Assembly: GCF_000380165.1 (NCBI RefSeq)
Contig: NZ_KB904656.1
Coordinates: 1 to 64,000, forward strand
Direction: 5' to 3'
Origin: Wenjunlia vitaminophila DSM 41686
GTDB taxonomy: Bacteria; Actinomycetota; Actinomycetes; Streptomycetales; Streptomycetaceae
Length of the DNA: 64,000 nucleotides
The position numbers and the translations under genes were made by a program. This document shows, piece by piece, positions 1-64,000 of the stretch (position 1 is the first letter of the stretch; the number at the start of each line of letters is the position of its first letter). The notes under the pieces are model-generated. The model did no database searches. It had not been told where the DNA came from and saw nothing but the letters and a program-made list of their open reading frames with translations.

Positions 1-1782
1 CCTGCGGGTGACCTGCCCGGGTGCGGCGTTCATGGTGAACGCCTCGCCGGCCACCTGGAACGTGACCTGCTGCGGCAGGCCCACGCCGGCCCCGGTCCGG
101 TCCACGGACAGCACCGCTTCGACGGTCTCGGCGGTGTTGGTCTGCTCGGGCACCTGGACGGAGAAGACCGGGGTGGTGACGGCCTTGACGTTGGTCACCG
201 TGCCCTTGGCGTACAGGACGCGGCCGTCCAGGGTGAGTTGGATCTTGCCGCCGGTGGGGGTGTAGGTCCTGGCCTTGCCGAACTGGTCGGTGACGGTGAC
301 GCGTTCGGTGGTGGACAGCTCGACGGTGCGGGGGGTGTCGGCGGTGGTCCACAGGGTGCGGACGGTGTCGGAGCCCGACCCGAACCGGTAGGACCGCACC
401 TCGGCGGCGCCCGCGTCGTCGCGTCCCGCGAAGGCACGCCCGGCCAGTTGACGGGTGAGCACGCTCAGGGTGATCGCACCTGGCTTGGGCTGCCAGGCGG
501 TCACCGAGCCGCTCGGGCGCTGGAACAGACCGAAGTTGTGCTCCCGGTCGGTTGCGTTGGTGCCGTCGTTGACGACGTCGTACCAGTAGTAGCGGTCAAC
601 CCCCGACGCGAAGGCGAACACCTCCGCCCGCGGCAGGAACATCGCCTGGGTCGCCGGTGTGACGCCGTCGTTGTGGGTGGGGTAGCCGTTCTCGTCGAGC
701 CACAGCGGCTTGTCCTGGCCGCCGGCCGCGTCGAGGTCGGCGCGGACCTGCGGCAGGGCGGCCAGCGCTTCCTCCGGCGGCCTCGGGTAGCCGTAGTGGT
801 GGATGCTCACCGCGTCCAGGTGGTCCAGGCCGCCCAGGGAGTACAGCCGGTTGAGCCAGCTCCGGTCGATCCCGGCGATCGCGGGGCCGACGACGGTGGC
901 GTCCGGCACCTTGGCGTGCACCTTGCCGTAGCTGGCCTTGAGCAACTCGAGGTAGCAGTCAGCGGTGAGGCCGCAGGCGCCGGTGTTGAACGTGGGGTGG
1001 TTGTACTCGTTGTAGATCTCCACCTCCTTCGTGTGCTGCTGGTACCTCTCCACGAAGGCGGCGGTGAACTTCCCGTAGGCGTCCAGGCCCTCGGGTGACG
1101 ACGGGGTCTTGTTGTCGTCGTAGTTGGGATTGCGGAACGCGGTGATCGGCAGCACGGTCAGGCCCTGCGAGGCCGCGTACGGGATGGCGCCGTCAGTGGG
1201 GTACCTGTCCCAGGAGTACTCCCCGGGGGTCCGTTCGATCGCCGACCAGTTGGCGTCCGCGCGGACCTGGCCGGTGCCCATGAGTCTGATGGAGCGCAGC
1301 AGCTTGTTGTCGTCGCCGTTGTAGTGGCCGAAGTGCATGGCCACGCCGAAGCGTTCGTCGGCGGTCTCGTGGCCGGCGAGCGGGGGGACGACGCCGAAGT
1401 CGGCGGTGCGGGTGGTGTCGCCCGCGGTCGCGGAGAGCGTGTAGAAGCCGGGGCCGAGCCCCGACAGCTCCACGGTGGCCGTGCCGGTGGAGACCGGTGC
1501 GGTGCCGGAGGCCACCGGCAGGCCCTGGGCGTCCGCGGCGCGCCAGCTCACCGACGACTGGTCGGTGTTGAGCGTGATCTTCGTCTGTCCCCTGACGAAG
1601 AGCAGGTCGGGGGAGGTGACGGTGAGGGTGGCCGCGGCGTGCGCGGTGCCGGCGAGCGGCACAGCGGTCACCAGAGCGCTCAGCATCGCCGCCGTGCCGC
1701 CCCAGGCCAGGCAGCGGCGGAGCCGGCCAGCCGGTCCGGGACCTGACTCGGGTCTCGACCGGGTCGTGCCCTTCTGTTCCAT
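1..1782 (-). CDS. Secreted GH39-like (clan GH-A) glycoside hydrolase, C-terminus beyond window
   Basis: At least 594 codons are visible; the frame is open through position 1, so the C-terminus lies outside the window. A signal peptide is evident: basic residues 20-23, a hydrophobic stretch and A-x-A near residues 47-49. A beta-rich domain (about 50-130) precedes a TIM-barrel-like region. Within it the pair N258-E259 (YNEYN) fits the GH-A acid/base and E364 (LDENGY) fits the nucleophile. The pattern resembles GH39 beta-xylosidase-like enzymes, but the substrate cannot be told from sequence alone. The ATG is preceded by an AGAGGA ribosome-binding site. The gene lies 176 nt downstream of two sugar permeases on the same strand and probably belongs to their operon, so it would release the sugar they import. 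Confidence 0.75.
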   Translation of the reverse strand, partial: MEQKGTTRSRPESGPGPAGRLRRCLAWGGTAAMLSALVTAVPLAGTAHAAATLTVTSPDLLFVRGQTKITLNTDQSSVSWRAADAQGLPVASGTAPVSTGTATVELSGLGPGFYTLSATAGDTTRTADFGVVPPLAGHETADERFGVAMHFGHYNGDDNKLLRSIRLMGTGQVRADANWSAIERTPGEYSWDRYPTDGAIPYAASQGLTVLPITAFRNPNYDDNKTPSSPEGLDAYGKFTAAFVERYQQHTKEVEIYNEYNHPTFNTGACGLTADCYLELLKASYGKVHAKVPDATVVGPAIAGIDRSWLNRLYSLGGLDHLDAVSIHHYGYPRPPEEALAALPQVRADLDAAGGQDKPLWLDENGYPTHNDGVTPATQAMFLPRAEVFAFASGVDRYYWYDVVNDGTNATDREHNFGLFQRPSGSVTAWQPKPGAITLSVLTRQLAGRAFAGRDDAGAAEVRSYRFGSGSDTVRTLWTTADTPRTVELSTTERVTVTDQFGKARTYTPTGGKIQLTLDGRVLYAKGTVTNVKAVTTPVFSVQVPEQTNTAETVEAVLSVDRTGAGVGLPQQVTFQVAGEAFTMNAAPGQVTRR

Positions 1783-1958
1783 CGAGCGTCCTCTCGATCG
1801 GATCGGTGCCGCGGTGCCCGTTGCCAACGCGCGTTCCACCGGCCGTACCCGGTGGAGCGCACCGCTCAGCCACCGGCGGCAGGCACCGCGCTGGCCGCCG
1901 GCGAGTCGTTCGTCCTCGGACTGGTGGGCGTGGCCCTGGTCCACGTGCCCCGCCGGGC

Positions 1959-2897
1959 TCAGCCCTTGAGCCCGGAGAAGCCCTCCCCGCCCCGCATGAT
2001 CTGCCGCTGGAAGATCAGGAACAGCAGCAGCGGGGGAATGATCGCCAGCAGCATCGCGGCGATCAGGACCGACTGCTCCGCCCGCTCCGCCAGCCGGGGA
2101 AGGGCCGCAGCGATCGGCTGTTCCCCGGTGTCGGGGATGGCGATCAGCGGCCAGAGGAAGTCCTTCCAGGCGTTCATCACCGTCAACACGGTGATCACCG
2201 CGACGATCGGCCGGGACATCGGCAGCACGATCCGCCAGAAGACGGTGAACGGTCCCGCCCCGTCCACCTTCGCGGCCTCGAACAGCTCGCGCGGGATGCC
2301 GTCGAAGAACTTCATCACGATCAGCACCATGAAGGCGCTGGCCGCGTGCGGCAGCCACACCGCCCACGGCGTGTTCACCAGCGAGATCCCCAGCAGGGGG
2401 ATGTCCAGGACGGTGAGGTAGAGGGCGACCAGGGAGATCGACCCGGGGATGAACAGCGTGGCCAGGACCAGCCAGCGGATCGGGGTCGCCCACTTGGGCC
2501 TGAGCACCGACAGCACGTACCCGCCCGTGGTGGCGACGACCAGGTGCGCGATGACCGACCCGGTCACCAGGATCACGGTGTTGCCCAGGTAGTGGCCCAC
2601 GCGCAGGTCGGTCCAGGCGTGCGACAGGTTGCCCCACTGGGGGTCGCTCGGCCACAGCCTCAGCGGGTGGCGCAGCAACTCCTGCGTCGGGGAGACCGCC
2701 CCCTTGAAGGTCCAGTACAGCGGGCCCAGGCCGAACGCGAGCAGCGTCAGCAGGGTGATCCCCTGGATCGACGACAGCCACACCCGCACCGACGTGCGGC
2801 GACGGTCGGCCGACGACAGGAGCTTGCGGCCCCCGTCCTCGTTCCTGCGGTCCCTGCGGGCCAGGGCGCGTATGGCGTCCCTCGTGCTCCTGCTCAT
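1959..2897 (-). CDS. CUT1 carbohydrate ABC transporter permease (MalG type)
   Basis: A 312-residue inner-membrane permease with about six membrane segments. The cytoplasmic EAA loop (EAAKVDGAGPFTVFWRIVLP) is clear in the C-terminal half. The first ~40 residues are basic and cytoplasmic. The start ATG overlaps the TGA of the upstream permease by one base, so the two are translationally coupled. With the partner permease and the lipoprotein binding protein it forms an importer for a sugar or oligosaccharide. No ATPase gene is nearby; in Streptomyces such CUT1 systems usually share the MsiK ATPase, which would be encoded elsewhere. Confidence 0.9.
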   Translation of the reverse strand: MSRSTRDAIRALARRDRRNEDGGRKLLSSADRRRTSVRVWLSSIQGITLLTLLAFGLGPLYWTFKGAVSPTQELLRHPLRLWPSDPQWGNLSHAWTDLRVGHYLGNTVILVTGSVIAHLVVATTGGYVLSVLRPKWATPIRWLVLATLFIPGSISLVALYLTVLDIPLLGISLVNTPWAVWLPHAASAFMVLIVMKFFDGIPRELFEAAKVDGAGPFTVFWRIVLPMSRPIVAVITVLTVMNAWKDFLWPLIAIPDTGEQPIAAALPRLAERAEQSVLIAAMLLAIIPPLLLFLIFQRQIMRGGEGFSGLKG

Positions 2898-3913
2898 CAG
2901 TTGCCCCACCTCCTCGTCGCCCGCAGATAGACCGCCGACAGCGCGCACAGCACCAGCGCGAGCAGCACGCTCAGTGCGGTGGCGGCGCCGTAGTCGCCGT
3001 TCTGGAAGGCGTAGTTGTAGATCAGCATCAGCACGGTGACGGTGGAGTTCTCCGGTCCGCCGTCCGTCATGACGAACGGCTCGGTGAACACCTGGAGGGT
3101 GCCGATGATCTGGAGCAGCAGCATGATCAGGATGACGCCGCGCATCGACGGCAGGGTGATGTGCCACACCCGGCGCCAGATCCCGGCCCCGTCCAGCTCC
3201 GCGGCCTCGTACAGCTCACCCGGCACCGCGGCGAGCGCCGCCAGGTAGATGATCACCGTGCCGCCGAAGCCGGCCCAGGTCGCCTCCAGCACGATCGACA
3301 CCAGCGCGGTGTCGGTGGACTGCAACCAGGGGAAGGGGCCGAGACCCACCAGCCCGAACAACTGGTTGAACAGCCCGTCCTCGGGTTCGTAGAACAGCTT
3401 CCACAGCAGCACGGAGACCACCGGCGGGATGGTCACCGGCAGGTAGACCAGGATGCGGAACAGCGTTCCGCCCTTCTTCAGCTCCGAGATGAGCACCGCG
3501 AGGAACAGCGGCACCGGGAAGCCGATGAGCAGGGCGAGCACCGCGAACATCCCGGTGTTCTGGACCGCCGTCCACAGCAGCGGATCGTCGAGCACCCGCT
3601 CGAAGTTGTCCAGGCCCACCCACTCGCTCGGCCCCACCAGGTTGGTCTGCTCGAAGCTCAGCCGCAGGCTCCGTGCGATCGGCCACCAGGAGAACAGGGC
3701 GAAGCACACCACCATCGGCAGACCGAACAGGACGGTGGTGATTCCGCCCTGCCGGACCCAGCGGACGAAGCGGACCGAGGGACTGCCCCGCCCCGGGGAC
3801 ACCGCCCGGGCCGACCCGGTGGGCCCGGAAGCCGGGTCACCGGGCCGCGTGGCCGTGTCGAGGTGCCGCGTCAGGCGGCCGGCGGGCTCCGGCGGGGCCT
3901 GCGACTTGCTCAT
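2897..3913 (-). CDS. CUT1 carbohydrate ABC transporter permease (MalF type)
   Basis: A 338-residue permease. A long basic and proline-rich cytoplasmic N-terminus (about 60 residues) is followed by six predicted membrane segments and an EAA loop (EAAELDGAGIWRRVWHITLP). The ATG at 3913 was chosen because an AGGAG ribosome-binding site lies about 8 nt upstream; a longer frame starts at 3949 without one. It lies between the binding-protein gene (74 nt upstream) and the second permease (overlapping) and would pair with the latter to form the membrane channel. Confidence 0.9.
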   Translation of the reverse strand: MSKSQAPPEPAGRLTRHLDTATRPGDPASGPTGSARAVSPGRGSPSVRFVRWVRQGGITTVLFGLPMVVCFALFSWWPIARSLRLSFEQTNLVGPSEWVGLDNFERVLDDPLLWTAVQNTGMFAVLALLIGFPVPLFLAVLISELKKGGTLFRILVYLPVTIPPVVSVLLWKLFYEPEDGLFNQLFGLVGLGPFPWLQSTDTALVSIVLEATWAGFGGTVIIYLAALAAVPGELYEAAELDGAGIWRRVWHITLPSMRGVILIMLLLQIIGTLQVFTEPFVMTDGGPENSTVTVLMLIYNYAFQNGDYGAATALSVLLALVLCALSAVYLRATRRWGN

Positions 3914-3987
3914 GGAGGTGTCTCCTCGCTCCTGCTCACGGCGGCGCACCCGTCCGCCGTCTGTGTTCGACGACCGGCCACGACCGG

Positions 3988-5367
3988 TTACTGCTGGGCC
4001 CGCTCCACCTGGGACTTGACCAGGTCGTTGGCCTTGTTGAGCTCCTTGGCCGGGTCCGCGTCCTCGCGGGTCAGCACGGCCTGCACGGCGTTGTCCAGGG
4101 CCTTGTAGACGTTCTGGCCCTCCACCGGGGGTTCGACGACCAGCTCGTAGTCGCCGAGCGACTCCCGGTACGCGGCGAAGTGCTCGAGGGGCACGTTTGC
4201 GTGCTTGTTGACCGCCTCCTCGACCGGATCCGAGATCTCCGGCTTGAAGAACGCGACCAGCGGCGAGCCGACGGTCAACCCGTCCTTGTTCTGCACGGCG
4301 GCCTGGTCGCCGGCGCGCTTCGGGTCGTACTTCGAGGCCAGGTAGTAGAAGTCGATGAACTTGACCGCCGCCGCACGCTGCTCGGGGCTCGCCTTCGGGC
4401 TGATCACGGCGACGTTCCCGCCGACCAGGGTCCGCTTGGCGGAGCCGTCGCTGGGCATGGGGCCGATGCCCACGTCGTTCTTGTCGCTCTTGTACTGGTC
4501 GATGACATGGTTGATCATGTTCGGCGCGGCCATCGTCATGCCGATCTTGCCGGCGGCGAAGTCCCTCTCGATGTCACCACCGTTGCGGAGCTGGTTGCGG
4601 CCCATGCTCTTGTCGGTCCAGCGCATCTCCTTCAGCAGGTCCAGGGCCTTGTGCGAGCCGCTGCCCTCCTTGTGGAAGGAGTTCACCCACCTGCCGCCGG
4701 ACTGCTCCTGCATGTCGTCGCCGAAGGAGTAGGTCATGGCGGTGAGCATCCAGCCGCCGGTGTTCTCCTTGGTCATCTGCGCGTAGCCGTCGACGCCGGT
4801 CTTGTCCTTGATGGTCTTGGCGGCCTCGCGCACCTCGTCCCAGGTGGTGGGTGGGGAGTCGGGGTCGAGTCCGGCCTTCTCGAAGAGCTTCCGGTTGTAG
4901 ACCAGGCCGAGCGCGTACTCCTCGGTCGGGACGCCGTAGGTCCTGCCGTCCTCGCCCCTGGCGACCGACAGCACCTCGTCGTTGAACTGGGCGCCGTGCT
5001 TGACCTGCTTGAAGTCCTCGGTGATGTCGGAGACCTGCTTGCGCTTGATCAGCGAGGACATCTCGGTCAGCGGTACCCGGACGACGGTCTCCAGGTTGCC
5101 GCCGGCCACCTTGGCCTGGAAGCTCTGCTGGTCGTACTCGTACTCGTTGGTCTTGACCCTGATGTCGGGGTTGGCCTTCTCGAAGGCGGCCACCTTGTCG
5201 TCGAACAGCTTGACCGCCGCGGGGTTCGCAGCCGCCGGGCGGCCGGAGACGGTGATGGTGACGGTGCCGTCGGCGCCCGCGTCACCGGAGTCGGAGCAGG
5301 CGGCGAGCGGAATGACGAGCGCGCCGAGGGCGATGCCGGCCAGGGTGCGACGCGGGGAGGGTCTCAT
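3988..5367 (-). CDS. Extracellular sugar-binding lipoprotein of CUT1 ABC importer
   Basis: A 459-residue lipoprotein. Its signal peptide ends in the lipobox LAAC with Cys24 as the lipidation site, followed by a Ser/Asp/Gly linker. The body has the cluster 1 solute-binding fold (YNRKLFEKAGLDPDSPPTTWDE; GKIGMTMAAPN). It would capture a sugar outside the cell for the two downstream permeases. The ATG has a GGAG site. It is the first gene of a minus-strand operon whose promoter region holds LacI-type palindromes, so induction by the transported sugar is likely. The ligand is unknown; the glycosidase at the end of the operon suggests a plant-polysaccharide fragment. Confidence 0.9.
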   Translation of the reverse strand: MRPSPRRTLAGIALGALVIPLAACSDSGDAGADGTVTITVSGRPAAANPAAVKLFDDKVAAFEKANPDIRVKTNEYEYDQQSFQAKVAGGNLETVVRVPLTEMSSLIKRKQVSDITEDFKQVKHGAQFNDEVLSVARGEDGRTYGVPTEEYALGLVYNRKLFEKAGLDPDSPPTTWDEVREAAKTIKDKTGVDGYAQMTKENTGGWMLTAMTYSFGDDMQEQSGGRWVNSFHKEGSGSHKALDLLKEMRWTDKSMGRNQLRNGGDIERDFAAGKIGMTMAAPNMINHVIDQYKSDKNDVGIGPMPSDGSAKRTLVGGNVAVISPKASPEQRAAAVKFIDFYYLASKYDPKRAGDQAAVQNKDGLTVGSPLVAFFKPEISDPVEEAVNKHANVPLEHFAAYRESLGDYELVVEPPVEGQNVYKALDNAVQAVLTREDADPAKELNKANDLVKSQVERAQQ

Positions 5368-5419
5368 CGGATGGCTCCATGTATCGAAGGGGCGGGGCGA
5401 GTGCCCCCAGACGCTTTTC

Positions 5420-5436
5420 TGGAAAACGCTTTCCCA
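5420..5436. promoter_or_regulatory. LacI-family operator between divergent sugar genes
   Basis: The near-palindrome TGGAAAACGCTTTCCCA has GGAAA/TTTCC arms around a central CG, the form typical of LacI/GalR-family operators. A half-site ACGCTTTTC (5411-5419) precedes ACGCTTTCC (5426-5434) by 15 nt. It lies 53 nt upstream of the binding-protein start and can control both divergent units. No LacI regulator gene lies in the window. Confidence 0.6.
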
Positions 5437-5551
5437 CTCCGGGCTACCTTGCACTGGCTGACCGGTGGCGTCAATGGTCGCGGAGCAGGGATTCGTCCTA
5501 AATCCCCGAACCAATCCCCCTTGCTGTCCCGCCGTCAGGGACATAACCTCC

Positions 5552-5565
5552 GGAAAACGGATTCC
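5552..5565. promoter_or_regulatory. Second, degenerate LacI-type operator
   Basis: GGAAAACGGATTCC matches the 5421-5434 site in its left half and outer right bases. It lies 20 nt before the GTG start of the plus-strand enzyme gene, where a bound repressor would block transcription or looping to the first site could occur. Confidence 0.4.
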
Positions 5566-5585
5566 GAGCTTGGAAGGCCCTCCCC

Positions 5586-7448
5586 GTGCCCTCTGCCCCG
5601 TCCCACGGCATGCGCGACCACGACCGCGCCCTGTTGCTCGCCGGCCTCGCCGAGGGCGACCGCCTCTGGGACCCAGACGAGAACCTGCTGCTCATCGAGG
5701 CCCCGTACAACCCGATCCACACCTCGATCAAGGGCGGCAAGGCCCATCCGACCCGCCACTCCCTGCACTACGCCCTGCTGCTGCTCGAGCGCGCCGCCGC
5801 CGCGGACGACGGCAGCGGCGACCTCGCCCGAGCGTGCGCCGTCCTGGAACGGATCGCCGCCCTCCAGGACCGGACCCCGGAGAACGACACCTACGGCATC
5901 TGGGGCTACTACGCCGAGGAGCCGCCGTGGGAGATGGTCCCGGCCGACTGGAACTGGGCCGACTTCCTGGGGACCGCCCTGCTGCTGGTGGACCTGCGCC
6001 ACGGACGGCGGCTACCGGAGCCGGTCCGCGCCGAGGTGCGGGAGTCCCTGCGCCACGCCGCCGCGTCCATCGTCCGCCGCGACGTCTCCATGACGTACAC
6101 CAACATCGCCGTCATGGGCACCTTCGTCACCCTGGTCGCCGGTGAGCACCTGGACGACGCCGAACTCGCCGCGTACGGACGGCAGCGGGTCCTGCGGCTC
6201 GCCCGGGCCATCGACGAGACCGGCAGCTTCGCCGAGTTCAACAGCCCTTCCTACTGGGGTGTCGTGCTGGAGTCCCTCACCCTCCTGCGCCAGTACGCGC
6301 GTGACCCCGACTCACTGCGGATCGTCGACCGGCTGCACGACCGGCACTGGGAGCACTTCCTGGCCCGCTGGCACCCGGCCACCCGTCAGCTCTCCGGCCC
6401 CATGGCCCGCTGCTACAGCAACGACCTGGGCGCACCGCCGCACCTGGTGAAGGCCGTGGGGGGCCTCCTGCCGGTCCAGGAGAAGACGCGGGCCGAACCC
6501 AACGACATCACCACCAGCATCACCTCCTGCGTCGACTACCGCGCCCCCCACTGGGCGCTGCCCCGGCTCGAGGCCCTCGCCGAACCCCGGGAACACCGCG
6601 AACTGTTCTCCACCCACGGCCCCGCCCCCGAGGTGGGCACCACGTGGCTCGACCACGTCACCACCCTGGGCAGCGTCAACCACATCGACACCTGGCTCCA
6701 GCGCCGCCCGCTGTTCGGCCACTGGCGACGCCCTGACGGCACCGCGGGCCACATCCACTGGCACCTGGTCAAGGACGACGGCGCGGAGGACTTCGACTTC
6801 GCCTCCGGGGTCGTGACCACCGTCCAGTCCGGCCCGCACGCGGCCTGGCTCGTCGGGTTCGCCAGCCCGGCGGGGGACCGCCACCACCACCTGGACATGA
6901 TCCGGCCCGGGGACCGCTTCCCGGTGCGTTCGCTGCGCGTGGTCGTGGACGTCGTCGGCGCCCACCTCCCCGACGGCGGCGCCGACGGGGTGCGGGACGG
7001 CCACACCGTCCGGCTCGACCTGGGCACCGCCCGGCTCACCCTCCAGTCCGCGGTGGGCGGCTCGTTCGCCGGCCGGCCCACGGCCCCACCCCGGGTGACC
7101 CCCCGCGACGACGGAGTCCGCATCGAGACCGTCCTGTTCGAAACCTACCAGCCCACCGACCTGAGCTGGAACGACATCGCCGACGCCTACGCCGGCGGCA
7201 CCCTCTCCCTGGAGCCGGCCCACCCCGACCTCCCCGACGGGCCCTGGGCCGCACCGTCCCTCACCCCGACCGGCGACGGCGCCGCGCGCCTGGAGTGGAC
7301 CACCCCGCAGGGGCGGGCCCTGACGGTGGAGGGGGCCACCGGCGTCGTTGCCCGGGAGGCCCATGCCGCCCGCCACGCCACCACCCTCGACGGCGCCCCG
7401 GCCCCGGTCGTCCGCCTGTCGCGGTCGCTGGTGGCCGAGGGGGACTGA
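5586..7448 (+). CDS. Putative carbohydrate-active enzyme, helical toroid plus beta-sandwich
   Basis: A 620-residue cytoplasmic protein (no signal peptide) that I cannot assign to a named family. Residues about 1-330 are helix-rich with conserved-looking aromatic and His patches (GIWGYYAEEPPWEMVPADWNWADF; SPSYWGVV), as in (alpha/alpha) toroid enzymes. Residues about 360-620 look beta-rich, ending in a sandwich-like segment. This architecture resembles heparinase II/III-like lyases and related glycosidases. The GTG start follows a GGAAGG site at good spacing; an ATG at 5610 is an alternative. Because it diverges from a sugar importer under LacI-type operators, it probably acts on the imported oligosaccharide. 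A strong hairpin follows the stop. Confidence 0.7.
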   Translation: MPSAPSHGMRDHDRALLLAGLAEGDRLWDPDENLLLIEAPYNPIHTSIKGGKAHPTRHSLHYALLLLERAAAADDGSGDLARACAVLERIAALQDRTPENDTYGIWGYYAEEPPWEMVPADWNWADFLGTALLLVDLRHGRRLPEPVRAEVRESLRHAAASIVRRDVSMTYTNIAVMGTFVTLVAGEHLDDAELAAYGRQRVLRLARAIDETGSFAEFNSPSYWGVVLESLTLLRQYARDPDSLRIVDRLHDRHWEHFLARWHPATRQLSGPMARCYSNDLGAPPHLVKAVGGLLPVQEKTRAEPNDITTSITSCVDYRAPHWALPRLEALAEPREHRELFSTHGPAPEVGTTWLDHVTTLGSVNHIDTWLQRRPLFGHWRRPDGTAGHIHWHLVKDDGAEDFDFASGVVTTVQSGPHAAWLVGFASPAGDRHHHLDMIRPGDRFPVRSLRVVVDVVGAHLPDGGADGVRDGHTVRLDLGTARLTLQSAVGGSFAGRPTAPPRVTPRDDGVRIETVLFETYQPTDLSWNDIADAYAGGTLSLEPAHPDLPDGPWAAPSLTPTGDGAARLEWTTPQGRALTVEGATGVVAREAHAARHATTLDGAPAPVVRLSRSLVAEGD

Positions 7449-7474
7449 GCCGGACCGCCGCGGTCCACCCGCGG

Positions 7475-7515
7475 CCACCGGGTGCGTGCCGCACGGGCCG
7501 GCGCGCACCCGGTGG
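7475..7515. terminator. Hairpin terminator after the 5586 gene
   Basis: A perfect 12-bp stem (CCACCGGGTGCG / CGCACCCGGTGG) with a 17-nt loop starts 26 nt after the stop codon. There is no U-tract, as is usual in streptomycetes. Confidence 0.6.
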
Positions 7516-7608
7516 GGTACCGCGGCTCCCTGTCCGACGGTCTCGTGCGTGCGCTCCGCTTCGGTGATGCTCCGTGCCCCGGCCGGATCGCTGTGGGACC
7601 GCCCCTGT

Positions 7609-7776
7609 TCCCGGGCGGGTCCGCGGCGGGACCAGCCAGTACCGCACCGCCGTGGGGCTGTCCTCCAGCACCACCCCGGTACGCCCGCCAAGGCGTGCGA
7701 GCAGCATCTCCCCCACGCAGCGGTCGCCGACCCGCACCGCGTCCCAGTGCACCCCCGCGGCCACCGGCACGGCCAT
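7609..7776 (-). pseudogene. Remnant of a small conserved Streptomyces protein gene
   Basis: From ATG 7776 about 56 residues (HWDAVRV...GVVLEDSPTAVRYWLVPP) match my recollection of a small Streptomyces family with the pattern WDAVRV-x(n)-GAVIEDP-x-LYWLVPPG. After this the frame turns into arginine/proline-rich low-information sequence. It stays open to 7261, inside the convergent 5586 gene, which is not expected of a real C-terminus. It therefore seems truncated or frameshifted. It lies directly downstream of the XRE regulator on the same strand, a common arrangement for such small genes. Confidence 0.35.
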
Positions 7777-7862
7777 CACCCGGCGTGGCGGGGACCACCC
7801 CTCCCCCTGATCTTCCGAGCCCGTCACCGGTACCGAAAGCGCCGGCCGTAACCCTGCCGCCC

Positions 7863-9060
7863 TCAGACACCGACCCAGCGTGCATAGCGTGTCAACTCGC
7901 GGGACCGGCTCCGGGTTGCTCGCAGGAGAGCCGTGATCGTTTCTCGGGTCGTGGGATGGTAACGGGTCTGACAGGGAGCCGCGTTCCGCGCCCTCAGCAG
8001 CGCGGCCAACGCCTCTTCTCTCCTTCCGATGCGTTCGTATCCACGGGCCATGTCCATGTGGTGGTGACCAGCCCGGTTCAGCGCCCATCCCGGAGGAAAA
8101 CGCAGGGCGGCGCCGTGCTCGACCGCGCCACCCACGTCCCCCACGTCGATCCGGACGGATGTCGCGTGGATCTCGACATTGGCCCGATCGAAGACCAGCC
8201 CGTGGGCATCTGGTTGGCCGGCCGTGTGCCCCGCCAGCTCGCGGGCTTCCTCGATGTGGGTGAGGGCGTCCTGCGTGCAGGTCTCGGTGCGCTGGCGGGA
8301 GTGGAGAACCGCGGCTTTGAGGTGCATGGTGCCCATGGCCGACAGTGCCCTCATGTCGCCGCGCCGTACCTGCTCGATGGCCCGGAGCCCGATCTCATAG
8401 GCGCCGTGGTGGAGGAAGTAGTTACCCCGGTAGTGACAGATGGCCACAGGAAGATAGGGGTCGTCGGAACGGGCGGCGGCGGTTTCCATCCGGTCCAGCG
8501 CGAGCAGGGCAAGGTCCAGGAAAACCGAGTTTGTGTGCGAAGGAGTTGGCGAGCCGGTAGGCCATGGCGAGTGCTGAGTGCAGGCCCTCCACTTCCGCCG
8601 TGGACGCCGCGTGTGCGGCGTTGATCAATTCTTCGATGAGAGCGGGAACGGAGGCCCCGATGCCCATGTACTCACCACGCAGACGGCTCTCTTCCAAGGT
8701 GCGGATGTCCGTGCGGATCGCTTCCAGGGGACGAGGCGGAACGTCGTCACGGGTGGGGAGGAAGGGATTGGCGATGGCGTGGCGCAGCGGCTGCACCAAC
8801 TCCTCGAGTTGGTCCTGCCTGAGCTCTTCCATGTACGGCTGGCCCGTGAGGTCCGTGACGGGAACCCGCAGGGCACGGGCACATGCCGAGGTCACGGCGG
8901 GGGAGGCGGCCATGTGCCCGGATTCGATCTTCGTTAACGTGCTGTACGACACGAATGCGCGCTGTGCCAGGGCGCGCTGAGTCCACCCACGCTGTTTACG
9001 GATGGACGTGATGCGCCGGCCGACACTGTCATCGGTGTGTTCGTCGTGTGGTCCTGGCAT
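7863..9060 (-). pseudogene. XRE-family regulator with TPR-like C-terminus, frameshifted
   Basis: From ATG 9060 the protein has an XRE helix-turn-helix (RKQRGWTQRALAQRAFVSYSTLTKIESGH, residues about 18-48) and then a helical TPR-like region. At the A4 run 8521-8524 (T4 on the coding strand) the frame shifts. The first frame continues as unrelated sequence to 8422, while the natural continuation (LDLALLALDRMETAAARSDDPYLP...) lies in the next frame down to 7863. Removing one T restores a continuous protein of about 398 residues, the usual size of Streptomyces XRE/TPR regulators. Codon 42 is TTA (8935-8937). It may be a real pseudogene or a homopolymer sequencing error. Confidence 0.75.
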
Positions 9061-9441
9061 GCTGAACTCCCTCCGACGTCAACAATGGGAACGGTACGCC
9101 TGGACGACTGCGGGGTCAGGACAACAGCTTTCGCCTCAATCAGAAGGTGAGCCCTGAACCGTGGGCGTGGCGCAATGATTTCCGGCCACCCCGTTCCTCT
9201 CGGTCTACTGCGCGATGTCCCGGAGGAAAGAGGGAAGGCAGTGCCGTGAGTTACGAAAACCCTCTCGAACTCTTCCGCCATGATGCTGGCGAAAGCCCGT
9301 CGGTCTTTGTGGATCGGCTCCGCGGCACGCCGTGCTCGGGATCGTCGGTGGCGAGTGGAGCCGTGACCGGGCGACCGGCAGCACCCCGTCTCCCGCGGAG
9401 TCGGGCCGGTGCGTTCGCCGTCGCCGTCGCGCCTCGGGAAG
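9061..9441. other. Stretch without an intact gene upstream of the XRE regulator
   Basis: This 381-nt region has lower GC at its left part (9061-9330) than its surroundings. It holds the promoter side of the XRE gene and, on the plus strand, the head of a possible lost gene (listed separately). I see no intact gene. Confidence 0.5.
9246..9335 (+). pseudogene. Possible N-terminal gene remnant divergent from XRE regulator
   Basis: GTG 9246, with purine-rich sequence upstream, opens a frame reading about 30 protein-like residues (MSYENPLELFRHDAGESPSVFVDRLRGT). The frame then becomes Arg/Pro-rich until a stop at 9545. The first part has balanced composition and lower GC; the rest looks like non-coding frame. 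It could be the head of a small gene whose body was deleted. I do not recognise the family with certainty. Confidence 0.3.
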
Positions 9442-9738
9442 TCAGGGCGAGGTTCCGCAGCCGCCGCAGCCGTCGGCCTCGCCACGTTGGATCATGGCTC
9501 GCCCCTCCGCAGGTGACACCCGGGGCATCCGCAGGTCCACGGTGAAGCAGCCGGGGGCGTGCACGGTGGCGGGAGGGAGCGTCCCCGAGACGTGCCACCG
9601 CTTCTCCACCGCCCACCAGCGCGGCTCCTCCTCCGCCTCCCGGGTGGCGATCAGCCGGTCCACCAGCGCGAGTTGCGCGGCCAGCCACCGGCGTACGGTG
9701 CGGAGCTGGGGCAGGGTGGGGCCGGCGGGTTCGTGCAT
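9442..9738 (-). CDS. DUF6233 family small protein
   Basis: A 98-residue protein with the layout I recall for DUF6233 in Streptomyces. An N-terminal helix with a Leu/Arg pattern (LPQLRTVRRWLAAQLALVDRLI) is followed by an acidic/aromatic linker (EEEPRWWAVE). The C-terminal half has HAPGCFTVDLRMPRVSPAEGRAMIQRGEADGCGGC, where spaced His and Cys residues could bind metal. The function of the family is unknown. The ATG lies at 9738. The gene stands alone in a patch of remnants between the XRE regulator and the methyltransferase. Confidence 0.7.
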   Translation of the reverse strand: MHEPAGPTLPQLRTVRRWLAAQLALVDRLIATREAEEEPRWWAVEKRWHVSGTLPPATVHAPGCFTVDLRMPRVSPAEGRAMIQRGEADGCGGCGTSP

Positions 9739-9782
9739 GTGTTCGATTCTAGGGGTTCTGTCAGCACACCGAGCCGCAGGTC

Positions 9783-9902
9783 ATGGACCCCTCGGCGTTC
9801 GAGGAGGCGTTCTGCGTCCGACCCACGCCGCTGGCCGCCACCCTGGCCACCACCCTCGACCGGTGCCGGGGCTGGCTCGGGGAGCAGGGCCGCCCGTGGT
9901 AG
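9783..9902 (+). pseudogene. C-terminal tail of a lost gene, possibly NAD-dependent epimerase/reductase
   Basis: A 39-codon frame (FEEAFCVRPTPLAATLATTLDRCRGWLGEQ, then stop) resembles the tail of NAD(P)-binding epimerase/reductase proteins, where a V-x-PTPL segment precedes a final helix ending in W. No head or Rossmann motif lies upstream in the window. It ends 9 nt before the methyltransferase start, so it probably represents the 3' end of a former upstream operon partner. The family assignment is an inference from pattern only. Confidence 0.3.
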
Positions 9903-9911
9903 ATCGGCGGG

Positions 9912-10676
9912 ATGGTTGACCGCTACTTCGCCGATCCCGACCTCGCCCGGTTCTACGACGCCCTGTGCGCGGGAAGGGACGACTTCCACTTCTACCTGCC
10001 CCTGGTGATGGCCGCCCGCTCGGTGCTCGACGTCGCCTGCGGGACGGGTGACCTGCTGCACCGGGCCAGGAGGGCCGGGCACACCGGGCGGCTGTGCGGC
10101 CTCGACCCCGGTGAGGGGATGATGCGGCGGGCGCGTCGGCGCACGGACATCGAGTGGGTCCTGGGCGACCTGTCCCGCACCGACTGGTACCGGGAGTTCG
10201 ACCTGGTGGTGATGACGGGGCACGCGTTCCAGGTGTTCCTGACCGACGAGGAGTTGGGTTCCTCCCTGCGGGCGATCCGGTCAGCCCTGACCGACGACGG
10301 GCGTTTCGTCTTCGAGACCCGCAACCCGCTGGTCCGGGAGTGGGAACGGTGGACGCCGGACGTCGTCGTCGAGGCGACGGACGACGCTGGTGCGCTGGTG
10401 CGCGCCCGGCACGAGGTGGAGGAACCAGTGGTGGGGGACCTCGTGAGCTTCAACACGACGTTCACCAGTCCCGGGTGGGACGGCCCCAGGACCAGCCGGA
10501 GCACGCTGCGGTTCCTGGGTCCGGACGCCCTGTCGTCGTTCCTGGGGGACGCCGGCCTGGAGGTCGAGGAGCAGTTCGGTGACTGGTCGCGGGGCCCGCT
10601 GACCCCTGTGAGTCCGGAGATCATCACCGTTGCCGGGCGCCGGACCGGCCATGGTGCGCGTGGCCGGTTTACGTAG
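9912..10676 (+). CDS. Class I SAM-dependent methyltransferase
   Basis: A 254-residue protein with motif I VLDVACGTGDLL (about residues 38-49), an acidic residue in GLDPGEGM after strand 2, and the motif IV/post-IV region (WVLGDLSRTDWYREFDLVVMTGHAFQVFL). These mark a Rossmann-like methyltransferase of the Methyltransf_25/11 group. The C-terminal half is beta-rich, with an FETRNP motif common in these proteins. The substrate is unknown. It follows a gene tail by 9 nt, which suggests it was once the second gene of an operon. The Arg/Gly-rich end may be slightly extended relative to relatives. Confidence 0.85.
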   Translation: MVDRYFADPDLARFYDALCAGRDDFHFYLPLVMAARSVLDVACGTGDLLHRARRAGHTGRLCGLDPGEGMMRRARRRTDIEWVLGDLSRTDWYREFDLVVMTGHAFQVFLTDEELGSSLRAIRSALTDDGRFVFETRNPLVREWERWTPDVVVEATDDAGALVRARHEVEEPVVGDLVSFNTTFTSPGWDGPRTSRSTLRFLGPDALSSFLGDAGLEVEEQFGDWSRGPLTPVSPEIITVAGRRTGHGARGRFT

Positions 10677-10946
10677 CCGATTAGGTAGTTCCACGGATGC
10701 CCGCGCAGGTGACGGTGGGGCAGGCTGTCGCTCAGATGGGTGGGGGAGGAGCAACCCCGCCGCGCGATCCGGCTCAAGGGCGGCGGCTGACCCGGTCCCG
10801 GGGACCCGGGGGCCGGCGGTCCCGCAGGGCGGCCGGCCCGCGCGGCGGGGCAGGTCTGTCCGTGGCGCGTCCGTCAGTGGCTTTCCCGCCAGTGGTGGCC
10901 AACCCCGGTCGCCCACCAGACCCACACTTTCGACAGCATTGAGTCC
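10677..10946. other. Intergenic region before the HSP90 gene
   Basis: These 270 nt are very GC-rich and hold several short GC hairpins (for example GTCCC-GG-GGGAC around 10796-10808) that may end methyltransferase transcription. The last ~40 nt are less GC-rich and probably contain the promoter of the HSP90-TPR pair. I see no convincing gene. Confidence 0.4.
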
Positions 10947-12764
10947 ATGGCGAACACCTTCCAGGTCGACCTGCGGGGACTGGTCGACCTCCTCTCGCAC
11001 CACCTCTACTCCAGCCCCAAGGTCTACCTGCGCGAGCTGCTCCAGAACGGGGTGGACGCCGTCACCGCCCGTCGCGCGGTCGAACCGGACGCGCCGGCCT
11101 CCGTGCGGCTGGTCCCCGAGGGGGGCACGCTCCGGGTCGAGGACAGCGGCATCGGGCTGACCGAGGCCGAGGTGCACAGTCTGCTGGCCACCATCGGGCG
11201 CAGCTCCAAACGGGACGGCCTGGAGGCGGCGCGCGCCGAGTTCCTCGGGCAGTTCGGCATCGGGCTGCTCGCCTGCTTCGTCGTCGCCGAGGAGATCCGC
11301 GTCGTCAGCAGGTCCGCCCGGGACGCCGAGGCGCCGCCGGTGGAGTGGCGGGCCCGCGACGACGGTTCGTACACCGTGCGCACGCTCCCCGAGGACGCCC
11401 GCCCCGAACCGGGCACCACCGTCCACCTCACCGCGCGGCCCGGCGCCGCGGAGTGGCTCGCCACCGACCGCGTCACCGAACTCGCCCGGCACTACGGCTC
11501 GCTGCTGCCGTACGACGTCCGCGTCGGGGACACCCCGGTGTCCGAGCGGCCAGCCGTGTGGGAGCGCCACCACCCGGGGCCGGCCGCGCGCCGTGCGGCC
11601 CTGGCCAGGCACTGCCGCGAGACGTTCGGTTTCACCCCGCTGGACGCGATCGAACTCGACGTTCCCCTGGCGGGGCTCCGCGGCGTGGCGTACGTGCTGC
11701 CCTCGGCGGTCAGCCCGGCACAGCGCGGCGCCCACCGGGTCCACCTCAAGGGGATGCTGCTCACCGAACGCGCCGACGACCTGCTGCCCGAGTGGGCGTT
11801 CTTCGTGCGCTGCGTGCTGGACACCGACAGCCTGCGCCCCACCGCCTCCCGGGAGAACCTCTACGCCGACGACACCCTCGCCGCCGTCCGCGACGTGCTG
11901 GGGACCCGCATCCGCGACTGGCTCAGCGAGCTGGCGGCCGGCGACCAGGAACGGCTGGCCCACTTCCTGTCCGTGCACCACCTGGGCGTGAAGTCGCTGG
12001 CGCGGCACGATCCGGAGATGTTCGCGGTCATGCTGCCGTGGCTGCCCTTCGAGACCACCGAGGGGCACCTGTCCCTCGACGAGTACGCGCGCCGCCACCC
12101 GGTGATCCACTACACCCGCACCACCGAGGAGTTCCGGCAGGTCGCCGCCATCGCCGCGGCCCAGGGCGTCGGCGTGGTCAACGGCGGGTACACCTACGAC
12201 ACCGAGCTGGTGGAACTGCTGCCGCGGGCCCGCCCGGGCACGGCCGTCGCCGAGCTGGACACCGACACCGTCACCGCCCACCTGGACCCGGTGGACGCCG
12301 AGGAGGAGCTGGCCCTCACCGCGTTCCTCGCCGTGGCCCGCGCCACCCTCGAACCCCTCGGCTGCGACGTGGTGCTGCGGGCCTTCCAGCCGCTGACCGT
12401 TCCCGCCCTGCACCTGGACGACCGGCAGGCCAGGCACGAGCGGGCCCGGGCGGAGGAGGCCGAGGCGGCGGACGGCCTGTGGGCGGGCATCCTCGGCTCG
12501 TTGCGGGACAGCCGGCCCCGCGCACGCCTGGTGCTGAACCACCGCAGTCCGCTGGTGCACCGCATGGCACGGGCCGAGAGCGAGGAACTCCTCGCCGCGG
12601 CCGTGGAGGCGCTCTACGGCCAGGCCCTGTTGATGTCCCAGCGGCCGCTGCGGCCCGCGGACTCCGCCCTGCTCAACCGCGCCTTCCTCGCGCTGCTCGA
12701 CTGGGCGGTACGCCCCCAGGCGCCCTCCGACCCGACCGAACGACCCGCAGGGGAGCCCCATTGA
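10947..12764 (+). CDS. HSP90-family (HtpG-like) ATPase
   Basis: A 605-residue protein of the GHKL ATPase superfamily. The N-terminal domain shows all HSP90 nucleotide motifs: ELLQNGVDAVTAR with the catalytic Glu (residues about 30-42), the VEDSGIGL loop, the IGRSSK lid segment and GQFGIGLLACFVV. The middle domain carries PTASRENLYADDTL, equivalent to the arginine segment that contacts ATP. It is somewhat shorter and more divergent than the general chaperone HtpG (about 630 residues), so a specialised role is likely. Its last codons overlap the TTG start of the TPR protein by three nucleotides, making the two a translationally coupled pair. TPR domains are classic HSP90 partners in eukaryotes, so a physical complex is a plausible inference. 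Confidence 0.9.
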   Translation: MANTFQVDLRGLVDLLSHHLYSSPKVYLRELLQNGVDAVTARRAVEPDAPASVRLVPEGGTLRVEDSGIGLTEAEVHSLLATIGRSSKRDGLEAARAEFLGQFGIGLLACFVVAEEIRVVSRSARDAEAPPVEWRARDDGSYTVRTLPEDARPEPGTTVHLTARPGAAEWLATDRVTELARHYGSLLPYDVRVGDTPVSERPAVWERHHPGPAARRAALARHCRETFGFTPLDAIELDVPLAGLRGVAYVLPSAVSPAQRGAHRVHLKGMLLTERADDLLPEWAFFVRCVLDTDSLRPTASRENLYADDTLAAVRDVLGTRIRDWLSELAAGDQERLAHFLSVHHLGVKSLARHDPEMFAVMLPWLPFETTEGHLSLDEYARRHPVIHYTRTTEEFRQVAAIAAAQGVGVVNGGYTYDTELVELLPRARPGTAVAELDTDTVTAHLDPVDAEEELALTAFLAVARATLEPLGCDVVLRAFQPLTVPALHLDDRQARHERARAEEAEAADGLWAGILGSLRDSRPRARLVLNHRSPLVHRMARAESEELLAAAVEALYGQALLMSQRPLRPADSALLNRAFLALLDWAVRPQAPSDPTERPAGEPH

Positions 12765-15700
12765 CCAGCCGTTCGATCGACGACATCCGCTTCGACCTGT
12801 ACCGGAACGGCGACGAGCCCATCGGCTCCCCCCGCAACGCCCGGGCCGAGCAGCTCGTCGCCGAGGCGGAGGGCACCGGGGACCAGCCGCTGCTGGTGGA
12901 GGCGCTGATCGGGCTGACCATCGCCTACAGCCACAGCGCCGAGTGCGACAAGATGTTCGTGCCCTTCTCACGGCTGCTCCGGATGTGGGACGAGAACCCC
13001 GCGGACTTCGACGAGGACGACGCCCACCAACTGTTCTGGATGTTCAAGTGGGTCAGCGGTGACGCGATGGCGCAACCACAGATCCCACTCGCCTCCATCG
13101 AGGAGTGGCTGGTGGAGATGCGCCGCCGCTACCGCATCGCGGGCCACTCCGAACGGGCGGTGCACGCCCGGGACTTCGAGGTGGCCCGGTACCTGGGCGA
13201 CGTGGAACGGGCCGAGCGCGCCCTGAGCGCCCTGCTCGCCGCCGACCGCGACGAGATGGCCGACTGCCACGCCTGCGAGCTGCACGAACAGGGCCAGTGG
13301 CAGGTGGAACGGGGCGACGACGCCGCCGCGTTGGAGGTGTGGCGGCCGGTCCTCGAGGGCCGCGAGAGCTGCCTGCACGAGCCGCACGCGACGCTCGCCC
13401 GGTCGCTGCTGCCGCTGGTGCGGCTCGGCCGCCTGGACGCCGCGCGCTCCCACCACCTGCGGGGCTACCGGATGGCGCGGTCGGTGGAGGCGTTGGGCAG
13501 CTCCGTCGCCGCCCATGTGGAGTTCTGCGCGCTGACCGGCAACGAACCGCGCGGCTTGGAGATCCTGGCCGAGCAGACGCCGCGCTGGGAGCTTCGCGGG
13601 GACGCCCTGCCGTACATGGAGTGGATGGCCTGCGCCGCGCTGCTGTCCCGCCGGGTGGTGGACCTCGGCCACGGCGACCGGCCCGTTCCCGGCCCTCCCG
13701 GCAGGCAGTGGACGGCCGCCGCCCTGCTCGAGCACGCCACCGACGAGGCCCTGGCGATGGCGGTGCGCTTCGACGAGCGCAACGGCAGCACCCGCGTCTC
13801 CGACCTGCTCCGGCTCCAGATGGGTGCCGAGCCGCTGCTGGACTCGCTCCCCCTGGGCCTGCGCTCCGCGCCGCTCGGTCAGGCAGCGTCAGCGGTCGGT
13901 GCCGCGCGGGGCACGGGGGCGCGGGTCCCGGCCGTGCCAGGGACGGGGACGGAGGCGGGGGCGCGGCAGTCGGCTCCGGCGCCGCGGTCCGCGTCGGCCG
14001 GAGCTCCCCGGGCGTCGGACGACCCCCGGGAACTGCTGGTCCGGGCCAGGCAGCTCAGCGACACGCTCCACCCCTCCGCCGGCGCCGCCTGGCAGCGCGC
14101 CGCGCGGGCCGTCGAGGGTGGGGGCGGCGCCCTCGACGACGGTGACCGGGCCGACCTGCTGGACGCCACGGCCCTGGGCCTGCGCGGCCCCGGTCAGCGG
14201 GCCGCCGACCTGCTCGCCGAGGCGGCCGAAGCCCACGAGCGCGCCGGGCAGCCGGGGAAGGCGTTGGTCTCCCGGGGGCGCGTCACCCTGGCCGCCCTCC
14301 GTTCCGGTCGGGCCGAAAGCGCCCTGGAGGAGATCGAGGAGCTGTGTGCCCGGGCCGAGGCGCTGCACGCGGACGGCCGTGCCAGCACCCGCCAGGTGGC
14401 CACGGTGCTGGTGTTCCGCTGTCGGGTGCGGGCCGCGCTGCTCGGTGCCGCCGCCGACCCCCACGCCGAGGCCGCGCGGCTCAAGGCGGAGCTCGATGAC
14501 CTGCTCGCCTTCGCCCGGCCCCACCACGACGAGCCCGGCGTCCTCAGCCGGGTCGCCGACGCCACCGAACTGCTCGGGCTGCTCGCCGCGATGGACGACC
14601 CGGCCGCCGCCGTCCCCCTGTTCACCGCGGCGGTCTCCCACCACCACGCGTCGGGGCGGCCGTGGTTGGCGGTGAGCGCCGAGATCCAACTCGCCCAGTC
14701 GCTGTTGGCGCAGGGGGAGAAGGACAGGGCCACGGCGGTCGTCCGGGCCGTACTGGACGACCCCGACCGGGTCGCCCTCCTGGACCCGGTCAGTCGGGCC
14801 CGACTGTGCTTCGCCCTGGCCCAGGCCGTGTCCGGCCAGGAGGGGCACGAGGCCGAGGAGGCGGCGCTGCTGGTGGACACCGCGCACTACGCCGACCTCT
14901 CCGGCGAGTTGCCAGCGCTCGCGCTGCGGGCCCGGCACCACCTCGGGGGCCTGTACTGCGACCGGGGGCGCCTGGAGGAAGCGGCGTCCGTCCTGGAGTC
15001 CGTGCTGCCGGACCTGGCGCAGACGCTCGGGGAGAGCGACATGGTGCAGGCGAGGGTGTGGCTGGCGCACTGTTACACCGGTACCCAGGAGCACCGCCTC
15101 GCCGCCGAGCAGTACGCGCTGGCCGCCACGACCGCCCAGCACTGGGACGACCAGCGGCACCACGCGGTCCTCACCCACCAGGCCGGACAGGCACTCAGCG
15201 CGGCCGGCATGAACGAGGAGGCCGTGCGGGCCTACGAGCAAGCCGTGGCGCTGTGGCGCGGGATCGGTGACGTCGGCGCCACGGTGCGCGCGCTGCGCGC
15301 CCAGGCGTGGGAGGCCCTCGGGGCGCGCGGGCAGTCCACCGCCGAGGCCCTGATGCGCGAGGCCCTGGCGGAAGCCGAGAAGGGCCTGCGGGACACCGAA
15401 CTGCCGGAGGAACGCGCCGCGCTGGGCATCGACGTGGGCGAGACCCACCAGCAGTTGGCCCAGTTGCACCTGGAGGGCACCGACGGCCCCCCGGACCGGC
15501 AGCACGACACCGACGAGCAGTACGCCATCAACGTCGCCGCGTTCGAGGCGGCGCTCGTCTGCGCGGGCCGGGCCGTGGGGGCCTTCCGCGCCTGCGGCCA
15601 GCACGGGCAGCAGGCCATGCTGTCGGCGGAACTCCAGGCAGCCCGGCTTGAGCTGGCGCTGGAACGTCCCCGGGACGCCGCGCTGCGCACCCGCCGCCTC

Positions 15701-15808
15701 CGCGCCGAGCTGGAACGGCTCCCCGATCCTGACGGGACGCTGGCCGACCTCGCCGACGAGTGCGACGCCGTCCTGATGATGGCGGAACGGAACCTCCCGG
15801 GGCGGTAG
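12761..15808 (+). CDS. Large TPR-repeat protein coupled to HSP90-family gene
   Basis: The TTG at 12761 overlaps the HSP90 stop (TTGA) and has a GGGGAG site 6 nt upstream; it gives 1015 residues. The protein is almost entirely helical with many TPR-like A/G/Y-A-P spacings, in two blocks. Residues 1-365 (SIDDIRFDLYRNGDEPIGSPRNARAEQLV...) and about 420-1015 are separated by a low-complexity Ala/Gly/Pro linker (about 370-425) rich in GTG and SAPAPRSAS. The frame is also open far upstream, but the coupling and site favour this start. There is no signal peptide and no enzymatic domain. It is probably the scaffold or partner of the HSP90 ATPase; the role of the pair is unknown. Confidence 0.85.
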   Translation: MTSRSIDDIRFDLYRNGDEPIGSPRNARAEQLVAEAEGTGDQPLLVEALIGLTIAYSHSAECDKMFVPFSRLLRMWDENPADFDEDDAHQLFWMFKWVSGDAMAQPQIPLASIEEWLVEMRRRYRIAGHSERAVHARDFEVARYLGDVERAERALSALLAADRDEMADCHACELHEQGQWQVERGDDAAALEVWRPVLEGRESCLHEPHATLARSLLPLVRLGRLDAARSHHLRGYRMARSVEALGSSVAAHVEFCALTGNEPRGLEILAEQTPRWELRGDALPYMEWMACAALLSRRVVDLGHGDRPVPGPPGRQWTAAALLEHATDEALAMAVRFDERNGSTRVSDLLRLQMGAEPLLDSLPLGLRSAPLGQAASAVGAARGTGARVPAVPGTGTEAGARQSAPAPRSASAGAPRASDDPRELLVRARQLSDTLHPSAGAAWQRAARAVEGGGGALDDGDRADLLDATALGLRGPGQRAADLLAEAAEAHERAGQPGKALVSRGRVTLAALRSGRAESALEEIEELCARAEALHADGRASTRQVATVLVFRCRVRAALLGAAADPHAEAARLKAELDDLLAFARPHHDEPGVLSRVADATELLGLLAAMDDPAAAVPLFTAAVSHHHASGRPWLAVSAEIQLAQSLLAQGEKDRATAVVRAVLDDPDRVALLDPVSRARLCFALAQAVSGQEGHEAEEAALLVDTAHYADLSGELPALALRARHHLGGLYCDRGRLEEAASVLESVLPDLAQTLGESDMVQARVWLAHCYTGTQEHRLAAEQYALAATTAQHWDDQRHHAVLTHQAGQALSAAGMNEEAVRAYEQAVALWRGIGDVGATVRALRAQAWEALGARGQSTAEALMREALAEAEKGLRDTELPEERAALGIDVGETHQQLAQLHLEGTDGPPDRQHDTDEQYAINVAAFEAALVCAGRAVGAFRACGQHGQQAMLSAELQAARLELALERPRDAALRTRRLRAELERLPDPDGTLADLADECDAVLMMAERNLPGR

Positions 15809-15972
15809 GGGGCCAGCCGGAGGAGGAACCCCCGCGGCGCGGTACGGTACCGGGCGCGGCGGTGGGCTGCCCGCCGGCCACCGTGCGGGACGGGGCGGAG
15901 CGGGAGTGCACGGATGACCGGGAGCCGCGCGGTGCGTTTCCGCAAGCACCCGGGCCGAACGCGGGGGACGCA

Positions 15973-17634
15973 GTGGGACGAGTGATCGACGGTCGTTTCG
16001 AACTGCTGGAACGGCTCGGCGGGGGCGGCATGGGCACCGTGTGGCGGGCCCGTGACCTGGTCCTGCGGCGCGAGGTGGCCATCAAGGAGGTGCGGCCCCC
16101 GGACCCCGCGTACGCCGACGTCGACCCGGAGGGCGCCCGGATGCTGCGTGCCCGGGTCCTGCGGGAAGCCCGTGCCCTCGCCCGGATCGACCACCCCCAC
16201 GTGGTGACCGTCCACCACGTCGTGGACAGCGCCGACGAGGCGTACCCGTGGATCGTCATGGAGCTCGTGGCCGGCGGCTCGCTCCAGGAGCGTTGCGACC
16301 GGGGCCCGATGGACCCGCGCGCCGCGGCCCGGCTGGGCCGCCAGGTCCTGTCCGCGCTGCGGGCGGCCCACGACGCCGGGGTCGAGCACCGCGACGTGAA
16401 GCCCGCCAACGTGCTGCTGCGCGCCAACGGCGCCCCGGTCCTCACCGACTTCGGCATCGCCGCCGTGCGCGAGTCCACCAACCTCACGGCCACCGGCTCG
16501 GTCATCGGCACCCCCGACTACATGGCGCCCGAGCGGGTCAGCGGGAAGGACAGCGGGCCCGAGGCGGACCTGTGGTCGCTCGGCATGCTGCTGTACGTCG
16601 CGGTCGAGGGCCACCACCCGCTGCGCAGGCAGAACACCCTGGCCACCCTGGCAGCCGTGCTCAGCGAGGACGTGCCGCCGCCGCGCCGGGCCGGGCCGCT
16701 CGCCGGCGCGCTGGTGTCGCTGCTGGTGCGCGACCCGGGGGCGAGGCCGGACGCGGCGACCCTGGACGGCATGCTCGCGTCCGCCGCGGACGGCAACCCC
16801 ACGGTGCCCCTGGTCCCGCGCGACGCGCTCGCGCCCCGGCCCCTGCCCAGCCCTCCGCCCCGGACCGGCCCCGGGGGCCCACCGTGGCCCGGGCCGCACA
16901 CCCCGCTCCCGGTACCTTCGGCACCGGGGAACCGACGGGTGCGGGTGCTGGTGGGCGCCGGGCTCGTGCTGGGGCTCGCGGGAACCGCTGTGGCCGGTGT
17001 CCTGGGGTGGCGGTCGCTGACCTCCGACGACGGGAAGGCGGACGATGCGGAACGCCCCCGGACCTCCGTGTCGTCCACCGTCACCGGCACCAACGCGGGG
17101 ACCGGCACCGACGCGGGGACCGGAGCCAACGCGGGGACCGGCACCGACGACACACCGGAGGCGCCGAGCACGCCGAAGAAGGTGAACCTGCTGACCGCGG
17201 ACGGCATCCGCACCGCCATCGACAAGCTCGAACCGGTCATGGGCGGCACCGAGGTGACCGGTTTCGTGGTGTACCCCGACTACGTGGTGGCGGAGGCGCT
17301 GGTCAAGGGGAGCACCAACCGGTACGACCGGTTCAGCTACCGGGGCGGGGACGTGGCCATCCGGGACGGCGCCGGCGGCACCGTCATCACCGGCACCGTG
17401 CCGGTGGACCTGGACACCTACGACTGGGACGCCGTCCCCGCCCTGCTGCGAAGGGCGGACCGGGACCTCGGCGTGGCCGAACCCACCCACCGGTACCTGG
17501 TCGTCGACCCGCCCTCGACCGTGTTCAACACCGAAGCGGGCCTGAGCATCTACCTCTCCGACGACTACGCGTCCTCCTACCTCGAGGCGGACAGGCAGGG
17601 CAAGGTGACCGACGTCCACGCCCGCGAGGACTGA
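15973..17634 (+). CDS. Membrane-anchored Ser/Thr protein kinase (PknB type)
   Basis: Counting from GTG 15973 (553 residues), the N-terminal Hanks-type kinase domain has the glycine loop GGGGMGTVW, Lys38 in VAIKEV, catalytic HRDVKPAN with Asp141, DFG-Asp159 and the P+1 loop GTPDYMAPE. All catalytic residues are present, so it should be active. A Pro-rich juxtamembrane segment leads to one membrane helix (about 324-347). A Thr/Gly/Ala/Asn/Asp linker with 18-nt repeats follows, then a 150-residue outside domain without PASTA repeats. An in-frame GTG near 15883 is an alternative start. The gene follows the TPR gene by 164 nt and converges on the LAL regulator. Confidence 0.9.
   Translation: MGRVIDGRFELLERLGGGGMGTVWRARDLVLRREVAIKEVRPPDPAYADVDPEGARMLRARVLREARALARIDHPHVVTVHHVVDSADEAYPWIVMELVAGGSLQERCDRGPMDPRAAARLGRQVLSALRAAHDAGVEHRDVKPANVLLRANGAPVLTDFGIAAVRESTNLTATGSVIGTPDYMAPERVSGKDSGPEADLWSLGMLLYVAVEGHHPLRRQNTLATLAAVLSEDVPPPRRAGPLAGALVSLLVRDPGARPDAATLDGMLASAADGNPTVPLVPRDALAPRPLPSPPPRTGPGGPPWPGPHTPLPVPSAPGNRRVRVLVGAGLVLGLAGTAVAGVLGWRSLTSDDGKADDAERPRTSVSSTVTGTNAGTGTDAGTGANAGTGTDDTPEAPSTPKKVNLLTADGIRTAIDKLEPVMGGTEVTGFVVYPDYVVAEALVKGSTNRYDRFSYRGGDVAIRDGAGGTVITGTVPVDLDTYDWDAVPALLRRADRDLGVAEPTHRYLVVDPPSTVFNTEAGLSIYLSDDYASSYLEADRQGKVTDVHARED
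17083..17148 (+). repeat. 18-nt tandem repeat in kinase linker
   Basis: Three and two-thirds copies of an 18-nt unit (ACCGGCACCAACGCGGGG and variants with GAC or GAG) encode the hexapeptide T-G-T-N/D-A-G. They lie in the extracytoplasmic linker just after the membrane helix. Copy number probably varies between strains. Confidence 0.8.
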
Positions 17635-17644
17635 CACCGATCCG

Positions 17645-17664
17645 CGGGCCGGCGCCCCGGCCCG
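17645..17664. terminator. Bidirectional hairpin between kinase and LAL regulator
   Basis: CGGGCCGG / CCGGCCCG forms a perfect 8-bp stem with a CGCC loop in the 30-nt gap between two convergent stop codons. Confidence 0.6.
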
Positions 17665-20592
17665 TCACCACCGGCCGGCCCCGTCACCGCGGGCTATCAG
17701 CGAGGCGAGCGCGGCCCGCGACGGCACGCCCGTCTTCCGGTAGACCCTGGCGACGTGGCTCTCCACGGTGCGCGTGCTGAGGCAGAGCCTGCTGGCCACC
17801 GCCTGGTTGCTGAGGCCCTCCGCGATCAGCTCGGAGATCTGGCGTTCCCGCGGGGTCAACCCGGCCAACCGACCGGCCGGGCCCGGTGGGACGCCGTCCA
17901 CCGCGCCCCGCACCTCCACGCCCGTGCGGTCCGCCAGGGCCACCAGTAACCGGGCACCGCCGTCCACCGCCAGCCGCCGCCCCCGCCGCCACATGGACGC
18001 CGCCCGTGAGCCGTCACCCGCGGCCAGCACCTGGGGAGCGCCGAGCAGGAGGCTCTGCGCCTCACGCAGCGTCGCCCGGGACCTGGCGCACGACTCGGCG
18101 GCCTCGGTGAACGCCCGTGCCGCCGCGGCCGGATCGCCGCGGTGCGCCTCGAGCAGCCCGACGCCGCGCAGCGCCGCCCCCTGTTGCGCCGGCAGACCCA
18201 GCCTCCGGGCCTCCTCGACACCGCGGGCGGCCCAGTACTCGGCGTCGGCCGTGTCACCGGTGTCCAACGCGGACTCGACCAGCAGCTCGAAGAGGTTGGG
18301 CCGCACCGAGGGCTGCAACCGCGGCAGGTCCCGGCCCCCGCCGACGGCCAACAGGACGTCCCGCACGCGGTGCGGGTCGCCCGCGCCCCGGGCGGCGTAC
18401 GCCAGCAGGGAGCGGGCCAGCGTCGCCCACCAGCCGTCCACCGCGCCCACGTTCGCCGCCGCCTCCTCGGCGGCGGCGAGCACCTCCGGATCGCCCGGGG
18501 CGCGGGCGTGCATCAGCACCAGGGACCTGATCGCCCGGGTGAAGCCCGGCAGCTCGCCGCCGCCCAACGCCCGGGCGACCGCCACCGACTCGTCGGCGAG
18601 GCCGAGCGCCGCGGTGACCCGGCCGGTCATCAGGTGGGCGTACGCCGAACACAGCAGCAGGTGCGCGAGCGCGAACGGCCGGCCGGCCCGCCGGGCGACC
18701 AGCACGCCCCGCTCGGCGTGCCGCTCCGCGTCGGCGTACCGTTCGAGGAACACCTCGCTCCAGCCCAACCTGACCAGGGACTCGCACTGGGTGATCAGGT
18801 CCCCGTCGGTCACCACGTCAACGAGCGCCGCCGCGGCGTCCACCTGGGTGCCGGCCGTGGCCACCCGACCCTCGTACGCCTCTCCCATGGCGGTCAGCGT
18901 CAACAGCTCCGCCTCACCGGCCTCGTCACCGCGGGCACGCGCCTCGGCCAGTGTCCGGGCGAGCTCCTCGCGCACCTCGGGGAAGCGGTTGGCGAACAGG
19001 GCGCAGCACCCCCACTCCACGACCAGGCCCGTCCGCTGGACCGGCGAAGGCCCTGGCCGCCGGTCGAGCTCCCTGCGGAGCAGTGCGCTGGCCGCGGGGT
19101 AGCGGCCCAGGTGACGTTCGAGGAAGGCGCACAGCACCACGGCTGAGGTGCGCAGGTCGTCATCGACCGCGGGACGGCGCAGGGAGATCAACCGGTGGAG
19201 CAGGTCCCGGCTGCGCCGCACCGCCCCGGTCATGCCCAGCACCCGGGCCTGCGTCAGCATCAGGGCGCAGCGGCGGTCCAGGTGCTGGGTGGTGTCGGGC
19301 AGGAGTCCCAGGACGATGTCCAGCCAGCGGGCGGCGCGGGTGGGGTCCGACGCCGCGGACCTCTCGGCCGCCTCGACCAGCACGGCCGCCGCGTCCGGGT
19401 CCCAGCGGGTCAGCGACTGCTCGATGTGGTGCGCGCGTTCGTCCAGCGGAGCGCCCGTCAGCGCCAGCGCGGCGGCGGCCCTGCGGTGCAGCTCCTGGCG
19501 CCGCCAGGGGTCCGTGCTCGCCAGGACCAGCGCGCGCACCAGCGGGTGACGCAGCTCCACGCGGTGCCCGCCAGGGGCTGGGCGGGCCAGGTCGCGGCCG
19601 ACGACCTGCCGCAACGCCGCGACGAGACGGAAGTCGTCCGCGCCCGTGACGGCGCCGAGCAGGCTGGTGGTGGCGTGCCCGCCGAGCACCGCCACCGCTT
19701 CGAGCACGCTGCGCTCCAGTGGTGTCAACGGCGCCAGCTCGTCCAGCAGCAGCGCCGCCCCGGGACCCACGGGCACGCCGCACGGGGGCACCGGCGCACC
19801 GGGGGGCGCGCCCGCGCGCAGGGCCTGGAGCAGTATCTGGAAGTACAGCGGGTACCCGCCGCTCGCGGCGTGGATCGCCACGGCGTCCTCGGCTGGCAGG
19901 TCAGGGGCGAGGACCTCCAGGCCCTCCCGCCCGTCCAGGGGCCCCAGGGCGATCCGCACCACCGCACCCGCGTCCGCCCCGCGGGCCAGCACGGACTCCA
20001 CCGCGGGTGGGGACTGGCGTTCCCTCCGGGAGACCACAAGCAGCAGGGGCGCCCGCACCGGGTGCCTGACCAGGTGGTCCAGGAGGTCCAGGGACGCGGT
20101 GTCCGCCCAGTGCAGGTCGTCGAGGACCACCGCGAGACCGGGCGGGGTCACCCGGCCCAGCGCTGCCGCCGTGGCCCGGAACAGCCCGAAGTGGTCCAGT
20201 GGTGCCGGACCACCCACCCGGCCGGCGGCGCTCACCTCACCGGCGGCGCTCGCTCCACCAGGCTCCCCCCGCACCTCCGCTGGCAGGTCCGCCAGCGCGG
20301 GGAACACCCGCAGCGTCCGTTGGTCGAGGTCGGCGAACGCGTCGGTGAACGGCCGGAACGCCCGGGCCCGCGCACGCTCCGTGGCCCGGCCCCGCAGCAC
20401 GGTCACCCCCCGGCTCCGGGCCCGCGCCGCGAACTCCGTCAGCAGCCGGCTCTTGCCGATGCCGGCGTCCCCGATGACGTCAACGACCGCCGAACCCCCC
20501 GCCGCCACCCGCTCCAGCACCGCTTCGAGCCGCCCCAGCTCCGCCGAGCGCCCGGCGAACGGCCCCAGGCCCGCGCCACCCACCGACCCCAC
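17665..20592 (-). CDS. LAL-family (large ATP-binding) LuxR transcriptional regulator, TTA codon
   Basis: About 975 residues from GTG 20592, which has a GGGGGAGG site; an in-frame GTG at 20637 would add 15. The N-terminal AAA/NACHT-like domain has Walker A GDAGIGKS (41-48) and Walker B LAVVLDDLHWAD. A long TPR-like helical middle follows, and a C-terminal LuxR helix-turn-helix (LTPRERQISELIAEGLSNQAVASRLCLSTRTVESHV) ends the protein. This is the MalT/LAL layout: ATP-dependent activation of a nearby pathway. A TTA leucine codon (17947-17949, about residue 882) would make its translation depend on the bldA tRNA and so on development. It diverges from the gene of unknown function at 20990, which may be its target. 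Confidence 0.92.
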   Translation of the reverse strand: MGSVGGAGLGPFAGRSAELGRLEAVLERVAAGGSAVVDVIGDAGIGKSRLLTEFAARARSRGVTVLRGRATERARARAFRPFTDAFADLDQRTLRVFPALADLPAEVRGEPGGASAAGEVSAAGRVGGPAPLDHFGLFRATAAALGRVTPPGLAVVLDDLHWADTASLDLLDHLVRHPVRAPLLLVVSRRERQSPPAVESVLARGADAGAVVRIALGPLDGREGLEVLAPDLPAEDAVAIHAASGGYPLYFQILLQALRAGAPPGAPVPPCGVPVGPGAALLLDELAPLTPLERSVLEAVAVLGGHATTSLLGAVTGADDFRLVAALRQVVGRDLARPAPGGHRVELRHPLVRALVLASTDPWRRQELHRRAAAALALTGAPLDERAHHIEQSLTRWDPDAAAVLVEAAERSAASDPTRAARWLDIVLGLLPDTTQHLDRRCALMLTQARVLGMTGAVRRSRDLLHRLISLRRPAVDDDLRTSAVVLCAFLERHLGRYPAASALLRRELDRRPGPSPVQRTGLVVEWGCCALFANRFPEVREELARTLAEARARGDEAGEAELLTLTAMGEAYEGRVATAGTQVDAAAALVDVVTDGDLITQCESLVRLGWSEVFLERYADAERHAERGVLVARRAGRPFALAHLLLCSAYAHLMTGRVTAALGLADESVAVARALGGGELPGFTRAIRSLVLMHARAPGDPEVLAAAEEAAANVGAVDGWWATLARSLLAYAARGAGDPHRVRDVLLAVGGGRDLPRLQPSVRPNLFELLVESALDTGDTADAEYWAARGVEEARRLGLPAQQGAALRGVGLLEAHRGDPAAAARAFTEAAESCARSRATLREAQSLLLGAPQVLAAGDGSRAASMWRRGRRLAVDGGARLLVALADRTGVEVRGAVDGVPPGPAGRLAGLTPRERQISELIAEGLSNQAVASRLCLSTRTVESHVARVYRKTGVPSRAALASLIARGDGAGRW

Positions 20593-20989
20593 GGTGGCCT
20601 CCCCCGTCACCGTGAACCCCTCGTCACCGCAACCCACCTGTCACCGCGATCCCCACCAGCACAGCCCGTCACCACCTCGTCCTTACTTTCCGTAGTCATT
20701 TGTACCGCGCGGCTCTGACACCCCGTTCCGGTCGAACCCACCCCGGCCCGCCGGGGGTTGTCAGCGGACACCGGGCCGAAGTCCCCGGTGGGCCACACGG
20801 CGCGACCCCCCTCGAACGACACGGCGCCCCGCCGCGATGCCGAAGGGACCCCGACGATACCCAGGACGGGTGCCGCGTCAGGACCGTGTCCGTCCGCGGG
20901 CCCCGCGGACGGACACCCCGGGCACCCTCCGGGCCCCGCACGTCCCCACACACCGCCGCCCCGCCGCTCCACCGGAAACAATCCCTGGC
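20593..20989. promoter_or_regulatory. Divergent regulatory region between LAL gene and gene at 20990
   Basis: About 400 nt without a convincing gene. It must hold both divergent promoters. A less GC-rich patch near 20684-20705 is the best candidate for the LAL promoter. The strong hairpin at 20886-20916, listed separately, is the main feature. Long open frames on both strands here look like non-coding frames of GC-rich DNA. Confidence 0.5.
20886..20916. terminator. Perfect 14-bp inverted repeat in leader of gene 20990
   Basis: GTGTCCGTCCGCGG and CCGCGGACGGACAC are separated by only three bases. The stem would be very stable. It sits about 75 nt before the ATG at 20990 and is not between convergent genes, so it is either a leader attenuator or terminator or a large operator. 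Confidence 0.5.
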
Positions 20990-22645
20990 ATGGCACACCC
21001 AGCGAACTTCATCGTCGCCGACGAACGCGGTTGGCGCCTGCACCGCACCGCGTCGGGCGCCGGCGAGATCTGTTCCCTGCTCGTCCGGGGGCCCCTGGCC
21101 GTCCGACGGGCCGTCGAGTCCCTGCCACGCGCCGAGGACCCGCGGCGCGACTGGTACGGCGACACCCTCGCCGCGGGCGGCGCGCTCCTCGACTTCACAC
21201 ACCGGCGGCTGCTCTTCCACGGTGACGACGCGGGCGTGTACGGCGACGGAGAGGTCCGCGTCCTCCGGGAGCTGCTGCGCCGGATCTGGCGCGACTGGCA
21301 CTGGCAGGTCCGGTGGGCGTACGACGGCCCCGGGGACCTGGTCGCCGCCGTGGGCCTGGACCGGGCCGTGGTGCGCGCCCGGGTCGCCCACCCGGCACCG
21401 GACCGCACCGAGTCCGATCTGTCCCGTCCGGTCCACCTGCTGACGGTGCGGCACGCGGACGGGGTGCTGCACGCCTGGCCGCTGGGACGGGACGAGCACT
21501 CCGGGTGGCAGGGTCCCGTGCTCCTGGACCGGCTTCCCGCCGGAGGGGCGGAGCGCCTGGACCTCGGGGCCGTTCCCGCCAGCGGCACCCACGTCGACGT
21601 CGGCGAGCGCACCGTCGGCGTGTGGACGGGTTCGACCTGCCCGGGGTTGCTGCCGGCGCTCGCCGGGCTGTGGCCCGGCTGGCGCACGGAGTTCTGGGGC
21701 GACCGCCACGAACAGCAACTCCTGACGTGTGAGGAGGCGGTGACGGCGCCTCCGTTCGACGCCGGAGCCGGGCTCGACGGCGTCCTCGCCCACCTGCCGG
21801 CCGGACGGGGGACCCCCCTGCGCGCGGGGATCAGCAGGGCCCTGGGGGACGACGTCGAGCACGGCTACCGCGCCAGGGACACCGCCCGGCTGCGGGCCGG
21901 TGACCCGCCCTCCGAGGACGACGACTGGTACTGGGCCGGGCGGGCCGCCGGCGGGCTGCTGCGGGACCTGCGCCGGAGGCGCGCCGAGCCGGACGCACCG
22001 CCGTGGATGCGGCCCGCGCCGCCCCTCGCCGACTTCCTCCGCGCCCGCCTCGACGAGCTCGAGGAGGCGGCCGAGGGGACGGCCCGGCTCGAAGGCAACC
22101 TGCGCGCCTGGGAGTACTGGTTCAGGACCGCTGCCTTCCAGTCCCCCTCGCCGGGCTACCAGGAGCAGGTCGCACACTGGCCGCACTGGGACGTCAGGGA
22201 CCCCCGTGACGGGTACCGTCCGCACGGACCGGTGCCCCCTCCCCCTGCCGGTGCCACGTTCCCGCCGCCCGGCCCGACCGCCCCGCCCGACCCCCTGGTC
22301 ACCGTGGGGCGCTTCCACCTGGCCCCTCCCGACTTCATGGGCGAGCCCCCCGGGCCGATGCGGCGCGACGCCCGCCTCGCCGGGACCCACCTCAGCCACC
22401 ACTCCCCGGCCCGCGCGCGGGCGGACCTCGACGCCCGACGACGCGTGCTCGACCGCTACACCCGCGCGGCGTCCGACGTGGAACGGCTACGCGCGCAGGG
22501 CGCCCCGCAGGCGGCCCTCACCGCGGCCCGCCTGCGCTGCCACACCCTCTTCCTCGCCCTCCGCGACCTGGCCGCGGCCTTCGCCCACCACCCCGACCAC
22601 AACCCGGAGTGGAACCTTCCCGCCGGCACCCCGTACCGGGCCTGA
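20990..22645 (+). CDS. Conserved protein of unknown function, divergent from LAL regulator
   Basis: A 551-residue protein with no signal peptide, membrane segment or catalytic motif that I recognise. The N-terminal ~250 residues look alpha/beta with many Trp (RRIWRDWHWQVRW; WQGPVLLDRLP). A charged middle segment (ERRRAEPDAPPWMRPAPPLADFLRARLDELEEAAEG) leads to a Pro-rich linker (GPVPPPPAGATFPPPGPTAPPDP). The last ~120 residues are helical and Arg/Ala-rich. I chose ATG 20990 since the sequence before it is not protein-like. Its position opposite a LAL regulator suggests it may be regulated by it. Confidence 0.75.
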   Translation: MAHPANFIVADERGWRLHRTASGAGEICSLLVRGPLAVRRAVESLPRAEDPRRDWYGDTLAAGGALLDFTHRRLLFHGDDAGVYGDGEVRVLRELLRRIWRDWHWQVRWAYDGPGDLVAAVGLDRAVVRARVAHPAPDRTESDLSRPVHLLTVRHADGVLHAWPLGRDEHSGWQGPVLLDRLPAGGAERLDLGAVPASGTHVDVGERTVGVWTGSTCPGLLPALAGLWPGWRTEFWGDRHEQQLLTCEEAVTAPPFDAGAGLDGVLAHLPAGRGTPLRAGISRALGDDVEHGYRARDTARLRAGDPPSEDDDWYWAGRAAGGLLRDLRRRRAEPDAPPWMRPAPPLADFLRARLDELEEAAEGTARLEGNLRAWEYWFRTAAFQSPSPGYQEQVAHWPHWDVRDPRDGYRPHGPVPPPPAGATFPPPGPTAPPDPLVTVGRFHLAPPDFMGEPPGPMRRDARLAGTHLSHHSPARARADLDARRRVLDRYTRAASDVERLRAQGAPQAALTAARLRCHTLFLALRDLAAAFAHHPDHNPEWNLPAGTPYRA

Positions 22646-22712
22646 TCCGGACCGTGGCGGCCCCGCGCTCCGCCGGGACCCCTCCCCGCGGGCCCTCCCT
22701 ACCATCCCGCCC

Positions 22713-23546
22713 ATGACCACCCACCGCCAGGACCTCCCACGCCAGCGCCGTCCGCGGCTCGTCCTCGGAGGCGCCGCGCTGCTCGTACCGGTCGCCGTGA
22801 CGGTGTTCCAGGCGCCACCGGCCACCTCCGGGTCCGTCACCGCGTCCGCCGCGCGGCGACTGGTCATCACCGAGGGAGGCACCCCGGGGAACCCCGTCGT
22901 GCACGACGGCCACGGGCGGGCCGTCGACGGCATCACCGTGGAGGCCGACCACGTGGTGGTCGAGAACTACACGGTGGACACGCCACGGGCTCCGGGCATC
23001 GAGGTCACCGGCCACGACATCACGGTCCGGAACAACACCGTCGTCCGCCCGCACGGCGGTGACGGCGACGGCCTGCGCTTCTTCGGCGACGACCTGAGGA
23101 TTCTGGGGAACACCATCCGCGGCACCTCCAACCGCCACGGGCACGCCGACTGCATGCAGACCTTCGCCAGTGACACCCCGCCAAGTCGCCGGGTGCTGAT
23201 CGAGGGCAACCGCTGCGAGGACATCGACAACATGTGCCTGATGGCCGAGGGCCCGAACGACGGCGAGGGCGACGGTCACGGCGTCACCTCGGACCTCACG
23301 TTCAGGGACAACCACTGCGAGACGTTGGAGGCGTCGCAGGCCCTGATGTTCGAGGACGTCAGGGACGCCACCATCACCGGCAACACCTTCGCCGCGGCCC
23401 CCGACCACGCGATCGGACTCGCCAGGGGCTCCACCGGTGCCCACGTCAGCGGCAACGACGTCAGCCCCGACATCCGTTACGAGGTCGGCATCGACGAGTC
23501 CTCGCTGCCCGGCTACCGGGGGCCGGAGCCGGGCGGCCCGCCCTGA
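22713..23546 (+). CDS. Secreted parallel beta-helix protein
   Basis: A 277-residue exported protein. A basic N-terminus (RQRRPRLVLGG) with a hydrophobic stretch ends near A-x-A (about residues 40-48). The mature part consists of repeating short strands with the N-x-V/I and G-N-x-I rhythm of right-handed beta-helices (ITVEADHVVVENYTV, ITVRNNTVVRP, LRILGNTIRG, ATITGNTFAAA, AHVSGNDVS). It also has three Cys residues, two of them near HADCMQ and NRCEDI. Such folds are usual in polysaccharide lyases and surface proteins; no family-specific catalytic set is clear. It follows the unknown gene by 67 nt and may be co-transcribed. Confidence 0.85.
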   Translation: MTTHRQDLPRQRRPRLVLGGAALLVPVAVTVFQAPPATSGSVTASAARRLVITEGGTPGNPVVHDGHGRAVDGITVEADHVVVENYTVDTPRAPGIEVTGHDITVRNNTVVRPHGGDGDGLRFFGDDLRILGNTIRGTSNRHGHADCMQTFASDTPPSRRVLIEGNRCEDIDNMCLMAEGPNDGEGDGHGVTSDLTFRDNHCETLEASQALMFEDVRDATITGNTFAAAPDHAIGLARGSTGAHVSGNDVSPDIRYEVGIDESSLPGYRGPEPGGPP

Positions 23547-23735
23547 CCGGCAGCCAGCCCCACGGTGACCCGAGCGGGCCGCCCCGATCCCGTCGCCGGG
23601 CGTCCGCCCGGGTCCGCTGGGCCATGTCCGGTGCCGCGCCCGCGTGTTGCGTTTTCGCAGCGGGGGGAACCGCGGCCGAACGATGATCGTCCAGGCCGGG
23701 TGAACGAGCGCAGCTACCCGGCAAGGAGAACACAC

Positions 23736-24401
23736 ATGACCTGGCGGAACGACAGTTCGTCCGCACCGCGGCGCAGGGGCGGGACCAGTGGGGACCGCGG
23801 GTCCGTGGAAGGGCTGAAGACGCTGTTGTCCGCCCTGGTCATCCTCGGGATCGTGGGCGCCGTCGCCTGGTCCTGGTGGGGCCGCGACGACGACTCGTCG
23901 GACACCAAGGCGAGCAAGGGCTCGCAGGAGTGGACGGTCGGCGGCTGCGGCGGCCCGGACCCGGACAACGGCCCCGACGGCTACCAGGTGCTCGACTGCA
24001 AGGACAGCGCGGCCACGATGAAGGTCCTCAAGTTGGAGGACGCGGGGGTCCTCCCCGGGTCCGTGCAGTGCCCGGGCGGCACCGACCTGATCGTCCAGGT
24101 GTCGATGTCGTTCGGTGCCGGCGACGCCGGTGGCGGGCTGCCCACGAAGACCGTCTGTGGCCGCAACCTGTCCGCTGACCACCCGGGTGACCCCGGACAG
24201 GGGGGAGGGCAGTTGGTGAAGGGGGACTGTGTGAACTCCACCGCAGCCGAGATCGCCTGCGGCTCGGGCGACGAGGAATCGATCAAGGTCCTCGACCTGG
24301 TCTCGGCCCAGGAGGAATGCCCCGCGGGAACCACCCAGCCCCTTGAGCTGATCGTCCAGGTCGGCAGGCCCTATTCCTGGATCTGCGGCGGAGCGGCGTA
24401 G
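23736..24401 (+). CDS. Membrane-anchored protein with tandem LppU-like domains
   Basis: A 221-residue protein: a cytoplasmic head of about 25 residues, one membrane helix (LKTLLSALVILGIVGAVAWSWWG), then an outside part. The outside part holds two similar units, each with a Cys-containing strand, a KVL-x-LE/VS segment, C-P-x-G-T and a LIVQV strand, ending in a last Cys (TVCGRNLS; WICGGA). This resembles the LppU/SCO3897 family as I recall it, here duplicated. The eight-Cys pattern suggests disulfides. A strong AAGGAG site precedes the ATG. The function is unknown. Confidence 0.7.
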   Translation: MTWRNDSSSAPRRRGGTSGDRGSVEGLKTLLSALVILGIVGAVAWSWWGRDDDSSDTKASKGSQEWTVGGCGGPDPDNGPDGYQVLDCKDSAATMKVLKLEDAGVLPGSVQCPGGTDLIVQVSMSFGAGDAGGGLPTKTVCGRNLSADHPGDPGQGGGQLVKGDCVNSTAAEIACGSGDEESIKVLDLVSAQEECPAGTTQPLELIVQVGRPYSWICGGAA

Positions 24402-24454
24402 GACACGCCCGCCCGGCCCGAGCGTGCGGGTCCCCGCGCGGTGTTCCCGGTGGC

Positions 24455-24489
24455 CCCCGGGCAGCGGCTGGCCACGCCGCTGCCCGGGG
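24455..24489. terminator. Strong bidirectional terminator between convergent units
   Basis: A perfect 14-bp stem (CCCCGGGCAGCGGC / GCCGCTGCCCGGGG) with a 7-nt loop lies between the LppU-like gene and the end of the aromatic catabolic operon. Confidence 0.75.
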
Positions 24490-24504
24490 CGGGTCGGAGC
24501 CGGA

Positions 24505-25941
24505 TCAGGCGGGGGAGACGGCCATCACCACGGCCTTGGGCTCGGTGAAGAACTCGCGGCTGAAGTTGCCCCCCTCACGACCCACGCCGGAGTCCCCGAC
24601 GCCACCGAACGGGGCGCGCAGGTCGCGGACGAAGAAGCAGTTGGCCCACACCGTGCCGGCCCTGAGCGCCGCGGAGACGCGGTGGGCGCGGGAGAGGTTC
24701 TCGGTGAAGACCATGGCGTTCAGTCCGTACGGCGTGTCGTTGGCGGCGGCGACCGCCTCGGCCTCGGTGTCGAACGGGGTGACGGTGACCACCGGGCCGA
24801 AGACCTCCTCGCGGCGGACCCGGGCGGTGGGCGGCGCGCCGGTGATGACGGTGGGGCGCACCACCCAGCCGTCGCCGGTGCCGCCGGTGACCACGGTGCC
24901 GCCGTCGGCCTCCGCGCCGTCGAGGTAGGAGCGGACCTTCTGGTAGTGCTCGTGCGAGGCGAGCGGACCGAGCTGGGTGACCGGGTCCTTGGGGTCGCCG
25001 ATGGTCAGGGCGTCGGCCGCGGCGGTGAACCGGGCCAGGAACTCGTCGTGGACCTCGCGCTGCACGAACAGCCGGCTGCCGGCGAGGCACACCTGCCCGG
25101 CGTTGTGGAAGATCGCGCGGATCGACCAGGCGACGGCGGAGTCCAGGTCCGCGTCGGCGAAGACCAGGTTGGCGCCCTTGCCGCCCAGTTCGAGGCTGAC
25201 CGGGGTCAGGTTGGCGGCTGCCGCCCTGGCGATGGCGCGGCCGGTGCCGGACTCCCCGGTGAAGGTGATGCGGTCCACCCGGGGGTCGGTGGTCAGTGCC
25301 TCACCGGCCGACCCGGGACCGTACCCGTGCACCACGTTGAGCACCCCGGGCGGCATCCCGGCCTCGAGGGCGAGCCTGGCCAGGATGGCGGCCGACGCCG
25401 GGGTGTCCTCCGCCGGCTTGAGCACCACGGTGTTCCCCCAGGCGAGGGCCGGCGCCACCTTCCACGTCTCCAGCATCAGCGGGAAGTTCCACGGGGCGAT
25501 GGCGGCGACCACCCCGGCCGCCTCGAACCGGGTGTAGGCGTGGTGGCCGCTGTCCATCGGCAGGGCGTCCCCGGCCGCGAGCCGGGCGTGGTCGGCGAAG
25601 AAACGGAAGTTGAGCGCCGAGCGCGGAACGTCCTTGCTGGTGCTGTCGGCGATCGGCTTGCCCATGTCGGTGGTGTCCGCGAGCGCCAACTCGTCCCGGT
25701 GGGCCTCCATCAGGTCGGCGAGCCGGTGCAGCACCGCCCCGCGTTCGGCGAAGCCCATCCGCGGCCACGGGCCCTCGTCGAAGGCGCGGCGGGCCGCGGC
25801 CACCGCGGCGCCGGCCTCCTCGGCGCCGCCGAGGGCCACCTCGGCCCACGGCTCCCTGGTCCAGGGATCGGTGGTGGCGAACCGGGCGCCGTCGCCGGAC
25901 TCCGTCTCCTTACCGTCAATGAGGTGCGGTATGAGGTCCAT
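24505..25941 (-). CDS. NAD-dependent 2-hydroxymuconate/2-aminomuconate semialdehyde dehydrogenase
   Basis: A 478-residue aldehyde dehydrogenase. It has the oxyanion Asn in PWNFPL, the cofactor lysine in VLKPAEDTP, Glu251 in LELGGKG, and nucleophile Cys285 in NAGQVCLAG. The final motif FGGVGDSGVGREGG is typical of the DmpC/XylG/AmnC/PraB subgroup, which oxidises ring-cleavage semialdehydes to the diacid. It is the last gene of the operon and its start overlaps the tautomerase gene, whose product uses the next intermediate. The precise substrate (hydroxy or amino form) cannot be read from sequence. Confidence 0.9.
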   Translation of the reverse strand: MDLIPHLIDGKETESGDGARFATTDPWTREPWAEVALGGAEEAGAAVAAARRAFDEGPWPRMGFAERGAVLHRLADLMEAHRDELALADTTDMGKPIADSTSKDVPRSALNFRFFADHARLAAGDALPMDSGHHAYTRFEAAGVVAAIAPWNFPLMLETWKVAPALAWGNTVVLKPAEDTPASAAILARLALEAGMPPGVLNVVHGYGPGSAGEALTTDPRVDRITFTGESGTGRAIARAAAANLTPVSLELGGKGANLVFADADLDSAVAWSIRAIFHNAGQVCLAGSRLFVQREVHDEFLARFTAAADALTIGDPKDPVTQLGPLASHEHYQKVRSYLDGAEADGGTVVTGGTGDGWVVRPTVITGAPPTARVRREEVFGPVVTVTPFDTEAEAVAAANDTPYGLNAMVFTENLSRAHRVSAALRAGTVWANCFFVRDLRAPFGGVGDSGVGREGGNFSREFFTEPKAVVMAVSPA

Positions 25942-26134
25942 GGTGCTCTCTTCTCTCCTCGATGGTCATGTCCCCGGCGGCCCAGTGCGTGGCGGGCACC
26001 TCGCGGAGGATGACGCGGATGCTCGACCGCGGTGCGCCCAGCGCGGTCTCGGCGGCCTCGGTGAGCCCGGTGATCAGCGCACGGAGCTGTTCGGGTGCGC
26101 GTCCCTCGACCAGGGACACCTCAATCAGAGGCAT
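25916..26134 (-). CDS. 4-oxalocrotonate (2-hydroxymuconate) tautomerase
   Basis: A 72-residue member of the tautomerase superfamily. After removal of Met, Pro1 of PLIEVSLVEG is the catalytic base. Arg residues in the middle part (SSIRVILREVPATHWAAG) match the 4-OT pattern. It converts 2-hydroxymuconate to 4-oxalocrotonate between the dehydrogenase and decarboxylase steps. It overlaps the dehydrogenase gene by 26 nt and follows the isochorismatase-family gene by 21 nt. Confidence 0.88.
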   Translation of the reverse strand: MPLIEVSLVEGRAPEQLRALITGLTEAAETALGAPRSSIRVILREVPATHWAAGDMTIEERREHHGPHTAPH

Positions 26135-26155
26135 CGGCGTTCCTCTCCTCGGCGG

Positions 26156-26806
26156 TCAGGTGGTGTGGTGGTCGGCTGGTCGGGCGGCCGGGCGCTGGCG
26201 GACCGTCCGGGCCGCGCGGCCCGCGAGCACGTCCACCGCGGCGTCACCCGGCACCACCTCGGCGAACACGGTGCCCATCAGCCGCAGGCTGTTGCGGTGG
26301 AGGTCCTCCACGTACCCGGCGACGGCGTCCGCGGCGACCACCGCCCGCAGGTCGCGGAAGAACGCGTCCCGGACGGTGGACTCCACGCAGAAGTCCGTGC
26401 GTACCCCCGCGACCACGAGCGTCCCCACGCCCAACTCACCCAGCAGCGCCGCCAGGTCGGTGCGGTGGAAGGCGCTGAACCTGGGCTTGGTGACCCGGTG
26501 GTCCTCCGGCCTGCGGTCCAGGCCGGCGAGCGGCTGGGCGCCCCAGGTCCCGCGCCGCAGTCCGCGGGTGCGCAGGAACGGGCTGCGCTCGGCGAGCAGC
26601 CCGACGCTGGCGTCGTCCGGCCACTCCATGTCCACCCAGATGACCGGCCTGTGGTGGGCGCGGGCCGCCGCGACCAGGGCGTTGATCCGGTCCACCAGTG
26701 CGTCCGGGTCGGCGACCCGCAGCCCGGCGGCGGCGAACACGCCGTCCGGGTGGCAGTAGTCGTTCTGCACGTCGATGACGAGCAGGGCGGTGTCGTTCGT
26801 GGTCAT
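26156..26806 (-). CDS. Isochorismatase-family cysteine hydrolase (amidohydrolase)
   Basis: A 216-residue protein with a complete Asp-Lys-Cys triad: Asp12 (VIDVQNDY), Lys107 (VTKPRFSAF) and Cys140 (GVRTDFCVES). Family members hydrolyse amides (N-carbamoylsarcosine, maleamate, nicotinamide, biuret) or vinyl ethers. The Asp-Tyr after Asp12 and the TDFCVE box favour an amidase. It overlaps the GntR gene by 4 nt within the aromatic operon, so it probably releases ammonia or an amine from the substrate or an intermediate. No matching step exists in the standard protocatechuate pathway, which is the point of interest. Confidence 0.88.
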   Translation of the reverse strand: MTTNDTALLVIDVQNDYCHPDGVFAAAGLRVADPDALVDRINALVAAARAHHRPVIWVDMEWPDDASVGLLAERSPFLRTRGLRRGTWGAQPLAGLDRRPEDHRVTKPRFSAFHRTDLAALLGELGVGTLVVAGVRTDFCVESTVRDAFFRDLRAVVAADAVAGYVEDLHRNSLRLMGTVFAEVVPGDAAVDVLAGRAARTVRQRPAARPADHHTT

Positions 26807-27516
26807 CCGGCCTCCCGGCGCGCGACGGTCAGTGAGAGGTGGGCGGCCAGGGCCCGGTTCAGCCGCTCGGCGTCGCCGGCGGCGATCGCCTCGACCAACT
26901 CGCGGTGGACCGCGGGTCCCTCGGGGTCGTTGCGGGCCGGGTCGTCGGCGGTGACGCCCCGGAGCCTGCTCTCCACGTACTCCAACAGGGAGACGTAGGT
27001 GTGCCTGAGGATCTGGTTGGGGGTGATCTCCGCGATCCGCCGGTGCAGCGCCCAGTTCGCCGCCAGGTAGTCCGCGGTGGACTGCCCGCGGGGGGCCATG
27101 GCCGCGGCGAGGCCGCGCAGTTCGGCGACGTCGGCATCGGTGCGGTGACGCATCGCCTCCTGGGCGACCAGCGGTTCCAGGGTGTCCCGGACGACGAGGC
27201 AGTCGGAGACGGACACCGAGTCGCCGCTGAGTTCCAGCATCTTGCGGCCCAGTCGGACCAGTGCGGGCGGCGAGGCGACGAAGACGCCGCCCTTCACGCC
27301 CGGCCGGACGGAGATGGTGCCGCGGGACACCAGGAGCCTGACCGACTCGTTGAACGTGGCCGCCGCCACGTCGAACTCCCGCCGCAGGCTCTCCTTGGTG
27401 CCCAGGCGGTGGCCGCTGCGCAGGGCCTGCTCGGAGATCCGTGCCTCGATGCGCTTGGCCACCGCCTCGGCCCGCGACGACCGCCGCAGCTCGTCCGTCG
27501 CTCCTTCGGTGCTCAT
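26803..27516 (-). CDS. GntR/FadR-type (FCD) transcriptional regulator inside the aromatic operon
   Basis: A 237-residue regulator. The winged helix-turn-helix occupies residues about 15-80 (SRAEAVAKRIEARISEQALRSGHRLGTKESLRREFDVAAATFNESVRLL) with a wing (GTISVRPGVKGGVFV). The C-terminal helical FCD domain holds the usual metal/ligand residues (DCLVVRDTLEP; NWALHRRI; VHRELVEAI). It overlaps the genes on both sides by 4 nt, so it is co-transcribed and would report on an intermediate of the pathway it belongs to. No operator was identified with confidence. Confidence 0.9.
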   Translation of the reverse strand: MSTEGATDELRRSSRAEAVAKRIEARISEQALRSGHRLGTKESLRREFDVAAATFNESVRLLVSRGTISVRPGVKGGVFVASPPALVRLGRKMLELSGDSVSVSDCLVVRDTLEPLVAQEAMRHRTDADVAELRGLAAAMAPRGQSTADYLAANWALHRRIAEITPNQILRHTYVSLLEYVESRLRGVTADDPARNDPEGPAVHRELVEAIAAGDAERLNRALAAHLSLTVARREAG

Positions 27517-28667
27517 GTCTGCTGCCCTTCGCCGTGATGGGGTGGGACCGCGAGAGTAGCGACCGGGTCACGGCCGCTGGCGTCCGACGGCGCGGTGGCG
27601 CCCGGCCCGGACCCTCCGGGGTCCCCCGACGCCAACACCAGCCCCGGAAGGAGCACTTGGGCGTTGCCGCCGAGGATCGCGGCCTCCTCGTCCTCGCCCA
27701 GGCCGATGCCGCGGACGGTCCGCAGCGGATCGCTGTCCACCAGGTCGAAGGGGGCGTCGGTGCCCAGCAGCACGTTGGCCGCGGTCACGTCCTCGACCAG
27801 CCGGCCGAGGACCTTGCTGTCGAACACCGCGGTGTCGTAGCGCAGGCGACGCAGGTAGTCGGTCGGTGCGTTCGCCACCACGCGGGTCACCGGCTTGCGG
27901 TGCCAGCCCAGGTCGAGCCTGGCGCCCACGGCGGGCGCGCAGCCCCCGCCGTGGGCCAGGCACAGCACCAGGTCGTGCCGGTCGAGCACCCCGCCGAAGA
28001 TCAGCCGGGAGGTGGCGAGCGCCGTCTCCACCGGGTAGCCGAGGAGCTGGACCAGGTGGTAGTCGGCGAGCCGGTCCCGGGAGGAGACCCGGCTGGGGTG
28101 GAGCAGGGTGAAGCACCGGCGTTCGGCCAGCGCCGCCCACAGTTCCTCGTTGACCGGGTGGTCAAGCTCGCGCCGCCCTCCGAAGGAGCCCATGGTGGCG
28201 CCGACCATGCCGAGCTGGTCCAGGCAGCGGGCCAGTTCCTCGACCGCGCCGGGCACGCCGACGGGGACGGTGGCGAGACCGGAGAGTCGGCCGCCCGAGG
28301 CGGCGGTGAACTCGGCGACGGCGTCGTTGGAACGGCGGGTGACGTCCAGCACCAGCCGCTCGTCAGCCGACTCGGACGCGAAGACGAACGGTGGGGCCGC
28401 CACCACCTGGTGGTCGACGCCGGAACGCCGCAACTGCTCCAGCCGCCGCGCCAGGTCGTACTGCTCCGGCGCGAGCGGCACCGGCGCGCCCGGCGGCAAC
28501 CCGCACAGCTCCGGATCGAGGGTGAGCACGTTGCGGCCGGCCCCGGACAGGTCGGCGCGGCCCTCCCGTTCGAGCTGCCGGAGGAAGGGCATCGGCATGG
28601 CGTGGGTGTGGATGTCGATCACCGGTGCGGGTGGCACCGGGGTGTCGTCCGTCAACTGCTCACTCAC
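27513..28667 (-). CDS. ACMSD-like amidohydrolase-family decarboxylase
   Basis: A 384-residue member of the amidohydrolase_2 group. The metal motif H20-T-H22 is followed by an Arg- and His-containing core (WAALAERRCFTLLHPSR; LCLAHGGGCAPA) and a final metal Asp in LLGTDAPFD. These features match aminocarboxymuconate-semialdehyde decarboxylase and the PraH-type decarboxylases, which remove the ring-derived carboxylate after extradiol cleavage. The GTG start overlaps the end of the LigA-like gene by 8 nt. Its presence points to a carboxylated ring substrate cleaved next to the carboxyl-bearing side (2,3-type cleavage). The Ala/Gly-rich tail after residue 345 is unusual. Confidence 0.85.
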   Translation of the reverse strand: MSEQLTDDTPVPPAPVIDIHTHAMPMPFLRQLEREGRADLSGAGRNVLTLDPELCGLPPGAPVPLAPEQYDLARRLEQLRRSGVDHQVVAAPPFVFASESADERLVLDVTRRSNDAVAEFTAASGGRLSGLATVPVGVPGAVEELARCLDQLGMVGATMGSFGGRRELDHPVNEELWAALAERRCFTLLHPSRVSSRDRLADYHLVQLLGYPVETALATSRLIFGGVLDRHDLVLCLAHGGGCAPAVGARLDLGWHRKPVTRVVANAPTDYLRRLRYDTAVFDSKVLGRLVEDVTAANVLLGTDAPFDLVDSDPLRTVRGIGLGEDEEAAILGGNAQVLLPGLVLASGDPGGSGPGATAPSDASGRDPVATLAVPPHHGEGQQT

Positions 28668-28989
28668 CGCGCTCCGCCATGTAGCTCTCGTACTGGTCGC
28701 CCAGCAGCGACCTGATCAGCTCGGTCGCGGCCTGCGAGGTCCCTGCCTTCTCCCCCGTGCCGTGGATCAGGCGGGCGAGCTGGGAGAGCAGGTAGGGATG
28801 GAGGCCGAGTTCGTGGAGGCGGCGGAAGTCCCGCTCCCTGATCGCGGTCCGCTCCTCGTCGCTGAGCGGGTAGTCGGCCAGCACCTGGGCCTCGTCGGCC
28901 TCGAAACGGGCCCGTAGGTCGCGGTCCCACTTCAGGTCCTGCACCAGGTCGTTGGTCCGCAGCAGTGGGTTGAAACGGTCGAGCGCCAT
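28660..28989 (-). CDS. Extradiol dioxygenase small (alpha, LigA-like) subunit
   Basis: A 109-residue all-helical protein of the LigA type. It has the conserved segment ADYPLSDEERTAIRERDFRRLHELGLHPYLLSQLARL, which caps the active site of class III extradiol dioxygenases. An AAGGA site precedes the ATG. It lies 47 nt after the catalytic subunit gene and overlaps the decarboxylase gene, matching the use of its product. Alone it has no catalytic residues. Confidence 0.87.
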   Translation of the reverse strand: MALDRFNPLLRTNDLVQDLKWDRDLRARFEADEAQVLADYPLSDEERTAIRERDFRRLHELGLHPYLLSQLARLIHGTGEKAGTSQAATELIRSLLGDQYESYMAERGE

Positions 28990-29036
28990 GGGGTTCGTCC
29001 TTCCGTGTGGTTGAGAGCGGGCGCCGGTGGACTGGG

Positions 29037-29885
29037 TCAGGAGAGGTCCCACTGGACGGCGCCGACGCCGCAGCGCCACTGGTCCACCGCGGAGTAGCCG
29101 AGCGAGGTGCAGGGGCGCGGACCGATCGCACCCATCACGACCACCCAGGACAGCAACTCGGCGGTGCCGCCGGAGCCGGCCTCCTCCATCCGCTCGAAGG
29201 TCGCCTCGGCCAGGACGCGCTCGTGGTCGCCGGCCACCAGCAGGTCGAGCCACCACCGGTCGAACTCCTCGTCGATCTCCAGGTAGCGGGGGCCCCCGGG
29301 CTCGTGGCTGAGCCCGCCGGAGCCGAGCAGTCCCACCCGGAGGCCGTCGGGCAGGGCGGTGCGGATCGCGGTGCCCAGGGCCTGGCCGAAGGCGTAGCAG
29401 GCGCGCTCGTCGGGGACCGGGGGAACCGTGCAGTTCTGGAGCACCGGCACCACGGCCACCCCGGTTCCGGGCAGGTCAGCCATCGCGCTGGGGACCGAGA
29501 GGTTGTCGTCGAACCGCAGGTTTTCCCGCACGGCACGGACGGTGCGGCCGCTGTCCCGCACCTGGTCGTGGAGGGTCGCGGCGACGTCGGGGGCGCCCGG
29601 CAGGGCGTAGTCGGCGACGCGCAGCCACGGCTTGAACCACTCGTCGGGCCCGGTGTGCCGCTCGGCGAGACCGAAGGTGAAGTCGGCGTAGTCGTTCACC
29701 CTGGCGTTGGCCACGTGGTCGTTGCCGATGACCAGGAGCACGTCCGTGCGCGAGTCGAGCACGGCCTGGTGGATCGCGTCGTAGGCCCGTCTGACGATGC
29801 GCCGGTCCTCGTCGGGGGCCTTGTCGAACCACCCGGTGAGGCCGGGCGTGTGGCTCGCGGCCAGGGCCAGGCTGATCTCTGCCAT
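29037..29885 (-). CDS. Class III extradiol dioxygenase catalytic (beta, LigB-like) subunit
   Basis: A 282-residue protein with the LigB iron ligands. His12 lies in SHTPG and His57 in GNDHVAN; a Glu from the C-terminal region would complete the triad. A further His in GSGGLSHEPGG is the usual acid/base. With the adjacent LigA-like subunit it forms a non-haem iron(II) enzyme that opens a catechol or aminophenol ring next to the ortho-hydroxyl (amino) pair. LigAB-type enzymes act on protocatechuate, gallate or 2-aminophenol. The downstream genes argue against the 4,5-cleavage pathway because no LigC/LigI/LigJ/LigK set is present. Confidence 0.88.
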   Translation of the reverse strand: MAEISLALAASHTPGLTGWFDKAPDEDRRIVRRAYDAIHQAVLDSRTDVLLVIGNDHVANARVNDYADFTFGLAERHTGPDEWFKPWLRVADYALPGAPDVAATLHDQVRDSGRTVRAVRENLRFDDNLSVPSAMADLPGTGVAVVPVLQNCTVPPVPDERACYAFGQALGTAIRTALPDGLRVGLLGSGGLSHEPGGPRYLEIDEEFDRWWLDLLVAGDHERVLAEATFERMEEAGSGGTAELLSWVVVMGAIGPRPCTSLGYSAVDQWRCGVGAVQWDLS

Positions 29886-29936
29886 GTCTCCTCCGCTACC
29901 TTCCGCTGAACGATGTGATGGATGTGGTTGATGGCG

Positions 29937-30848
29937 TCAGCCGCGCTCGAGCCGCTCGACGATGGCCGCCGCGGCCTGTTCCGCCGACAGCAGGTGGGAC
30001 CGGTGCCCCTCGGCCGCTCCGGCCGCCGCCGGGTCACCGAAGTAGCCGAGCGGGGTGGTGCGCCGCGCGTCGTCGTGCCCCCGGCGCCAGACGGCCAGTT
30101 CCTCCGGCCCGAGGTCGGTGGGCGGCAGCGTGGCGCGCACCTCGTCCCGGACGAGGTCGGGGTGGCAGTGCAGCATCATCGACGTCTCCCAGCGCCCGGC
30201 GTGCACGTCGAGACCGCCGCCGGGGGCGTCGCCGTCCGGGGCCGCCGCGGTGGAGGACGAGAACGCCGCACCGCCGTCCACCGGGCCGGTGGCGTGCAGC
30301 GTCAGGCAGGGGTCGTCGGGGGACAGGCCGAGGCGCCCGGCCAGCTCCGGTTCCATCACGAAGCTCGCGTCGATCCCGGTCCGTTCGCGGGCGGCCCGCA
30401 CCCCGGCGTGCACGGTCCGGTTGTGCAGGGCGTCGCCGTGGCCGCTGAAGCAGAAGACGTGCCGGAACCCGTCGCGCGCCATGCCGGCCATCAGGTCGGC
30501 GACGACCTCGGTCATCAGCTCGGGGCGGATGCTGTAGGAGGCGGGGAAGCTGCCGGAGACCACGTTGATGCCCCAGTAGTACGGCGGCACGATCAGCGCC
30601 CGGACCCCACGCTCCGCCAACAGCCCGCGCACCTCCCGCAGCCTGGCGCTGGGCAGGTAGACGTCGGTGCCGGTGGGCAGGTGCGGCCCGTGCTGTTCGA
30701 TCACGCCGAACGCCCACAGCAGGACCGCGCCGTCCAGGGCCGCCCGCTCCACCTCGTACCAGGTCAGCTCCGCGATGGTGTCGTGGAAGACGTCGGCGCG
30801 GGCGCCGGTCCCGGTCGTCGGGTCGGCGCCGGCCGTACCCGCGCTCAC
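29937..30848 (-). CDS. Creatininase-family amidohydrolase
   Basis: A 303-residue protein with the metal-binding set of the creatininase family: Glu51 and His53 (GVIEQHGPHLPTGTD, with Asp62), GHGDALHN, and HAGRWETS with its Glu. Members open cyclic or linear amides (creatinine, a FAPy compound in archaeal flavin synthesis) or cleave peptide bonds (mycofactocin maturation). The GTG start overlaps the importer ATPase stop by 4 nt and the gene precedes the dioxygenase genes. It likely acts on the imported compound before ring cleavage, possibly an amide. This assignment of order is inference from position. Confidence 0.87.
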   Translation of the reverse strand: MSAGTAGADPTTGTGARADVFHDTIAELTWYEVERAALDGAVLLWAFGVIEQHGPHLPTGTDVYLPSARLREVRGLLAERGVRALIVPPYYWGINVVSGSFPASYSIRPELMTEVVADLMAGMARDGFRHVFCFSGHGDALHNRTVHAGVRAARERTGIDASFVMEPELAGRLGLSPDDPCLTLHATGPVDGGAAFSSSTAAAPDGDAPGGGLDVHAGRWETSMMLHCHPDLVRDEVRATLPPTDLGPEELAVWRRGHDDARRTTPLGYFGDPAAAGAAEGHRSHLLSAEQAAAAIVERLERG

Positions 30849-31687
30849 GCCGACGCTCCCGCCGCGGGTGCGGTGTGGAACGTCTTGGCCCGCTGCACCT
30901 GCTCGTAGACGTGGGCGCGCAACTCGGCGAAGCGGGGCAGCGCACGGGTGCTCAACTGTTCGCGTTCCGCGGGCAGGTCCACGGCGACGTCTTCCATGAC
31001 CACTGTTGGTGACCCGGAGAGCACCAGCACCCGCTGCCCCAGGTACACCGCCTCGTCGATGTCGTGGGTGACGAACAGCACCGTCATCCCCAGGTTCCGC
31101 CACAGCGAGCGGGTGAGGTCCTCCAGTTCGGCCCTGGTCTGGGCGTCCACGGCGGCGAAGGGCTCGTCCATCAGCAGCACGTCGGGCTCGTAGGCGATGG
31201 CCCGGGCGATCGCCACCCGCTGCTGCATGCCGCCGGAGAGCTGCCAGGGGTAGGCGTGCGGCACGTCCCTGAGCCCCACGGATTCCAGCGCCTCGGCGAC
31301 CAGCGCGGCACGGCGCGGCTTGGGTGTCCGTTTCTGCTTCAGCGGGAGTGCGATGTTGTCCGCGACCGTCATCCACGGGAAGAGGCTGCGGCCGTACTCC
31401 TGGAACACCACGGCCATGCCCGGCGGCGGCCCCTGCACCCGTGCCCCGCCGAGCCGCACCTCGCCCCCGGTGGGGGGCAGCAGACCGGCGATGCACTTGA
31501 GCAACGTCGTCTTGCCGGCGCCCGACGGGCCGACGATGCAGGCCAGCTCGCCCGTTCCGACGGAGAACGTCAGGTCCCGCACCGCCTCGACGGTCCGGCC
31601 CGAGCCGTAGTAGGTCTTCTGGACGCCCCGGACGTCGAGCAGGCCCGAGTCGGCGCGCACCGCGGATTTCACGTCCGTGCTGGTCAT
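30845..31687 (-). CDS. ABC transporter ATPase (taurine/nitrate type)
   Basis: A 280-residue ATPase with Walker A GPSGAGKTT, Q-loop (VFQEYGRSLFPWMT), signature LSGGMQQR, Walker B VLLMDEP and the switch His in THDID. The PW after the Q-loop is characteristic of TauB/SsuB/NrtD-like proteins. It overlaps both neighbouring genes by 4 nt and energises the two-permease importer of the aromatic cluster. Confidence 0.92.
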   Translation of the reverse strand: MTSTDVKSAVRADSGLLDVRGVQKTYYGSGRTVEAVRDLTFSVGTGELACIVGPSGAGKTTLLKCIAGLLPPTGGEVRLGGARVQGPPPGMAVVFQEYGRSLFPWMTVADNIALPLKQKRTPKPRRAALVAEALESVGLRDVPHAYPWQLSGGMQQRVAIARAIAYEPDVLLMDEPFAAVDAQTRAELEDLTRSLWRNLGMTVLFVTHDIDEAVYLGQRVLVLSGSPTVVMEDVAVDLPAEREQLSTRALPRFAELRAHVYEQVQRAKTFHTAPAAGASA

Positions 31688-32472
31688 TTCTCTCCCTTTT
31701 GCGATTGGCGGAGCCCGCGGTGCCAGTGCAGGACCCGGGACTCCAGGAGGCCGAAGAGCAGCGAGAGGGCGAAACCCAGCAGACCGAGCAGGAGGATGCC
31801 GCTCCACATCTCCGGGATGGCGAAGCTCCGTTGGAACTGGACGATGGCGAACCCGAGCCCGCTGGAGCTGGCGAACATCTCACTGATCACCATGAGGATG
31901 ATCGAGATGGACAGCGCCTGGCGCATGCCGGCCACGATCTGTGGGCTGGCCGCCGGCAGCACCAGCCGGCGCAGCCGGGCGGCGCCGGTGATCCCGTAGC
32001 AGCGCGCGGTGTCCGCCAGCACGTCGTCGATGGCGCGGACGCCCTCCACGGTGTTAAGCATCACCGGCCAGACGGAGCCGACGATGATGACGGTGATCTT
32101 CATGCTGTCCCCGATGCCGCTGAACAGCATCAGCACGGGGATCAGCACCGGCGGCGGAATGGCCCGGAAGAACTCCAACACGGGTTCGAGCAGGGCCCGC
32201 AGTTGGCGGTGCGAACCGAGCAACACGCCGAGCGTCACCCCGAGCACCACCGCACCGAGGTAGCCGACGGCCAGCCGCCAGAGGCTGGGCAGCACGTCGT
32301 CCACGATCCGGGAGGAGAACCAGGTCTCCCCGAAGGCGGAAAGGATCTCGTTGAGCGTGGGGTAGTAGAAGCTGTCGCTGCGCGCGGCGAAGAACCACCA
32401 CAGCGCGAGCAGCGCCGCGGGCAGTCCGAAGAGGTGGAGGAACGCCCTGGCTCCTGCCTTCAGCACGTTCAC
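31684..32472 (-). CDS. ABC transporter permease (taurine/nitrate type), second
   Basis: A 262-residue membrane protein with about six helices and the cytoplasmic coupling loop (DTARCYGITGAARLRRLVLPAASPQIVAGMR). It is of the SsuC/TauC type. It overlaps the other permease and the ATPase gene by 4 nt each. Having two different permeases in one operon suggests a heterodimeric channel. Confidence 0.9.
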   Translation of the reverse strand: MNVLKAGARAFLHLFGLPAALLALWWFFAARSDSFYYPTLNEILSAFGETWFSSRIVDDVLPSLWRLAVGYLGAVVLGVTLGVLLGSHRQLRALLEPVLEFFRAIPPPVLIPVLMLFSGIGDSMKITVIIVGSVWPVMLNTVEGVRAIDDVLADTARCYGITGAARLRRLVLPAASPQIVAGMRQALSISIILMVISEMFASSSGLGFAIVQFQRSFAIPEMWSGILLLGLLGFALSLLFGLLESRVLHWHRGLRQSQKGEK

Positions 32473-33308
32473 GTCACGGCCTCCGTCCGCACCGAGGTGT
32501 GCCAGGCGAGCACCCGCCGTTCCAGGGCACGGGCGGCCACGTTGACGCAGACCCCCAGCGCACCGGTCACGATCACCAACGCGTACATCTCCTCCACCGC
32601 GTTGCTCGACTGGGCCAGCGCGATCTCCTTCCCAATGCCCGGGCTACCGATGATCAACTGCGAGCTGATCGCCAGGATCAGCGCCACCGAGGCCGACAGC
32701 CGCACCCCGGTCATCAGGTACGGCAGGGCGGTCGGCCAGGTCACGTGCCTCAGCCGCGCCCACCGGGTGAACCGGTAACTCGCCGCGGTGTCCCTGGCCA
32801 CCGGGTCCACGTCCCGCACCCCGGCCAGCATCTGGAGCAGCACCGGCCACACCGCCGCGTACACCACGAGCAGCAGCGTGGACTCAAGACCGGTGCCGTA
32901 GACCAGGACCGCGAGCGGAACCAGCGCCACCGAGGGGATCGGCCGCAGGAACTCGATGGTCGACGCGGTGGCCCGGCGCAGCACCTCCACACTGCCGATC
33001 AGCAGGCCGAGCCCGGTGCCGACGCCGACGGCGATGGCCAGGCCGTAGCCCCAGCCCTCGGCGGTGTCCAGGAGCGCCTGCCAGAAGGACTCCTCGCCGG
33101 CCACACCGACCAGGGCGTCCGCGATCTCGCTGAACGGCGGCAGGTAGTCCGCGGAGACCACGCCGGTCCTCGGCAACACCTCCAACACCCCGGCCAGCAG
33201 CACCAGCCCGAGCAGGCCGAGCAGCGGTTCGGGAAGGGCGCCCGTCCGGGTGCGGGACCGGGGGTGGGGGGCCGGGGGCGGGCCGGCACGGCGCGGTTGA
33301 AGTGTCAC
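32469..33308 (-). CDS. ABC transporter permease (taurine/nitrate type), first
   Basis: A 279-residue permease starting at GTG 33308. A Pro/Arg-rich cytoplasmic head precedes six membrane segments. The coupling loop reads DTAASYRFTRWARLRHVTWPTALPYLMTGVR. It is homologous to, but clearly divergent from, its partner. It follows the binding-protein gene by 151 nt and is presumably in the same transcript. Confidence 0.9.
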   Translation of the reverse strand: MTLQPRRAGPPPAPHPRSRTRTGALPEPLLGLLGLVLLAGVLEVLPRTGVVSADYLPPFSEIADALVGVAGEESFWQALLDTAEGWGYGLAIAVGVGTGLGLLIGSVEVLRRATASTIEFLRPIPSVALVPLAVLVYGTGLESTLLLVVYAAVWPVLLQMLAGVRDVDPVARDTAASYRFTRWARLRHVTWPTALPYLMTGVRLSASVALILAISSQLIIGSPGIGKEIALAQSSNAVEEMYALVIVTGALGVCVNVAARALERRVLAWHTSVRTEAVT

Positions 33309-33459
33309 GTCATCTCCGACTTGTCGAGGCTCGGAACGGTGGGTCGGGGTGCGGGGTGGACGGCGACCCGCTGGGCCGCGGCAGGGAGTGGGGAGCGGTC
33401 GTGCGGGCCCCGGCCGGCGGCCCGCCGGGCGCGGACACCCGCCGGCCGGGCCCGGAGCG

Positions 33460-34443
33460 TCACTGGTCGAGCAGGGCGTCCAGGGGCTTGAGGTCGTCGA
33501 TCAGACCGGCGTCCACGGTCAACTTCGCGAGGTTCTCGATCTCGTCGCGGGAGGTGGTCGGGTCCCAGCCGGGCAGGGTGACCGCCGCGCTGACGCCCTC
33601 GTCGAGCTTGAGGTAGCTGTCGAGCGTGGCCCGGGCCTCGTCGGGGTGCTCCTCGGCGTACCGCAGCGACTTCTCCAGGGCGGTGGTGAACCGCTTGACC
33701 ACCTCGGGGTTGTCGGCCGCGTACCGCTCAGCGACGAACCAGCCGGCGAACGGCATCTGCTTGCCCATGGCCGCGTAGCTGACCGGCACCGGGTGCGCGC
33801 CCTGCTTCTCGGCGACCGTGACGAACGGCTCGCCCATCATGGCGGCGTCGACGTCACCGGACTTCAGGGCGGCCGGCATGTTCGGGATCGGCACCTCGAC
33901 CAGGGACACGTCGTCGCCCGGGACACCGCTCTTCTCGAGGCTGGTGCGGACGGCGACCTCGTTGATGCCCTTCAGGGTGTTGACGGCGATCTTCTTGCCG
34001 GCCAGGTCGGCCACGGTGTTGATGGAGGACGAACTGGTCATCAACTGACCCGAGCCGTCGTCGAGTTCGTCGTCGGAGGCCCGGGCGCCGACCGACACCA
34101 TCTTCACCGGCACGCCCTTGCTCTTGGCGACCAGCAGACTGACGATGTTGCTGTACCCGAACTGGTAGTCCCCGCTCACCACGGCCGGCACGATCGCGGC
34201 GCCGCCCTGGGACTCCTGGAGCTTGACGTTCAGGTTCTGCTCGGCGAAGAAGCCCTTCTTCACGCCGAGCTTGATCGGGGCTATGTCGATGATCGGGATC
34301 ACGCCGAGGGTGATGTCGGCCTTCCCCGAGCCGGACTTCCCACCGCCGCCGGAGTCCGACCCGCAGGCCGAAACGGCGGTGAGGGCGATGGCGGCTGCTG
34401 CTGCTGCGGCGGCGAGTCTGTGACGACGGTGGAAAACAGGCAT
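33460..34443 (-). CDS. Substrate-binding lipoprotein, NMT1/TauA type
   Basis: A 327-residue lipoprotein with signal peptide and lipobox ending at Cys27 (AVSAC), followed by a Gly/Ser-rich linker. The fold motifs (ADITLGVIPIIDIAPIKLGVKKGFFAEQNLNV; VVSGDYQFGYSNI) place it in the NMT1/SsuA/TauA group, which binds sulfonates, nitrate, pyrimidine precursors or aromatic acids such as phthalate. In this cluster it probably binds the aromatic growth substrate. A strong GAAGGAG site precedes the ATG. Confidence 0.9.
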   Translation of the reverse strand: MPVFHRRHRLAAAAAAAAIALTAVSACGSDSGGGGKSGSGKADITLGVIPIIDIAPIKLGVKKGFFAEQNLNVKLQESQGGAAIVPAVVSGDYQFGYSNIVSLLVAKSKGVPVKMVSVGARASDDELDDGSGQLMTSSSSINTVADLAGKKIAVNTLKGINEVAVRTSLEKSGVPGDDVSLVEVPIPNMPAALKSGDVDAAMMGEPFVTVAEKQGAHPVPVSYAAMGKQMPFAGWFVAERYAADNPEVVKRFTTALEKSLRYAEEHPDEARATLDSYLKLDEGVSAAVTLPGWDPTTSRDEIENLAKLTVDAGLIDDLKPLDALLDQ

Positions 34444-34753
34444 GCCGGGGCTCCAATGCGAAGGAGGGTGAGGGGAGGCGGTGTGGGGGTGACCGACGGC
34501 GTGGGCCTGGGCGGGAACAGGGTGGCTGCCGCCGGGTCCCCGGGGACGCGCGCGGGAGTCCGTGAGGGGAACGCCGGGAGCGGTGGCCGGCGGGACGAAC
34601 GGGTCGGTCAGGACGACGGGAAGACGTGGCGGGCACGAACGGGCCGCCGGCGGAACGGTTGGGGCGACGGTGCGGAGACGGACCCACGAGGAGCGGCGGG
34701 GGGGGAGCCGCGGGGGCGGTGACCGGTCAGCGGTCGCCGGGAGTCGAGGGCTC
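34444..34753. other. G-rich intergenic region upstream of importer operon
   Basis: These 310 nt carry strong strand asymmetry: the plus strand is G-rich with several runs (for example around 34696-34718), and the minus transcript would be C-rich. I see no gene. The importer-dioxygenase operon promoter, if any, must lie here; no clear -10/-35 pair stands out. Confidence 0.4.
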
Positions 34754-35542
34754 TCAGCCCACCGCGGTGGTCAGGGACAGGCTGCCCAGGGTGTCGAAGT
34801 CAACGGTGATCGTGCGGCCCGGCTCGGCGAGGACCGCGTCGGTGAGACCGCCGGTCAGCACGGTCCACCCCGCCTCGATCGCCAGGCCGCGCCGGGCCAG
34901 GTCGTTGGCGGCCAGCGCCAGGGCCGCCGCCGGGTGACCCAGGACCGCCGTGCCGGTGGCCTGGTCGACGGGGTCGCCGTCGATGCCCAGCCGGCACCCC
35001 TCGGCGGCCAGGTCCAGGCCGTGGGGCGGTACGGCGGTCGAGGAGACCACGAACCGGCAGGAGGAGGCGTTGTCCGCCACCACGTCCCCCAGCGCGAAGC
35101 TGAAGTCCCGGTAGCGACTGTCGATCACCTCGAACCCGGCGTGCACGGAGGCGACCGCGGCCAGCGCCCGCTCCGGCGTCACGTCCGGGCCGGCCAGACG
35201 CTCGCCCATGGTGAAGGCGATCTCCGGCTCCACCCGGGGGTGGATGGTCTCGGCGAGCGGGACGGGCGCCCCTTCGGGCAGCACCATGGCGTCCGTGAGC
35301 CAGCCGGTCAACGGCGAGTCCACACCCATCCGTCGCTGCTTGGCCCGCGAGGTGAGGCCGAGTTTGACCCCGACCACCCGCTCGCCCGCGTCCACCTTGC
35401 GCGCCAGCAGCGCGTCCTGCACCCGGTACGCCGTCCCGAGGTCCAGCGCCGGCCACTGGTCGGTGATCCGACCGCCGTCCTGACGTTCCCGCTCCCTGCG
35501 GAGCAGTTCGTCAACGGCCGTGTCGATCGTCCACTCAGCCAT
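34754..35542 (-). CDS. 4-oxalocrotonate decarboxylase (DmpH/XylI/PraD type)
   Basis: A 262-residue member of the hydratase/decarboxylase family. Compared with the two branches as I recall them, it has the decarboxylase signature: VVGVKLGLTSRAKQRRMGV, DSRYRDFSFALGDVVADNASSCRFV, VLGHPAAALALAANDLARRG and TGGLTDAV. It would convert 4-oxalocrotonate to 2-hydroxypenta-2,4-dienoate with magnesium bound by the Glu residues of VEPEI. A GGAAGG site precedes the ATG. It has its own AT-rich promoter region upstream and is separated from the aldolase gene by 317 nt. Confidence 0.87.
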   Translation of the reverse strand: MAEWTIDTAVDELLRRERERQDGGRITDQWPALDLGTAYRVQDALLARKVDAGERVVGVKLGLTSRAKQRRMGVDSPLTGWLTDAMVLPEGAPVPLAETIHPRVEPEIAFTMGERLAGPDVTPERALAAVASVHAGFEVIDSRYRDFSFALGDVVADNASSCRFVVSSTAVPPHGLDLAAEGCRLGIDGDPVDQATGTAVLGHPAAALALAANDLARRGLAIEAGWTVLTGGLTDAVLAEPGRTITVDFDTLGSLSLTTAVG

Positions 35543-35859
35543 GCGGTTCTTTCCTTCCGGCTTGCTGCGGCGACTGGCCGCGTCGATGGGTCCACCGGCC
35601 CCCTGAACGGCGGGACCCCGAGGTCGGCGTGGTCCGGGGCTCACTGACGAGCCGGGGACCTCACCCTCGTAAGGCCGGAAGGGGACGGATTGACGCGGCC
35701 GGAGCCGCCGCCTGCGACGACGTGAACACCCGCGCCTCCAGGTCGAACGGTGCGCCAGTCGTTGCAGTATGGAACATGAAAATAGTGCAATCAATAGATT
35801 GATAGCGATGAGTTTGGCGAACCCCGCGCCGCCCACCGGCGAGGGCGCGCCGCGGAGGT
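35543..35859. promoter_or_regulatory. Regulatory gap between aldolase and decarboxylase genes
   Basis: 317 nt without a gene. An AT-rich patch (35760-35815) stands out sharply from the GC-rich surroundings and holds the promoter described next. The rest (35543-35759) would be a leader of about 220 nt for the decarboxylase transcript; I see no clear riboswitch structure. Confidence 0.5.
35761..35803 (-). promoter_or_regulatory. Sigma-70-type promoter with overlapping palindromes
   Basis: On the minus strand TTGATT and CATACT are spaced by 17 nt, a good housekeeping promoter for the decarboxylase gene. ATCAATAGATTGAT (35790-35803) is a perfect 6-bp inverted repeat over the -35. GTTGCAGTATGGAAC (35761-35775) is an IclR-like imperfect palindrome over the -10. 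Both are candidate operators. Confidence 0.5.
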
Positions 35860-36939
35860 TCACTGCCCGGGGGCGTCCGCGGTCCCGACGGTCGCCGCCG
35901 CGACACGGGACCGGTCTCCCTGTTCCACCAGGTCCAGCGCGACGTCCATGATCATGTCTTCCTGGCCGCCGACCATGCCGCGCCGCCCCACCTCGACCAG
36001 GATGCTGCGGGTGTCCAGTCCCACCTGGCGGGCGGCGGCCTCGGCGTGGCGCAGGAAGCTGGAGTAGACCCCGGCGTAGCCCAGCGTCAGCGTCTCCCGG
36101 TCCACCCTGACCTCGCGGTCCTGCAGGGGGCGCACCAGGTCGTCGGCGGCGTCCATCAGCGGGAACAGGTCGCAGCCGTGCTGCCAGCCCATCAGGTCGG
36201 CCACGGCGATGAACGCCTCCAGCGGGCAGTTGCCCGCCCCCGCCCCCTGACCGGCGAGTGAGGCGTCCACCCGGGTGACCCCGTTCTCCACGGCCACCAC
36301 GGTGTTGGCCACACCGAGCGCCAGGTTGTGGTGCGCGTGGATGCCGAGTTCCGTGGAGGGTGCCAGGACGTCGCGGTAGGCCCGCAGGCGGTCGCGCACC
36401 CCGTCCATGGTCAGGCGGCCCCCGGAGTCGGTGACGTACACGCAGGTGGCCCCGTACGACTCCATCAGCTTGGCCTGCCGGGCGAGTTCCTCCGGGGCGG
36501 CCATGTGCGACATCATCAGGAACCCCGCGACGTCCATGCCCAGGTCCCGTGCCGCGGCGATGTGCTGGGCGGCGATGTCGGCCTCGGTGCAGTGGGTGGC
36601 CACCCGGACCGAGCGGATGCCCAGGGAGTGCGCCCGCCTCAGGTCGTGCAGGGTACCGATGCCGGGCAGCAGCAGCGTGGTCGGGACCGCCCGGCGGGTG
36701 ACGTCCGCGACGGCCTCGATCCACTCCCAGTCGGTGTGGGCGCCCACGCCGTAGGTGATGCTGGACCCGGCCAGGCCGTCGCCGTGGGCGATCTCGATAG
36801 CGGACACCCCGGCCGCGTCGAGCGCGGCGGCGATGGCCCGGGCCTGGTCCACGGTGTAACGGTGTCTGACGGCGTGCATGCCGTCCCGCAGCGTCACGTC
36901 CTGGACGTACAGCGCGGGAGCGTTGCTTGACCCGGTCAT
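35860..36939 (-). CDS. 4-hydroxy-2-oxovalerate aldolase (DmpG type)
   Basis: A 359-residue TIM-barrel aldolase. The N-terminal [13 protein letters not shown] holds the Arg-Asp pair and the catalytic His. The metal site GIHAHHN lies in the middle, and [20 protein letters not shown] and the helical C-terminal dimerisation region follow. It splits 4-hydroxy-2-oxovalerate into pyruvate and acetaldehyde. Its start overlaps the acetaldehyde dehydrogenase stop by 4 nt, fitting the known channelling complex of the two enzymes. Confidence 0.94.
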
Positions 36940-37904
36940 CGGACGGCCACCTTCCCGGAGCGGTGCGCGGCGATGCGCTCGGCGGTGCGCAGCGCGGCCG
37001 AGGTCATGATGTCGAGGTTCCCCGCGTAGCTGGGGAGGTAGTGGGCGGCGCCGGCGACCTCGAGGAACACGGACACCTTCAGGGCGGGACCGCCCGTGGC
37101 GCCGGCAGGTAGCAGCCGCCGCAGCGGATCGTCGTCAGGAACCGGGGTGAACTGCACCCGTTGTTTGAGGCGGTAACCGGGGACGTAGCCGGAGACGTGG
37201 TCCACCATGGCCTCGACCGAGGCGCGCACGGCCTCCCGGTCGCAGTCGGAGACCAGGCAGTAGACGGTGTCACGCATGATCAACGGAGGTTCCGCGGGGT
37301 TGAGCACGATGATGGCCTTGCCCCGCGCGGCGCCGCCGACCCGTTCCAGCGCGGACGCGGTGGTCTCCGTGAACTCGTCGATGTTGGCGCGGGTACCGGG
37401 GCCGGCCGAGCGGGAGGCGATGGACGCCACGATCTCCGCGTAGTGCACCGGCGTGACGGCTGAGACCGCGGCGACCACCGGGATGGTGGCCTGACCGCCG
37501 CAGGTCACCATGTTCACGTTCGGGGCGTCCAGGTGCGCGTCGCCGTTGACCGGGGGCACCACGTAGGGGCCCAACGCGGCCGGGGTGAGGTCGACGAGGA
37601 CCCGTCCCCGCGGGCGCAGCACCTCCTCGTGGCGCTGGTGGGCGCCGGCGGAGGTGGCGTCGAAGACGATCTCCACCTCGGCGAACTCGTCCATCGCGAC
37701 CAGGCCGTCCACACCGGCGTGGGTCGTGGCGATCCCCAGGCGGCGGGCCCTGGCCAGCCCGTCGGAGTCCGGGTCGATCCCGGCCATCGCGACGACCCGG
37801 AGGCCCTCCGAGAGCCGCAGCACCTTGATCATGAGGTCGGTGCCGATGTTGCCCGAGCCGATGACCGCGACCGCGGTCCGTCCGCTGGGTCCTGTGGCGT
37901 TCAT
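36936..37904 (-). CDS. Acetaldehyde dehydrogenase, acylating (DmpF type)
   Basis: A 322-residue enzyme with the NAD-binding GSGNIG (16-21), catalytic Cys135 in [12 protein letters not shown] and the dimerisation region [17 protein letters not shown]. It turns acetaldehyde and CoA into acetyl-CoA, the last step of the meta pathway. It overlaps the hydratase gene upstream and the aldolase gene downstream by 4 nt each. Confidence 0.94.
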
Positions 37905-38734
37905 CGCCGGCCTCCCTGGTCCTGGTCGTCGGTGGCGTGCGGGGCGAAGCCGACCCGCACGGAGCCGAGCCCGTCGATGTGGGCCTCGAACGCGTCCCCG
38001 GGTGAGGCCGCGGCCATCGGCCCCAGCGCGCCGGTCAGCACGACGTCCCCGGCGCGCAGCGGGTCCCCCACGGCGGCCAGGGTGGAGGCCAGCCAGACGG
38101 CCGCGTTCAGCGGACTGCCCAGGCAGTCCCGGCCGGACCCCCGCGAGACCAGGTCGCCGTTCCGGTCCAGGGTCATCCGGACGTCGCGCAGGTCGATCGA
38201 GGTGAGGGGCACGGGTGTGCCGCCGAGGACGAACAGGCCCGACGAGGCGTTGTCGGCCACCGTGTCCACCAGGCTGATGTCCCAGTCGGCGATCCGGCTG
38301 TCAACGACCTCCAGTGCGGGCAGCGCGAACTCCACCGCCCTGAGCACGTCCGCCGCGGTGGTCCCCCGGTGCGGCAGGTCCGCCCCCAGGACCAGGGCGA
38401 CCTCGGCCTCGACCTTCGGCTGGAGGAGCCGTCCGCCGGGGACCACCCCGCCGTCGAGCACGGCCATGTCGGAGAGCAGGGCCCCGTAGTCGGGCTGGTC
38501 CACCCCGAGCTGCCGCTGCACGGCCGGAGAGGTCAGGCCGATCTTGCGGCCCACCACCCGGTGCCCCCGGGCCACCCGCCGCTGGACGTTGACCCGTTGC
38601 ACGGCGTAGGCCGCCGCGACGTCCGCGGGCGCGAACCGGTCACGGACAGGGGAGCAGGGAACGCCGGTCTCGGCTGCCCGGGCGAGGGCCTCGGCCGCCG
38701 CCCGGACCGGGTCGGTCGGTTCCGTGGCGGTCAT
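37901..38734 (-). CDS. 2-hydroxypenta-2,4-dienoate (vinylpyruvate) hydratase (DmpE/MhpD type)
   Basis: A 277-residue member of the hydratase branch: [79 protein letters not shown] and TGALGPM. These match DmpE-like sequences rather than the decarboxylase paralogue at 34754. It adds water to the dienoate to give 4-hydroxy-2-oxovalerate. It is the first gene of the operon and diverges from the IclR gene. The ribosome-binding site is weak. Confidence 0.9.
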
Positions 38735-38889
38735 GGGGACCGCCGGTGGGTCGGGAGGGGGCGGATGCGGGACGTGGACACGCGGGACCTCCGGGAGCTG
38801 GGTGTGGGGGTGGGCGCGTCCGACCGGTGGGAGCGCGCCGGGTCCTTCGGGTATAGACGCCGCGCTGCGCCTGGGCCAAACTTCGTTCC
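38735..38889. promoter_or_regulatory. Divergent promoter region, hydratase operon and IclR gene
   Basis: 155 nt between divergent genes. A TATAGA at 38852-38857 is a plausible -10 for the IclR gene, placing its transcript start about 25 nt before the ATG. The region must also hold the promoter of the hydratase-dehydrogenase-aldolase operon. Confidence 0.5.
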
Positions 38890-38901
38890 ATGACACGGAA
38901 C
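38885..38901. promoter_or_regulatory. Palindrome GTTCC-N7-GGAAC over IclR start codon
   Basis: A perfect 5-bp inverted repeat brackets the ATG at 38890. It may be an autoregulatory IclR operator; the decarboxylase promoter carries a related GTTGC-N5-GGAAC. Confidence 0.4.
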
Positions 38902-39639
38902 AGCTCCACCGGCAACATGCTAGACAAATCGGTATCACTGCTGGAGTGTTTCCGTGATCCCGGCCAGTCGTACCGCCTAGCGGACCTCACCGCGCACACC
39001 GGGCTGTCCAAGACCACGGTGCACCGGCTGGCCGCCGACCTGGTGCGGCTCGGACTGCTCGACCGGCACGGGGACACCTACCAGCTCGGCGGGAAGCTCT
39101 TCGAACTCGGCATGCTGGTGCCGCGGCGCCTGGACCTGCGGGAGACGGCCCTGCCGTTCCTCCAGGACCTGTTCGAAGCCACCAGGGAGACCGTCCACCT
39201 GGGAATCAGGGAGGGCCACGAGGTGGTGTACGTGGAGCGGATACACGGCCACGACGCACTGGTCCTGCCCTCCCGCGTCGGCGGCCGTCTGCCGCTGAGC
39301 TGCACCGGGGTGGGCAAGGCGCTGTTGGCGTTCGCCGGCCAGGACCTCGTCGAAGGGGTGCTCGCCGCCCCGCTCCCGCGGCTGACCCCGTACTCGCTGA
39401 CCGACCCCGCCCGGCTGCGCACCGCCGTCGAACAGGCCCAGGTCGCCGGCCTCGCCTACGAGGAACAGGAGGCGGTCCTCGGCGTGAGCTGCATCGCGGC
39501 GCCCGTGTTCGCCGGGGGTGCGGCGGTGGCCGCGCTGTCCGTCGCCGTCCCCGTCAGCCGCTACCAGCCGGGGCGCCTCGCCCCGGCCGTGCGCACCGCG
39601 GCGCTCGGTCTGTCCCGGGCCCTGCGCGGGGCGGCCTGA
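38890..39639 (+). CDS. IclR-family transcriptional regulator of aromatic catabolism
   Basis: A 249-residue protein. The winged helix-turn-helix lies at residues about 10-65 ([47 protein letters not shown]). The IclR effector domain follows ([48 protein letters not shown]). IclR relatives such as PcaU, PobR and MhpR control aromatic pathways in response to the substrate. It diverges from the hydratase operon and most likely controls it and itself. Confidence 0.92.
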
Positions 39640-39660
39640 CGCCGGGGAGGGGTTCCGGCC

Positions 39661-39679
39661 GGTGGCGCCGGGCGCCACC
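39661..39679 (+). terminator. Hairpin after IclR gene
   Basis: GGTGGCGC / GCGCCACC with a CGG loop, a perfect 8-bp stem 21 nt after the stop codon. Confidence 0.55.
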
Positions 39680-39856
39680 TCGAGGCCGTCCGCGGACGGG
39701 GGTAAGGACCGTGGATGTCGGCCGAACCCGACAAACCCTGCCTACTCGCCTTTACACCTCGGCTGGGGCTGACGAACGATCGGGTGGACGCTACCGGCTG
39801 CACCCACCGTGAACTCCAGCGATGACCCGTGGCCGCCTACCGCAAGGGAACCGGGA

Positions 39857-40222
39857 ATGAGCCGCTTCGAGCCTATCTGGGACAGTTTCTGGACCGATCT
39901 CCACGAATCCCCGGGGGCATCGCCCTGGGACGTGGACCCGAACTACGTTGCGCACGCTCACCTGGATCTGTTCGGCAGTGTCCTCGATCCGTCCCTGCCC
40001 GTCATCGACGTCGGCTGTGGGGACGGCGCGCAGACCGCCGCGCTCGCCCGTCACTTCGACCGGGTCATCGGTGTGGACGTCATGGCGGACGCCGTTCCGA
40101 GCTGGGACCGCACAGCGATGATGTTCCACGTCTCGAACCGGACGAGGTCGGCCGTCAAGCGCGGGGACGACGCGGCCCCGGTGCCGGGCATGGGGGGAAC
40201 CGATGCTCGACGTGTTCGGTGA
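39857..40222 (+). pseudogene. Truncated class I methyltransferase
   Basis: ATG 39857 with an AAGGGA site opens a 121-codon frame. The first ~85 residues are a normal methyltransferase N-terminus (FEPIWDSFWTDLHESPGASPWDVDPNYVAHAHLDLF) with motif I VIDVGCGDGAQTAAL and the acidic IGVDV. After this the sequence changes to unrelated residues and stops at 40222, overlapping the P450 start. The remaining two-thirds of the domain (motifs II-VI) are missing, so the gene is probably inactive. The break lies near 40090-40110. Confidence 0.65.
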
Positions 40223-41445
40223 CTTCAGCTCGCACGACCCGGCAGCGGCTCTCGCCGAGGCAGCCGGGGGCTGCCCCTTCCAGTGGGAACCGGGGACGCG
40301 CGCCCTCTACGCGTTCCGTGGCGCGCGACGTCAGGCAGGTGCTGGCCAGCGACCACTTCTGGAGCGAACGCGCGGCTGACCGCAGGAACGGGGCACTCAC
40401 CGAGGAGGACCGGGAACGACGTGAGGCACTCAGGGACTTCTACGCCCACTGGCCGGTCTTCTCCGACGGAGACCGTCACCGGCGCCTCCGACGCGCCGCG
40501 ATACGACTGCTCCGTGACGTGGTCACGCCGGGGCTCCCCAGCTCCTGTGAACGACTCGTCGCTCATCGGCTCAACCAGTCCCGGGCGGGCACGTTCGACG
40601 GGATGGAGAGGGTCGCACGTCCGCTGGCACGTGAGGCCGTCGTGGCCCTCACGGGCCGAGCCGGCGCCGACCGGCTGATCGAGCTCGGCGGCGTCGTCAT
40701 GAACGAACTGGCCACGCCCCGGATCGAGATGGCGCGGATCGACGCCGCACTCGAGGTGATTGACGCGTTGCGCGACTGGCTGCGCACCGCGCCGGCCGGG
40801 CCCCCCTCGGCGTTCGTCGCCGGACTCGCCGAGCTGTGGGAGGACGACACGCTCGGACCCGACGTCGCGACGGCCCTGCTCACCCAGATCGTCACCGGTG
40901 CCTACGAGCCGACCGTGACGGCCCTGTGCCTCGTGGGGGAGCGGGTGACCGGCGGCGTGCTCGCGGAGTCGCCCCGCCAGACGGTGCTGGAGGAAGTGGT
41001 TCGCCTGGCGACCCCGTTCCGGTTCGCGAGCCGCTACGCCCGTCGCCCGGTGACGGTCGGCCCGCACCGGCTCGACGTCGGCGACGGGATCGTCCTGTGT
41101 CTCGGCACGGCCAACTTCGACCCCGACCACTACCCGGAACCACTGGAGCTGCGGCGGCGGGGCAGGACACCCCGTTCCTTCAGCTTCGGCGCCGGGGAGC
41201 ACTACTGCCCCGGTGCTCCGCTCGCCCAGGCGATCACGGGTGTCCTCCTCGACTCACTCACCAGGCTCGGCGTCCACCTCTCCGTCGAGCGGGTGGAGCG
41301 CGAGCCGGAGCTCTCCATGTTGCGGTACCGCCGGCTCGACGGCCGCCTGGTGCACCGCGACGTTCCCGCACCGCGAGTGCCGCACCGTGACGTCCGCCCC
41401 GGGACAGCCTTTCGCTGCCCGCTGACCACCTCCCTGGGAGCCGCT
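40203..41445 (+). pseudogene. Cytochrome P450, frameshifted and without its own stop
   Basis: ATG 40203 has an excellent GGGGGGA site and reads about 38 residues (MLDVFGDFSSHDPAAALAEAAGGCPFQWEP...ALYAFR). The frame must then shift by +1 near 40311-40326 to continue as a P450. The shifted frame holds a helix I segment (GAYEPTVTAL), ExxR (EEVVR) and the haem loop FSFGAGEHYCPG, with its Cys ligand. Without the shift, translation stops soon after. The P450 frame has no stop and runs in frame into the nucleoside hydrolase. All core motifs are intact, so the damage may be recent or a sequencing error. Confidence 0.7.
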
Positions 41446-42390
41446 GTGACCGTGCTGGTAATCGACACCGATCCCGGGCTCGACGACGCCCACGCGCTGG
41501 CCATGGCGCTGACGCCCTCCCCCACGCGCCCCCGGCTCCCGGTCGCCGCGGTCTGCACGGTCGCGGGCAACGTGGACATCGACACCGTCACCGCCAACGC
41601 CCGCTGGCTGCTCGGTGCGTACGGCGGGGCGGCGGCCGAGACCCCCGTGCACCGGGGCGCGGCCGGACCGATCGCCGGGCCGACCGTGCGCGCCGCCGAC
41701 ATCCACGGCGCCGACGGGCTCGGCGACCTGCCCCGCTGGGCCGTGCCCGACGTACCCGAACGCGCGGCACCGGCGGCCCTCACACTGATCGACGCCGCCC
41801 GTCGGCACCCGGGTGGGACCACGGTCGTCGCGCTCGGGCCCCTCACCAACGTCGCCCTTGCCGTCCGACTGGAGCCGCGCCTGCCCGAGCTGCTTGACCG
41901 GGTGGTCGTGATGGGCGGCGCCATCCACGGTCGCGGCAACCTCACCCTCAACGCGGAGTTCAACTTCGGCGCCGACCCGGCGGCGGCCGATCTGGTCCTG
42001 GCGAGCTTCCCCCGGCTCACCCTCGTCTCCTGGGAGACGACGCTCGCCCACTGCTTCACCCCGGCCGAGTTCGCGGGGTTCTTCGCGGGCGACGGCCGGG
42101 CCGCCGGCGTGCTGCGGCGCATCGTCGAGAACCGCTTCGCCACCGATCCCGGCTACGCGGGCCGCCCCGCCTACCTGCGCGCCGACCCGTTGGCCATGGC
42201 CGTCGCCCTCGACCCGGGCGTCGTCACCGGGGCCGAGCACCACCGGGTCTGCGTCGGCTACGGTCCCGGCGGCCTCGCCCACGGCCTGACCGCCGTCGAC
42301 TGGTGCGACACCCGGACCGACCGGCCCCCTGTCGAGATCGTCCTGGAGGTCGACCGGGACCGTCTGCTCGAGCTCCTCACGATCCACTGA
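41446..42390 (+). CDS. Inosine/uridine-preferring nucleoside hydrolase family protein
   Basis: From GTG 41446, with a GGGAG site, 314 residues. The calcium-binding motif DTDPGLDD (about residues 6-13) is intact, and so are VAAVCTVAGN, ALGPLTNVAL and the VVMGGAIHGRGNLTLNAEFNFGADPAAA segment with Asn and Asp ligands. It would cleave the N-glycosidic bond of a ribonucleoside. The frame is open upstream through the whole P450 gene, so a fusion product is formally possible, but a well-placed site favours independent translation. Confidence 0.87.
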   Translation: MTVLVIDTDPGLDDAHALAMALTPSPTRPRLPVAAVCTVAGNVDIDTVTANARWLLGAYGGAAAETPVHRGAAGPIAGPTVRAADIHGADGLGDLPRWAVPDVPERAAPAALTLIDAARRHPGGTTVVALGPLTNVALAVRLEPRLPELLDRVVVMGGAIHGRGNLTLNAEFNFGADPAAADLVLASFPRLTLVSWETTLAHCFTPAEFAGFFAGDGRAAGVLRRIVENRFATDPGYAGRPAYLRADPLAMAVALDPGVVTGAEHHRVCVGYGPGGLAHGLTAVDWCDTRTDRPPVEIVLEVDRDRLLELLTIH

Positions 42391-42462
42391 CGCGGTCCAC
42401 GGCCGTCCCCCTGCCGCGCTGACGGCGCCTGACGCCCGGCGCTGGGGGAACCCTGGGGTCGG

Positions 42463-42498
42463 CGTGCCCCGACCGGCGGGATGCCTGGTCGGGGCACG
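42463..42498. terminator. Bidirectional terminator between convergent genes
   Basis: A perfect 12-bp stem CGTGCCCCGACC / GGTCGGGGCACG with a 12-nt loop between the nucleoside hydrolase and fucosidase stop codons. Confidence 0.7.
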
Positions 42499-42539
42499 GC
42501 CATCGGGATGGGGCAGGTGGTGAACGGTGCCCCCGGCGG

Positions 42540-43943
42540 TCAGGAGGCGGCGCCGACCTCCTTGAGGCGCTCGACGTAGTTCTGTGGAATGCGTCCGGAC
42601 TTGTCCGGGCCGACGTTGAGCAGGAACAGCGCGTTGCCGGCGGTGGCCTTGGCCAGGTTGTCGGTGATGTCGGCGGTCGAGCGGGGCTCACCCGTCGAGG
42701 TGGTGTTGAACCAGGTTCTGTTGGTGTCCATGGTGTCGCTGGCGTCGATCGGCCGGGCGTTGGTGGCCGGCGGCATGCCCTCGACGGGGACTTCGTAGAT
42801 GATGACGTCCGTGGTGAGCAGAGTGCCGCGGTGGTCGTTGTTGGCGACCACGGTGTTCGGGGAGATCCTGCGGATCATGTCCCGGACCGGCTGGTAGGGG
42901 ATCTGTGAGTAGGGGACGTGCCAGCCCCAGCCGTCGAACCAGAGGTAGTCGATCTGGCCGTACTCGGTGAGGAGTTCGCGGAGCTGGTTCTGGACGACCT
43001 TCGTGCTGTCGCCGTTGTGCCGGTCCCAGATCGAGAAGTACAGGCCCACCTTGAGGCCCTCGGCGCGCATGGCGTCGACGTACTCGCGGATGACGTCGCC
43101 GTTTCCGTCCTTGTAAGGGCTCGCCGCCACGTCGTGGTCGGACAGCTCGCTGTCCCAGAGCGCGAACCCGTCGTGGTGCTTGGCGGTGAGCACGCCGAAA
43201 GTCATCCCGGCGTCCTTCATGGAACGCGCCCACTGCCGTGGACTGAGCGCGTCCGGGTTGAAGAGCGCCGGTGAGGCAGTCGGTTCCGCCCACTGCTTGT
43301 TCACATATGTCGACATGTTGTAGTGCAGGAACATCCCGAACCGGTTGTCCTGCACCCACTGCTGCGCGCGGGCCGACGGCGAGATCACCTCGTCGCCGAA
43401 CGCTTCGACCTCCGCGAGCGACAGGTAGTCGGTGCCTTCGAGCTGGATGCGGAGGTAGCGGGCGGACCGGTCGAAGGCCACCTCGACGGACGGGCCGGAG
43501 AGCGCGGCCACGCGGGTCGCCGTGACCCCGCGCCGCGTGCGCGCCTCCTCGAGGCTGCGAGCGGTGATGGGGGTGTCGGAGGCGATCACCCAGAAGTTGG
43601 ACAGCCGGTCCACGCAGCAGTCCGTGCGGTTCCAGACGACCACCTTGTCGAGCCTCTTGGACGCCCCCAGGTCTGTCTGCCAGTAGGGCTCGGCTTCCTG
43701 GGAGGTATGGGTGACGGAGCCGCCGGTGAAGTCCCCGTAGCGGTTGCCGTCGGCGGCCCGGGCTGCGGCGCCGTTGTAGTCGGTGCTGCTCTGGGTCGAT
43801 GACGCGCCGAACACCAGGTTGCGGAGTTCGCTGCCCGGGGGTACCTCACTCGCGGCCGGTGCCGCGCCGGCGTGGGTCACGCCGCCCGCCAGCAGGCCCA
43901 GTGCCGCGATGACCACCGACAGGCGCGTTCTCATGGAACGCAT
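42540..43943 (-). CDS. Secreted alpha-L-fucosidase (GH29) with N-terminal F5/8-type C domain
   Basis: From ATG 43943 (GGGAGGC site) 467 residues. A signal peptide ends near AGA-AP (about residue 28). A discoidin-like carbohydrate-binding domain follows (about 45-185; YWQTDLGASKRLDKVVVWNRTDCC...YLRIQLEGTDYLSLAEVEAFG). The GH29 domain (about 190-467) has the HHDGFALWDS motif and nucleophile candidate Asp337 in WFDGWG. It would release L-fucose from glycans outside the cell. The domain order, binding module first, is the reverse of many fucosidases. It diverges from the fucose import operon across shared operator-like sites. Confidence 0.9.
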   Translation of the reverse strand: MRSMRTRLSVVIAALGLLAGGVTHAGAAPAASEVPPGSELRNLVFGASSTQSSTDYNGAAARAADGNRYGDFTGGSVTHTSQEAEPYWQTDLGASKRLDKVVVWNRTDCCVDRLSNFWVIASDTPITARSLEEARTRRGVTATRVAALSGPSVEVAFDRSARYLRIQLEGTDYLSLAEVEAFGDEVISPSARAQQWVQDNRFGMFLHYNMSTYVNKQWAEPTASPALFNPDALSPRQWARSMKDAGMTFGVLTAKHHDGFALWDSELSDHDVAASPYKDGNGDVIREYVDAMRAEGLKVGLYFSIWDRHNGDSTKVVQNQLRELLTEYGQIDYLWFDGWGWHVPYSQIPYQPVRDMIRRISPNTVVANNDHRGTLLTTDVIIYEVPVEGMPPATNARPIDASDTMDTNRTWFNTTSTGEPRSTADITDNLAKATAGNALFLLNVGPDKSGRIPQNYVERLKEVGAAS

Positions 43944-44146
43944 CAGAACTGCCTCCCTCATAGGAGTTGACGAAGTTTCGTATATGATTCTGTCCTGATA
44001 GTGGACAGTCAAGCCCCTTGCTGGGACGTTCTGAAGTACACAGAAAGCGCCTTCTTGCAGGCATTTTGCCGCAGGGGTTGACGGGAGGTGCCGGGGTGGC
44101 GCAGCATCGCGAGGACAAAAATCGTATCTGATTTGCGGAGGCTGGG
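43944..44146. promoter_or_regulatory. Divergent fucose promoter region with paired operator-like sites
   Basis: AT-richer than its surroundings. The sites TTCGTATATG (43977-43986) and ATCGTATCTG (44121-44130) share the core WTYGTATMYG, followed by ATT in both. Each lies near one of the divergent genes. A third copy, ATTGTATCCG, precedes the GntR gene at 56889, so a GntR regulator of the locus probably binds here. Confidence 0.55.
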
Positions 44147-45241
44147 ATGTACTACGGGACCGTTCTCAGACGCCTGGGGGGCGCGGCGGTGGCCGCCGTC
44201 CTCCTGTCAGGCGCCGCCGCGTGCACCGTCAAGAACTCCGACGAGCCCGACGAACAGCGGGCCGCCGCGGCGCGGCCGGGCAGTGGGACGGCGGAGCTGG
44301 CGGATGGGTCGGGGACGAAGGTCGCGCTGGTTCCGGGCGGCGCGCACCCCTACTTCCAGCCGTGGAAGAAGACCGGGGCCGACGCGGAGAAGACGTACGG
44401 CCTCGGCGACGTCGTCGTCGATGAGACGGCCGAGTGGGACCAGCAGAAGCAGAACAACCTGCTGTCCACCCTCGCGGCTCGCGGGTACAACGCGTTCGGG
44501 GTGTTCGGCGTGTCACCCACCGACATCAACACCACGTTCTCCGACCTCAAGTCGCAGGGTTTCGCCGTGGCGTCCCTCGGCTCGTGTCCGGCCGGCCCCA
44601 CGAACAAGGCCGACTTCTGCCTCTCCACAGATGTCGAACTCGCCGCCTACAAGGCTGCCCAGGCGAGCATCGACGCGATGGGCCGCGAGGGCACCCTCGT
44701 CCATCTCACCGGCAACAACGTCGACGCCAACACCCAGTTGCGGATCAAGGGCGTGGAGAAGGCGGTGCAGGAGTCCGGCGGCAAGGTGAAACTGCTGCAG
44801 ACTATCACCGACATCGACAAAGACCTACAGACCGCGCAGAAGGCAGTCGCCGACCTCCTCGCCGCGAAGGGGCAGGAGATCGACGGCATCGTCACCACCG
44901 CCTACAACCCGGCGGTCGCCGCAGCCGAGGCAGTGAAGAACTCGGGCTCGCGGGCCAAGGTGGTGGCCATCGACGACGACGCGAAGATCCTCGATTCGAT
45001 CAAGGACGGCTCGGTCAGCGCCACCGTCGTGCAGAACCCCGCCGGCCAGGCGGAGATCGGCGCCTGGGCCCTCGCGCTGCTCCAGACCGAGCAGTGCGTG
45101 ATGACCACCCCGGGCCAGGTGGTCGACTCCGGCTCGTTCGTCGTCACCAAGGAGAACGTCGCCGGCTACGACCGGGACAGGCAGGCCAAGACCGACGAGC
45201 TCAAGAAGCAGTTCGCGGACGAGCTGCTGTCCTGCGGCTGA
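44147..45241 (+). CDS. Sugar-binding lipoprotein, ribose/RbsB type
   Basis: A 364-residue lipoprotein with lipobox AAAC at Cys26 and an Asp/Glu/Ala-rich linker. The periplasmic-binding fold shows VALVPGGAHPYFQPWKKTGADAEKTYG, DGIVTTAYNPAVAAAEAVKNSG and KVVAIDDDAKILDSIKDGSVSATV. A GGAGG site precedes the ATG. It is the first gene of a twelve-gene run and probably binds L-fucose or a fucoside. The bulky PYFQPW motif is typical of CUT2 proteins. Confidence 0.9.
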   Translation: MYYGTVLRRLGGAAVAAVLLSGAAACTVKNSDEPDEQRAAAARPGSGTAELADGSGTKVALVPGGAHPYFQPWKKTGADAEKTYGLGDVVVDETAEWDQQKQNNLLSTLAARGYNAFGVFGVSPTDINTTFSDLKSQGFAVASLGSCPAGPTNKADFCLSTDVELAAYKAAQASIDAMGREGTLVHLTGNNVDANTQLRIKGVEKAVQESGGKVKLLQTITDIDKDLQTAQKAVADLLAAKGQEIDGIVTTAYNPAVAAAEAVKNSGSRAKVVAIDDDAKILDSIKDGSVSATVVQNPAGQAEIGAWALALLQTEQCVMTTPGQVVDSGSFVVTKENVAGYDRDRQAKTDELKKQFADELLSCG

Positions 45242-45281
45242 CCGCGGTCGACGAACCGGACACAGAAAGCCACGCCACCAC

Positions 45282-46370
45282 ATGAGCATCATCACGACCG
45301 CCACGGCCAGGCTGGCCGACATCGCGGTGGAGAAGGACCGCACCGACGCGGTGCAGTCCTTCGTCAAGCAAGAGACCATCCTCGTCGACATCACCACGGT
45401 GGACGGCCAGGAGGGCACCGGCTACGCGTACACCATCGGCACCGGGGGCACCTCGGTGCTCGCCCTCCTGCGGGACCACCTCCTGCCCGTCCTGCCCGGC
45501 CTGGACGCGCGCAACGTGGAGGCCCTCTGGCAGCGGCTGTTCGCCCTGACCCGGGCGACCACCACCGGCGCCATCACCTCCCTCGCCCTCGCCGCGGTCG
45601 ACACGGCACTGTGGGACCTGCGCTGCAAGCGCGCGGGCGAGCCGCTCTGGCGGCTGGCCGGTGGCCACCGGCAGGAGGTGCCCGTCTACGACACCGAAGG
45701 CGGCTGGCTCCACCTGCCCACGGAGGAACTCGTCGCATCGGCTGTGCGCGCACAGCGGTCCGGCTGGTCCGGGGTGAAGATCAAGGTCGGCAAGCCGAAC
45801 CCGGCGGAGGACGCCGAGCGGCTGCGCGCCGTCCGCGAGGCCGTCGGCCCCGCCATGCACATCATGACCGACGCCAACCAGTCCCAGAGCGCGTCCTCGG
45901 CGGTCCGGCTCGCCGCCGCACTCGCGCCCTACTCCCCGTTCTGGCTCGAGGAGCCGCTTCCCGCGGACGACGTCAGCGGCCATGCCCGGCTCGCCGCGGC
46001 CAGCGGGATTCCGCTCGCCGTGGGCGAGTCGCTGTACTCGCCGATGCAGTTCCGCGCCTACCTGGAAGCCGGTGCCGTCTCCGTGGTGCAGGTCGACGTG
46101 GCCCGGGTCGGCGGCATCACCCCCTGGCTGAAGGTCGCACACCTGGCCGAGGCACACAACGTCATGGTCTGCCCGCACTTCCTGATGGAACTCCACGTCA
46201 GCCTGGTCGCCGCGGTCAGCAACGGCATGTACGTCGAACACATCCCGCAACTGCGCGCCGTCACCCGGACAGAACTCGCCTTCCGCGAGGGCCGGGCGGT
46301 CGCACCGGACGAGCCCGGTATCGGCATCGACTGGGACGCCGACGCCCTCGACGACCGGACCGTGGCATGA
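45282..46370 (+). CDS. Enolase-superfamily acid-sugar dehydratase (mandelate racemase subgroup)
   Basis: A 362-residue protein with the complete mandelate-racemase catalytic set: Lys166-x-Lys168 (GVKIKVG), metal ligands Asp197 (MTDANQS), Glu223 (WLEEP) and Glu249 (GES), and the Asp271-His298 dyad (QVDVARVGG; CPHF). The numbering lies almost exactly +2 from mandelate racemase. In a fucose operon the likely reaction is dehydration of a sugar acid. It is shorter than canonical L-fuconate dehydratases (about 440 residues) and lacks their long N-terminal insert, so its substrate is uncertain. It may replace the lost enzyme at 50468. Confidence 0.88.
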   Translation: MSIITTATARLADIAVEKDRTDAVQSFVKQETILVDITTVDGQEGTGYAYTIGTGGTSVLALLRDHLLPVLPGLDARNVEALWQRLFALTRATTTGAITSLALAAVDTALWDLRCKRAGEPLWRLAGGHRQEVPVYDTEGGWLHLPTEELVASAVRAQRSGWSGVKIKVGKPNPAEDAERLRAVREAVGPAMHIMTDANQSQSASSAVRLAAALAPYSPFWLEEPLPADDVSGHARLAAASGIPLAVGESLYSPMQFRAYLEAGAVSVVQVDVARVGGITPWLKVAHLAEAHNVMVCPHFLMELHVSLVAAVSNGMYVEHIPQLRAVTRTELAFREGRAVAPDEPGIGIDWDADALDDRTVA

Positions 46371-47443
46371 GGACCGCCGCCGTGGCACCGGACGCGGGCA
46401 CCGAGGAGCCCCAGACCCCTCCCCGCACCTCGGACCGGCTGCCGTTCTGGGTCAACCAGCGGCTGGGCCTGCTGGTCCTGACCATCGGCCTGGCCCTGCT
46501 GTTCGGGGCGCTGCGCCCGGCGTTCTTCGACGCCAGGCTCGTGCTCTTCCCCCTGCTGCGCGACATCTCGACGCTCACCGTCGTCGCGCTGGCGCAGATG
46601 GTCGTGCTGTCCGTCGGGCACATGAACCTCGCGGTGGGCCGGATGGCCGCGTTCGGCGCGCTGTTCGCCGGCTTCGGCTACGACCGGCTCGGCCTCCCGC
46701 TGCCTCTGGGGCTGCTGCTCTGCCTGGCGGCCGGGGCCGCGATCGGCGCGCTGACCGGCTGGATCATCGCCCGCACCGGAGTGGGCTCCTTCGTGGTCAC
46801 CCTCGCCATGGACTTCGCCCTGCTGGGCCTGGTGTCCCTGGCCTACTCCGCGCTCACCGAGAACGCCGCGTTCACGTCCACCCCCGCCGGCCTCGACGAG
46901 TTGCGCGCCTACTCCCTCGCCGACATCTGCGTGGGCCCCGTGTGCGGCTCGCCCGCGATACCGCAGATCGCCCAGTTCACGGTACTCGCCCTGATCGCGC
47001 TCGGCTTTCTGTACTCCTGCACCCGCATCGGCAGGGAACTGCTGCTCACCGGCGCCAACCCGGCCGCGGCCGAGCTGTCCGGCATCCCCACCAAGCGGCG
47101 CGTCGTCACGGCGCACGCCCTGTCGGGGCTGCTGGCCGCGCTCGCCGGGTTCATGGCCGCCGCCGGCACCGGCACCTTCCGCGCCTCCATCGGCGACGAC
47201 TTCATGCTGCCCTCGTTCCTCGGGGCCGTGCTCGGCGGGACCCTGCTCACCGGCGGTGTCGTCTCCGTGGTCGGAGCCCTGCTCGGCACGTCGCTCGTCG
47301 CAGTGATCCGCAAGGGGCTCGACCTCCTGGGCGTGGGCCTGGAGAGCCTGAACATCTACCTCGGCTGTGTCCTGCTGCTCGCCCTCTCGGCCGACCGGGT
47401 GCGCAACGTCCTCTCCTACCGCAAGGTGGTGCGCTCCACGTGA
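46367..47443 (+). CDS. CUT2 sugar ABC transporter permease (RbsC type), first
   Basis: A 358-residue membrane protein with about ten segments and the RbsC-like motifs LAQMVVLSVGHMNLAVGRMAAFGA, GVGSFVVTLAM and GANPAAAELSGIPTKRR. A soluble head of ~30 residues is Pro/Thr-rich. Its ATG overlaps the dehydratase stop by 4 nt. It probably pairs with the next permease as a heterodimer. Confidence 0.9.
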   Translation: MRTAAVAPDAGTEEPQTPPRTSDRLPFWVNQRLGLLVLTIGLALLFGALRPAFFDARLVLFPLLRDISTLTVVALAQMVVLSVGHMNLAVGRMAAFGALFAGFGYDRLGLPLPLGLLLCLAAGAAIGALTGWIIARTGVGSFVVTLAMDFALLGLVSLAYSALTENAAFTSTPAGLDELRAYSLADICVGPVCGSPAIPQIAQFTVLALIALGFLYSCTRIGRELLLTGANPAAAELSGIPTKRRVVTAHALSGLLAALAGFMAAAGTGTFRASIGDDFMLPSFLGAVLGGTLLTGGVVSVVGALLGTSLVAVIRKGLDLLGVGLESLNIYLGCVLLLALSADRVRNVLSYRKVVRST

Positions 47444-48519
47444 TCGCGATCCGAAGCCGGAGCGCCGGCGCGGTGCCGGCCCTGCGGCGCTTCTCCCGCT
47501 CCACCGCCATGACGCTGCTGTGTGTCGTCGTCATCGGCTACCTCGCACTCGGCGTGGCCTCGTCCGGTTCCTTCTTCGAAGGCCCCTCCGTACGCACCTT
47601 CCTGCAGTACCTGGCCACCCCCATCCTCATCGGCCTGGCCCAGATGGTCGTCCTGTGCGTGGGGCAGCTCAACCTCGCCGTCGGCGCCCTCGGTGGCTTC
47701 ACCGCCTGTCTGATGGGGGTGCTGATGGCCGACGCGGGGGTGCCCGCGGCTCTGGCGGTGCCGGCGGGGGTCCTCTCTGCCACCCTGATCGGCCTGCTCA
47801 CCGGGGTGTTCATCGTGGCCACCCAGATCAACGGCTTCATCGTCACGCTGGGCACCATGACCATCCTGCTGGGCGCCCAGTACCGGCTGACCGGGACCCG
47901 TACCGTCGACGGCTACTCCTCGACGCTGCGCGACCTCGGCCGCGCCGCCCCCCTCAACCTCCCACTGGTCTTCCTCGTGGCGCTGGTCACGGCCGTGTTG
48001 CTGGCGGCCTTCCTCTACCGCGCCACCGCCGGCCGCCGCCTCCTCGCGGCCGGCGGCAACCCGTTGGCGGCACGGCTGTCGGGCATCTCCACGGACCGGC
48101 AGACAGTCCTCGCCCACACGTTGTCCGGGCTGCTCATCGGCCTCGCCGCGCTGACCGCCACCGCGTCGCTGCCCGGCGTCAACCGCAGCGTCGGCGGCGA
48201 CTGGCTGCTGCCCAGCTTCGCCGCCCCGATCATCGGGGGCGTCGCGCTCACCGGCGGGTCCGTGGCCGTTCTCGGCACCGTGCTGGCGGCCTTCGTGATG
48301 CGGCTCATCGACGCGGCACGGGCCGAGTTCTCGCTCGACCCCAGTTGGGTCAACTTCCTCATCGGACTGGTCATGCTGGGCACCGTCGTCGGCGGCCGGC
48401 TGCACCAGGGGCACCTCGAAAGGGCCGGCAAGAACCGGCGAACCCCGACCGCGCCCACCGGCGGCGGCACCGCGCCCGCCGCGGACAGCCTCCTGGCCGG
48501 CACCGGAGGTGCCCAGTGA
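47440..48519 (+). CDS. CUT2 sugar ABC transporter permease (RbsC type), second
   Basis: A 359-residue paralogue of the first permease (LAQMVVLCVGQLNLAVGALGGFT; QINGFIVTLGTMTILLGAQYRLTGTRTV; GGNPLAARLSGIS). The GTG start overlaps the previous stop (GTGA). The last 40 residues are a cytoplasmic Thr/Pro/Ala tail. Confidence 0.9.
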   Translation: MIAIRSRSAGAVPALRRFSRSTAMTLLCVVVIGYLALGVASSGSFFEGPSVRTFLQYLATPILIGLAQMVVLCVGQLNLAVGALGGFTACLMGVLMADAGVPAALAVPAGVLSATLIGLLTGVFIVATQINGFIVTLGTMTILLGAQYRLTGTRTVDGYSSTLRDLGRAAPLNLPLVFLVALVTAVLLAAFLYRATAGRRLLAAGGNPLAARLSGISTDRQTVLAHTLSGLLIGLAALTATASLPGVNRSVGGDWLLPSFAAPIIGGVALTGGSVAVLGTVLAAFVMRLIDAARAEFSLDPSWVNFLIGLVMLGTVVGGRLHQGHLERAGKNRRTPTAPTGGGTAPAADSLLAGTGGAQ

Positions 48520-50066
48520 GCGAGCCGCTCCTCGCATGTGAGGACATCGTCAAGGTCTTTCCCGGCGTACGCGCCCTCGACCAGGTGGGGCTACGCCTCC
48601 AGGCAGGCACGGTGCACGCGCTGCTCGGCGAGAACGGGGCCGGCAAGTCGACGCTCATCAAAGTGCTGACCGGTGTCCACGCGCCGGACGGCGGCCGGCT
48701 GCGCTGGCAGGGGGACGAGGTGCACCTCCGCTCACCGCTGGAGGCCGGCCGGCTCGGCATCGGCGTCGTGCACCAGGAGCGCAACGTCATTCCGGGCTTC
48801 TCGGTCGCCGAGAACATCACCCTCCAGCAGCCACCCGCCCGCCGCGGGCTCATCAGCCCCGCGGCGATGATCGGGCCCGCCCGCGACTGCCTCCAGGAAC
48901 TCGGCCTCGACCTCGACCCGCGCCTGCCCGTCCGTGAGTTGTCGGTGGCCCAACAGCAACTGGTGGAGATCGCCAAGGCCCTCCACACCGACAGCCGCGT
49001 CCTGCTCCTGGACGAGCCGACCGCGTCCCTCTCGCCGGGCGAGGCGGAGCGGCTGTTCGAGGTGATCCGACGGCTGACGGCCCGGGGGACCTGTGTGGTC
49101 TTCGTCAGTCACAAGCTGGAGGAGGTCTTCGCCCTCTGCGACACCGTCACGGTCCTGCGTGACGGCCGTTCCGTCCTGGAGTCCGCGCCCCTGTCCGAGC
49201 ACACCCACGACGACATCGTCAGCCTCATGGTGGGCCGTGCCCACGCGGCCACCGCCTTCACGCCCCGCACCGTCGACGCGTCCGGGCCCGCCGCACTCAG
49301 CCTCACCGGCATCGCCACCGCCGCCGGTCACGAGGACGTCTCCTTCGACGTCGCCACGGGAGAGATCGTCGGTCTCTACGGACTGGTGGGCGCGGGACGC
49401 AGCGAACTGGTCAAGGCCGTGCTCGGACTCGACCGGGTTCACTCCGGCGAGGTGCGGGTGCACGGCGAGCCGGCGAGCATCTCCTCGCCCCGCCAGGCCC
49501 TCCACCGCTACGGCATCGGCTACCTGACGGAGAACCGCAAGGAAGAAGGGGTCTTCCTCGACCAACCCATCACGCGGAACATCGCGGTGACCGTGTGGCG
49601 GAAGCTCGCCGGAGCCCTCGGCCAGGTCTCCTCGAAGCGCGAACAGGCCGTCGCCCAGGACCTGGTCGACCGGCTCGGCATCCGGCTCGCCCGGCTGGGC
49701 CAGAACGCCGGCGAACTGTCCGGCGGCAACCAGCAGAAGGTCAGCCTCGCGAAATGGCTGGCCACCGACACCAGACTGCTCATCGTCGACGAGCCCACCG
49801 TGGGCGTGGACGTCCGCACCAAGCACGCCTTCCACGAACTGCTCTGGGAGCTGGCCCGTGACGGCATGCCCATCGTGCTGATCAGCAGCGATCTCGGCGA
49901 GATGGTGACGCTCGCCGACCGCGTGGTCGTCATGGCCGGGCACCGCGTCCGCGGCCAGGTCGCCAACGACCACGACTACGAACGGATGAGCCAGCGGATC
50001 ATCCGCCTCATCCACGACAGGCCCGCGCCGGAAGCGGCCGTGGAGAAGGGACGCATGACCCCATGA
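48516..50066 (+). CDS. CUT2 sugar ABC transporter ATPase (RbsA type, two domains)
   Basis: 516 residues with two ABC modules. Module 1: Walker A GENGAGKST, signature-like LSVAQQQLVEIAKAL, Walker B LLLDEPT, HK switch. Module 2: degenerate Walker A-equivalent GLVGAGRSE, strict signature LSGGNQQKVSLAKWL, Walker B IVDEPT. The degenerate second P-loop is normal for RbsA/XylG proteins. GTG overlap with the permease gene; the next gene overlaps by 4 nt. Confidence 0.92.
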   Translation: MSEPLLACEDIVKVFPGVRALDQVGLRLQAGTVHALLGENGAGKSTLIKVLTGVHAPDGGRLRWQGDEVHLRSPLEAGRLGIGVVHQERNVIPGFSVAENITLQQPPARRGLISPAAMIGPARDCLQELGLDLDPRLPVRELSVAQQQLVEIAKALHTDSRVLLLDEPTASLSPGEAERLFEVIRRLTARGTCVVFVSHKLEEVFALCDTVTVLRDGRSVLESAPLSEHTHDDIVSLMVGRAHAATAFTPRTVDASGPAALSLTGIATAAGHEDVSFDVATGEIVGLYGLVGAGRSELVKAVLGLDRVHSGEVRVHGEPASISSPRQALHRYGIGYLTENRKEEGVFLDQPITRNIAVTVWRKLAGALGQVSSKREQAVAQDLVDRLGIRLARLGQNAGELSGGNQQKVSLAKWLATDTRLLIVDEPTVGVDVRTKHAFHELLWELARDGMPIVLISSDLGEMVTLADRVVVMAGHRVRGQVANDHDYERMSQRIIRLIHDRPAPEAAVEKGRMTP

Positions 50067-50386
50067 AACGCGTCGCGCAGGTCATCCGTGTCCGCCCGGA
50101 GAAGCTCGACGAGTACCGCGAGCTGCACCGCAATGTTCCCCAGCCGGTGCTCGACACGCTCCGCCGCTGCCACATCGCGAACTACTCGATCCACCTCCTC
50201 GGCGACCGGCTCTTCAGCTACTTCGAGTACCACGGCGACGACCTGGCGGCGGACCTCGCCCGGATGGCCGCCGACGAGCACACCCGGGAGTGGTGGGAAC
50301 GCACCGACCCCTGCCAGCAACCCGTCGAGGAGGCCGCTCCCGGCGACTGGTGGACGCCCATGGAACAGGTCTTCCTCATGGAGTAG
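50063..50386 (+). CDS. L-fucose/L-rhamnose mutarotase (RhaM/DUF718 family)
   Basis: A 107-residue ferredoxin-like dimeric protein: MKRVAQVIRVRPEKLDEYRELHRNVPQPVLDTLRRCHIANYSIHLLGDRLFSYFEYHGDD...WWERTDPCQQP. The Tyr, His and Trp residues of the RhaM active site are all present. It interconverts the alpha and beta anomers of a 6-deoxyhexose so that the dehydrogenase gets the right form. It overlaps the importer ATPase gene by 4 nt. Confidence 0.9.
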   Translation: MKRVAQVIRVRPEKLDEYRELHRNVPQPVLDTLRRCHIANYSIHLLGDRLFSYFEYHGDDLAADLARMAADEHTREWWERTDPCQQPVEEAAPGDWWTPMEQVFLME

Positions 50387-50467
50387 CCGAGCGGCATGAG
50401 CCACCGCCGTACCACCGTCCCTCACACGAGCCGCACAACCGGCCCGCGACCGCAAGGAGAACCACCC

Positions 50468-50605
50468 GTGACCGACCCGCCGCGTCCTGCCGCCTCCGGC
50501 CGGGAGCGCCCCGCAACGACCGTCACCGCCCTGGACACCTACGACATCCGCTTCCCCGACGGCGACTTCCGGGCCGCCGGCCGGAAGGAGAACCGGCACC
50601 GATGA
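50468..50605 (+). pseudogene. Scar of an L-fuconate dehydratase gene (in-frame internal deletion)
   Basis: GTG 50468 with a strong AAGGAG site opens a 45-codon frame that overlaps the next start (ATGA). Residues TTVTALDTYDIRFP match the conserved N-terminus of L-fuconate dehydratase as I recall it (T-x-ALDT-x-D-V-RFP, normally followed by [20 protein letters not shown]). Right after RFP the frame goes to DGDFRAAGRKENRHR and stops. That ending resembles the C-terminal R/Y-FPDG-x-FW segment of the same family. A deletion between the two RFP-coding stretches would give exactly this scar. It could also be a small leader peptide gene. Confidence 0.55.
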
Positions 50606-51375
50606 AGGATCTGGCTGGTTTCAGGGCCTTGGTGACGGGCGGCGCCTCCGGTATCGGGCTGGCCACAGCCCGGCTGCTGACCCTGCGCGGCGCGGAGGTA
50701 GCCGTCCTCGACCTGGCACCGCGGGGACTGCCCGCACCGCTGCGCGGCTACCAGGCCGACGTCGCCGACGACGCCTCCGTGCGTGCGGCGGTCACCGAGG
50801 CCGCCGACGACCTCGGCGGCCTCGACATCCTGGTCAACAACGCGGGCATCGGTGCGGTCGGCACGGTGGAGGACCACGCGGACGCCGAGTGGCACCGGGT
50901 CCTGGACGTGAACGTGCTCGGTGTGGTCCGGACGACCAGGGCCGCGCTGCCGCTGCTGCGGCACGCGGCGGCAGCCAGGCCGGGCGCCGCGTCGATCGTG
51001 AACGTGTGCTCCATCGCGGCCACCGCCGGCCTGCCGCGGCGTGCTCTGTACAGCGCGAGCAAGGGAGCGGTGCTGTCGCTGACGCTGGCCATGGCCGCCG
51101 ACCACGTACGGGAAGGCATCCGCGTGAACTGCGTCAACCCGGGCACCGCGGACACCCCCTGGGTCGGCAGGCTGCTCGACCAGGCCGCCGATCCCGCGGC
51201 GGAACGGGCCGCGCTCGAGGCCCGGCAGCCCCTGGGCCGGCTGGTGACGGCTGACGAGGTGGCGGGCGCAGTGGTCTACCTGGCGAGCCCGTCCGCGGCC
51301 TCGGTCACCGGCACCGCGCTGGCGGTGGACGGCGGCATGCAGGGGCTGCGGCTGCGCCCGGCGGGGCAGCGATGA
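50602..51375 (+). CDS. SDR-family oxidoreductase, probable 2-keto-3-deoxy-L-fuconate dehydrogenase
   Basis: A 257-residue classical SDR: TGGASGIG (12-19), Asp37 after strand 2 (VLDLAP, so NAD is preferred), NNAG (79-82), Ser137, Tyr150 and Lys154 (YSASK), and the PG region (CVNPGTADTPW). In the non-phosphorylating fucose pathway this family oxidises 2-keto-3-deoxy-L-fuconate to the 2,4-diketo acid. The ATG overlaps the upstream scar and the stop overlaps the aldo/keto reductase start. Confidence 0.88.
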   Translation: MKDLAGFRALVTGGASGIGLATARLLTLRGAEVAVLDLAPRGLPAPLRGYQADVADDASVRAAVTEAADDLGGLDILVNNAGIGAVGTVEDHADAEWHRVLDVNVLGVVRTTRAALPLLRHAAAARPGAASIVNVCSIAATAGLPRRALYSASKGAVLSLTLAMAADHVREGIRVNCVNPGTADTPWVGRLLDQAADPAAERAALEARQPLGRLVTADEVAGAVVYLASPSAASVTGTALAVDGGMQGLRLRPAGQR

Positions 51376-52400
51376 GCGGCCCCACGCCCCCCGCCGCCCC
51401 CGCCACGCGCCGTGCCGTCCTGGGTGGCAGCGGTGTCGCCGTCACCCGCCTCGGGTTCGGCACGGCGGCCATCGCGGGCCTCTACAGCGAGGTCGCCGAG
51501 GACGAGGCGATCGCGACGATCGAGGCCGCGTGGGATGCGGGCATCCGCTACTTCGACACCGCCCCGCACTACGGCCTGGGCGTGTCCGAACGCCGGCTCG
51601 GCGTCGCCCTGCGCGGCAGGCCGCGGGCGGAGTACACGGTGTCCACCAAGGTTGGACGCGTGCTGGAGCCGATCCCCGGCGCCGCCCACGGCGACGACCG
51701 GGCGCACGGCTTCTCCGTGCCCGCCACCCACCGGCGGGTGTGGGACTTCAGCTCCGACGGCGTCCGCCGCTCGCTCGAGGACAGCCTCGTCCGGCTGGGC
51801 CTGGACCACGTGGACATCGCCCTGATCCACGATCCCGACGAGCATGCCGAACAGGCGTTTGGCGAGGCGTACCCGGCACTGGAGCGGCTCCGCGACGAGG
51901 GTGTGGTGCGCGCCATCGGAGCCGGGATGAACCAGTCCGCCATGCTCACCCGCTTCGTCGAGGACACCGACGTGGACGTGGTGCTGTGTGCCGGCCGCTA
52001 CACCCTGCTGGAGCAGCCCGCCCTGGACGACCTGCTGCCGGCCGCCGCCGCCCGGGGCACCAGCGTGATCATCGGGGGGATCTACAACTCCGGCCTGCTG
52101 GCCGACCCCGCGGCACCTGGCGCCACCTACGACTACGGGGTGGCCCCGCGGCACCTGCTGGACCGGGCACGGGCGAGTGCCGAGGTCACCGAGGCCCACG
52201 GCGTGCCGCTGCGGGCGGCTGCCCTGCACTTCCCCCTCGGCCATCCCGCGGTCGTGTCGGTGCTGACCGGGGCGCGGTCGGTGGAGGAGGTCCAGGACAC
52301 GGCGGCCCTGTTCCAGCGTGCGGTGCCCCCGCGGGTGTGGGACGAACTGCACGCGACAGGGCTGCTCCCGCCGGCCGTGCCCGTTCCGGGGAAGGAGTAG
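51372..52400 (+). CDS. Aldo/keto reductase, probable L-fucose dehydrogenase
   Basis: A 342-residue (alpha/beta)8 enzyme with the tetrad Asp (FDTAPHYG), Tyr of the same motif, Lys (STKVGR) and His (IALIHDPDEH). The HYGLGVSERRLG segment matches the pyridoxal/L-fucose/D-threo-aldose dehydrogenase subgroup, which oxidises fucose to fuconolactone. It sits between the SDR and the lactate genes, both 4-nt-scale neighbours. Confidence 0.87.
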   Translation: MSGPTPPAAPATRRAVLGGSGVAVTRLGFGTAAIAGLYSEVAEDEAIATIEAAWDAGIRYFDTAPHYGLGVSERRLGVALRGRPRAEYTVSTKVGRVLEPIPGAAHGDDRAHGFSVPATHRRVWDFSSDGVRRSLEDSLVRLGLDHVDIALIHDPDEHAEQAFGEAYPALERLRDEGVVRAIGAGMNQSAMLTRFVEDTDVDVVLCAGRYTLLEQPALDDLLPAAAARGTSVIIGGIYNSGLLADPAAPGATYDYGVAPRHLLDRARASAEVTEAHGVPLRAAALHFPLGHPAVVSVLTGARSVEEVQDTAALFQRAVPPRVWDELHATGLLPPAVPVPGKE

Positions 52401-52402
52401 AC

Positions 52403-53143
52403 GTGCGGATCGCCCTGTTCGTCACGTGCCTCTGCGACACGCTGTACCCGCAGACCGGGAAGGCCGTCGTGGCGCTCCTGGAACGGCTCGGCCACCGTGT
52501 GGACTTCCCGCGGGCGCAGACCTGCTGCGGCCAGATGCACTTCAACACCGGTTACCGGCCCGAGGCACTGCCGCTGGTGCGCGGCTTCGCCGACGCCTTC
52601 GCCGGCTACGACGCCGTCGTGACCCCCTCCGCGTCCTGCGCCGGGATGGTCCGCGAACACCACCGCACGCTCGCCGTCCAGTACGGCGAGCCCGAACTTG
52701 CCGCCGCGGTCGATCGGCTGGCACCGCGGGTCCACGAGCTCTCCGAGTTCCTCGTCGACGTGCTCGGCGTCACCGACGTCGGCGCGTACTTCCCCCATCG
52801 CGTCACGTACCACCCCACCTGCCACTCCCTGCGGATGCTGCGCACCGGCGACCGCCCCCTGCGGCTGCTGCGCGCCGTCCGCGGGATCGAACTCGTCGAA
52901 CTGCCGGAGGCGGAGAGCTGCTGCGGCTTCGGCGGCACGTTCGCTCTGAAGAACGCCGAGGTCTCCGCCGCGATGCTCGCCGACAAGGTCCGGCAGGTGA
53001 GCGCCAGCCGCGCCGACGTGCTGTGCGCGGCGGACAGCTCCTGCCTCCTGCACATCGGCGGCGGCCTCTCCCGGCTGCGGACGGGGATCGGCACCCGGCA
53101 CCTCGCCGAGATACTGGCCGCCACCGAAGGAGCGGAACGATGA
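52403..53143 (+). CDS. lutA: L-lactate utilisation Fe-S protein LutA
   Basis: A 246-residue protein with two CCG (heterodisulfide-reductase-type) domains: Cys residues at TCLCD, QTCCGQMHFN, SASCAG and then YHPTCHS, ESCCGFGGTF, DSSCL. This is the LutA/YkgE subunit of the LutABC complex that oxidises L-lactate to pyruvate. GTG start 3 nt after the previous stop, with GGAAGGAG upstream. In a fucose operon it would use the L-lactate released by cleavage of the diketo acid. Confidence 0.92.
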   Translation: MRIALFVTCLCDTLYPQTGKAVVALLERLGHRVDFPRAQTCCGQMHFNTGYRPEALPLVRGFADAFAGYDAVVTPSASCAGMVREHHRTLAVQYGEPELAAAVDRLAPRVHELSEFLVDVLGVTDVGAYFPHRVTYHPTCHSLRMLRTGDRPLRLLRAVRGIELVELPEAESCCGFGGTFALKNAEVSAAMLADKVRQVSASRADVLCAADSSCLLHIGGGLSRLRTGIGTRHLAEILAATEGAER

Positions 53144-54612
53144 CCCGCACCGCGAAGAACGAACCGCCCGGCGTCGTCTGGCTGGGCACCCCCCACTTCC
53201 CCGTCGCCGCACGCACCGCGGTCGGCGACCCCCAACTGCGGGAGAACCTGCGCAGGGCGACCACGACCATCCGGAGCAGGCGACTGGCCGCCGTGGGCGA
53301 GCTGGACGACTGGGAGGACCTGCGCACCGCCGGCGCCGCGGTCAAGCGGGCGGCGCTGCGTCACCTCGACACCCATCTGCTGCGGCTGGAGGAGTCCGTC
53401 GAGCGGGCGGGCGGCACGGTGCACTGGGCGGCCGACGCCGCCGAGGCCAACCGCATCGTCACCGAGCTGGTGCGGGCGACCGGGGAACGGGAGGTGGTCA
53501 AGGTCAAGTCGATGGCCACCCAGGAGATCGGGCTGAACGAGGCGCTGTCCGCGGCGGGCATCACCGCGTACGAGACCGACCTCGCCGAGCTCATCGTGCA
53601 ACTCGCCGACGACCGCCCCTCGCACATCCTCGTGCCCGCCATCCACAAGAACCGCACCGAGATCCGCGAGCTGTTCACCACCACCATGGGCCAGTGGGGG
53701 AGACCCGCCCCCGAGAACCTGACCGCCGACCCGGCCGCCCTGGCCGAGGCCGCCCGCCTCCACCTGCGGGAGAGGTTCCTGCGCGCCAGGGTCGCGGTCT
53801 CCGGCGCCAACTTCGCCTGCGCCGACACCGGCACCGTGGTCGTCGTCGAGTCCGAGGGCAACGGCCGCATGTGCCTCACGCTCCCCGAGACGCTCATCAC
53901 CGTCATGGGCATCGAGAAGGTGCTGCCGACCTTCGCCGACCTGGACGTCTTCCTCCAACTGCTGCCCCGCTCCGCCACCGGCGAGCGGATGAACCCGTAC
54001 ACCTCGATGTGGACCGGAACCCACGACGGCGACGGCCCCCGGGACTTCCACCTCGTCCTCCTCGACAACGGCCGCACCGCGACCCTGCGCGACACCGTCG
54101 GCCGTCAGGCACTCGCCTGCATCCGCTGCTCGGCATGTCTGAACGTCTGCCCGGTCTACGAGCGCACCGGCGGCCACGCCTACGGTTCGCCCTACCCCGG
54201 CCCCATCGGCGCCGTGCTCACCCCGCAGCTCGCCGGGATCGAGCACGCGCCGTCACTGCCCTTCGCCTCGACCCTGTGTGGCGCCTGCTACGACGCCTGC
54301 CCAGTGAAGATCGACATTCCGGAGGTGCTGCTCCACCTCCGTGCCCGGGCCGTCGAGTCGAAGAGGGGGCCCCTGCCCAGCCCGGAGGCCCTGGTCATGA
54401 AGGCCGCCGCCACCACGCTGGCTTCTCCGCGCGCACTGGCGTGGGCACAGCGGGCCGCGGCGCTCGGCGGTCGCGTGCTGGCCCGGCGCGGCGTCCTGCG
54501 CCGCCTCCCCGGCCCGCTCGCTCGCTGGTCCGCCAGCCGCGACACCGCCGCACCCCCGCGCGAGACGTTCCGCGCCTGGTGGCGCCGTACGCACCGGCGG
54601 CCGGGCCAATGA
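53140..54612 (+). CDS. lutB: L-lactate utilisation Fe-S protein LutB
   Basis: A 490-residue LutB/YkgF-type protein. The N-terminal LUD domain (KSMATQEIGLNEALSAAGI; GANFACADTGTVVVVESEGNGRM) is followed by two [4Fe-4S] motifs, CIRCSACLNVCP and CGACYDACP. The Arg/Ala-rich C-terminus carries no known motif. ATGA overlap with lutA. Confidence 0.93.
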   Translation: MTRTAKNEPPGVVWLGTPHFPVAARTAVGDPQLRENLRRATTTIRSRRLAAVGELDDWEDLRTAGAAVKRAALRHLDTHLLRLEESVERAGGTVHWAADAAEANRIVTELVRATGEREVVKVKSMATQEIGLNEALSAAGITAYETDLAELIVQLADDRPSHILVPAIHKNRTEIRELFTTTMGQWGRPAPENLTADPAALAEAARLHLRERFLRARVAVSGANFACADTGTVVVVESEGNGRMCLTLPETLITVMGIEKVLPTFADLDVFLQLLPRSATGERMNPYTSMWTGTHDGDGPRDFHLVLLDNGRTATLRDTVGRQALACIRCSACLNVCPVYERTGGHAYGSPYPGPIGAVLTPQLAGIEHAPSLPFASTLCGACYDACPVKIDIPEVLLHLRARAVESKRGPLPSPEALVMKAAATTLASPRALAWAQRAAALGGRVLARRGVLRRLPGPLARWSASRDTAAPPRETFRAWWRRTHRRPGQ

Positions 54613-55271
54613 GCAGCCGACAGGAGATCCTCACCCGGATCGCGGGCGCTCTGCGTGACGTACCCGAGGACGAAGGGGCAGAAGCAGCACCGGCCGACCG
54701 CCGGAGCCCCGTGGTGCGCCACCCGCCCGACCCCGTGGCGCTCTTCGCCGAGCGGGCCGCCGAGTACCGCGCCGCCGTCACCCGGACCACGGAGTCCGAG
54801 GCGTCCGCAGCCATCGGCGCCGCCCTCGCGGCCCGGTCCCCGGCCCGCCTCGTCGTCCCGCACGGCTTCCCCGAGGCGTGGCTGCCCGCGCGCCGGACCT
54901 GGCAGCGACTCGAGGACGACCCTCCCCTGCGGCCCGCGCAGCTCGACGCCGCGGACGGGGCCCTCACCACCTGCGCCCTGGCCGTCGCCGAGACCGGCAC
55001 CCTGGTCCTGGACGCGGGCCCCGGTCAGGGCAGGCGCGCCCTCACCCTGCTCCCCGACTTCCACCTCTGCGTGCTGCGGTCCGCGCAGATCGCCCCGGAC
55101 GTGCCCACAGCACTGCGCGGTCTCGACCCGTGCTGCCCGCTGACGTTCGTTTCGGGGCCGTCCGCGACCAGCGACATCGAGCTGGAGCGGGTCGAAGGAG
55201 TGCACGGCCCCCGCGTCCTGCACATCGTCATCGTCGAACCGGACAGCCGAGGAGCTGACACGCACCCATGA
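54609..55271 (+). CDS. lutC: L-lactate utilisation protein LutC
   Basis: A 220-residue LUD-domain protein without Fe-S motifs. The end segments GALTTCALAVAETGTLVLDAGPGQGRRALTLLPDFHLCVL and GPSATSDIELERVEGVHGPRVLHIVIV are typical of LutC/YkgG. Overlaps lutB and the lactonase gene by 4 nt each. Confidence 0.92.
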   Translation: MSSRQEILTRIAGALRDVPEDEGAEAAPADRRSPVVRHPPDPVALFAERAAEYRAAVTRTTESEASAAIGAALAARSPARLVVPHGFPEAWLPARRTWQRLEDDPPLRPAQLDAADGALTTCALAVAETGTLVLDAGPGQGRRALTLLPDFHLCVLRSAQIAPDVPTALRGLDPCCPLTFVSGPSATSDIELERVEGVHGPRVLHIVIVEPDSRGADTHP

Positions 55272-56128
55272 GCACCGCCTCGCAGCGCGTCGACGCGCAC
55301 CACCACGTCTGGGACCTGACCGTGCGCGACCAGGAGTGGATCAACGGCCCGGACCTCGCTCCGCTGCGCCGTGACTTCTCGGTGTCGGACCTGGCCCCGC
55401 TCGCACAGGAGGCCGGGGTCGGCGCCACGGTCCTCGTCCAGACCGTCACGGTCGCCGACGAGACCCCCGAGCTGCTGGCCGTCGCGGAGGAGCACGACCT
55501 CATCGGCGCCGTCGTCGGCTGGGTCGATCTCACCCTGCCGGACGTCGCGGAGCGGCTGGCCCGGTTGCGCGAGCTGCCGGGTGGCCGGTACCTCGCCGGA
55601 ATCCGCCACCAGGTCCAGGCCGAGCCGGACCCGGACTGGCTGACCCGACCCTCCGTGCTGCGCGGCCTGCGCGCCGTGGCGTCGGCCGGACTGGCGTACG
55701 ACCTGGTCGTTCTGCCGCACCAGTTGCGTGCCGCCGCACGCGCCGCCGCCGAGGTCCCGGACCTGGTCTTCGTCCTCGACCACCTGGGCAAGCCCCCGGT
55801 CGCCGCCGGCGCCCTGGAGCCCTGGGCCGACGGGGTGCGCCGCCTCGCGTCCCGGCCCAACGTGACGTGCAAGCTCTCCGGTCTGGTGACCGAGGCCGAC
55901 TGGGCGTCCTGGCGGATCGACGACCTGCGCCCGTACGCCGACACGGTGCTCACGGCCTTCGGACCCGACCGGACCATGTTCGGCTCCGACTGGCCCGTGT
56001 GCACCCTCGCCGCCACCTACGGCGACGTCGTCGCGACCGGCCTGGCGCTCACGCAGGCGCTGAGCCCCAGCGAGCTGACCGCGGTCTGGTCCGGCACCGC
56101 CACGCGCGTGTACCGGCTGGCCGGCTGA
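55268..56128 (+). CDS. Amidohydrolase-family lactonase, probable L-fuconolactonase
   Basis: A 286-residue amidohydrolase_2 protein: metal His residues in VDAHHHVWDL, RHQVQAEPDPDWL, VLDHLGKPP and metal Asp in FGSDWPVC. The HVWD and KP motifs are typical of sugar-acid lactonases (fuconolactone, rhamnonolactone, galactarolactone). It would hydrolyse the lactone made by the aldo/keto reductase to L-fuconate. It is the last gene of the long run; a hairpin follows. Confidence 0.87.
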   Translation: MSTASQRVDAHHHVWDLTVRDQEWINGPDLAPLRRDFSVSDLAPLAQEAGVGATVLVQTVTVADETPELLAVAEEHDLIGAVVGWVDLTLPDVAERLARLRELPGGRYLAGIRHQVQAEPDPDWLTRPSVLRGLRAVASAGLAYDLVVLPHQLRAAARAAAEVPDLVFVLDHLGKPPVAAGALEPWADGVRRLASRPNVTCKLSGLVTEADWASWRIDDLRPYADTVLTAFGPDRTMFGSDWPVCTLAATYGDVVATGLALTQALSPSELTAVWSGTATRVYRLAG

Positions 56129-56138
56129 TCCGACACGA

Positions 56139-56154
56139 GCGGCGCTCCCGCCGC
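56139..56154. terminator. Short hairpin between lactonase and GntR genes
   Basis: GCGGCG / CGCCGC with a CTCC loop in the 47-nt gap between convergent stop codons. Confidence 0.4.
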
Positions 56155-56175
56155 GCGGTCAGTCACCGCCCGCCG

Positions 56176-56889
56176 TCACGGCTCCTGCCGGAACCGCGCC
56201 CGCTGCCGCTCCAGGCTGCGTTGGAGGTGCTCCTCCATGGCCGCCGCGGCGCGGTCGGGGCTGTGGCGCAGCAGTGCCCGCAGGACCCGGCCGTGCTCGG
56301 CGAGCGTGTCCGGACTCGCGCCGGCGACCGGACTCAGCCTGAACAGGTGCAGGTGTACGTGCAGGCGCTCCACCGCGTCCCCGAGCAGCCGGCGACCGGA
56401 GGCTTCGGCGATCAGTTCGTGGAAACGCTGGTCCAGCGTCGCGAAGCCGCCGTACTCGGCGTAGCTCTCGCCCAGTTCGGGCCGCTCCCGCATCTCCTCG
56501 AGGAGCCTTTCCATCAGGTCGAGCTGCGCCTCCGTGGCGTGCTCCGCCGCCCGGGCAGCGGCGTACGGCTCCAGCAGCATCCGCATCTCGAACAACTCCT
56601 CGACGCCCTGACGGTCGAGGAGCTCCGTGGCGCGGTATCCGGACAGGGACCGCTTGACCACCAACCCGTCGGACTCCAGCCGGGCCAGGGCCTCGCGCAC
56701 CGGGGTCGGCGAGACCGCGAGCGCCCGGGCCAGAGCCTGGATGCCGAGCCGGCCGCCGGGGGCGATACGGTGGTCCATGACCATCGCCTTCACCTCCTCG
56801 TAGACGCCGTTTACGAGGTCTGGGCGCTTCGGAACCGACGGCGAAGGGGAGACGTCGGCCTTGTCGGCGTCAAGCTCCTCCGACAGCAT
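56176..56889 (-). CDS. GntR/FadR-type (FCD) regulator of the fucose locus, first paralogue
   Basis: 237 residues. The winged helix-turn-helix (IQALARALAVSPTPVREALARLESDGLVVKRSLSGYRATELL, about 48-90) and the FCD domain with metal-binding His residues (FATLDQRFHELIAEAS; LHVHLHLFR) are complete. It shares a nearly identical recognition region with the paralogue at 56947. An operator-like ATTGTATCCG lies upstream (56917-56926), the same core as in the fucosidase/importer region. Probably a fucose-derived acid is its effector. Confidence 0.9.
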   Translation of the reverse strand: MLSEELDADKADVSPSPSVPKRPDLVNGVYEEVKAMVMDHRIAPGGRLGIQALARALAVSPTPVREALARLESDGLVVKRSLSGYRATELLDRQGVEELFEMRMLLEPYAAARAAEHATEAQLDLMERLLEEMRERPELGESYAEYGGFATLDQRFHELIAEASGRRLLGDAVERLHVHLHLFRLSPVAGASPDTLAEHGRVLRALLRHSPDRAAAAMEEHLQRSLERQRARFRQEP

Positions 56890-56916
56890 GGGCCCCTTTC
56901 CGTTCGAGCGTCCTTG

Positions 56917-56926
56917 ATTGTATCCG
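56917..56926. promoter_or_regulatory. Operator-like site upstream of GntR gene
   Basis: ATTGTATCCG shares the core WTYGTATMYG with 43977-43986 and 44121-44130. It lies 28 nt before the ATG and may serve autoregulation. Confidence 0.4.
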
Positions 56927-56946
56927 GGCCGTGCGGCCGGGCAGGG

Positions 56947-57666
56947 TCAAGACCCTTCCCGATGGCTGCGACGCTGACGTTCCAGACTGCGGGTGAGGTG
57001 TTCGGTCATCGCCTCCGCGGCCCGCCCGCTGTCGCGGCGCAGCATGGCCCGGAGGATTCGTTCGTGCTCCACCACTGTGGGCTCGCCGGCTCCCGGCACG
57101 CTGCCGAGACGGAAGACGTGCAGGTGTGAGTGGAGCCGATCCACGGCATCGGCGAGCAGCGGACGGCGCGCCGCCTGAGTGATCGCCGCGTGGAAGCGCT
57201 GGTCGAGTGCCGCGAAGTCCCGGTAGGTGGCGTACCGGCCGGTCGGCCCCGGGTGGGCCTGCATCTCGTCCACGATCCGCTCCATGGCGTCGAGCTGCGC
57301 GTCGTCGGCGTGCGACGCCGCGAACGCTGTGGCCGGGGGCTCCAGCAGCATCCGCATCTCGAACAACTCCTCGAGCGCCTCCCGCGTGAGGAGTTCCGTC
57401 GCGCGGTACCCGGACAGCGACCGCTTGACCACGAGCCCGTCCGACTCGAGCCGGGCGAGCGCCTCGCGAACCGGAGTGGGTGAGACACCGAGCCGACGCG
57501 CCAGACCGTCGATGCTCACACGGGCGCCAGGAGCGATCTCGTGGTCCATGACCATGGCCTTGATGTGCTCGTACACGCTCTCGGAGAGCATCTGACGCCC
57601 CGGACCGGCGTCCGGCAGCCCGTGCTCCGGCGCAGGTGCAGACCCGAAGGCATCCCGCGGCGGCAT
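56947..57666 (-). CDS. GntR/FadR-type (FCD) regulator, second paralogue
   Basis: 239 residues from ATG 57666, which has a GGAGGA site; GTG 57699 would add 11. The helix-turn-helix (IDGLARRLGVSPTPVREALARLESDGLVVKRSLSGYRATELL) is almost the same as in the neighbour, while the FCD domain (FAALDQRFHAAITQAARRPL; LHSHLHVFRLG) has diverged more. This suggests a tandem duplication with kept DNA specificity and changed ligand response. It lies 57 nt upstream of the first paralogue and may be co-transcribed. Confidence 0.9.
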   Translation of the reverse strand: MPPRDAFGSAPAPEHGLPDAGPGRQMLSESVYEHIKAMVMDHEIAPGARVSIDGLARRLGVSPTPVREALARLESDGLVVKRSLSGYRATELLTREALEELFEMRMLLEPPATAFAASHADDAQLDAMERIVDEMQAHPGPTGRYATYRDFAALDQRFHAAITQAARRPLLADAVDRLHSHLHVFRLGSVPGAGEPTVVEHERILRAMLRRDSGRAAEAMTEHLTRSLERQRRSHREGS

Positions 57667-57858
57667 CCGCCTGTCCTCCACTCCCGTGACAACGTCCACA
57701 AGTCTGCCTCGTCCCCGCCGACCGGTGCGACCCCCGTGCGCTCTCGCTGGGTATGTGCCCGCCGCGGGGTGGTTCGCCCTTCCTGGCGCCGACGTGCTCC
57801 GTCGGGTGAACGAGCGGCATCGGCCGCCGCCGGGGCCGTTGACCAGCCCATCTCGGGG

Positions 57859-57931
57859 CGCCCCCGGCAGGACTCGAACCTGCGGCCAAGCGCTTAGAAG
57901 GCGCCTGCTCTATCCGCTGAGCTACGGGGGC
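57859..57931 (-). tRNA. tRNA-Arg, anticodon TCT
   Basis: The minus strand folds into a 73-nt cloverleaf. The acceptor is GCCCCCG / CGGGGGC, the D arm GCTC/GAGC, the anticodon stem GGCGC/GCGCT (one G-U) with loop CTTCTAA, and the T arm GCAGG-TTCGAGT-CCTGC. Anticodon TCT reads AGA. The CCA end is not fully encoded after the discriminator G (CCC follows). No integrase or attachment-site duplication was seen beside it. Confidence 0.95.
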
Positions 57932-58290
57932 CGGACGGTGGCCGCAGTGGCATCCGCCCCCGGCGGTGGTGACGGTGCCGACCGAGCGGGCCGTGGGCTG
58001 GCGGGCGCGGCGGTTCCGTGACCTTGCCGGGGACAAGGATAAGGGCCGGCGGTACCGATACCGGTTGCTTCACCTCCATGTCACGATGTGGAGGTTCCGT
58101 GAAGCGGTCCGATAATCGCAGGTGCGTACGAGACGTGCAGCGTTTTTTGCCGAGCCGGACGCGGGCGTTGTGGACTCGTTATGCCTGGAGTGACAAAGCG
58201 GACTCATCCGGGCGGGTCGATCGGGTGTCGGTTGCCCGGCAAAGGCATGTGAAGCTTTCATAATGTCTCAAGAGTGGGCATTCTTCGTAT
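57932..58290. promoter_or_regulatory. Region between tRNA-Arg and the dynamin operon
   Basis: About 360 nt without a convincing gene, with AT-richer patches than the surroundings. Features: an inverted repeat ACCTCCA / TGGAGGT with a 10-nt loop (58072-58095), a T6 run at 58143-58148, and TTCATAATG near 58257-58265 that could be a -10 for the dynamin operon. The tRNA promoter must lie near its left end. Confidence 0.45.
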
Positions 58291-60075
58291 GTGTCGATCA
58301 TGGAAGTGGAGCCCTGGCTGCTCGAGGCGTTGTCCGCGCTGAGGGACCGCGTTGCCACCGCACGCTTCCCGCTCGCCGTGCCCGACGCGCCCCGGGCCCA
58401 GCGCACCCGACAGGAGCTGATCGCGCAGTTCGACGACTACCTCCTGCCTCGACTGCGCGCCCCGCACGCCCCCCTGCTCGCGGTCGTCGCCGGATGCACC
58501 GGGGCGGGCAAGTCCACCCTGGTGAACTCCCTGGTCGGCGGCGAGGTGTCGCCGGCCGGGTTCCTTCGTCCCACCACCAGGAGACCGGTGCTGGTGTGCC
58601 ACCCCAACGACCGCGGGTGGTTCTCCGGACGGTGGGTGCTGCCCCGGCTGCCCCGCGGCGACGTACTGCGGGTGGTTGACGCCGCGGCGCTGCCCAGCGG
58701 CCTCGCCCTGCTGGACGCCCCCGACCTGGACTCCCTCGAGCCGTCGGGGAGGGAGCTCGCCGCCGAGCTGGTGTGCGCCGCGGACATCTGGCTCTTCGTC
58801 ACCAGCGCCGCCCGCTACGCCGACGCCGTCCCCTGGTGCCTGCTGCGGACCGCCAGGGAGTACGACGTCACCCTGGCCACCGTGCTGGACCGGGTGCCGC
58901 ACCGGGTGGTGCGCGAGCTGTCCGACCACCACGCGTCGCTGCTCGCCGCCGCCGGACTCGGAGACGTCCCCCGGTTCACCGTCCCCGAGCTGCCCGAGTC
59001 GGTGGCCCACGGCGGGCTGCTGCCGATGACCGCCGTCGCCGGGGTCCGGGAGTGGCTGTGGCGGCGGGCGCAACGGCCGATGGCCCGTGCCGCTGCCGCG
59101 CGGACCGCGCACGGGGTGCTGCGGTCGCTGCGGTCCCGGGTCCCGGAGCTCGCCGCGGCGTCGGCCGCGCAGCACGCGGCGGTGCTCCGGCTGGTCCGGG
59201 GGGTGGACGCGGCCTACGACCGGGCGGCCGAGCGGATCGACCGGGGAATCCGGGGCGGCCACCTGGTCGGCGGCGAGATGCTCGGGCGCTGGCGGCAGTA
59301 CTGCGCGACCGGGGATGACGAGGGGCTGTGGCAGGCCCTGCGGGAGGGCCTGGTGGTGCTGTTGCGTGCGGAGCTCGAGGACGCGGCGGACGCCACCGTC
59401 CGCGCCTGGCGGGCCGACCCGGCGGGGCGGGCGCCCGCCGACTCCTTCGATCCCGGCTGGCACGCCGGGCGGCTCCGCCGGCGGGTGGCCATGCTGGTGG
59501 AGCGGTGGCTGGACCACGCCGCGGCCCTCGCGGGCGAACCCGGGGCGGTCGTGGGCCTGGTGGCGGGGGTGCTGGGGGCGCCGGAGGCGGGGCGGCACCG
59601 CGGGCTGGTCGAGGCGGCGTGCTCGCTGCACGAGCGGGTCGCCGAGTTGGTGCGCGACGAACGCGAGTGGTGGCTGGCCGCCCTGGACGACCTCGAGGTG
59701 ACGCCGGGCCAGCAGATGGCGTTGATCGCGGCACTGTCCACGGTGTGCCGGGACCTGGAGCGCTGGGCCACGGCGGGGCCGGGGGAGTGGGACCGGGTGG
59801 ACCGGGACGCGGACGGGGCACGGGGGGCCGGGCGCCGGACGGCGGCGTCCCCCGCGGCCAGGGCCCCTGGTCCCGGCGCCCCTGGTGCCCAGGCCACGGG
59901 GACCCCAGCAACGGGGACCGCGGCAACGGGAACAGGAACGGGGTCGGCGGACGACGCGGGGCGCGGCGTGGGGAGCGACCCCGTGGACGGGGACGGCGCC
60001 GACCGGGCCGTGGCGGGCGTCGCCCTGGCCGGTGGGGTCGTCGCAGGTACGGGGGATCGCGCGAGGGAGAGGTGA
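58291..60075 (+). CDS. dynA: Dynamin-like GTPase, probable DynA
   Basis: 594 residues from GTG 58291 (ATG 58300 is an alternative). The G1 motif GCTGAGKST (about 68-76), a DxxG-like LLDAPDLDS and a weakened G4 (ATVLDRVP) mark a dynamin/Era-like GTPase. A helical stalk-like region follows. The last ~90 residues are low-complexity Ala/Gly/Thr with ATGT repeats and no membrane helix. In Streptomyces two adjacent dynamin genes, dynA and dynB, stabilise FtsZ rings in sporulation septa. Gene order and the SsbB-like gene downstream fit that locus. The G4 Lys is missing, so nucleotide specificity or activity may be altered. Confidence 0.75.
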
Positions 60076-60081
60076 ACGTCG

Positions 60082-61800
60082 GTGGAGGCCCTGGACGAAC
60101 GGTTGTCCGCGTTCGAGGAACTGCTGCGGCTGTCCGCGCCGCGGGTGCCGGGGGAGACCCTGAGCCCCGCCCGTGACGTGCTGCGCCGGGCCGGTGAACG
60201 GCGACGCATGTCCCTGGCGCACACCGTGGTGGCGCTCGCCGGGACCACCGGCAGCGGCAAGTCGTCGCTGTTCAACGCGGTCTGTGGACTCGACCTTTCG
60301 GTGACCGGCGTGCGCCGGCCGACGACCAGCACGCCGGTGGCGTGTGTGTGGCGGTCCCAGGGAGCCGGGGAGCTGCTGGACCGGCTCGGGGTGCCGGAAC
60401 GTTCACGGTTCTCCGGGCACGGGGCGCTGGACACCGGGCGGTTGGCCCCGCCGGACGGTCTGCCCGGCCTGGTCCTGCTGGACCTGCCGGACCTGGACTC
60501 GGCCGACCGCAGGCAACGCGAGCAGATGGACCGGATGCTCGGCCTGGTGGACGCGATGGTCTGGGTGCTCGACCCGGAGAAGTACGCGGACGCCAGTGTG
60601 CACGAGCGCTGTCTGCGACCGCTCGTCGGGCACGCCGAGGTGATGGTCGTGGTGCTCAACCAGATCGACCGTCTCCCCCAGGACGCGGTCCTGCCCTGCC
60701 TGACCGACCTGCGGCGGCTGCTCGACGAGGACGGGCTGGCGTCCGGGGAACACGGTGAGGACGGCACGCAGGTCTTCGCCACCTCGGCGCTGACCGGCCA
60801 GGGTGTGGGGGAACTGCGGGCGGCGCTGGGACGGATGGTGCGGGAGCGCCGGGCGGCCGAACGCAGGCTCCGTGCCGAGCTGGACCGGGTCGCCCGGCGG
60901 CTGCGACCGGTGTACGTCGGGGGAGGGCCGGTGCCGGGGCTCGGGGGCGGAGCTCGGGAGCGGTTCGCCGACCGGCTGGCCGAGGCGGTGGGCGCCCGGG
61001 CGGCGGGGCGTGCGGCGGAACGTGACTGGATCCAGGGGATCGCCGCGGCCTGTGCCCCGCCGTACGGACGGTTCCTGACGCGTTCGTCCCGGGGGCGGGG
61101 AACCGAAGTGGGACCCGTGCCGGCGCACCGTCCGCTGGTGGCGGAGGCGGTGCGCGAGGTGGTGCGGGTGGCGTCGTCCGGGCTGCCCGAGCCCTGGGCC
61201 ACGGGGGTGCGGACGGCAGGGGAACGCGGGGGGCGGGCGCTGGCGTGGGAGCTGGACGACGTCGGGCGCTGGACAGCGGTCAGCCCCTGGCCGCACCCCC
61301 TGGCCCCCGACCCGGTTCCCGCGTCGGGGGCGGGCGCCGAGCAGGGGGCGGAGGCCGCACCCGTGGGCCAGCCGACGGCCTGCCCGCGGCAGTGGTGGAG
61401 GCCGGTGGCGGTGGTCCAGTGGCTGCTGGCCGGTGTGGTGCTGCTCGGGCTGCTGGGTCTGCTGGCGCGGGCGGCGGCGGTGGCGGGGATCGGCCGGGTG
61501 ACCCCGGGTGACTGGACCGCGGGCACGGGATGGCGGGACGGGGGCCCCTGGTGGTTGCCCGGACTGCTCCTCGGCACCGGCCTGACGCTCGGCCTCCTGC
61601 TGACCTGGTTGGGGCGGTGGGCGGCGGGCAGCGTCGCACGGCACTGTGGTCAGGAGGTGGAGCGGCGGATCGGGGAGGCGGCCGAGGAACGAGGGCACGC
61701 CCTGGTCATCGAGCCCATCGAGGCGGAGCTGCGGTGTTACCACGAGGTGCGGCAACGCTACGGGGCGGTGGCTGCCGGCAGCGGACCGATCTGGAGTTGA
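60082..61800 (+). CDS. dynB: Membrane dynamin-like GTPase, probable DynB
   Basis: 572 residues from GTG 60082, six nt after the previous stop, with GAGAGG upstream. It has a full G domain: G1 GTTGSGKSS, switch PTTSTPVA, G3 LLDLPDLDS and G4 NQID. The C-terminal part contains two membrane helices (about residues 440-465, and 493-515) with a short loop between, then a helical tail. It probably pairs with DynA at division septa. The final EVERRIGEAAEER region may form a coiled coil. Confidence 0.77.
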   Translation: MEALDERLSAFEELLRLSAPRVPGETLSPARDVLRRAGERRRMSLAHTVVALAGTTGSGKSSLFNAVCGLDLSVTGVRRPTTSTPVACVWRSQGAGELLDRLGVPERSRFSGHGALDTGRLAPPDGLPGLVLLDLPDLDSADRRQREQMDRMLGLVDAMVWVLDPEKYADASVHERCLRPLVGHAEVMVVVLNQIDRLPQDAVLPCLTDLRRLLDEDGLASGEHGEDGTQVFATSALTGQGVGELRAALGRMVRERRAAERRLRAELDRVARRLRPVYVGGGPVPGLGGGARERFADRLAEAVGARAAGRAAERDWIQGIAAACAPPYGRFLTRSSRGRGTEVGPVPAHRPLVAEAVREVVRVASSGLPEPWATGVRTAGERGGRALAWELDDVGRWTAVSPWPHPLAPDPVPASGAGAEQGAEAAPVGQPTACPRQWWRPVAVVQWLLAGVVLLGLLGLLARAAAVAGIGRVTPGDWTAGTGWRDGGPWWLPGLLLGTGLTLGLLLTWLGRWAAGSVARHCGQEVERRIGEAAEERGHALVIEPIEAELRCYHEVRQRYGAVAAGSGPIWS

Positions 61801-61843
61801 ACTGACCGTTCGGCGACACGACGGTGGATGCCCGGGGATGCTC

Positions 61844-61859
61844 GGGGACGCCGTTCCCC
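61844..61859 (+). terminator. Weak hairpin after dynB
   Basis: GGGGA / TCCCC with a 6-nt loop 44 nt after the stop codon. Short, so low confidence. Confidence 0.3.
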
Positions 61860-61876
61860 TGCCCATGGAAAAGGCG

Positions 61877-61892
61877 TCACTCGTTCGAGTGA
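61877..61892. promoter_or_regulatory. Inverted repeat TCACTCG-TT-CGAGTGA upstream of ssb
   Basis: Two perfect 7-bp arms separated by TT lie 123 nt before the ssb start, just upstream of an AT-richer patch (61895-61935) likely to hold the promoter. The regulator is unknown. Confidence 0.45.
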
Positions 61893-62015
61893 TCGAGTTA
61901 TTCACATGTGCTGGGTTGTGCACACTTTTCGGCTGCCTTGTCGTACGGCGTGGACGAGTGCGGCACTCTGGACCCGCAGGCGGAAAGTGGTGAGACGCAG
62001 GGGGAGTGTCCGCAT

Positions 62016-62687
62016 ATGAACGAGACCACGGTCACGCTGGTGGGGAACGCCGCGACAGAGGTGAGGTACCGGCAGTCGGCCTCCGGAATTCCGGTGGCGA
62101 GTTTCCGCATGGCCTCCACGACGCGGCGGTGGGACCGCGAACGGGGGGCCTGGTCGGACGGGCACACCAGTTTCTACACCGTGTGGGCCTGGCGCCACCT
62201 CGCCGGGAACGTGGCGGCGTCCGTCGGCCGGGGAGACCCGTTGGTCGTGCAGGGACGGATGCGGGTGCGGGAGTGGGAGAGCGGAGGTCAGCGGCACACC
62301 TCGGTGGAGATCGACGCGGGGGTGGTCGGACACGACCTGTCCCGGGGGACGTCCGCGTTCCGCCGGGCGGTGCGGGCCGCGGCCGGCGCGGTTCACCCCC
62401 AGCCGTTACCGCCCCACCAGTTCCCTGACCCGCAGTTCCCTGACGCCGGGTTCGCTGACTCCCAGCCCCCCGCGCAGCGGTTCCCAGCCCGGCACGTCGC
62501 GGTTCAGCCGTTCCCGCCGGGCCCCGCGCCCGCTCTCCCGGCCCGGGTGGAGCCGGGTCCTGTGCGGCCCGCGCCCCGGGCGGAAGGGGAGGTCGCCGGC
62601 GTGACTCCAGGGGTGCCGGAGGCGGTCCCGCCTCCTGGTTCACCGGCCGGTTCCCCTGCCCCGCCCGAGCCGGAGCGGGTGGGGTGA
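62016..62687 (+). CDS. ssbB: Single-stranded DNA-binding protein, SsbB type, TTA codon
   Basis: 223 residues. The OB fold (about 1-112: NETTVTLVGNAATEVRYRQSASGIPVASFRMAST...SFYTVWAWRHLAGNVAASVGRGDPLVVQGRMRVREWES...TSVEIDAGVVGHDL) is complete. The tail is Pro/Phe-rich (QFPDPQFPDAGF) and lacks the acidic DD-x-PF tip that recruits replication partners, as in the Streptomyces SsbB paralogue needed for chromosome segregation in sporulation. Codon 131 is TTA (62406-62408), just after the OB fold. A GGGGGAG site precedes the ATG. Confidence 0.85.
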   Translation: MNETTVTLVGNAATEVRYRQSASGIPVASFRMASTTRRWDRERGAWSDGHTSFYTVWAWRHLAGNVAASVGRGDPLVVQGRMRVREWESGGQRHTSVEIDAGVVGHDLSRGTSAFRRAVRAAAGAVHPQPLPPHQFPDPQFPDAGFADSQPPAQRFPARHVAVQPFPPGPAPALPARVEPGPVRPAPRAEGEVAGVTPGVPEAVPPPGSPAGSPAPPEPERVG

Positions 62688-62976
62688 CCCGGGGGCGGGC
62701 CCGTGGAGCCGGGGTGTCGGGAAAATGGCTTGTTAGGCACATCTCGGGGCCATTCGGCCCGGGATGAAAGCCATTCCATTGCTCGTCGAACAGATTTGTC
62801 GACAAATTTTGGAATCATGCATGCAGACGGTAACGATTCGAAATCGAAAGGTGATCCCTTAGGCGTTCCCCAGTGCCGCCCCGGAGCCGTTCCCTAGGAT
62901 TCCTCCAGTCATACGGGGGTCTCCAGGCATTGGCGGGGCGTGTTCACCGTCCGCTCCGCACAGAGGAGTTAGAGAT
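62688..62976. promoter_or_regulatory. Promoter region of the thioester protein gene
   Basis: 289 nt with an AT-rich block (62780-62860). It includes the perfect 14-bp palindrome ATTTGTCGACAAAT (62794-62807), a candidate operator, and CGATT-CGA-AATCG (about 62836-62848). A GAGGAG site precedes the ATG. I see no gene here. Confidence 0.5.
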
Positions 62977-64000
62977 ATGTTCCGTGTACAGAGGCGGGGG
63001 GGAACGCGGCTCTCGGCCGTGCTCGCCGCAAGCAGTCTCGCCGCGATCACCGCGATAGCCGCCGCTGCTCCGGCTCAGGCGGAGGACAACCCCGGTGGGG
63101 CCACGGCCGTCCTCGGCGGCCTCGTGAAGTCCGGCAAGGCGGTCATCCACAAGGACGGCGGGGAGGACCAGAAGCTCTCCGCGGGGCTGTTCAGCCTCTC
63201 CGGGGCCAACGGCGGAGAACTGACGACCTACTGCATCGACATCTTCAACCCCACCCAGGCGAAGGCCGAGTACCGGGAGACTCCCTGGGACGAGTCCTCG
63301 CTCCACGACAACGAGAACGCCGGCAAGATCCTGTGGATCCTGCAGAACTCGTACCCGCAGAAGAGTGACCTCGCCCAGCTCAGCAAGGACGCGGGGATCG
63401 ACGGCACCATCTCCGAGGACGAGGCCGCGGCCGGCACCCAGGTTGCCATCTGGCGCTTCTCGGACAACGTGAACGTCGAGGCCGACGACGCCAAGGCCGA
63501 GAAGCTCGCCGACTACCTCGAGACCAACGCCAAGGCCCTCGAGGAGCCCAAGCCCTCGCTGTCCCTGAGCCCGTCCGCGGTCTCCGGCAAGGCCGGCGAG
63601 AAGCTGGGGCCGATCAAGGTCGCCACCAGTGCGGGCCAGGTGAACGTGGCCCTCAACCCGGGCGCGCCGGCCGGCGTCAAGGTGGTCAACAAGGACGGCC
63701 AGGCCATGTCCACCGCCAAGGACGGTGAGGACCTGTACGTGGACGTCCCCGCGGACGCCGAGGCGGGCGAGGCCGGGCTGACCGTCAAGGGCAGCACGGT
63801 GATCCCGATCGGTCGCGTGTTCACCGGCTTCGGCAAGAGCGAGGGCAGCCAGACCCAGATCCTCGCCGGTTCCAGCGAGGCGTCGGTCGAGGCGGGAGCC
63901 TCGGTCACCTGGACGGGCGCGGACACCAGCGGCCCGGCCCCGGCGATCTCCACCAAGAACAACTGTGCCGAGGGCGGCGTGGACATCACCGTCGCCAACG
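62977..64000 (+). CDS. Surface-anchored thioester (TQXA) domain protein, C-terminus beyond window
   Basis: 341 codons are visible. The signal peptide ends at AQA (about residue 35). The thioester domain carries the reactive pair Cys86 (TTYCIDIF) and Gln155 in the TQVAIW motif (TQXA), which form an internal Cys-Gln bond in Gram-positive surface adhesins. From about residue 190 the protein turns into Lys/Ala/Val-rich beta domains (SAVSGKAGEKLGPIKVATSAG). A sortase LPxTG signal is expected after the right edge but is not visible. Confidence 0.88.
   Translation, partial: MFRVQRRGGTRLSAVLAASSLAAITAIAAAAPAQAEDNPGGATAVLGGLVKSGKAVIHKDGGEDQKLSAGLFSLSGANGGELTTYCIDIFNPTQAKAEYRETPWDESSLHDNENAGKILWILQNSYPQKSDLAQLSKDAGIDGTISEDEAAAGTQVAIWRFSDNVNVEADDAKAEKLADYLETNAKALEEPKPSLSLSPSAVSGKAGEKLGPIKVATSAGQVNVALNPGAPAGVKVVNKDGQAMSTAKDGEDLYVDVPADAEAGEAGLTVKGSTVIPIGRVFTGFGKSEGSQTQILAGSSEASVEAGASVTWTGADTSGPAPAISTKNNCAEGGVDITVAN

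Follow-up and report, generated by a model that had tools for sequence, protein, structure and literature searches.

A bacterial HSP90-family ATPase and a TPR-type protein encoded as a tightly linked gene pair

The window, a 64,000-nucleotide stretch of the Wenjunlia vitaminophila DSM 41686 genome (6.43 Mb, 99.2% complete), carries two adjoining forward-strand genes, one for an HSP90-family ATPase (10947..12764) and one for a TPR-type protein (12761..15808), hereafter the partner. The HSP90 reading frame runs from an ATG at 10947 to a TGA stop at 12764 and encodes 605 amino acids. We assigned it from the sequence, its model scores, the residues of its ATP site, and a phylogenetic tree. It scored 854.6 bits against the NCBIfam model NF010683 (HSP90 family protein, PRK14083), well above the curated cut-off of 455, and is therefore a full member of this family, whose clade we call class C here. 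It scored 188.1 bits against the HtpG model NF003555, below the curated cut-off of 371, and 33.1 bits against PF00183, above the cut-off of 24.4. NF010683 is named as a family only, and its model description, as shown, mentions no partner. The original prediction that the ATP motifs are kept was borne out, as seven key residues, namely, E30, N34, D66, G101, G104, and G106 of the ATP site and R302 of the middle domain, were invariant in all 46 aligned sequences. We take E30, N34, D66, and R302 to be the counterparts of E33, N37, D79, and R380 in yeast Hsp82.

The two genes overlap by exactly the four bases that had been predicted, TTGA (12761..12764), which hold both the start of the partner gene and the stop of the HSP90 gene. 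Within the HSP90 gene, 5 bases ahead of the partner TTG, lies AGGGGAG (12749..12755, forward strand), which likely serves the partner gene as its ribosome-binding site. The exact 4-base overlap was not general, being found in 28 of 108 HSP90-partner rows, which include the window twice (L001 and L014), and the spacing was within −60 to +150 bases in 106 of them. No natural fusion of the two proteins was present among 103 pairs.

The partner frame, from a TTG at 12761 to a TAG stop at 15808, encodes 1,015 amino acids, in agreement with the predicted size of more than 1,000 residues. Its TPR label comes mainly from the predicted fold, because all Pfam TPR matches stayed below the gathering score (the best, TPR_12, at 23.7 versus 30.1) and a PDB sequence search with the partner returned no matching chain. 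The homologue from S. globosus (P0003) had a Pfam TPR match above threshold (42.1), and a PF10602 (RPN7) match on P0011 was sub-threshold and was rejected. AlphaFold2, used for monomer predictions only, modeled the full partner (pLDDT 89.9) as an all-helical TPR-type solenoid of two lobes with a disordered linker. The N-lobe (residues 1 to 360, 12761..13840; model pLDDT 94.6) was found by homologue searches in all phyla sampled. It is followed by a hinge (residues 361 to 420, 13841..14020), in which residues 376 to 416 had a pLDDT under 50, which is the central low-complexity hinge noted earlier, and by a C-lobe (residues 421 to 1010, 14021..15790), a predicted TPR solenoid that appears from the model and from partner lengths to be an actinobacterial extension. 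The N-lobe contains a conserved D-C-x-A-C-E motif (13262..13279) with C169 and C172, as well as a third cysteine, C204 (13370-13372), each of the three being present in 60 of 65 nonredundant N-lobe homologues, and it closes with an F-D-x-R-N motif. We infer that this cysteine cluster may take part in metal binding or redox sensing.

An N-lobe of about 350 residues is the constant part of the partner family across phyla. Outside Actinomycetota, the partners consist of the N-lobe alone (about 330 to 367 amino acids), whereas full actinobacterial partners mostly have about 880 to 1,030 residues, so that the earlier description of a giant protein holds in actinobacteria but not elsewhere. The Paenibacillus pair is small, with an HSP90 of about 600 amino acids and a partner of 353. 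The N-lobe partner is duplicated in tandem in Listeria and occurs in up to four copies in Myroides (L098). Two to four copies behind one HSP90 were observed at L098 (8803-13182), L105, L102, L087, and L035.

To see how constant the pairing is, we searched the same 150 Streptomycetaceae genomes with NF010683 and with an N-lobe model built from alignment A3 (46 rows). HSP90s over the NF010683 cut-off were found at 105 places in 94 genomes, the window genome included, and at all 105 the N-lobe lay directly downstream on the same strand, with 33 to 177 bases between the two model ends. Eleven genomes had two NF010683 HSP90 copies, and both copies were partnered in each of them. Such conservation at 105 of 105 places excludes a chance pairing. 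Seen from the partner, 106 of 112 N-lobe places in these genomes were paired, one of these 106 (in G137) with a fragmentary HSP90 scoring below the cut-off. The six unpaired places were a second copy in G149, one each in G140, G043, and G145, and two hits of 20 to 23 bits; four of the six were compared with HtpG positions by script and two by eye.

Some of these loci are worth describing individually. In G140 (L146), the HSP90 matches its model at both ends only, as if the middle had been lost, and the partner N-lobe is intact. Partner-type genes with no adjoining NF010683 HSP90 lie at G043:C1:474919-475965, G145:C356:7280-8326, and G149:C1:5846580-5847581. A plasmid of Actinomyces oris (L158) carries another partner-type gene (4501-7536) with no annotated HSP90 adjoining and with a YbjN-domain gene two genes upstream.

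The pairing extended far beyond this family. In a sample of 296 Actinomycetota genomes, where pairing was judged by eye, the HSP90s that passed the cut-off, at 12 places in 10 genomes, were all paired, and 2 unpaired N-lobe places were seen among 14. A scan of GTDB genomes was started from the Paenibacillus HSP90, and its best 80 loci came from about eight phyla by our own assignment from record titles: Bacillota, Planctomycetota, Acidobacteriota, Myxococcota, Bacteroidota, Pseudomonadota, Desulfobacterota, and Actinomycetota. Among these best 80, the N-lobe was near the HSP90 in 75 and downstream on the same strand in 73; it was upstream in L103, convergent in L072, and not nearby in five (L062, L080, L094, L095, and L070, the last ended by a contig edge). 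In a plasmid collection, the HSP90 query was covered to ≥80% by 6 records, each of which also carried the N-lobe. The HSP90-partner linkage is thus real and close to fixed, and the proposal of a dedicated bacterial HSP90-TPR pair conserved across actinobacteria is strongly supported (105/105 Streptomycetaceae and 12/12 Actinomycetota places), also well outside that phylum (73/80 loci).

HtpG, through which bacterial HSP90 has mostly been studied, served as a control. It has a full-length HSP90 alignment and the ATP site in common with the window HSP90. Canonical HtpG over its cut-off was found at 74 places in 73 of the 150 Streptomycetaceae genomes, and at none of the 74 was a TPR-type partner of either family described in this work located next to it. 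For E. coli HtpG, no co-chaperones had been identified according to one paper (PMC4428384), and another states that the DnaK-HtpG interaction involves CbpA (PMC8957991).

The window genome itself lacks HtpG, the window gene being its sole match to both PF00183 and NF003555, as would fit a plain housekeeping HSP90 that replaces HtpG, with the TPR gene as a passenger. The original prediction had held that an absence of HtpG would make this simply the housekeeping HSP90; the absence was confirmed, but the consequence did not follow. Among the 150 genomes, 49 had both the pair and HtpG, 45 had the pair only, 24 had HtpG only, and 32 had neither, so that the two occur independently of each other (Fisher p 0.31). 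Because 49 of the 94 pair genomes have HtpG and 45 lack it, the absence of HtpG does not refute a dedicated pair, and the independent occurrence in relatives indicates that the NF010683 HSP90 is not simply the housekeeping HSP90. The supposed passenger was retained at every one of the 105 places, and the clade is separate from HtpG in the tree. We therefore consider the housekeeping explanation improbable.

That tree, a maximum-likelihood analysis of 62 HSP90 rows for which the program warned of long branches, also separated a second clade, which we call class D. Class C (49 rows; support 100/99), class D (5 rows; 100/100), and HtpG (7 rows; 100/100) each formed one side of a branch, and the TPR-partnered HSP90s that were sampled (class C, class D, and one from Pseudanabaena) were split from the solo HtpG by a fully supported branch. 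Class D HSP90s scored 257 to 285 bits against NF010683, and were present in 38 of the 150 Streptomycetaceae genomes. At 37 of 38 places a different TPR-type protein, about 770 to 810 amino acids long, was encoded behind them, the exception being G033, which has a shorter match in a 488-residue open frame. The class C and class D partner families showed no detectable homology, with an HHalign alignment at a CxxC that had an E value of 0.02 and a probability of 2.4. The class D pair is also carried by Xanthomonas, Pseudomonas, and Salmonella, in a clade that includes Streptomyces; examples are at L139 (4911-9322), L155 (7881-12122), L156 (5962-10109), and L036 (8947-13170).

The pair in L155 is presumably PA1068-PA1069 of P. 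aeruginosa, as judged from synteny. It differs from the window pair in both its HSP90 clade and its partner family. In the accessible parts of the literature, PA1069 was reported to appear operonic with an Hsp90 gene in P. aeruginosa (PMC4053335) and was tabulated without a function elsewhere (PMC4957987, PMC7044273, PMC3946381, and PMC13411936); in PMC9995270, "PA1068" denotes a strain, not the gene. The Pseudanabaena HSP90 (L037, 8932-13795) carries a TIR-like stretch at its C terminus (a PF10137 match under the cut-off). A TPR gene follows it at a distance of two genes, another gene with a TIR domain lies upstream, and this HSP90/TPR/TIR locus is possibly a defence variant.

No third gene was conserved with the pair across phyla. 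Only the HSP90 and its partner recurred as real genes among the cross-phylum neighbours, and we judged a third large cluster to be made up of antisense frames. Of the 14 other window proteins examined, none was found near the pair in 22 Streptomyces loci, and a comparison of 20 regions showed neighbours common only to near relatives, except for a gene encoding a 355-amino-acid protein. The pair is thus without a fixed genomic address. The 355-amino-acid protein has no Pfam match and is encoded upstream of the HSP90 in a subset of Streptomyces, e.g., in L120 (9972-11036, reverse strand), and is absent from the window. Its homologues were seen in L019, L022, L026, L027, L029-L031, L033, L112, L123-L125, L127, L137, and L146, and it is possibly a third component. 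A scan for the heat-shock operators CIRCE and HAIR, with up to 3 mismatches allowed for either, gave no hit upstream in any of 115 cases.

Membership in one operon does not by itself prove contact, and the two proteins might be cotranscribed members of one stress pathway that never meet. We regard this as most improbable, given that the pair is conserved in about eight phyla while its neighbours change and that a second HSP90 clade has a TPR partner of its own.

The patchy distribution (94 of 150 genomes), the lack of a fixed address, the two-gene cassette form, and the copies in plasmid records would suit an accessory anti-phage defence module that moves horizontally. PADLOC revealed nothing specific for it. 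The HSP90 matched a single PADLOC model, TmtA, with 25.2 bits over positions 25 to 128 of 1,302, i.e., the ATPase-domain stretch with no whole-protein match, and an identity with Tiamat was rejected. The partner matched no PADLOC model, and the window neighbours matched kinase, methyltransferase, and HTH domains only. A toxic effector domain is also absent from the pair. The defence role raised in the original prediction is accordingly unsupported, and we hold this explanation to be very unlikely. A phage origin was likewise rejected: among the near-full-length "phage" matches, the only one whose neighbourhood could be read, MT837560 (L157), is an unverified "Bacteriophage sp." clone that looks like bacterial DNA, in which the HSP90 and its partner adjoin a sigma-factor-like gene.

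The HSP90 and partner distances were correlated (r 0.84; permuted maximum, 0.17), and a comparison of the two trees gave 28 strong splits in common, with 3 of 42 strong HSP90 splits in conflict with a strong partner split, although shared descent alone can be sufficient for such agreement. That the linkage is near-fixed, that no other gene accompanies the pair, that the trees match, and that the ATP site is intact all speak for an HSP90 machine made of two proteins. The two likely form a complex, and the TPR protein is, in our view, most likely a co-chaperone or adaptor dedicated to this bacterial HSP90. In such a machine, the N-lobe would dock on the HSP90 dimer, and the docked partner would bring a client or steer the ATPase cycle. 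The actinobacterial C-lobe may add a second client-binding surface, and the tight spacing or overlap of the genes would keep the amounts of the two proteins in step. Since all 103 HSP90s lacked an MEEVD- or EEVD-like C-terminal tail, the partner would have to dock in another manner than eukaryotic TPR co-chaperones do.

A single chaperone with a single fixed and tightly coupled partner would suit a dedicated client equally well, i.e., a signaling or regulatory solenoid that is folded or kept active by the HSP90, in the way that eukaryotic HSP90 holds steroid receptors in an active state. The fold of the N-lobe was nearest to MalT domain III (Z 22.5; rmsd 4.9; 320 aligned residues), with the Rap/NprR peptide receptors also among the bacterial folds (Z of about 14 to 19), and some partners occur without an HSP90, as a client might. 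However, no DNA-binding or enzymatic Pfam domain was found in the partner, and the predicted matches (APC5, MalT, and Rap) are common TPR folds that imply nothing about function, while absence from the match list excludes no family. We consider the client role rather unlikely. A broader and tentative idea is that bacteria invented the coupling of HSP90 to TPR proteins and put it to use two or more times. The TPR-type partner of each lineage might then be an adaptor resembling a receptor, with the HSP90 ATPase cycle gating its ligand-binding state, as a bacterial counterpart of HSP90-gated receptors.

HSP90 with TPR helpers is best known from eukaryotes, where Hop, FKBP51/52, and Cpr6 use an MEEVD docking tail. 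The same logic is proposed for the window pair, but its partner is a long, gene-linked solenoid with a cysteine cluster, and the HSP90s lack such a tail. What is new here is an HSP90 with a TPR partner that is nevertheless bacterial, gene-linked, and devoid of the known docking tail. Chen et al. (2006; PMC1525184) sorted bacterial HTPG into groups A, B, and C, with Firmicutes and Actinobacteria in group C and two HTPG copies of different groups in S. coelicolor; the NF010683 clade is probably this group C. Their main text mentions no TPR, tetratricopeptide, or operon, the literature on lmo0941/lmo0942 gives no function, and no description of the NF010683 HSP90-TPR pair was found in the open-license literature searched. 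Since Chen et al. are silent on a TPR neighbour and no such paper was found, we take the pair as a new variation on the HSP90-TPR theme.

As the pair recurs in relatives from several phyla, some bacteria probably own a dedicated HSP90 helper. For the partner family, which is widespread and uncharacterized and is not covered by a dedicated model in the Pfam copy searched, the pair suggests a likely function. A near-obligate pair in about eight phyla would offer a minimal two-gene system for the steering of HSP90 by a TPR protein without MEEVD, and it would bear on whether HSP90-TPR teamwork had more than one origin.

Follow-up and report, generated by a model that had tools for sequence, protein, structure and literature searches.

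A divergent LigAB-type ring-cleavage dioxygenase linked to amide hydrolases in bacteria of two phyla

The window, a 64,000-nucleotide stretch of DNA from Wenjunlia vitaminophila DSM 41686, contains a minus-strand operon in which an isochorismatase-family cysteine hydrolase (ISOC) and a creatininase-family metal amidohydrolase (CREA) are found together with LigAB. In order of coordinate, the operon comprises an aldehyde dehydrogenase resembling 2-hydroxymuconate semialdehyde dehydrogenase (HMSDH, 24505..25941; Pfam PF00171), for which the best NCBIfam match, TIGR03216, gave 532 bits against a cut-off of 693; a 72-residue 4-oxalocrotonate tautomerase homologue (4-OT, 25916..26134; MPLIEVSLVEGR...), identified by reading the sequence and its translation and kept in L023, L031, L032 and other loci; ISOC (26156..26806; RutB-like, 216 aa; PF00857, 141 bits); a GntR/FCD regulator (26803..27516; PF00392 and PF07729); an ACMSD-like decarboxylase of the Amidohydro_2 family (27513..28667; PF04909); LigA, the small subunit of the ring-cleaving dioxygenase (28660..28989; PF07746, 48 bits); LigB, its catalytic subunit (29037..29885; PF02900); and CREA (29937..30848; 303 aa; PF02633, 165 bits). 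Next come an ABC transporter ATPase (30845..31690) and two permeases (31684..32472 and 32469..33308), all three open reading frames with conserved synteny, and an NMT1/SsuA-type substrate-binding lipoprotein (33460..34443; PF09084, 112 bits). The remaining genes encode a DmpH-like 4-oxalocrotonate decarboxylase homologue (34754..35560; best NCBIfam match TIGR03218, 247 bits, below the cut-off of 350), 4-hydroxy-2-oxovalerate aldolase (35860..36939; TIGR03217, 556 bits, cut-off 286), an acylating acetaldehyde dehydrogenase (36936..37904; an open reading frame homologous to L021 genes annotated as acetylating acetaldehyde dehydrogenase) and 2-keto-4-pentenoate hydratase (37901..38740; NF008461, 355 bits, cut-off 350). 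Divergent from these, on the plus strand, is an IclR-type regulator (38890..39639), an open reading frame with a coding GC pattern whose putative family was assigned by reading the sequence; antisense shadows occur in the open reading frame lists of DNA at this GC content.

Both hydrolase genes begin in a 4-nt overlap: ISOC at ATGA, shared with the stop codon of the GntR/FCD regulator, and CREA at GTGA, shared with that of the ABC ATPase. The sequence-only reading had described both hydrolases as overlapping pathway genes by 4 nt; the length stands, but the partners are a regulator and a transporter ATPase rather than LigAB, so that both are operon genes and neither is a ring-cleavage gene. 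The assignment of the hydrolases to their families was borne out by the Pfam matches and residue numbering, with Asp12/Lys107/Cys140 present in ISOC and Glu51/His53/Asp62 in CREA. The Asp/Lys/Cys triad is complete in 49 of 50 LigAB-linked ISOC homologues, and RutB is the nearest solved relative. The metal-site residues of CREA also include His137 and Asp139, and its subfamily is conserved among LigAB-linked loci.

Alignment of the window LigB to LigAB (1b4u) and DesB showed that the catalytic base, His194, is kept, and the iron ligands His12, His57 and Glu243 (equivalent to His12/His61/Glu242) are invariant in 72/72 aligned LigB sequences. The catalytic His127, on the other hand, is replaced by Asp in the window protein and, by column counts, in all 68 of the 68 clade members. 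Its equivalent in DesB, His124, is an essential residue in contact with OH(4) (PMC3962378). We checked for bias from the seeds of the collection scan, one of which was FDDN[LVW]SVP while the other does not cover position 127; Asp127 was present in 23/23 loci containing the latter. LigA, which adjoins LigB in 78 of 83 LigB relatives, scored 20.8 bits against a cut-off of 108.6 (TIGR02792), and LigB about 100 bits against protocatechuate 4,5-dioxygenase cut-offs near 300. Of the genes identified in the operon (24.5-38.9 kb), none was LigC (CHMS dehydrogenase) or LigI (PDC hydrolase).

For the ACMSD-like protein, each of the nine best matches of solved structure is an ACMSD (E 4e-29 to 4e-28), and it carries the metal motifs HTH, HP, AHGGG and GTD. 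It is a third amidohydrolase-fold protein in the operon (27513-28667), uncounted in the sequence-only reading. HMSDH, 4-OT, 4-oxalocrotonate decarboxylase, hydratase, aldolase and acetaldehyde dehydrogenase are all present, HMSDH and the decarboxylase falling under equivalog cut-offs, and judged by family the lower genes make up a 2-hydroxymuconate-semialdehyde/4-oxalocrotonate route entered via an ACMSD-type decarboxylase. An identical lower-gene set stands behind an ACMSD-family decarboxylase in the opa cluster (PMC6362003). In a relative in Woeseiaceae (L088), the genes after LigA-LigB-ACMSD-ISOC encode a bona fide HMSDH, at 824 bits against the cut-off of 693, and 4-OT. By Pfam, LigAB is the sole ring-cleavage dioxygenase identified in the operon, and no gene there was assigned to the OpaC/DhbA relatives or to PraA. 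The framing of the locus as a protocatechuate pathway was thus partly wrong, given LigAB scores far under the cut-offs, the missing His127 and the lower genes, and the operon is, as its gene families predict, other than a protocatechuate 4,5-pathway.

To place the hydrolases in a wider context we used 83 relatives of the window LigB, with a neighbourhood of 6 kb, and 37 other LigB loci as controls. ISOC lay within 6 kb of LigB in 48 of the relatives, and within 400 bp in 28 loci. FmdA, a formamidase non-homologous to ISOC, was present in 15/83, and only two relatives had both (Fisher p = 0.0002), while CREA was found within 6 kb in 19/83. At least one of the three accompanied LigB in 67 of the 83 relatives; all were absent within 6 kb in the other 16, some of whose contigs are short, and none was seen in the controls outside this set (0/37). 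A syntenic cluster occurs in another genus of the same family (68-87% identity) and also in Streptomyces, Actinomadura and Nocardia; the co-occurrence is therefore not peculiar to this genome. Within the 6.43 Mb of this genome, PF00857 is represented by three genes and PF02633 by one, with background rates taken from family searches. Given so few family members, an arrangement kept across genera and the empty controls, chance association is excluded.

The LigAB clade is spread over Actinomycetota and Proteobacteria, and the linked ISOCs fall into an actinobacterial and a proteobacterial clade, both well supported, which together with FmdA implies at least three separate recruitments of an amidase to this LigAB. 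An ACMSD-like gene is absent from nearly all FmdA loci, so clade members do not all share one substrate. Caprolactamase-like HyuAB was found in CREA-less loci of Gordonia, Janibacter and Corynebacterium, and a metallo-beta-lactamase (MBL) in those of Pseudonocardia and S. smaragdinus; the place of the missing CREA is sometimes taken by such lactam-type or metallo-beta-lactamase hydrolases. The presence of ISOC and CREA in an aromatic operon is no accident, as amide hydrolases accompany this LigAB clade in many bacteria belonging to two phyla. The conserved linkage and the empty controls uphold the proposals that both hydrolases belong to the ring-cleavage module and that an N-containing substrate or intermediate is the simplest cause of their linkage.

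We put a probability of about 0.6 on the operon serving the uptake and meta-cleavage of an N-containing aromatic, with ISOC (or FmdA) freeing ammonia from a primary amide. What the genomes show directly is which genes are present, that they are conserved, that LigAB is linked to amide hydrolases and that Asp stands in place of His127; from these we infer the substrate, the order of steps and all enzyme activities. The aromatic N-compound would be imported by the operon's transporter and its ring opened by the divergent two-subunit dioxygenase, and ISOC would cut a primary amide, carried either by the product of ring cleavage or by its precursor, releasing ammonia. The ACMSD-like enzyme would convert carboxy-2-hydroxymuconate semialdehyde to 2-hydroxymuconate semialdehyde, which HMSDH, 4-OT, the decarboxylase, hydratase, aldolase and acetaldehyde dehydrogenase would carry to pyruvate and acetyl-CoA. 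CREA would most likely open a cyclic form of the imported compound, be it an amide, a lactam or a carbamate. The detail we prefer, though only tentatively and with the odds against it, is that LigAB opens an ortho-aminophenol carboxylate (e.g. 3-amino-4-hydroxybenzoate) on the amino side, the substrate NH2 sitting where the OH that contacts His127 normally lies and Asp127 holding the amine. Since cleavage beside the NH2-bearing carbon would give a primary carboxamide, not a carboxylate, an ISOC/FmdA-type amidase would then free ammonia in place of the usual enamine deaminase. The His127-to-Asp change could have a role other than amine binding.

It had also been suggested that one of the hydrolases stands in for RidA, ISOC for instance deaminating a 2-aminomuconate-type enamine made by LigAB. 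The window operon does have an ACMSD-like gene and no RidA-type deaminase, 3-HAO cupin or AmnBA was identified among its genes, and four RidA-bearing relatives lack ISOC (L091, L095, L096 and L100). However, RidA and ISOC are not mutually exclusive, occurring independently (5/9 RidA loci have both; Fisher p = 1), RidA pairs with a 3-HAO-type cupin in five of the nine (L047, L079, L096, L098 and L100; the L079 calls were settled by family scan), and the place of ISOC is taken by FmdA, an amidase. Furthermore, isochorismatase-family enzymes hydrolyse amides and are not known to act on enamines. Given above all the lack of exclusivity, we consider a substitution for RidA improbable. The 3-HAO cupin and RidA adjoin some proteobacterial LigB relatives, and give several clade members a further nitrogen route in their neighbourhood. 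An anthranilate-type route for the whole clade, based on 3-HAO, RidA and PobA neighbours, was dropped, as only a few proteobacterial members have them. About as improbable is cleavage by LigAB of a pyridine diol, with ISOC or FmdA hydrolysing an N-formyl or amide product by analogy with the hydrolysis of NicX products in nicotinate degradation. RutB being the nearest solved relative of ISOC favours it, as does PydA, a LigB-family enzyme thought to cleave 3,4-dihydroxypyridine (PMC7356986); yet the PydA motifs DDHFENH and EWICGM are absent from the window LigB and from the loci scanned for them, and the lower genes start from hydroxymuconate semialdehyde, a C6 compound that cannot come directly from a pyridine ring with its five carbons and one N, and on these two grounds we rate it low.

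More serious is the possibility, plausible though short of even odds, that the amide is already on the imported compound (a dihydroxybenzamide, N-acyl or N-carbamoyl aminophenol, lactam or benzoxazolinone-type ring) and that CREA and ISOC free it ahead of ring cleavage, LigAB then acting on an ordinary catechol or aminophenol. In lumichrome breakdown several hydrolases open a heterocycle ahead of a catechol dioxygenase (PMC12746152), CREA, caprolactamase-like HyuAB and MBL, all hydrolases of the cyclic-amide type, alternate in the vicinity of LigAB, and BxdA, a lactonase-type enzyme, acts on the benzoxazolinone MBOA (PMC11297187). Benzoxazolinone as substrate is only a lead, prompted by the alternation of MBL and CREA. 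A pre-cleavage amide leaves unexplained, however, why no member keeps the usual residue at position 127, a contact of the metal-bound diol, and ISOC directly adjoins LigB in many operons. That the hydrolases are mere passengers, placed there for reasons of transport or regulation and acting on unrelated compounds, would suit their overlap partners, but we regard it as very unlikely in view of a linkage that spans two phyla with at least three recruitments and is absent from the controls.

Our preferred reading, ammonia release from an amide within a meta-cleavage operon, has several implications. The linkage suggests a pathway, so far uncharacterised, by which an aromatic compound loses its nitrogen, and predicts an unassigned route for N-containing aromatics in soil and marine bacteria. 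Were the aminophenol detail true, ring cleavage itself could create an amide, and aminophenol nitrogen would be removed by a way that differs from the action of 2-aminophenol 1,6-dioxygenase or 3-HAO with RidA as the next step. Searches of the literature that combined LigB and isochorismatase with creatininase or formamidase turned up nothing relevant, nor did they yield a description of a LigAB clade tied to amide hydrolases and lacking the His essential in studied enzymes.

Compared with known systems, the window enzyme shares with LigAB and DesB the two-subunit LigA/LigB architecture, iron ligands and second catalytic His, but has Asp for His127 and equivalog scores far too low. ISOC shares the Asp/Lys/Cys triad with RutB ureidoacrylate amidohydrolase, its nearest solved structure, but scores 99 bits against the TIGR03614 cut-off of 378 and is linked to LigAB, not RutA. 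CREA has the Glu/His/Asp/His metal ligands of creatininase and MftE (Glu51, His53, Asp62 and His137 in 26/26 linked homologues), yet it falls well under every equivalog cut-off (72.8 bits vs 235 for creatininase) and has a His137-Gly-Asp139 motif, found in 24/26 linked members. With the opa/dhb 2,3-dihydroxybenzoate and pra protocatechuate 2,3-cleavage pathways, as far as the available part of the account describes them (PMC6362003), the operon shares the ACMSD-family decarboxylase, HMS dehydrogenase, 4-OT, 4-oxalocrotonate decarboxylase, hydratase, aldolase and acetaldehyde dehydrogenase. It differs in adding ISOC and CREA, where the opa pathway, in that part, includes no amide hydrolase, in showing no HMS hydrolase gene, and in having a LigAB-type (type II) dioxygenase instead of OpaC, a DhbA relative. 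The lum operon of Nocardioides simplex, which was found by a search for multiple amidases beside a catechol dioxygenase, differs in its end route, in Rieske and molybdenum hydroxylases that are absent from the window operon genes, and in LumE, a 46-kDa single chain as against the two-subunit LigAB, but it too brings together several amide-type hydrolases and a catechol dioxygenase in one operon (PMC12746152).

Two hydrolases of unrelated families share a minus-strand operon with the divergent ring-cleaving dioxygenase LigAB (catalytic subunit LigB, 29037..29885, minus strand). Pfam identifies them as an isochorismatase-family cysteine hydrolase (ISOC; 26156-26806, minus strand) and a creatininase-family metal amidohydrolase (CREA; 29937-30848, minus strand), and the residues attributed to each by the sequence-only reading, Asp12/Lys107/Cys140 in ISOC and Glu51/His53/Asp62 in CREA, were confirmed. 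That reading also had both genes overlapping pathway genes by 4 nt; each does start inside the stop of its upstream gene by 4 nt, but the upstream partners are a GntR regulator (ISOC) and an ABC ATPase (CREA), not the dioxygenase. Read in the direction of transcription, the operon encodes a hydratase, acetaldehyde dehydrogenase, aldolase, 4-oxalocrotonate decarboxylase-like protein, substrate-binding protein, two permeases, ATPase, CREA, LigB, LigA, an ACMSD-like decarboxylase, GntR, ISOC, 4-oxalocrotonate tautomerase (4-OT) and 2-hydroxymuconate semialdehyde dehydrogenase (HMSDH), with an IclR-type gene divergent at the operon head. Downstream on the plus strand, the translation of 39829-42390 resembles a cytochrome P450, with a nucleoside-hydrolase-like protein after it.

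The proposal that an amide step is tied to ring cleavage gains support well beyond the W. vitaminophila genome, which in 6.43 Mb holds one creatininase-family and three isochorismatase-family genes. Scanning genome contigs with four aligned LigB proteins gave 80 loci, or 83 with L021, L022 and L023; the last, from another genus of the same family (genome G018), has the identical gene set and order at 68-87% identity to the window. ISOC is encoded no more than 6 kb from LigB in 48/83 loci (within 1 kb in 33/83), CREA within 6 kb in 19/83 and FmdA, a non-homologous formamidase, within 6 kb in 15/83, so the co-occurrence is not unique to W. vitaminophila. At least one of the three is near LigB in 67 of the 83, versus none in 37 control LigB loci outside the clade, each examined with about 1.5 kb of flank per side; at the density of one Bradyrhizobium genome (12 matches in 7.8 Mb), chance would place an isochorismatase in about 2% of loci. 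ISOC and FmdA co-occur in only 2/83 (Fisher p = 0.0002, only a guide given that related loci are not independent). Three loci (L086, L102, L103) come from MAGs whose records name them Bordetella parapertussis and Klebsiella pneumoniae; their cluster versions look environmental, and the bins may be mislabelled.

The window LigB falls within a clade of 68 aligned sequences, split from canonical LigB with full support. ISOC is present in most branches of this clade, and FmdA is nearly restricted to one branch, in which ISOC reappears (L047, L055, L063). The LigAB-linked ISOC proteins form two well-supported groups, actinobacterial (16 rows) and proteobacterial (33 linked rows), within a larger, less certain group. 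Because there are two ISOC lineages as well as FmdA, the sequences indicate that an amide hydrolase has been joined to LigAB of this clade at least three times. The linked creatininases likewise form a subfamily (His137-Gly-Asp139 in 24/26). Loci lacking CREA include L021, L049 and L050, with caprolactamase-like HyuAB, and two actinobacterial loci with a metallo-beta-lactamase-fold protein near LigAB (L037, 7902-8846; L035, 14628-15575). That unrelated amide hydrolases are repeatedly used in what looks like one place is our strongest argument that the reaction, rather than the protein, is what matters.

Several neighborhoods deserve mention in their own right. In L037 the metallo-beta-lactamase gene sits between the ABC ATPase and binding-protein genes, where CREA might be expected. 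HyuAB immediately precedes LigB-LigA-FmdA in L049 (1000-7100), L050 (5674-12675) and L021 (10111-16179), from Gordonia, Janibacter and a C. glutamicum plasmid, possibly a lactam-degrading version of the module. FmdA and LigAB of Bradyrhizobium-like genomes are accompanied by a DUF1989 (PF09347) protein and by genes for a branched-chain-type ABC transporter (L041, 10018-10707; similarly L042, L046 and L061).

All aligned LigB proteins keep the iron ligands and the second catalytic histidine. The position aligned to LigAB His127 is Asp throughout the clade (68/68); most LigB outside it have His. Because the Asp127 motif was part of one of the collection scan's two seeds, we also considered the 23 loci containing the other seed, and Asp127 is present in 23/23. 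In gallate dioxygenase DesB, His124, equated by its authors with LigAB His127 and MhpB His115, forms a hydrogen bond to the substrate's equatorial OH(4), and the Phe mutant is inactive (PMC3962378). Position 127 is Glu (D-E-N) in a few LigB that do not belong to the clade, namely L027 (8992-9831) and two control loci among L003-L020/L108-L126, which may be a sister variant. Defluviicoccus LigB homologues of the Asp127 clade (L071, L072, L074, L075) have no detectable LigA partner and neighbor a gene for a 2-hydroxyacid dehydrogenase.

In 4,5-cleavage the carboxylate arises from C4. Were NH2 to replace OH at the equivalent position, cleavage there would leave a carboxamide, and Asp127 and the amidase would both be explained. 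The Asp127 LigAB clade carries a concrete, testable mechanistic prediction.

Hydrolysis before ring cleavage is almost as likely as this carboxamide-forming order. The lumichrome operon works so (PMC12746152), and a cyclic starting compound would fit the way CREA alternates with hydrolases of lactam and lactone type. A more tentative lead is the benzoxazolinone MBOA, which a lactonase-type enzyme, BxdA, breaks down (PMC11297187). The further suggestion that ISOC stands in for a RidA deaminase fares poorly, since the two are independent across loci (ISOC in 5/9 RidA loci) and RidA accompanies a 3-HAO-family cupin in L047, L079, L096, L098 and L100.

For the carboxamide-forming order, the lower pathway would fit one candidate substrate: 3-amino-4-hydroxybenzoate cut at C2-C3, with subsequent amide hydrolysis, would give exactly the 5-carboxy compound used by PraH-type decarboxylases. 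Compared with solved structures, the ACMSD-like protein resembles ACMSD (E ~4e-29), and its metal motifs are kept. In locus L088 an HMSDH adjoining LigA, LigB, ACMSD, ISOC and 4-OT scores above the curated 2-hydroxymuconate semialdehyde dehydrogenase cut-off (824 vs 693 bits). This, together with the opa-like lower genes, makes 2-hydroxymuconate semialdehyde the most likely end of the module in ACMSD-bearing members. A pyridine diol is an unlikely substrate, being at odds with a lower route of C6 compounds. Substrates probably differ between LigB branches, because the ACMSD-like gene is missing from almost every FmdA locus and in L050 a BphD/HsaD-type C-C hydrolase comes next.

Two known systems offer comparison. 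The opa cluster shares with the window operon an ACMSD-family decarboxylase, HMSDH, 4-OT, decarboxylase, hydratase, aldolase and acetaldehyde dehydrogenase, and its OpaD was shown to decarboxylate a carboxy-2-hydroxymuconate semialdehyde (PMC6362003). Proteobacterial loci with the 3-HAO-family cupin and RidA next to LigAB (L079, 8692-18908; L100, 102-10831; L047, 2-5623; L096, 2530-5720; L098, 7820-10834), of which L079 and L100 add a 4-hydroxybenzoate-3-monooxygenase-like enzyme and L079 also HpaH/HpaI, resemble the 4-amino-3-hydroxybenzoate pathway of Bordetella sp. 10d.
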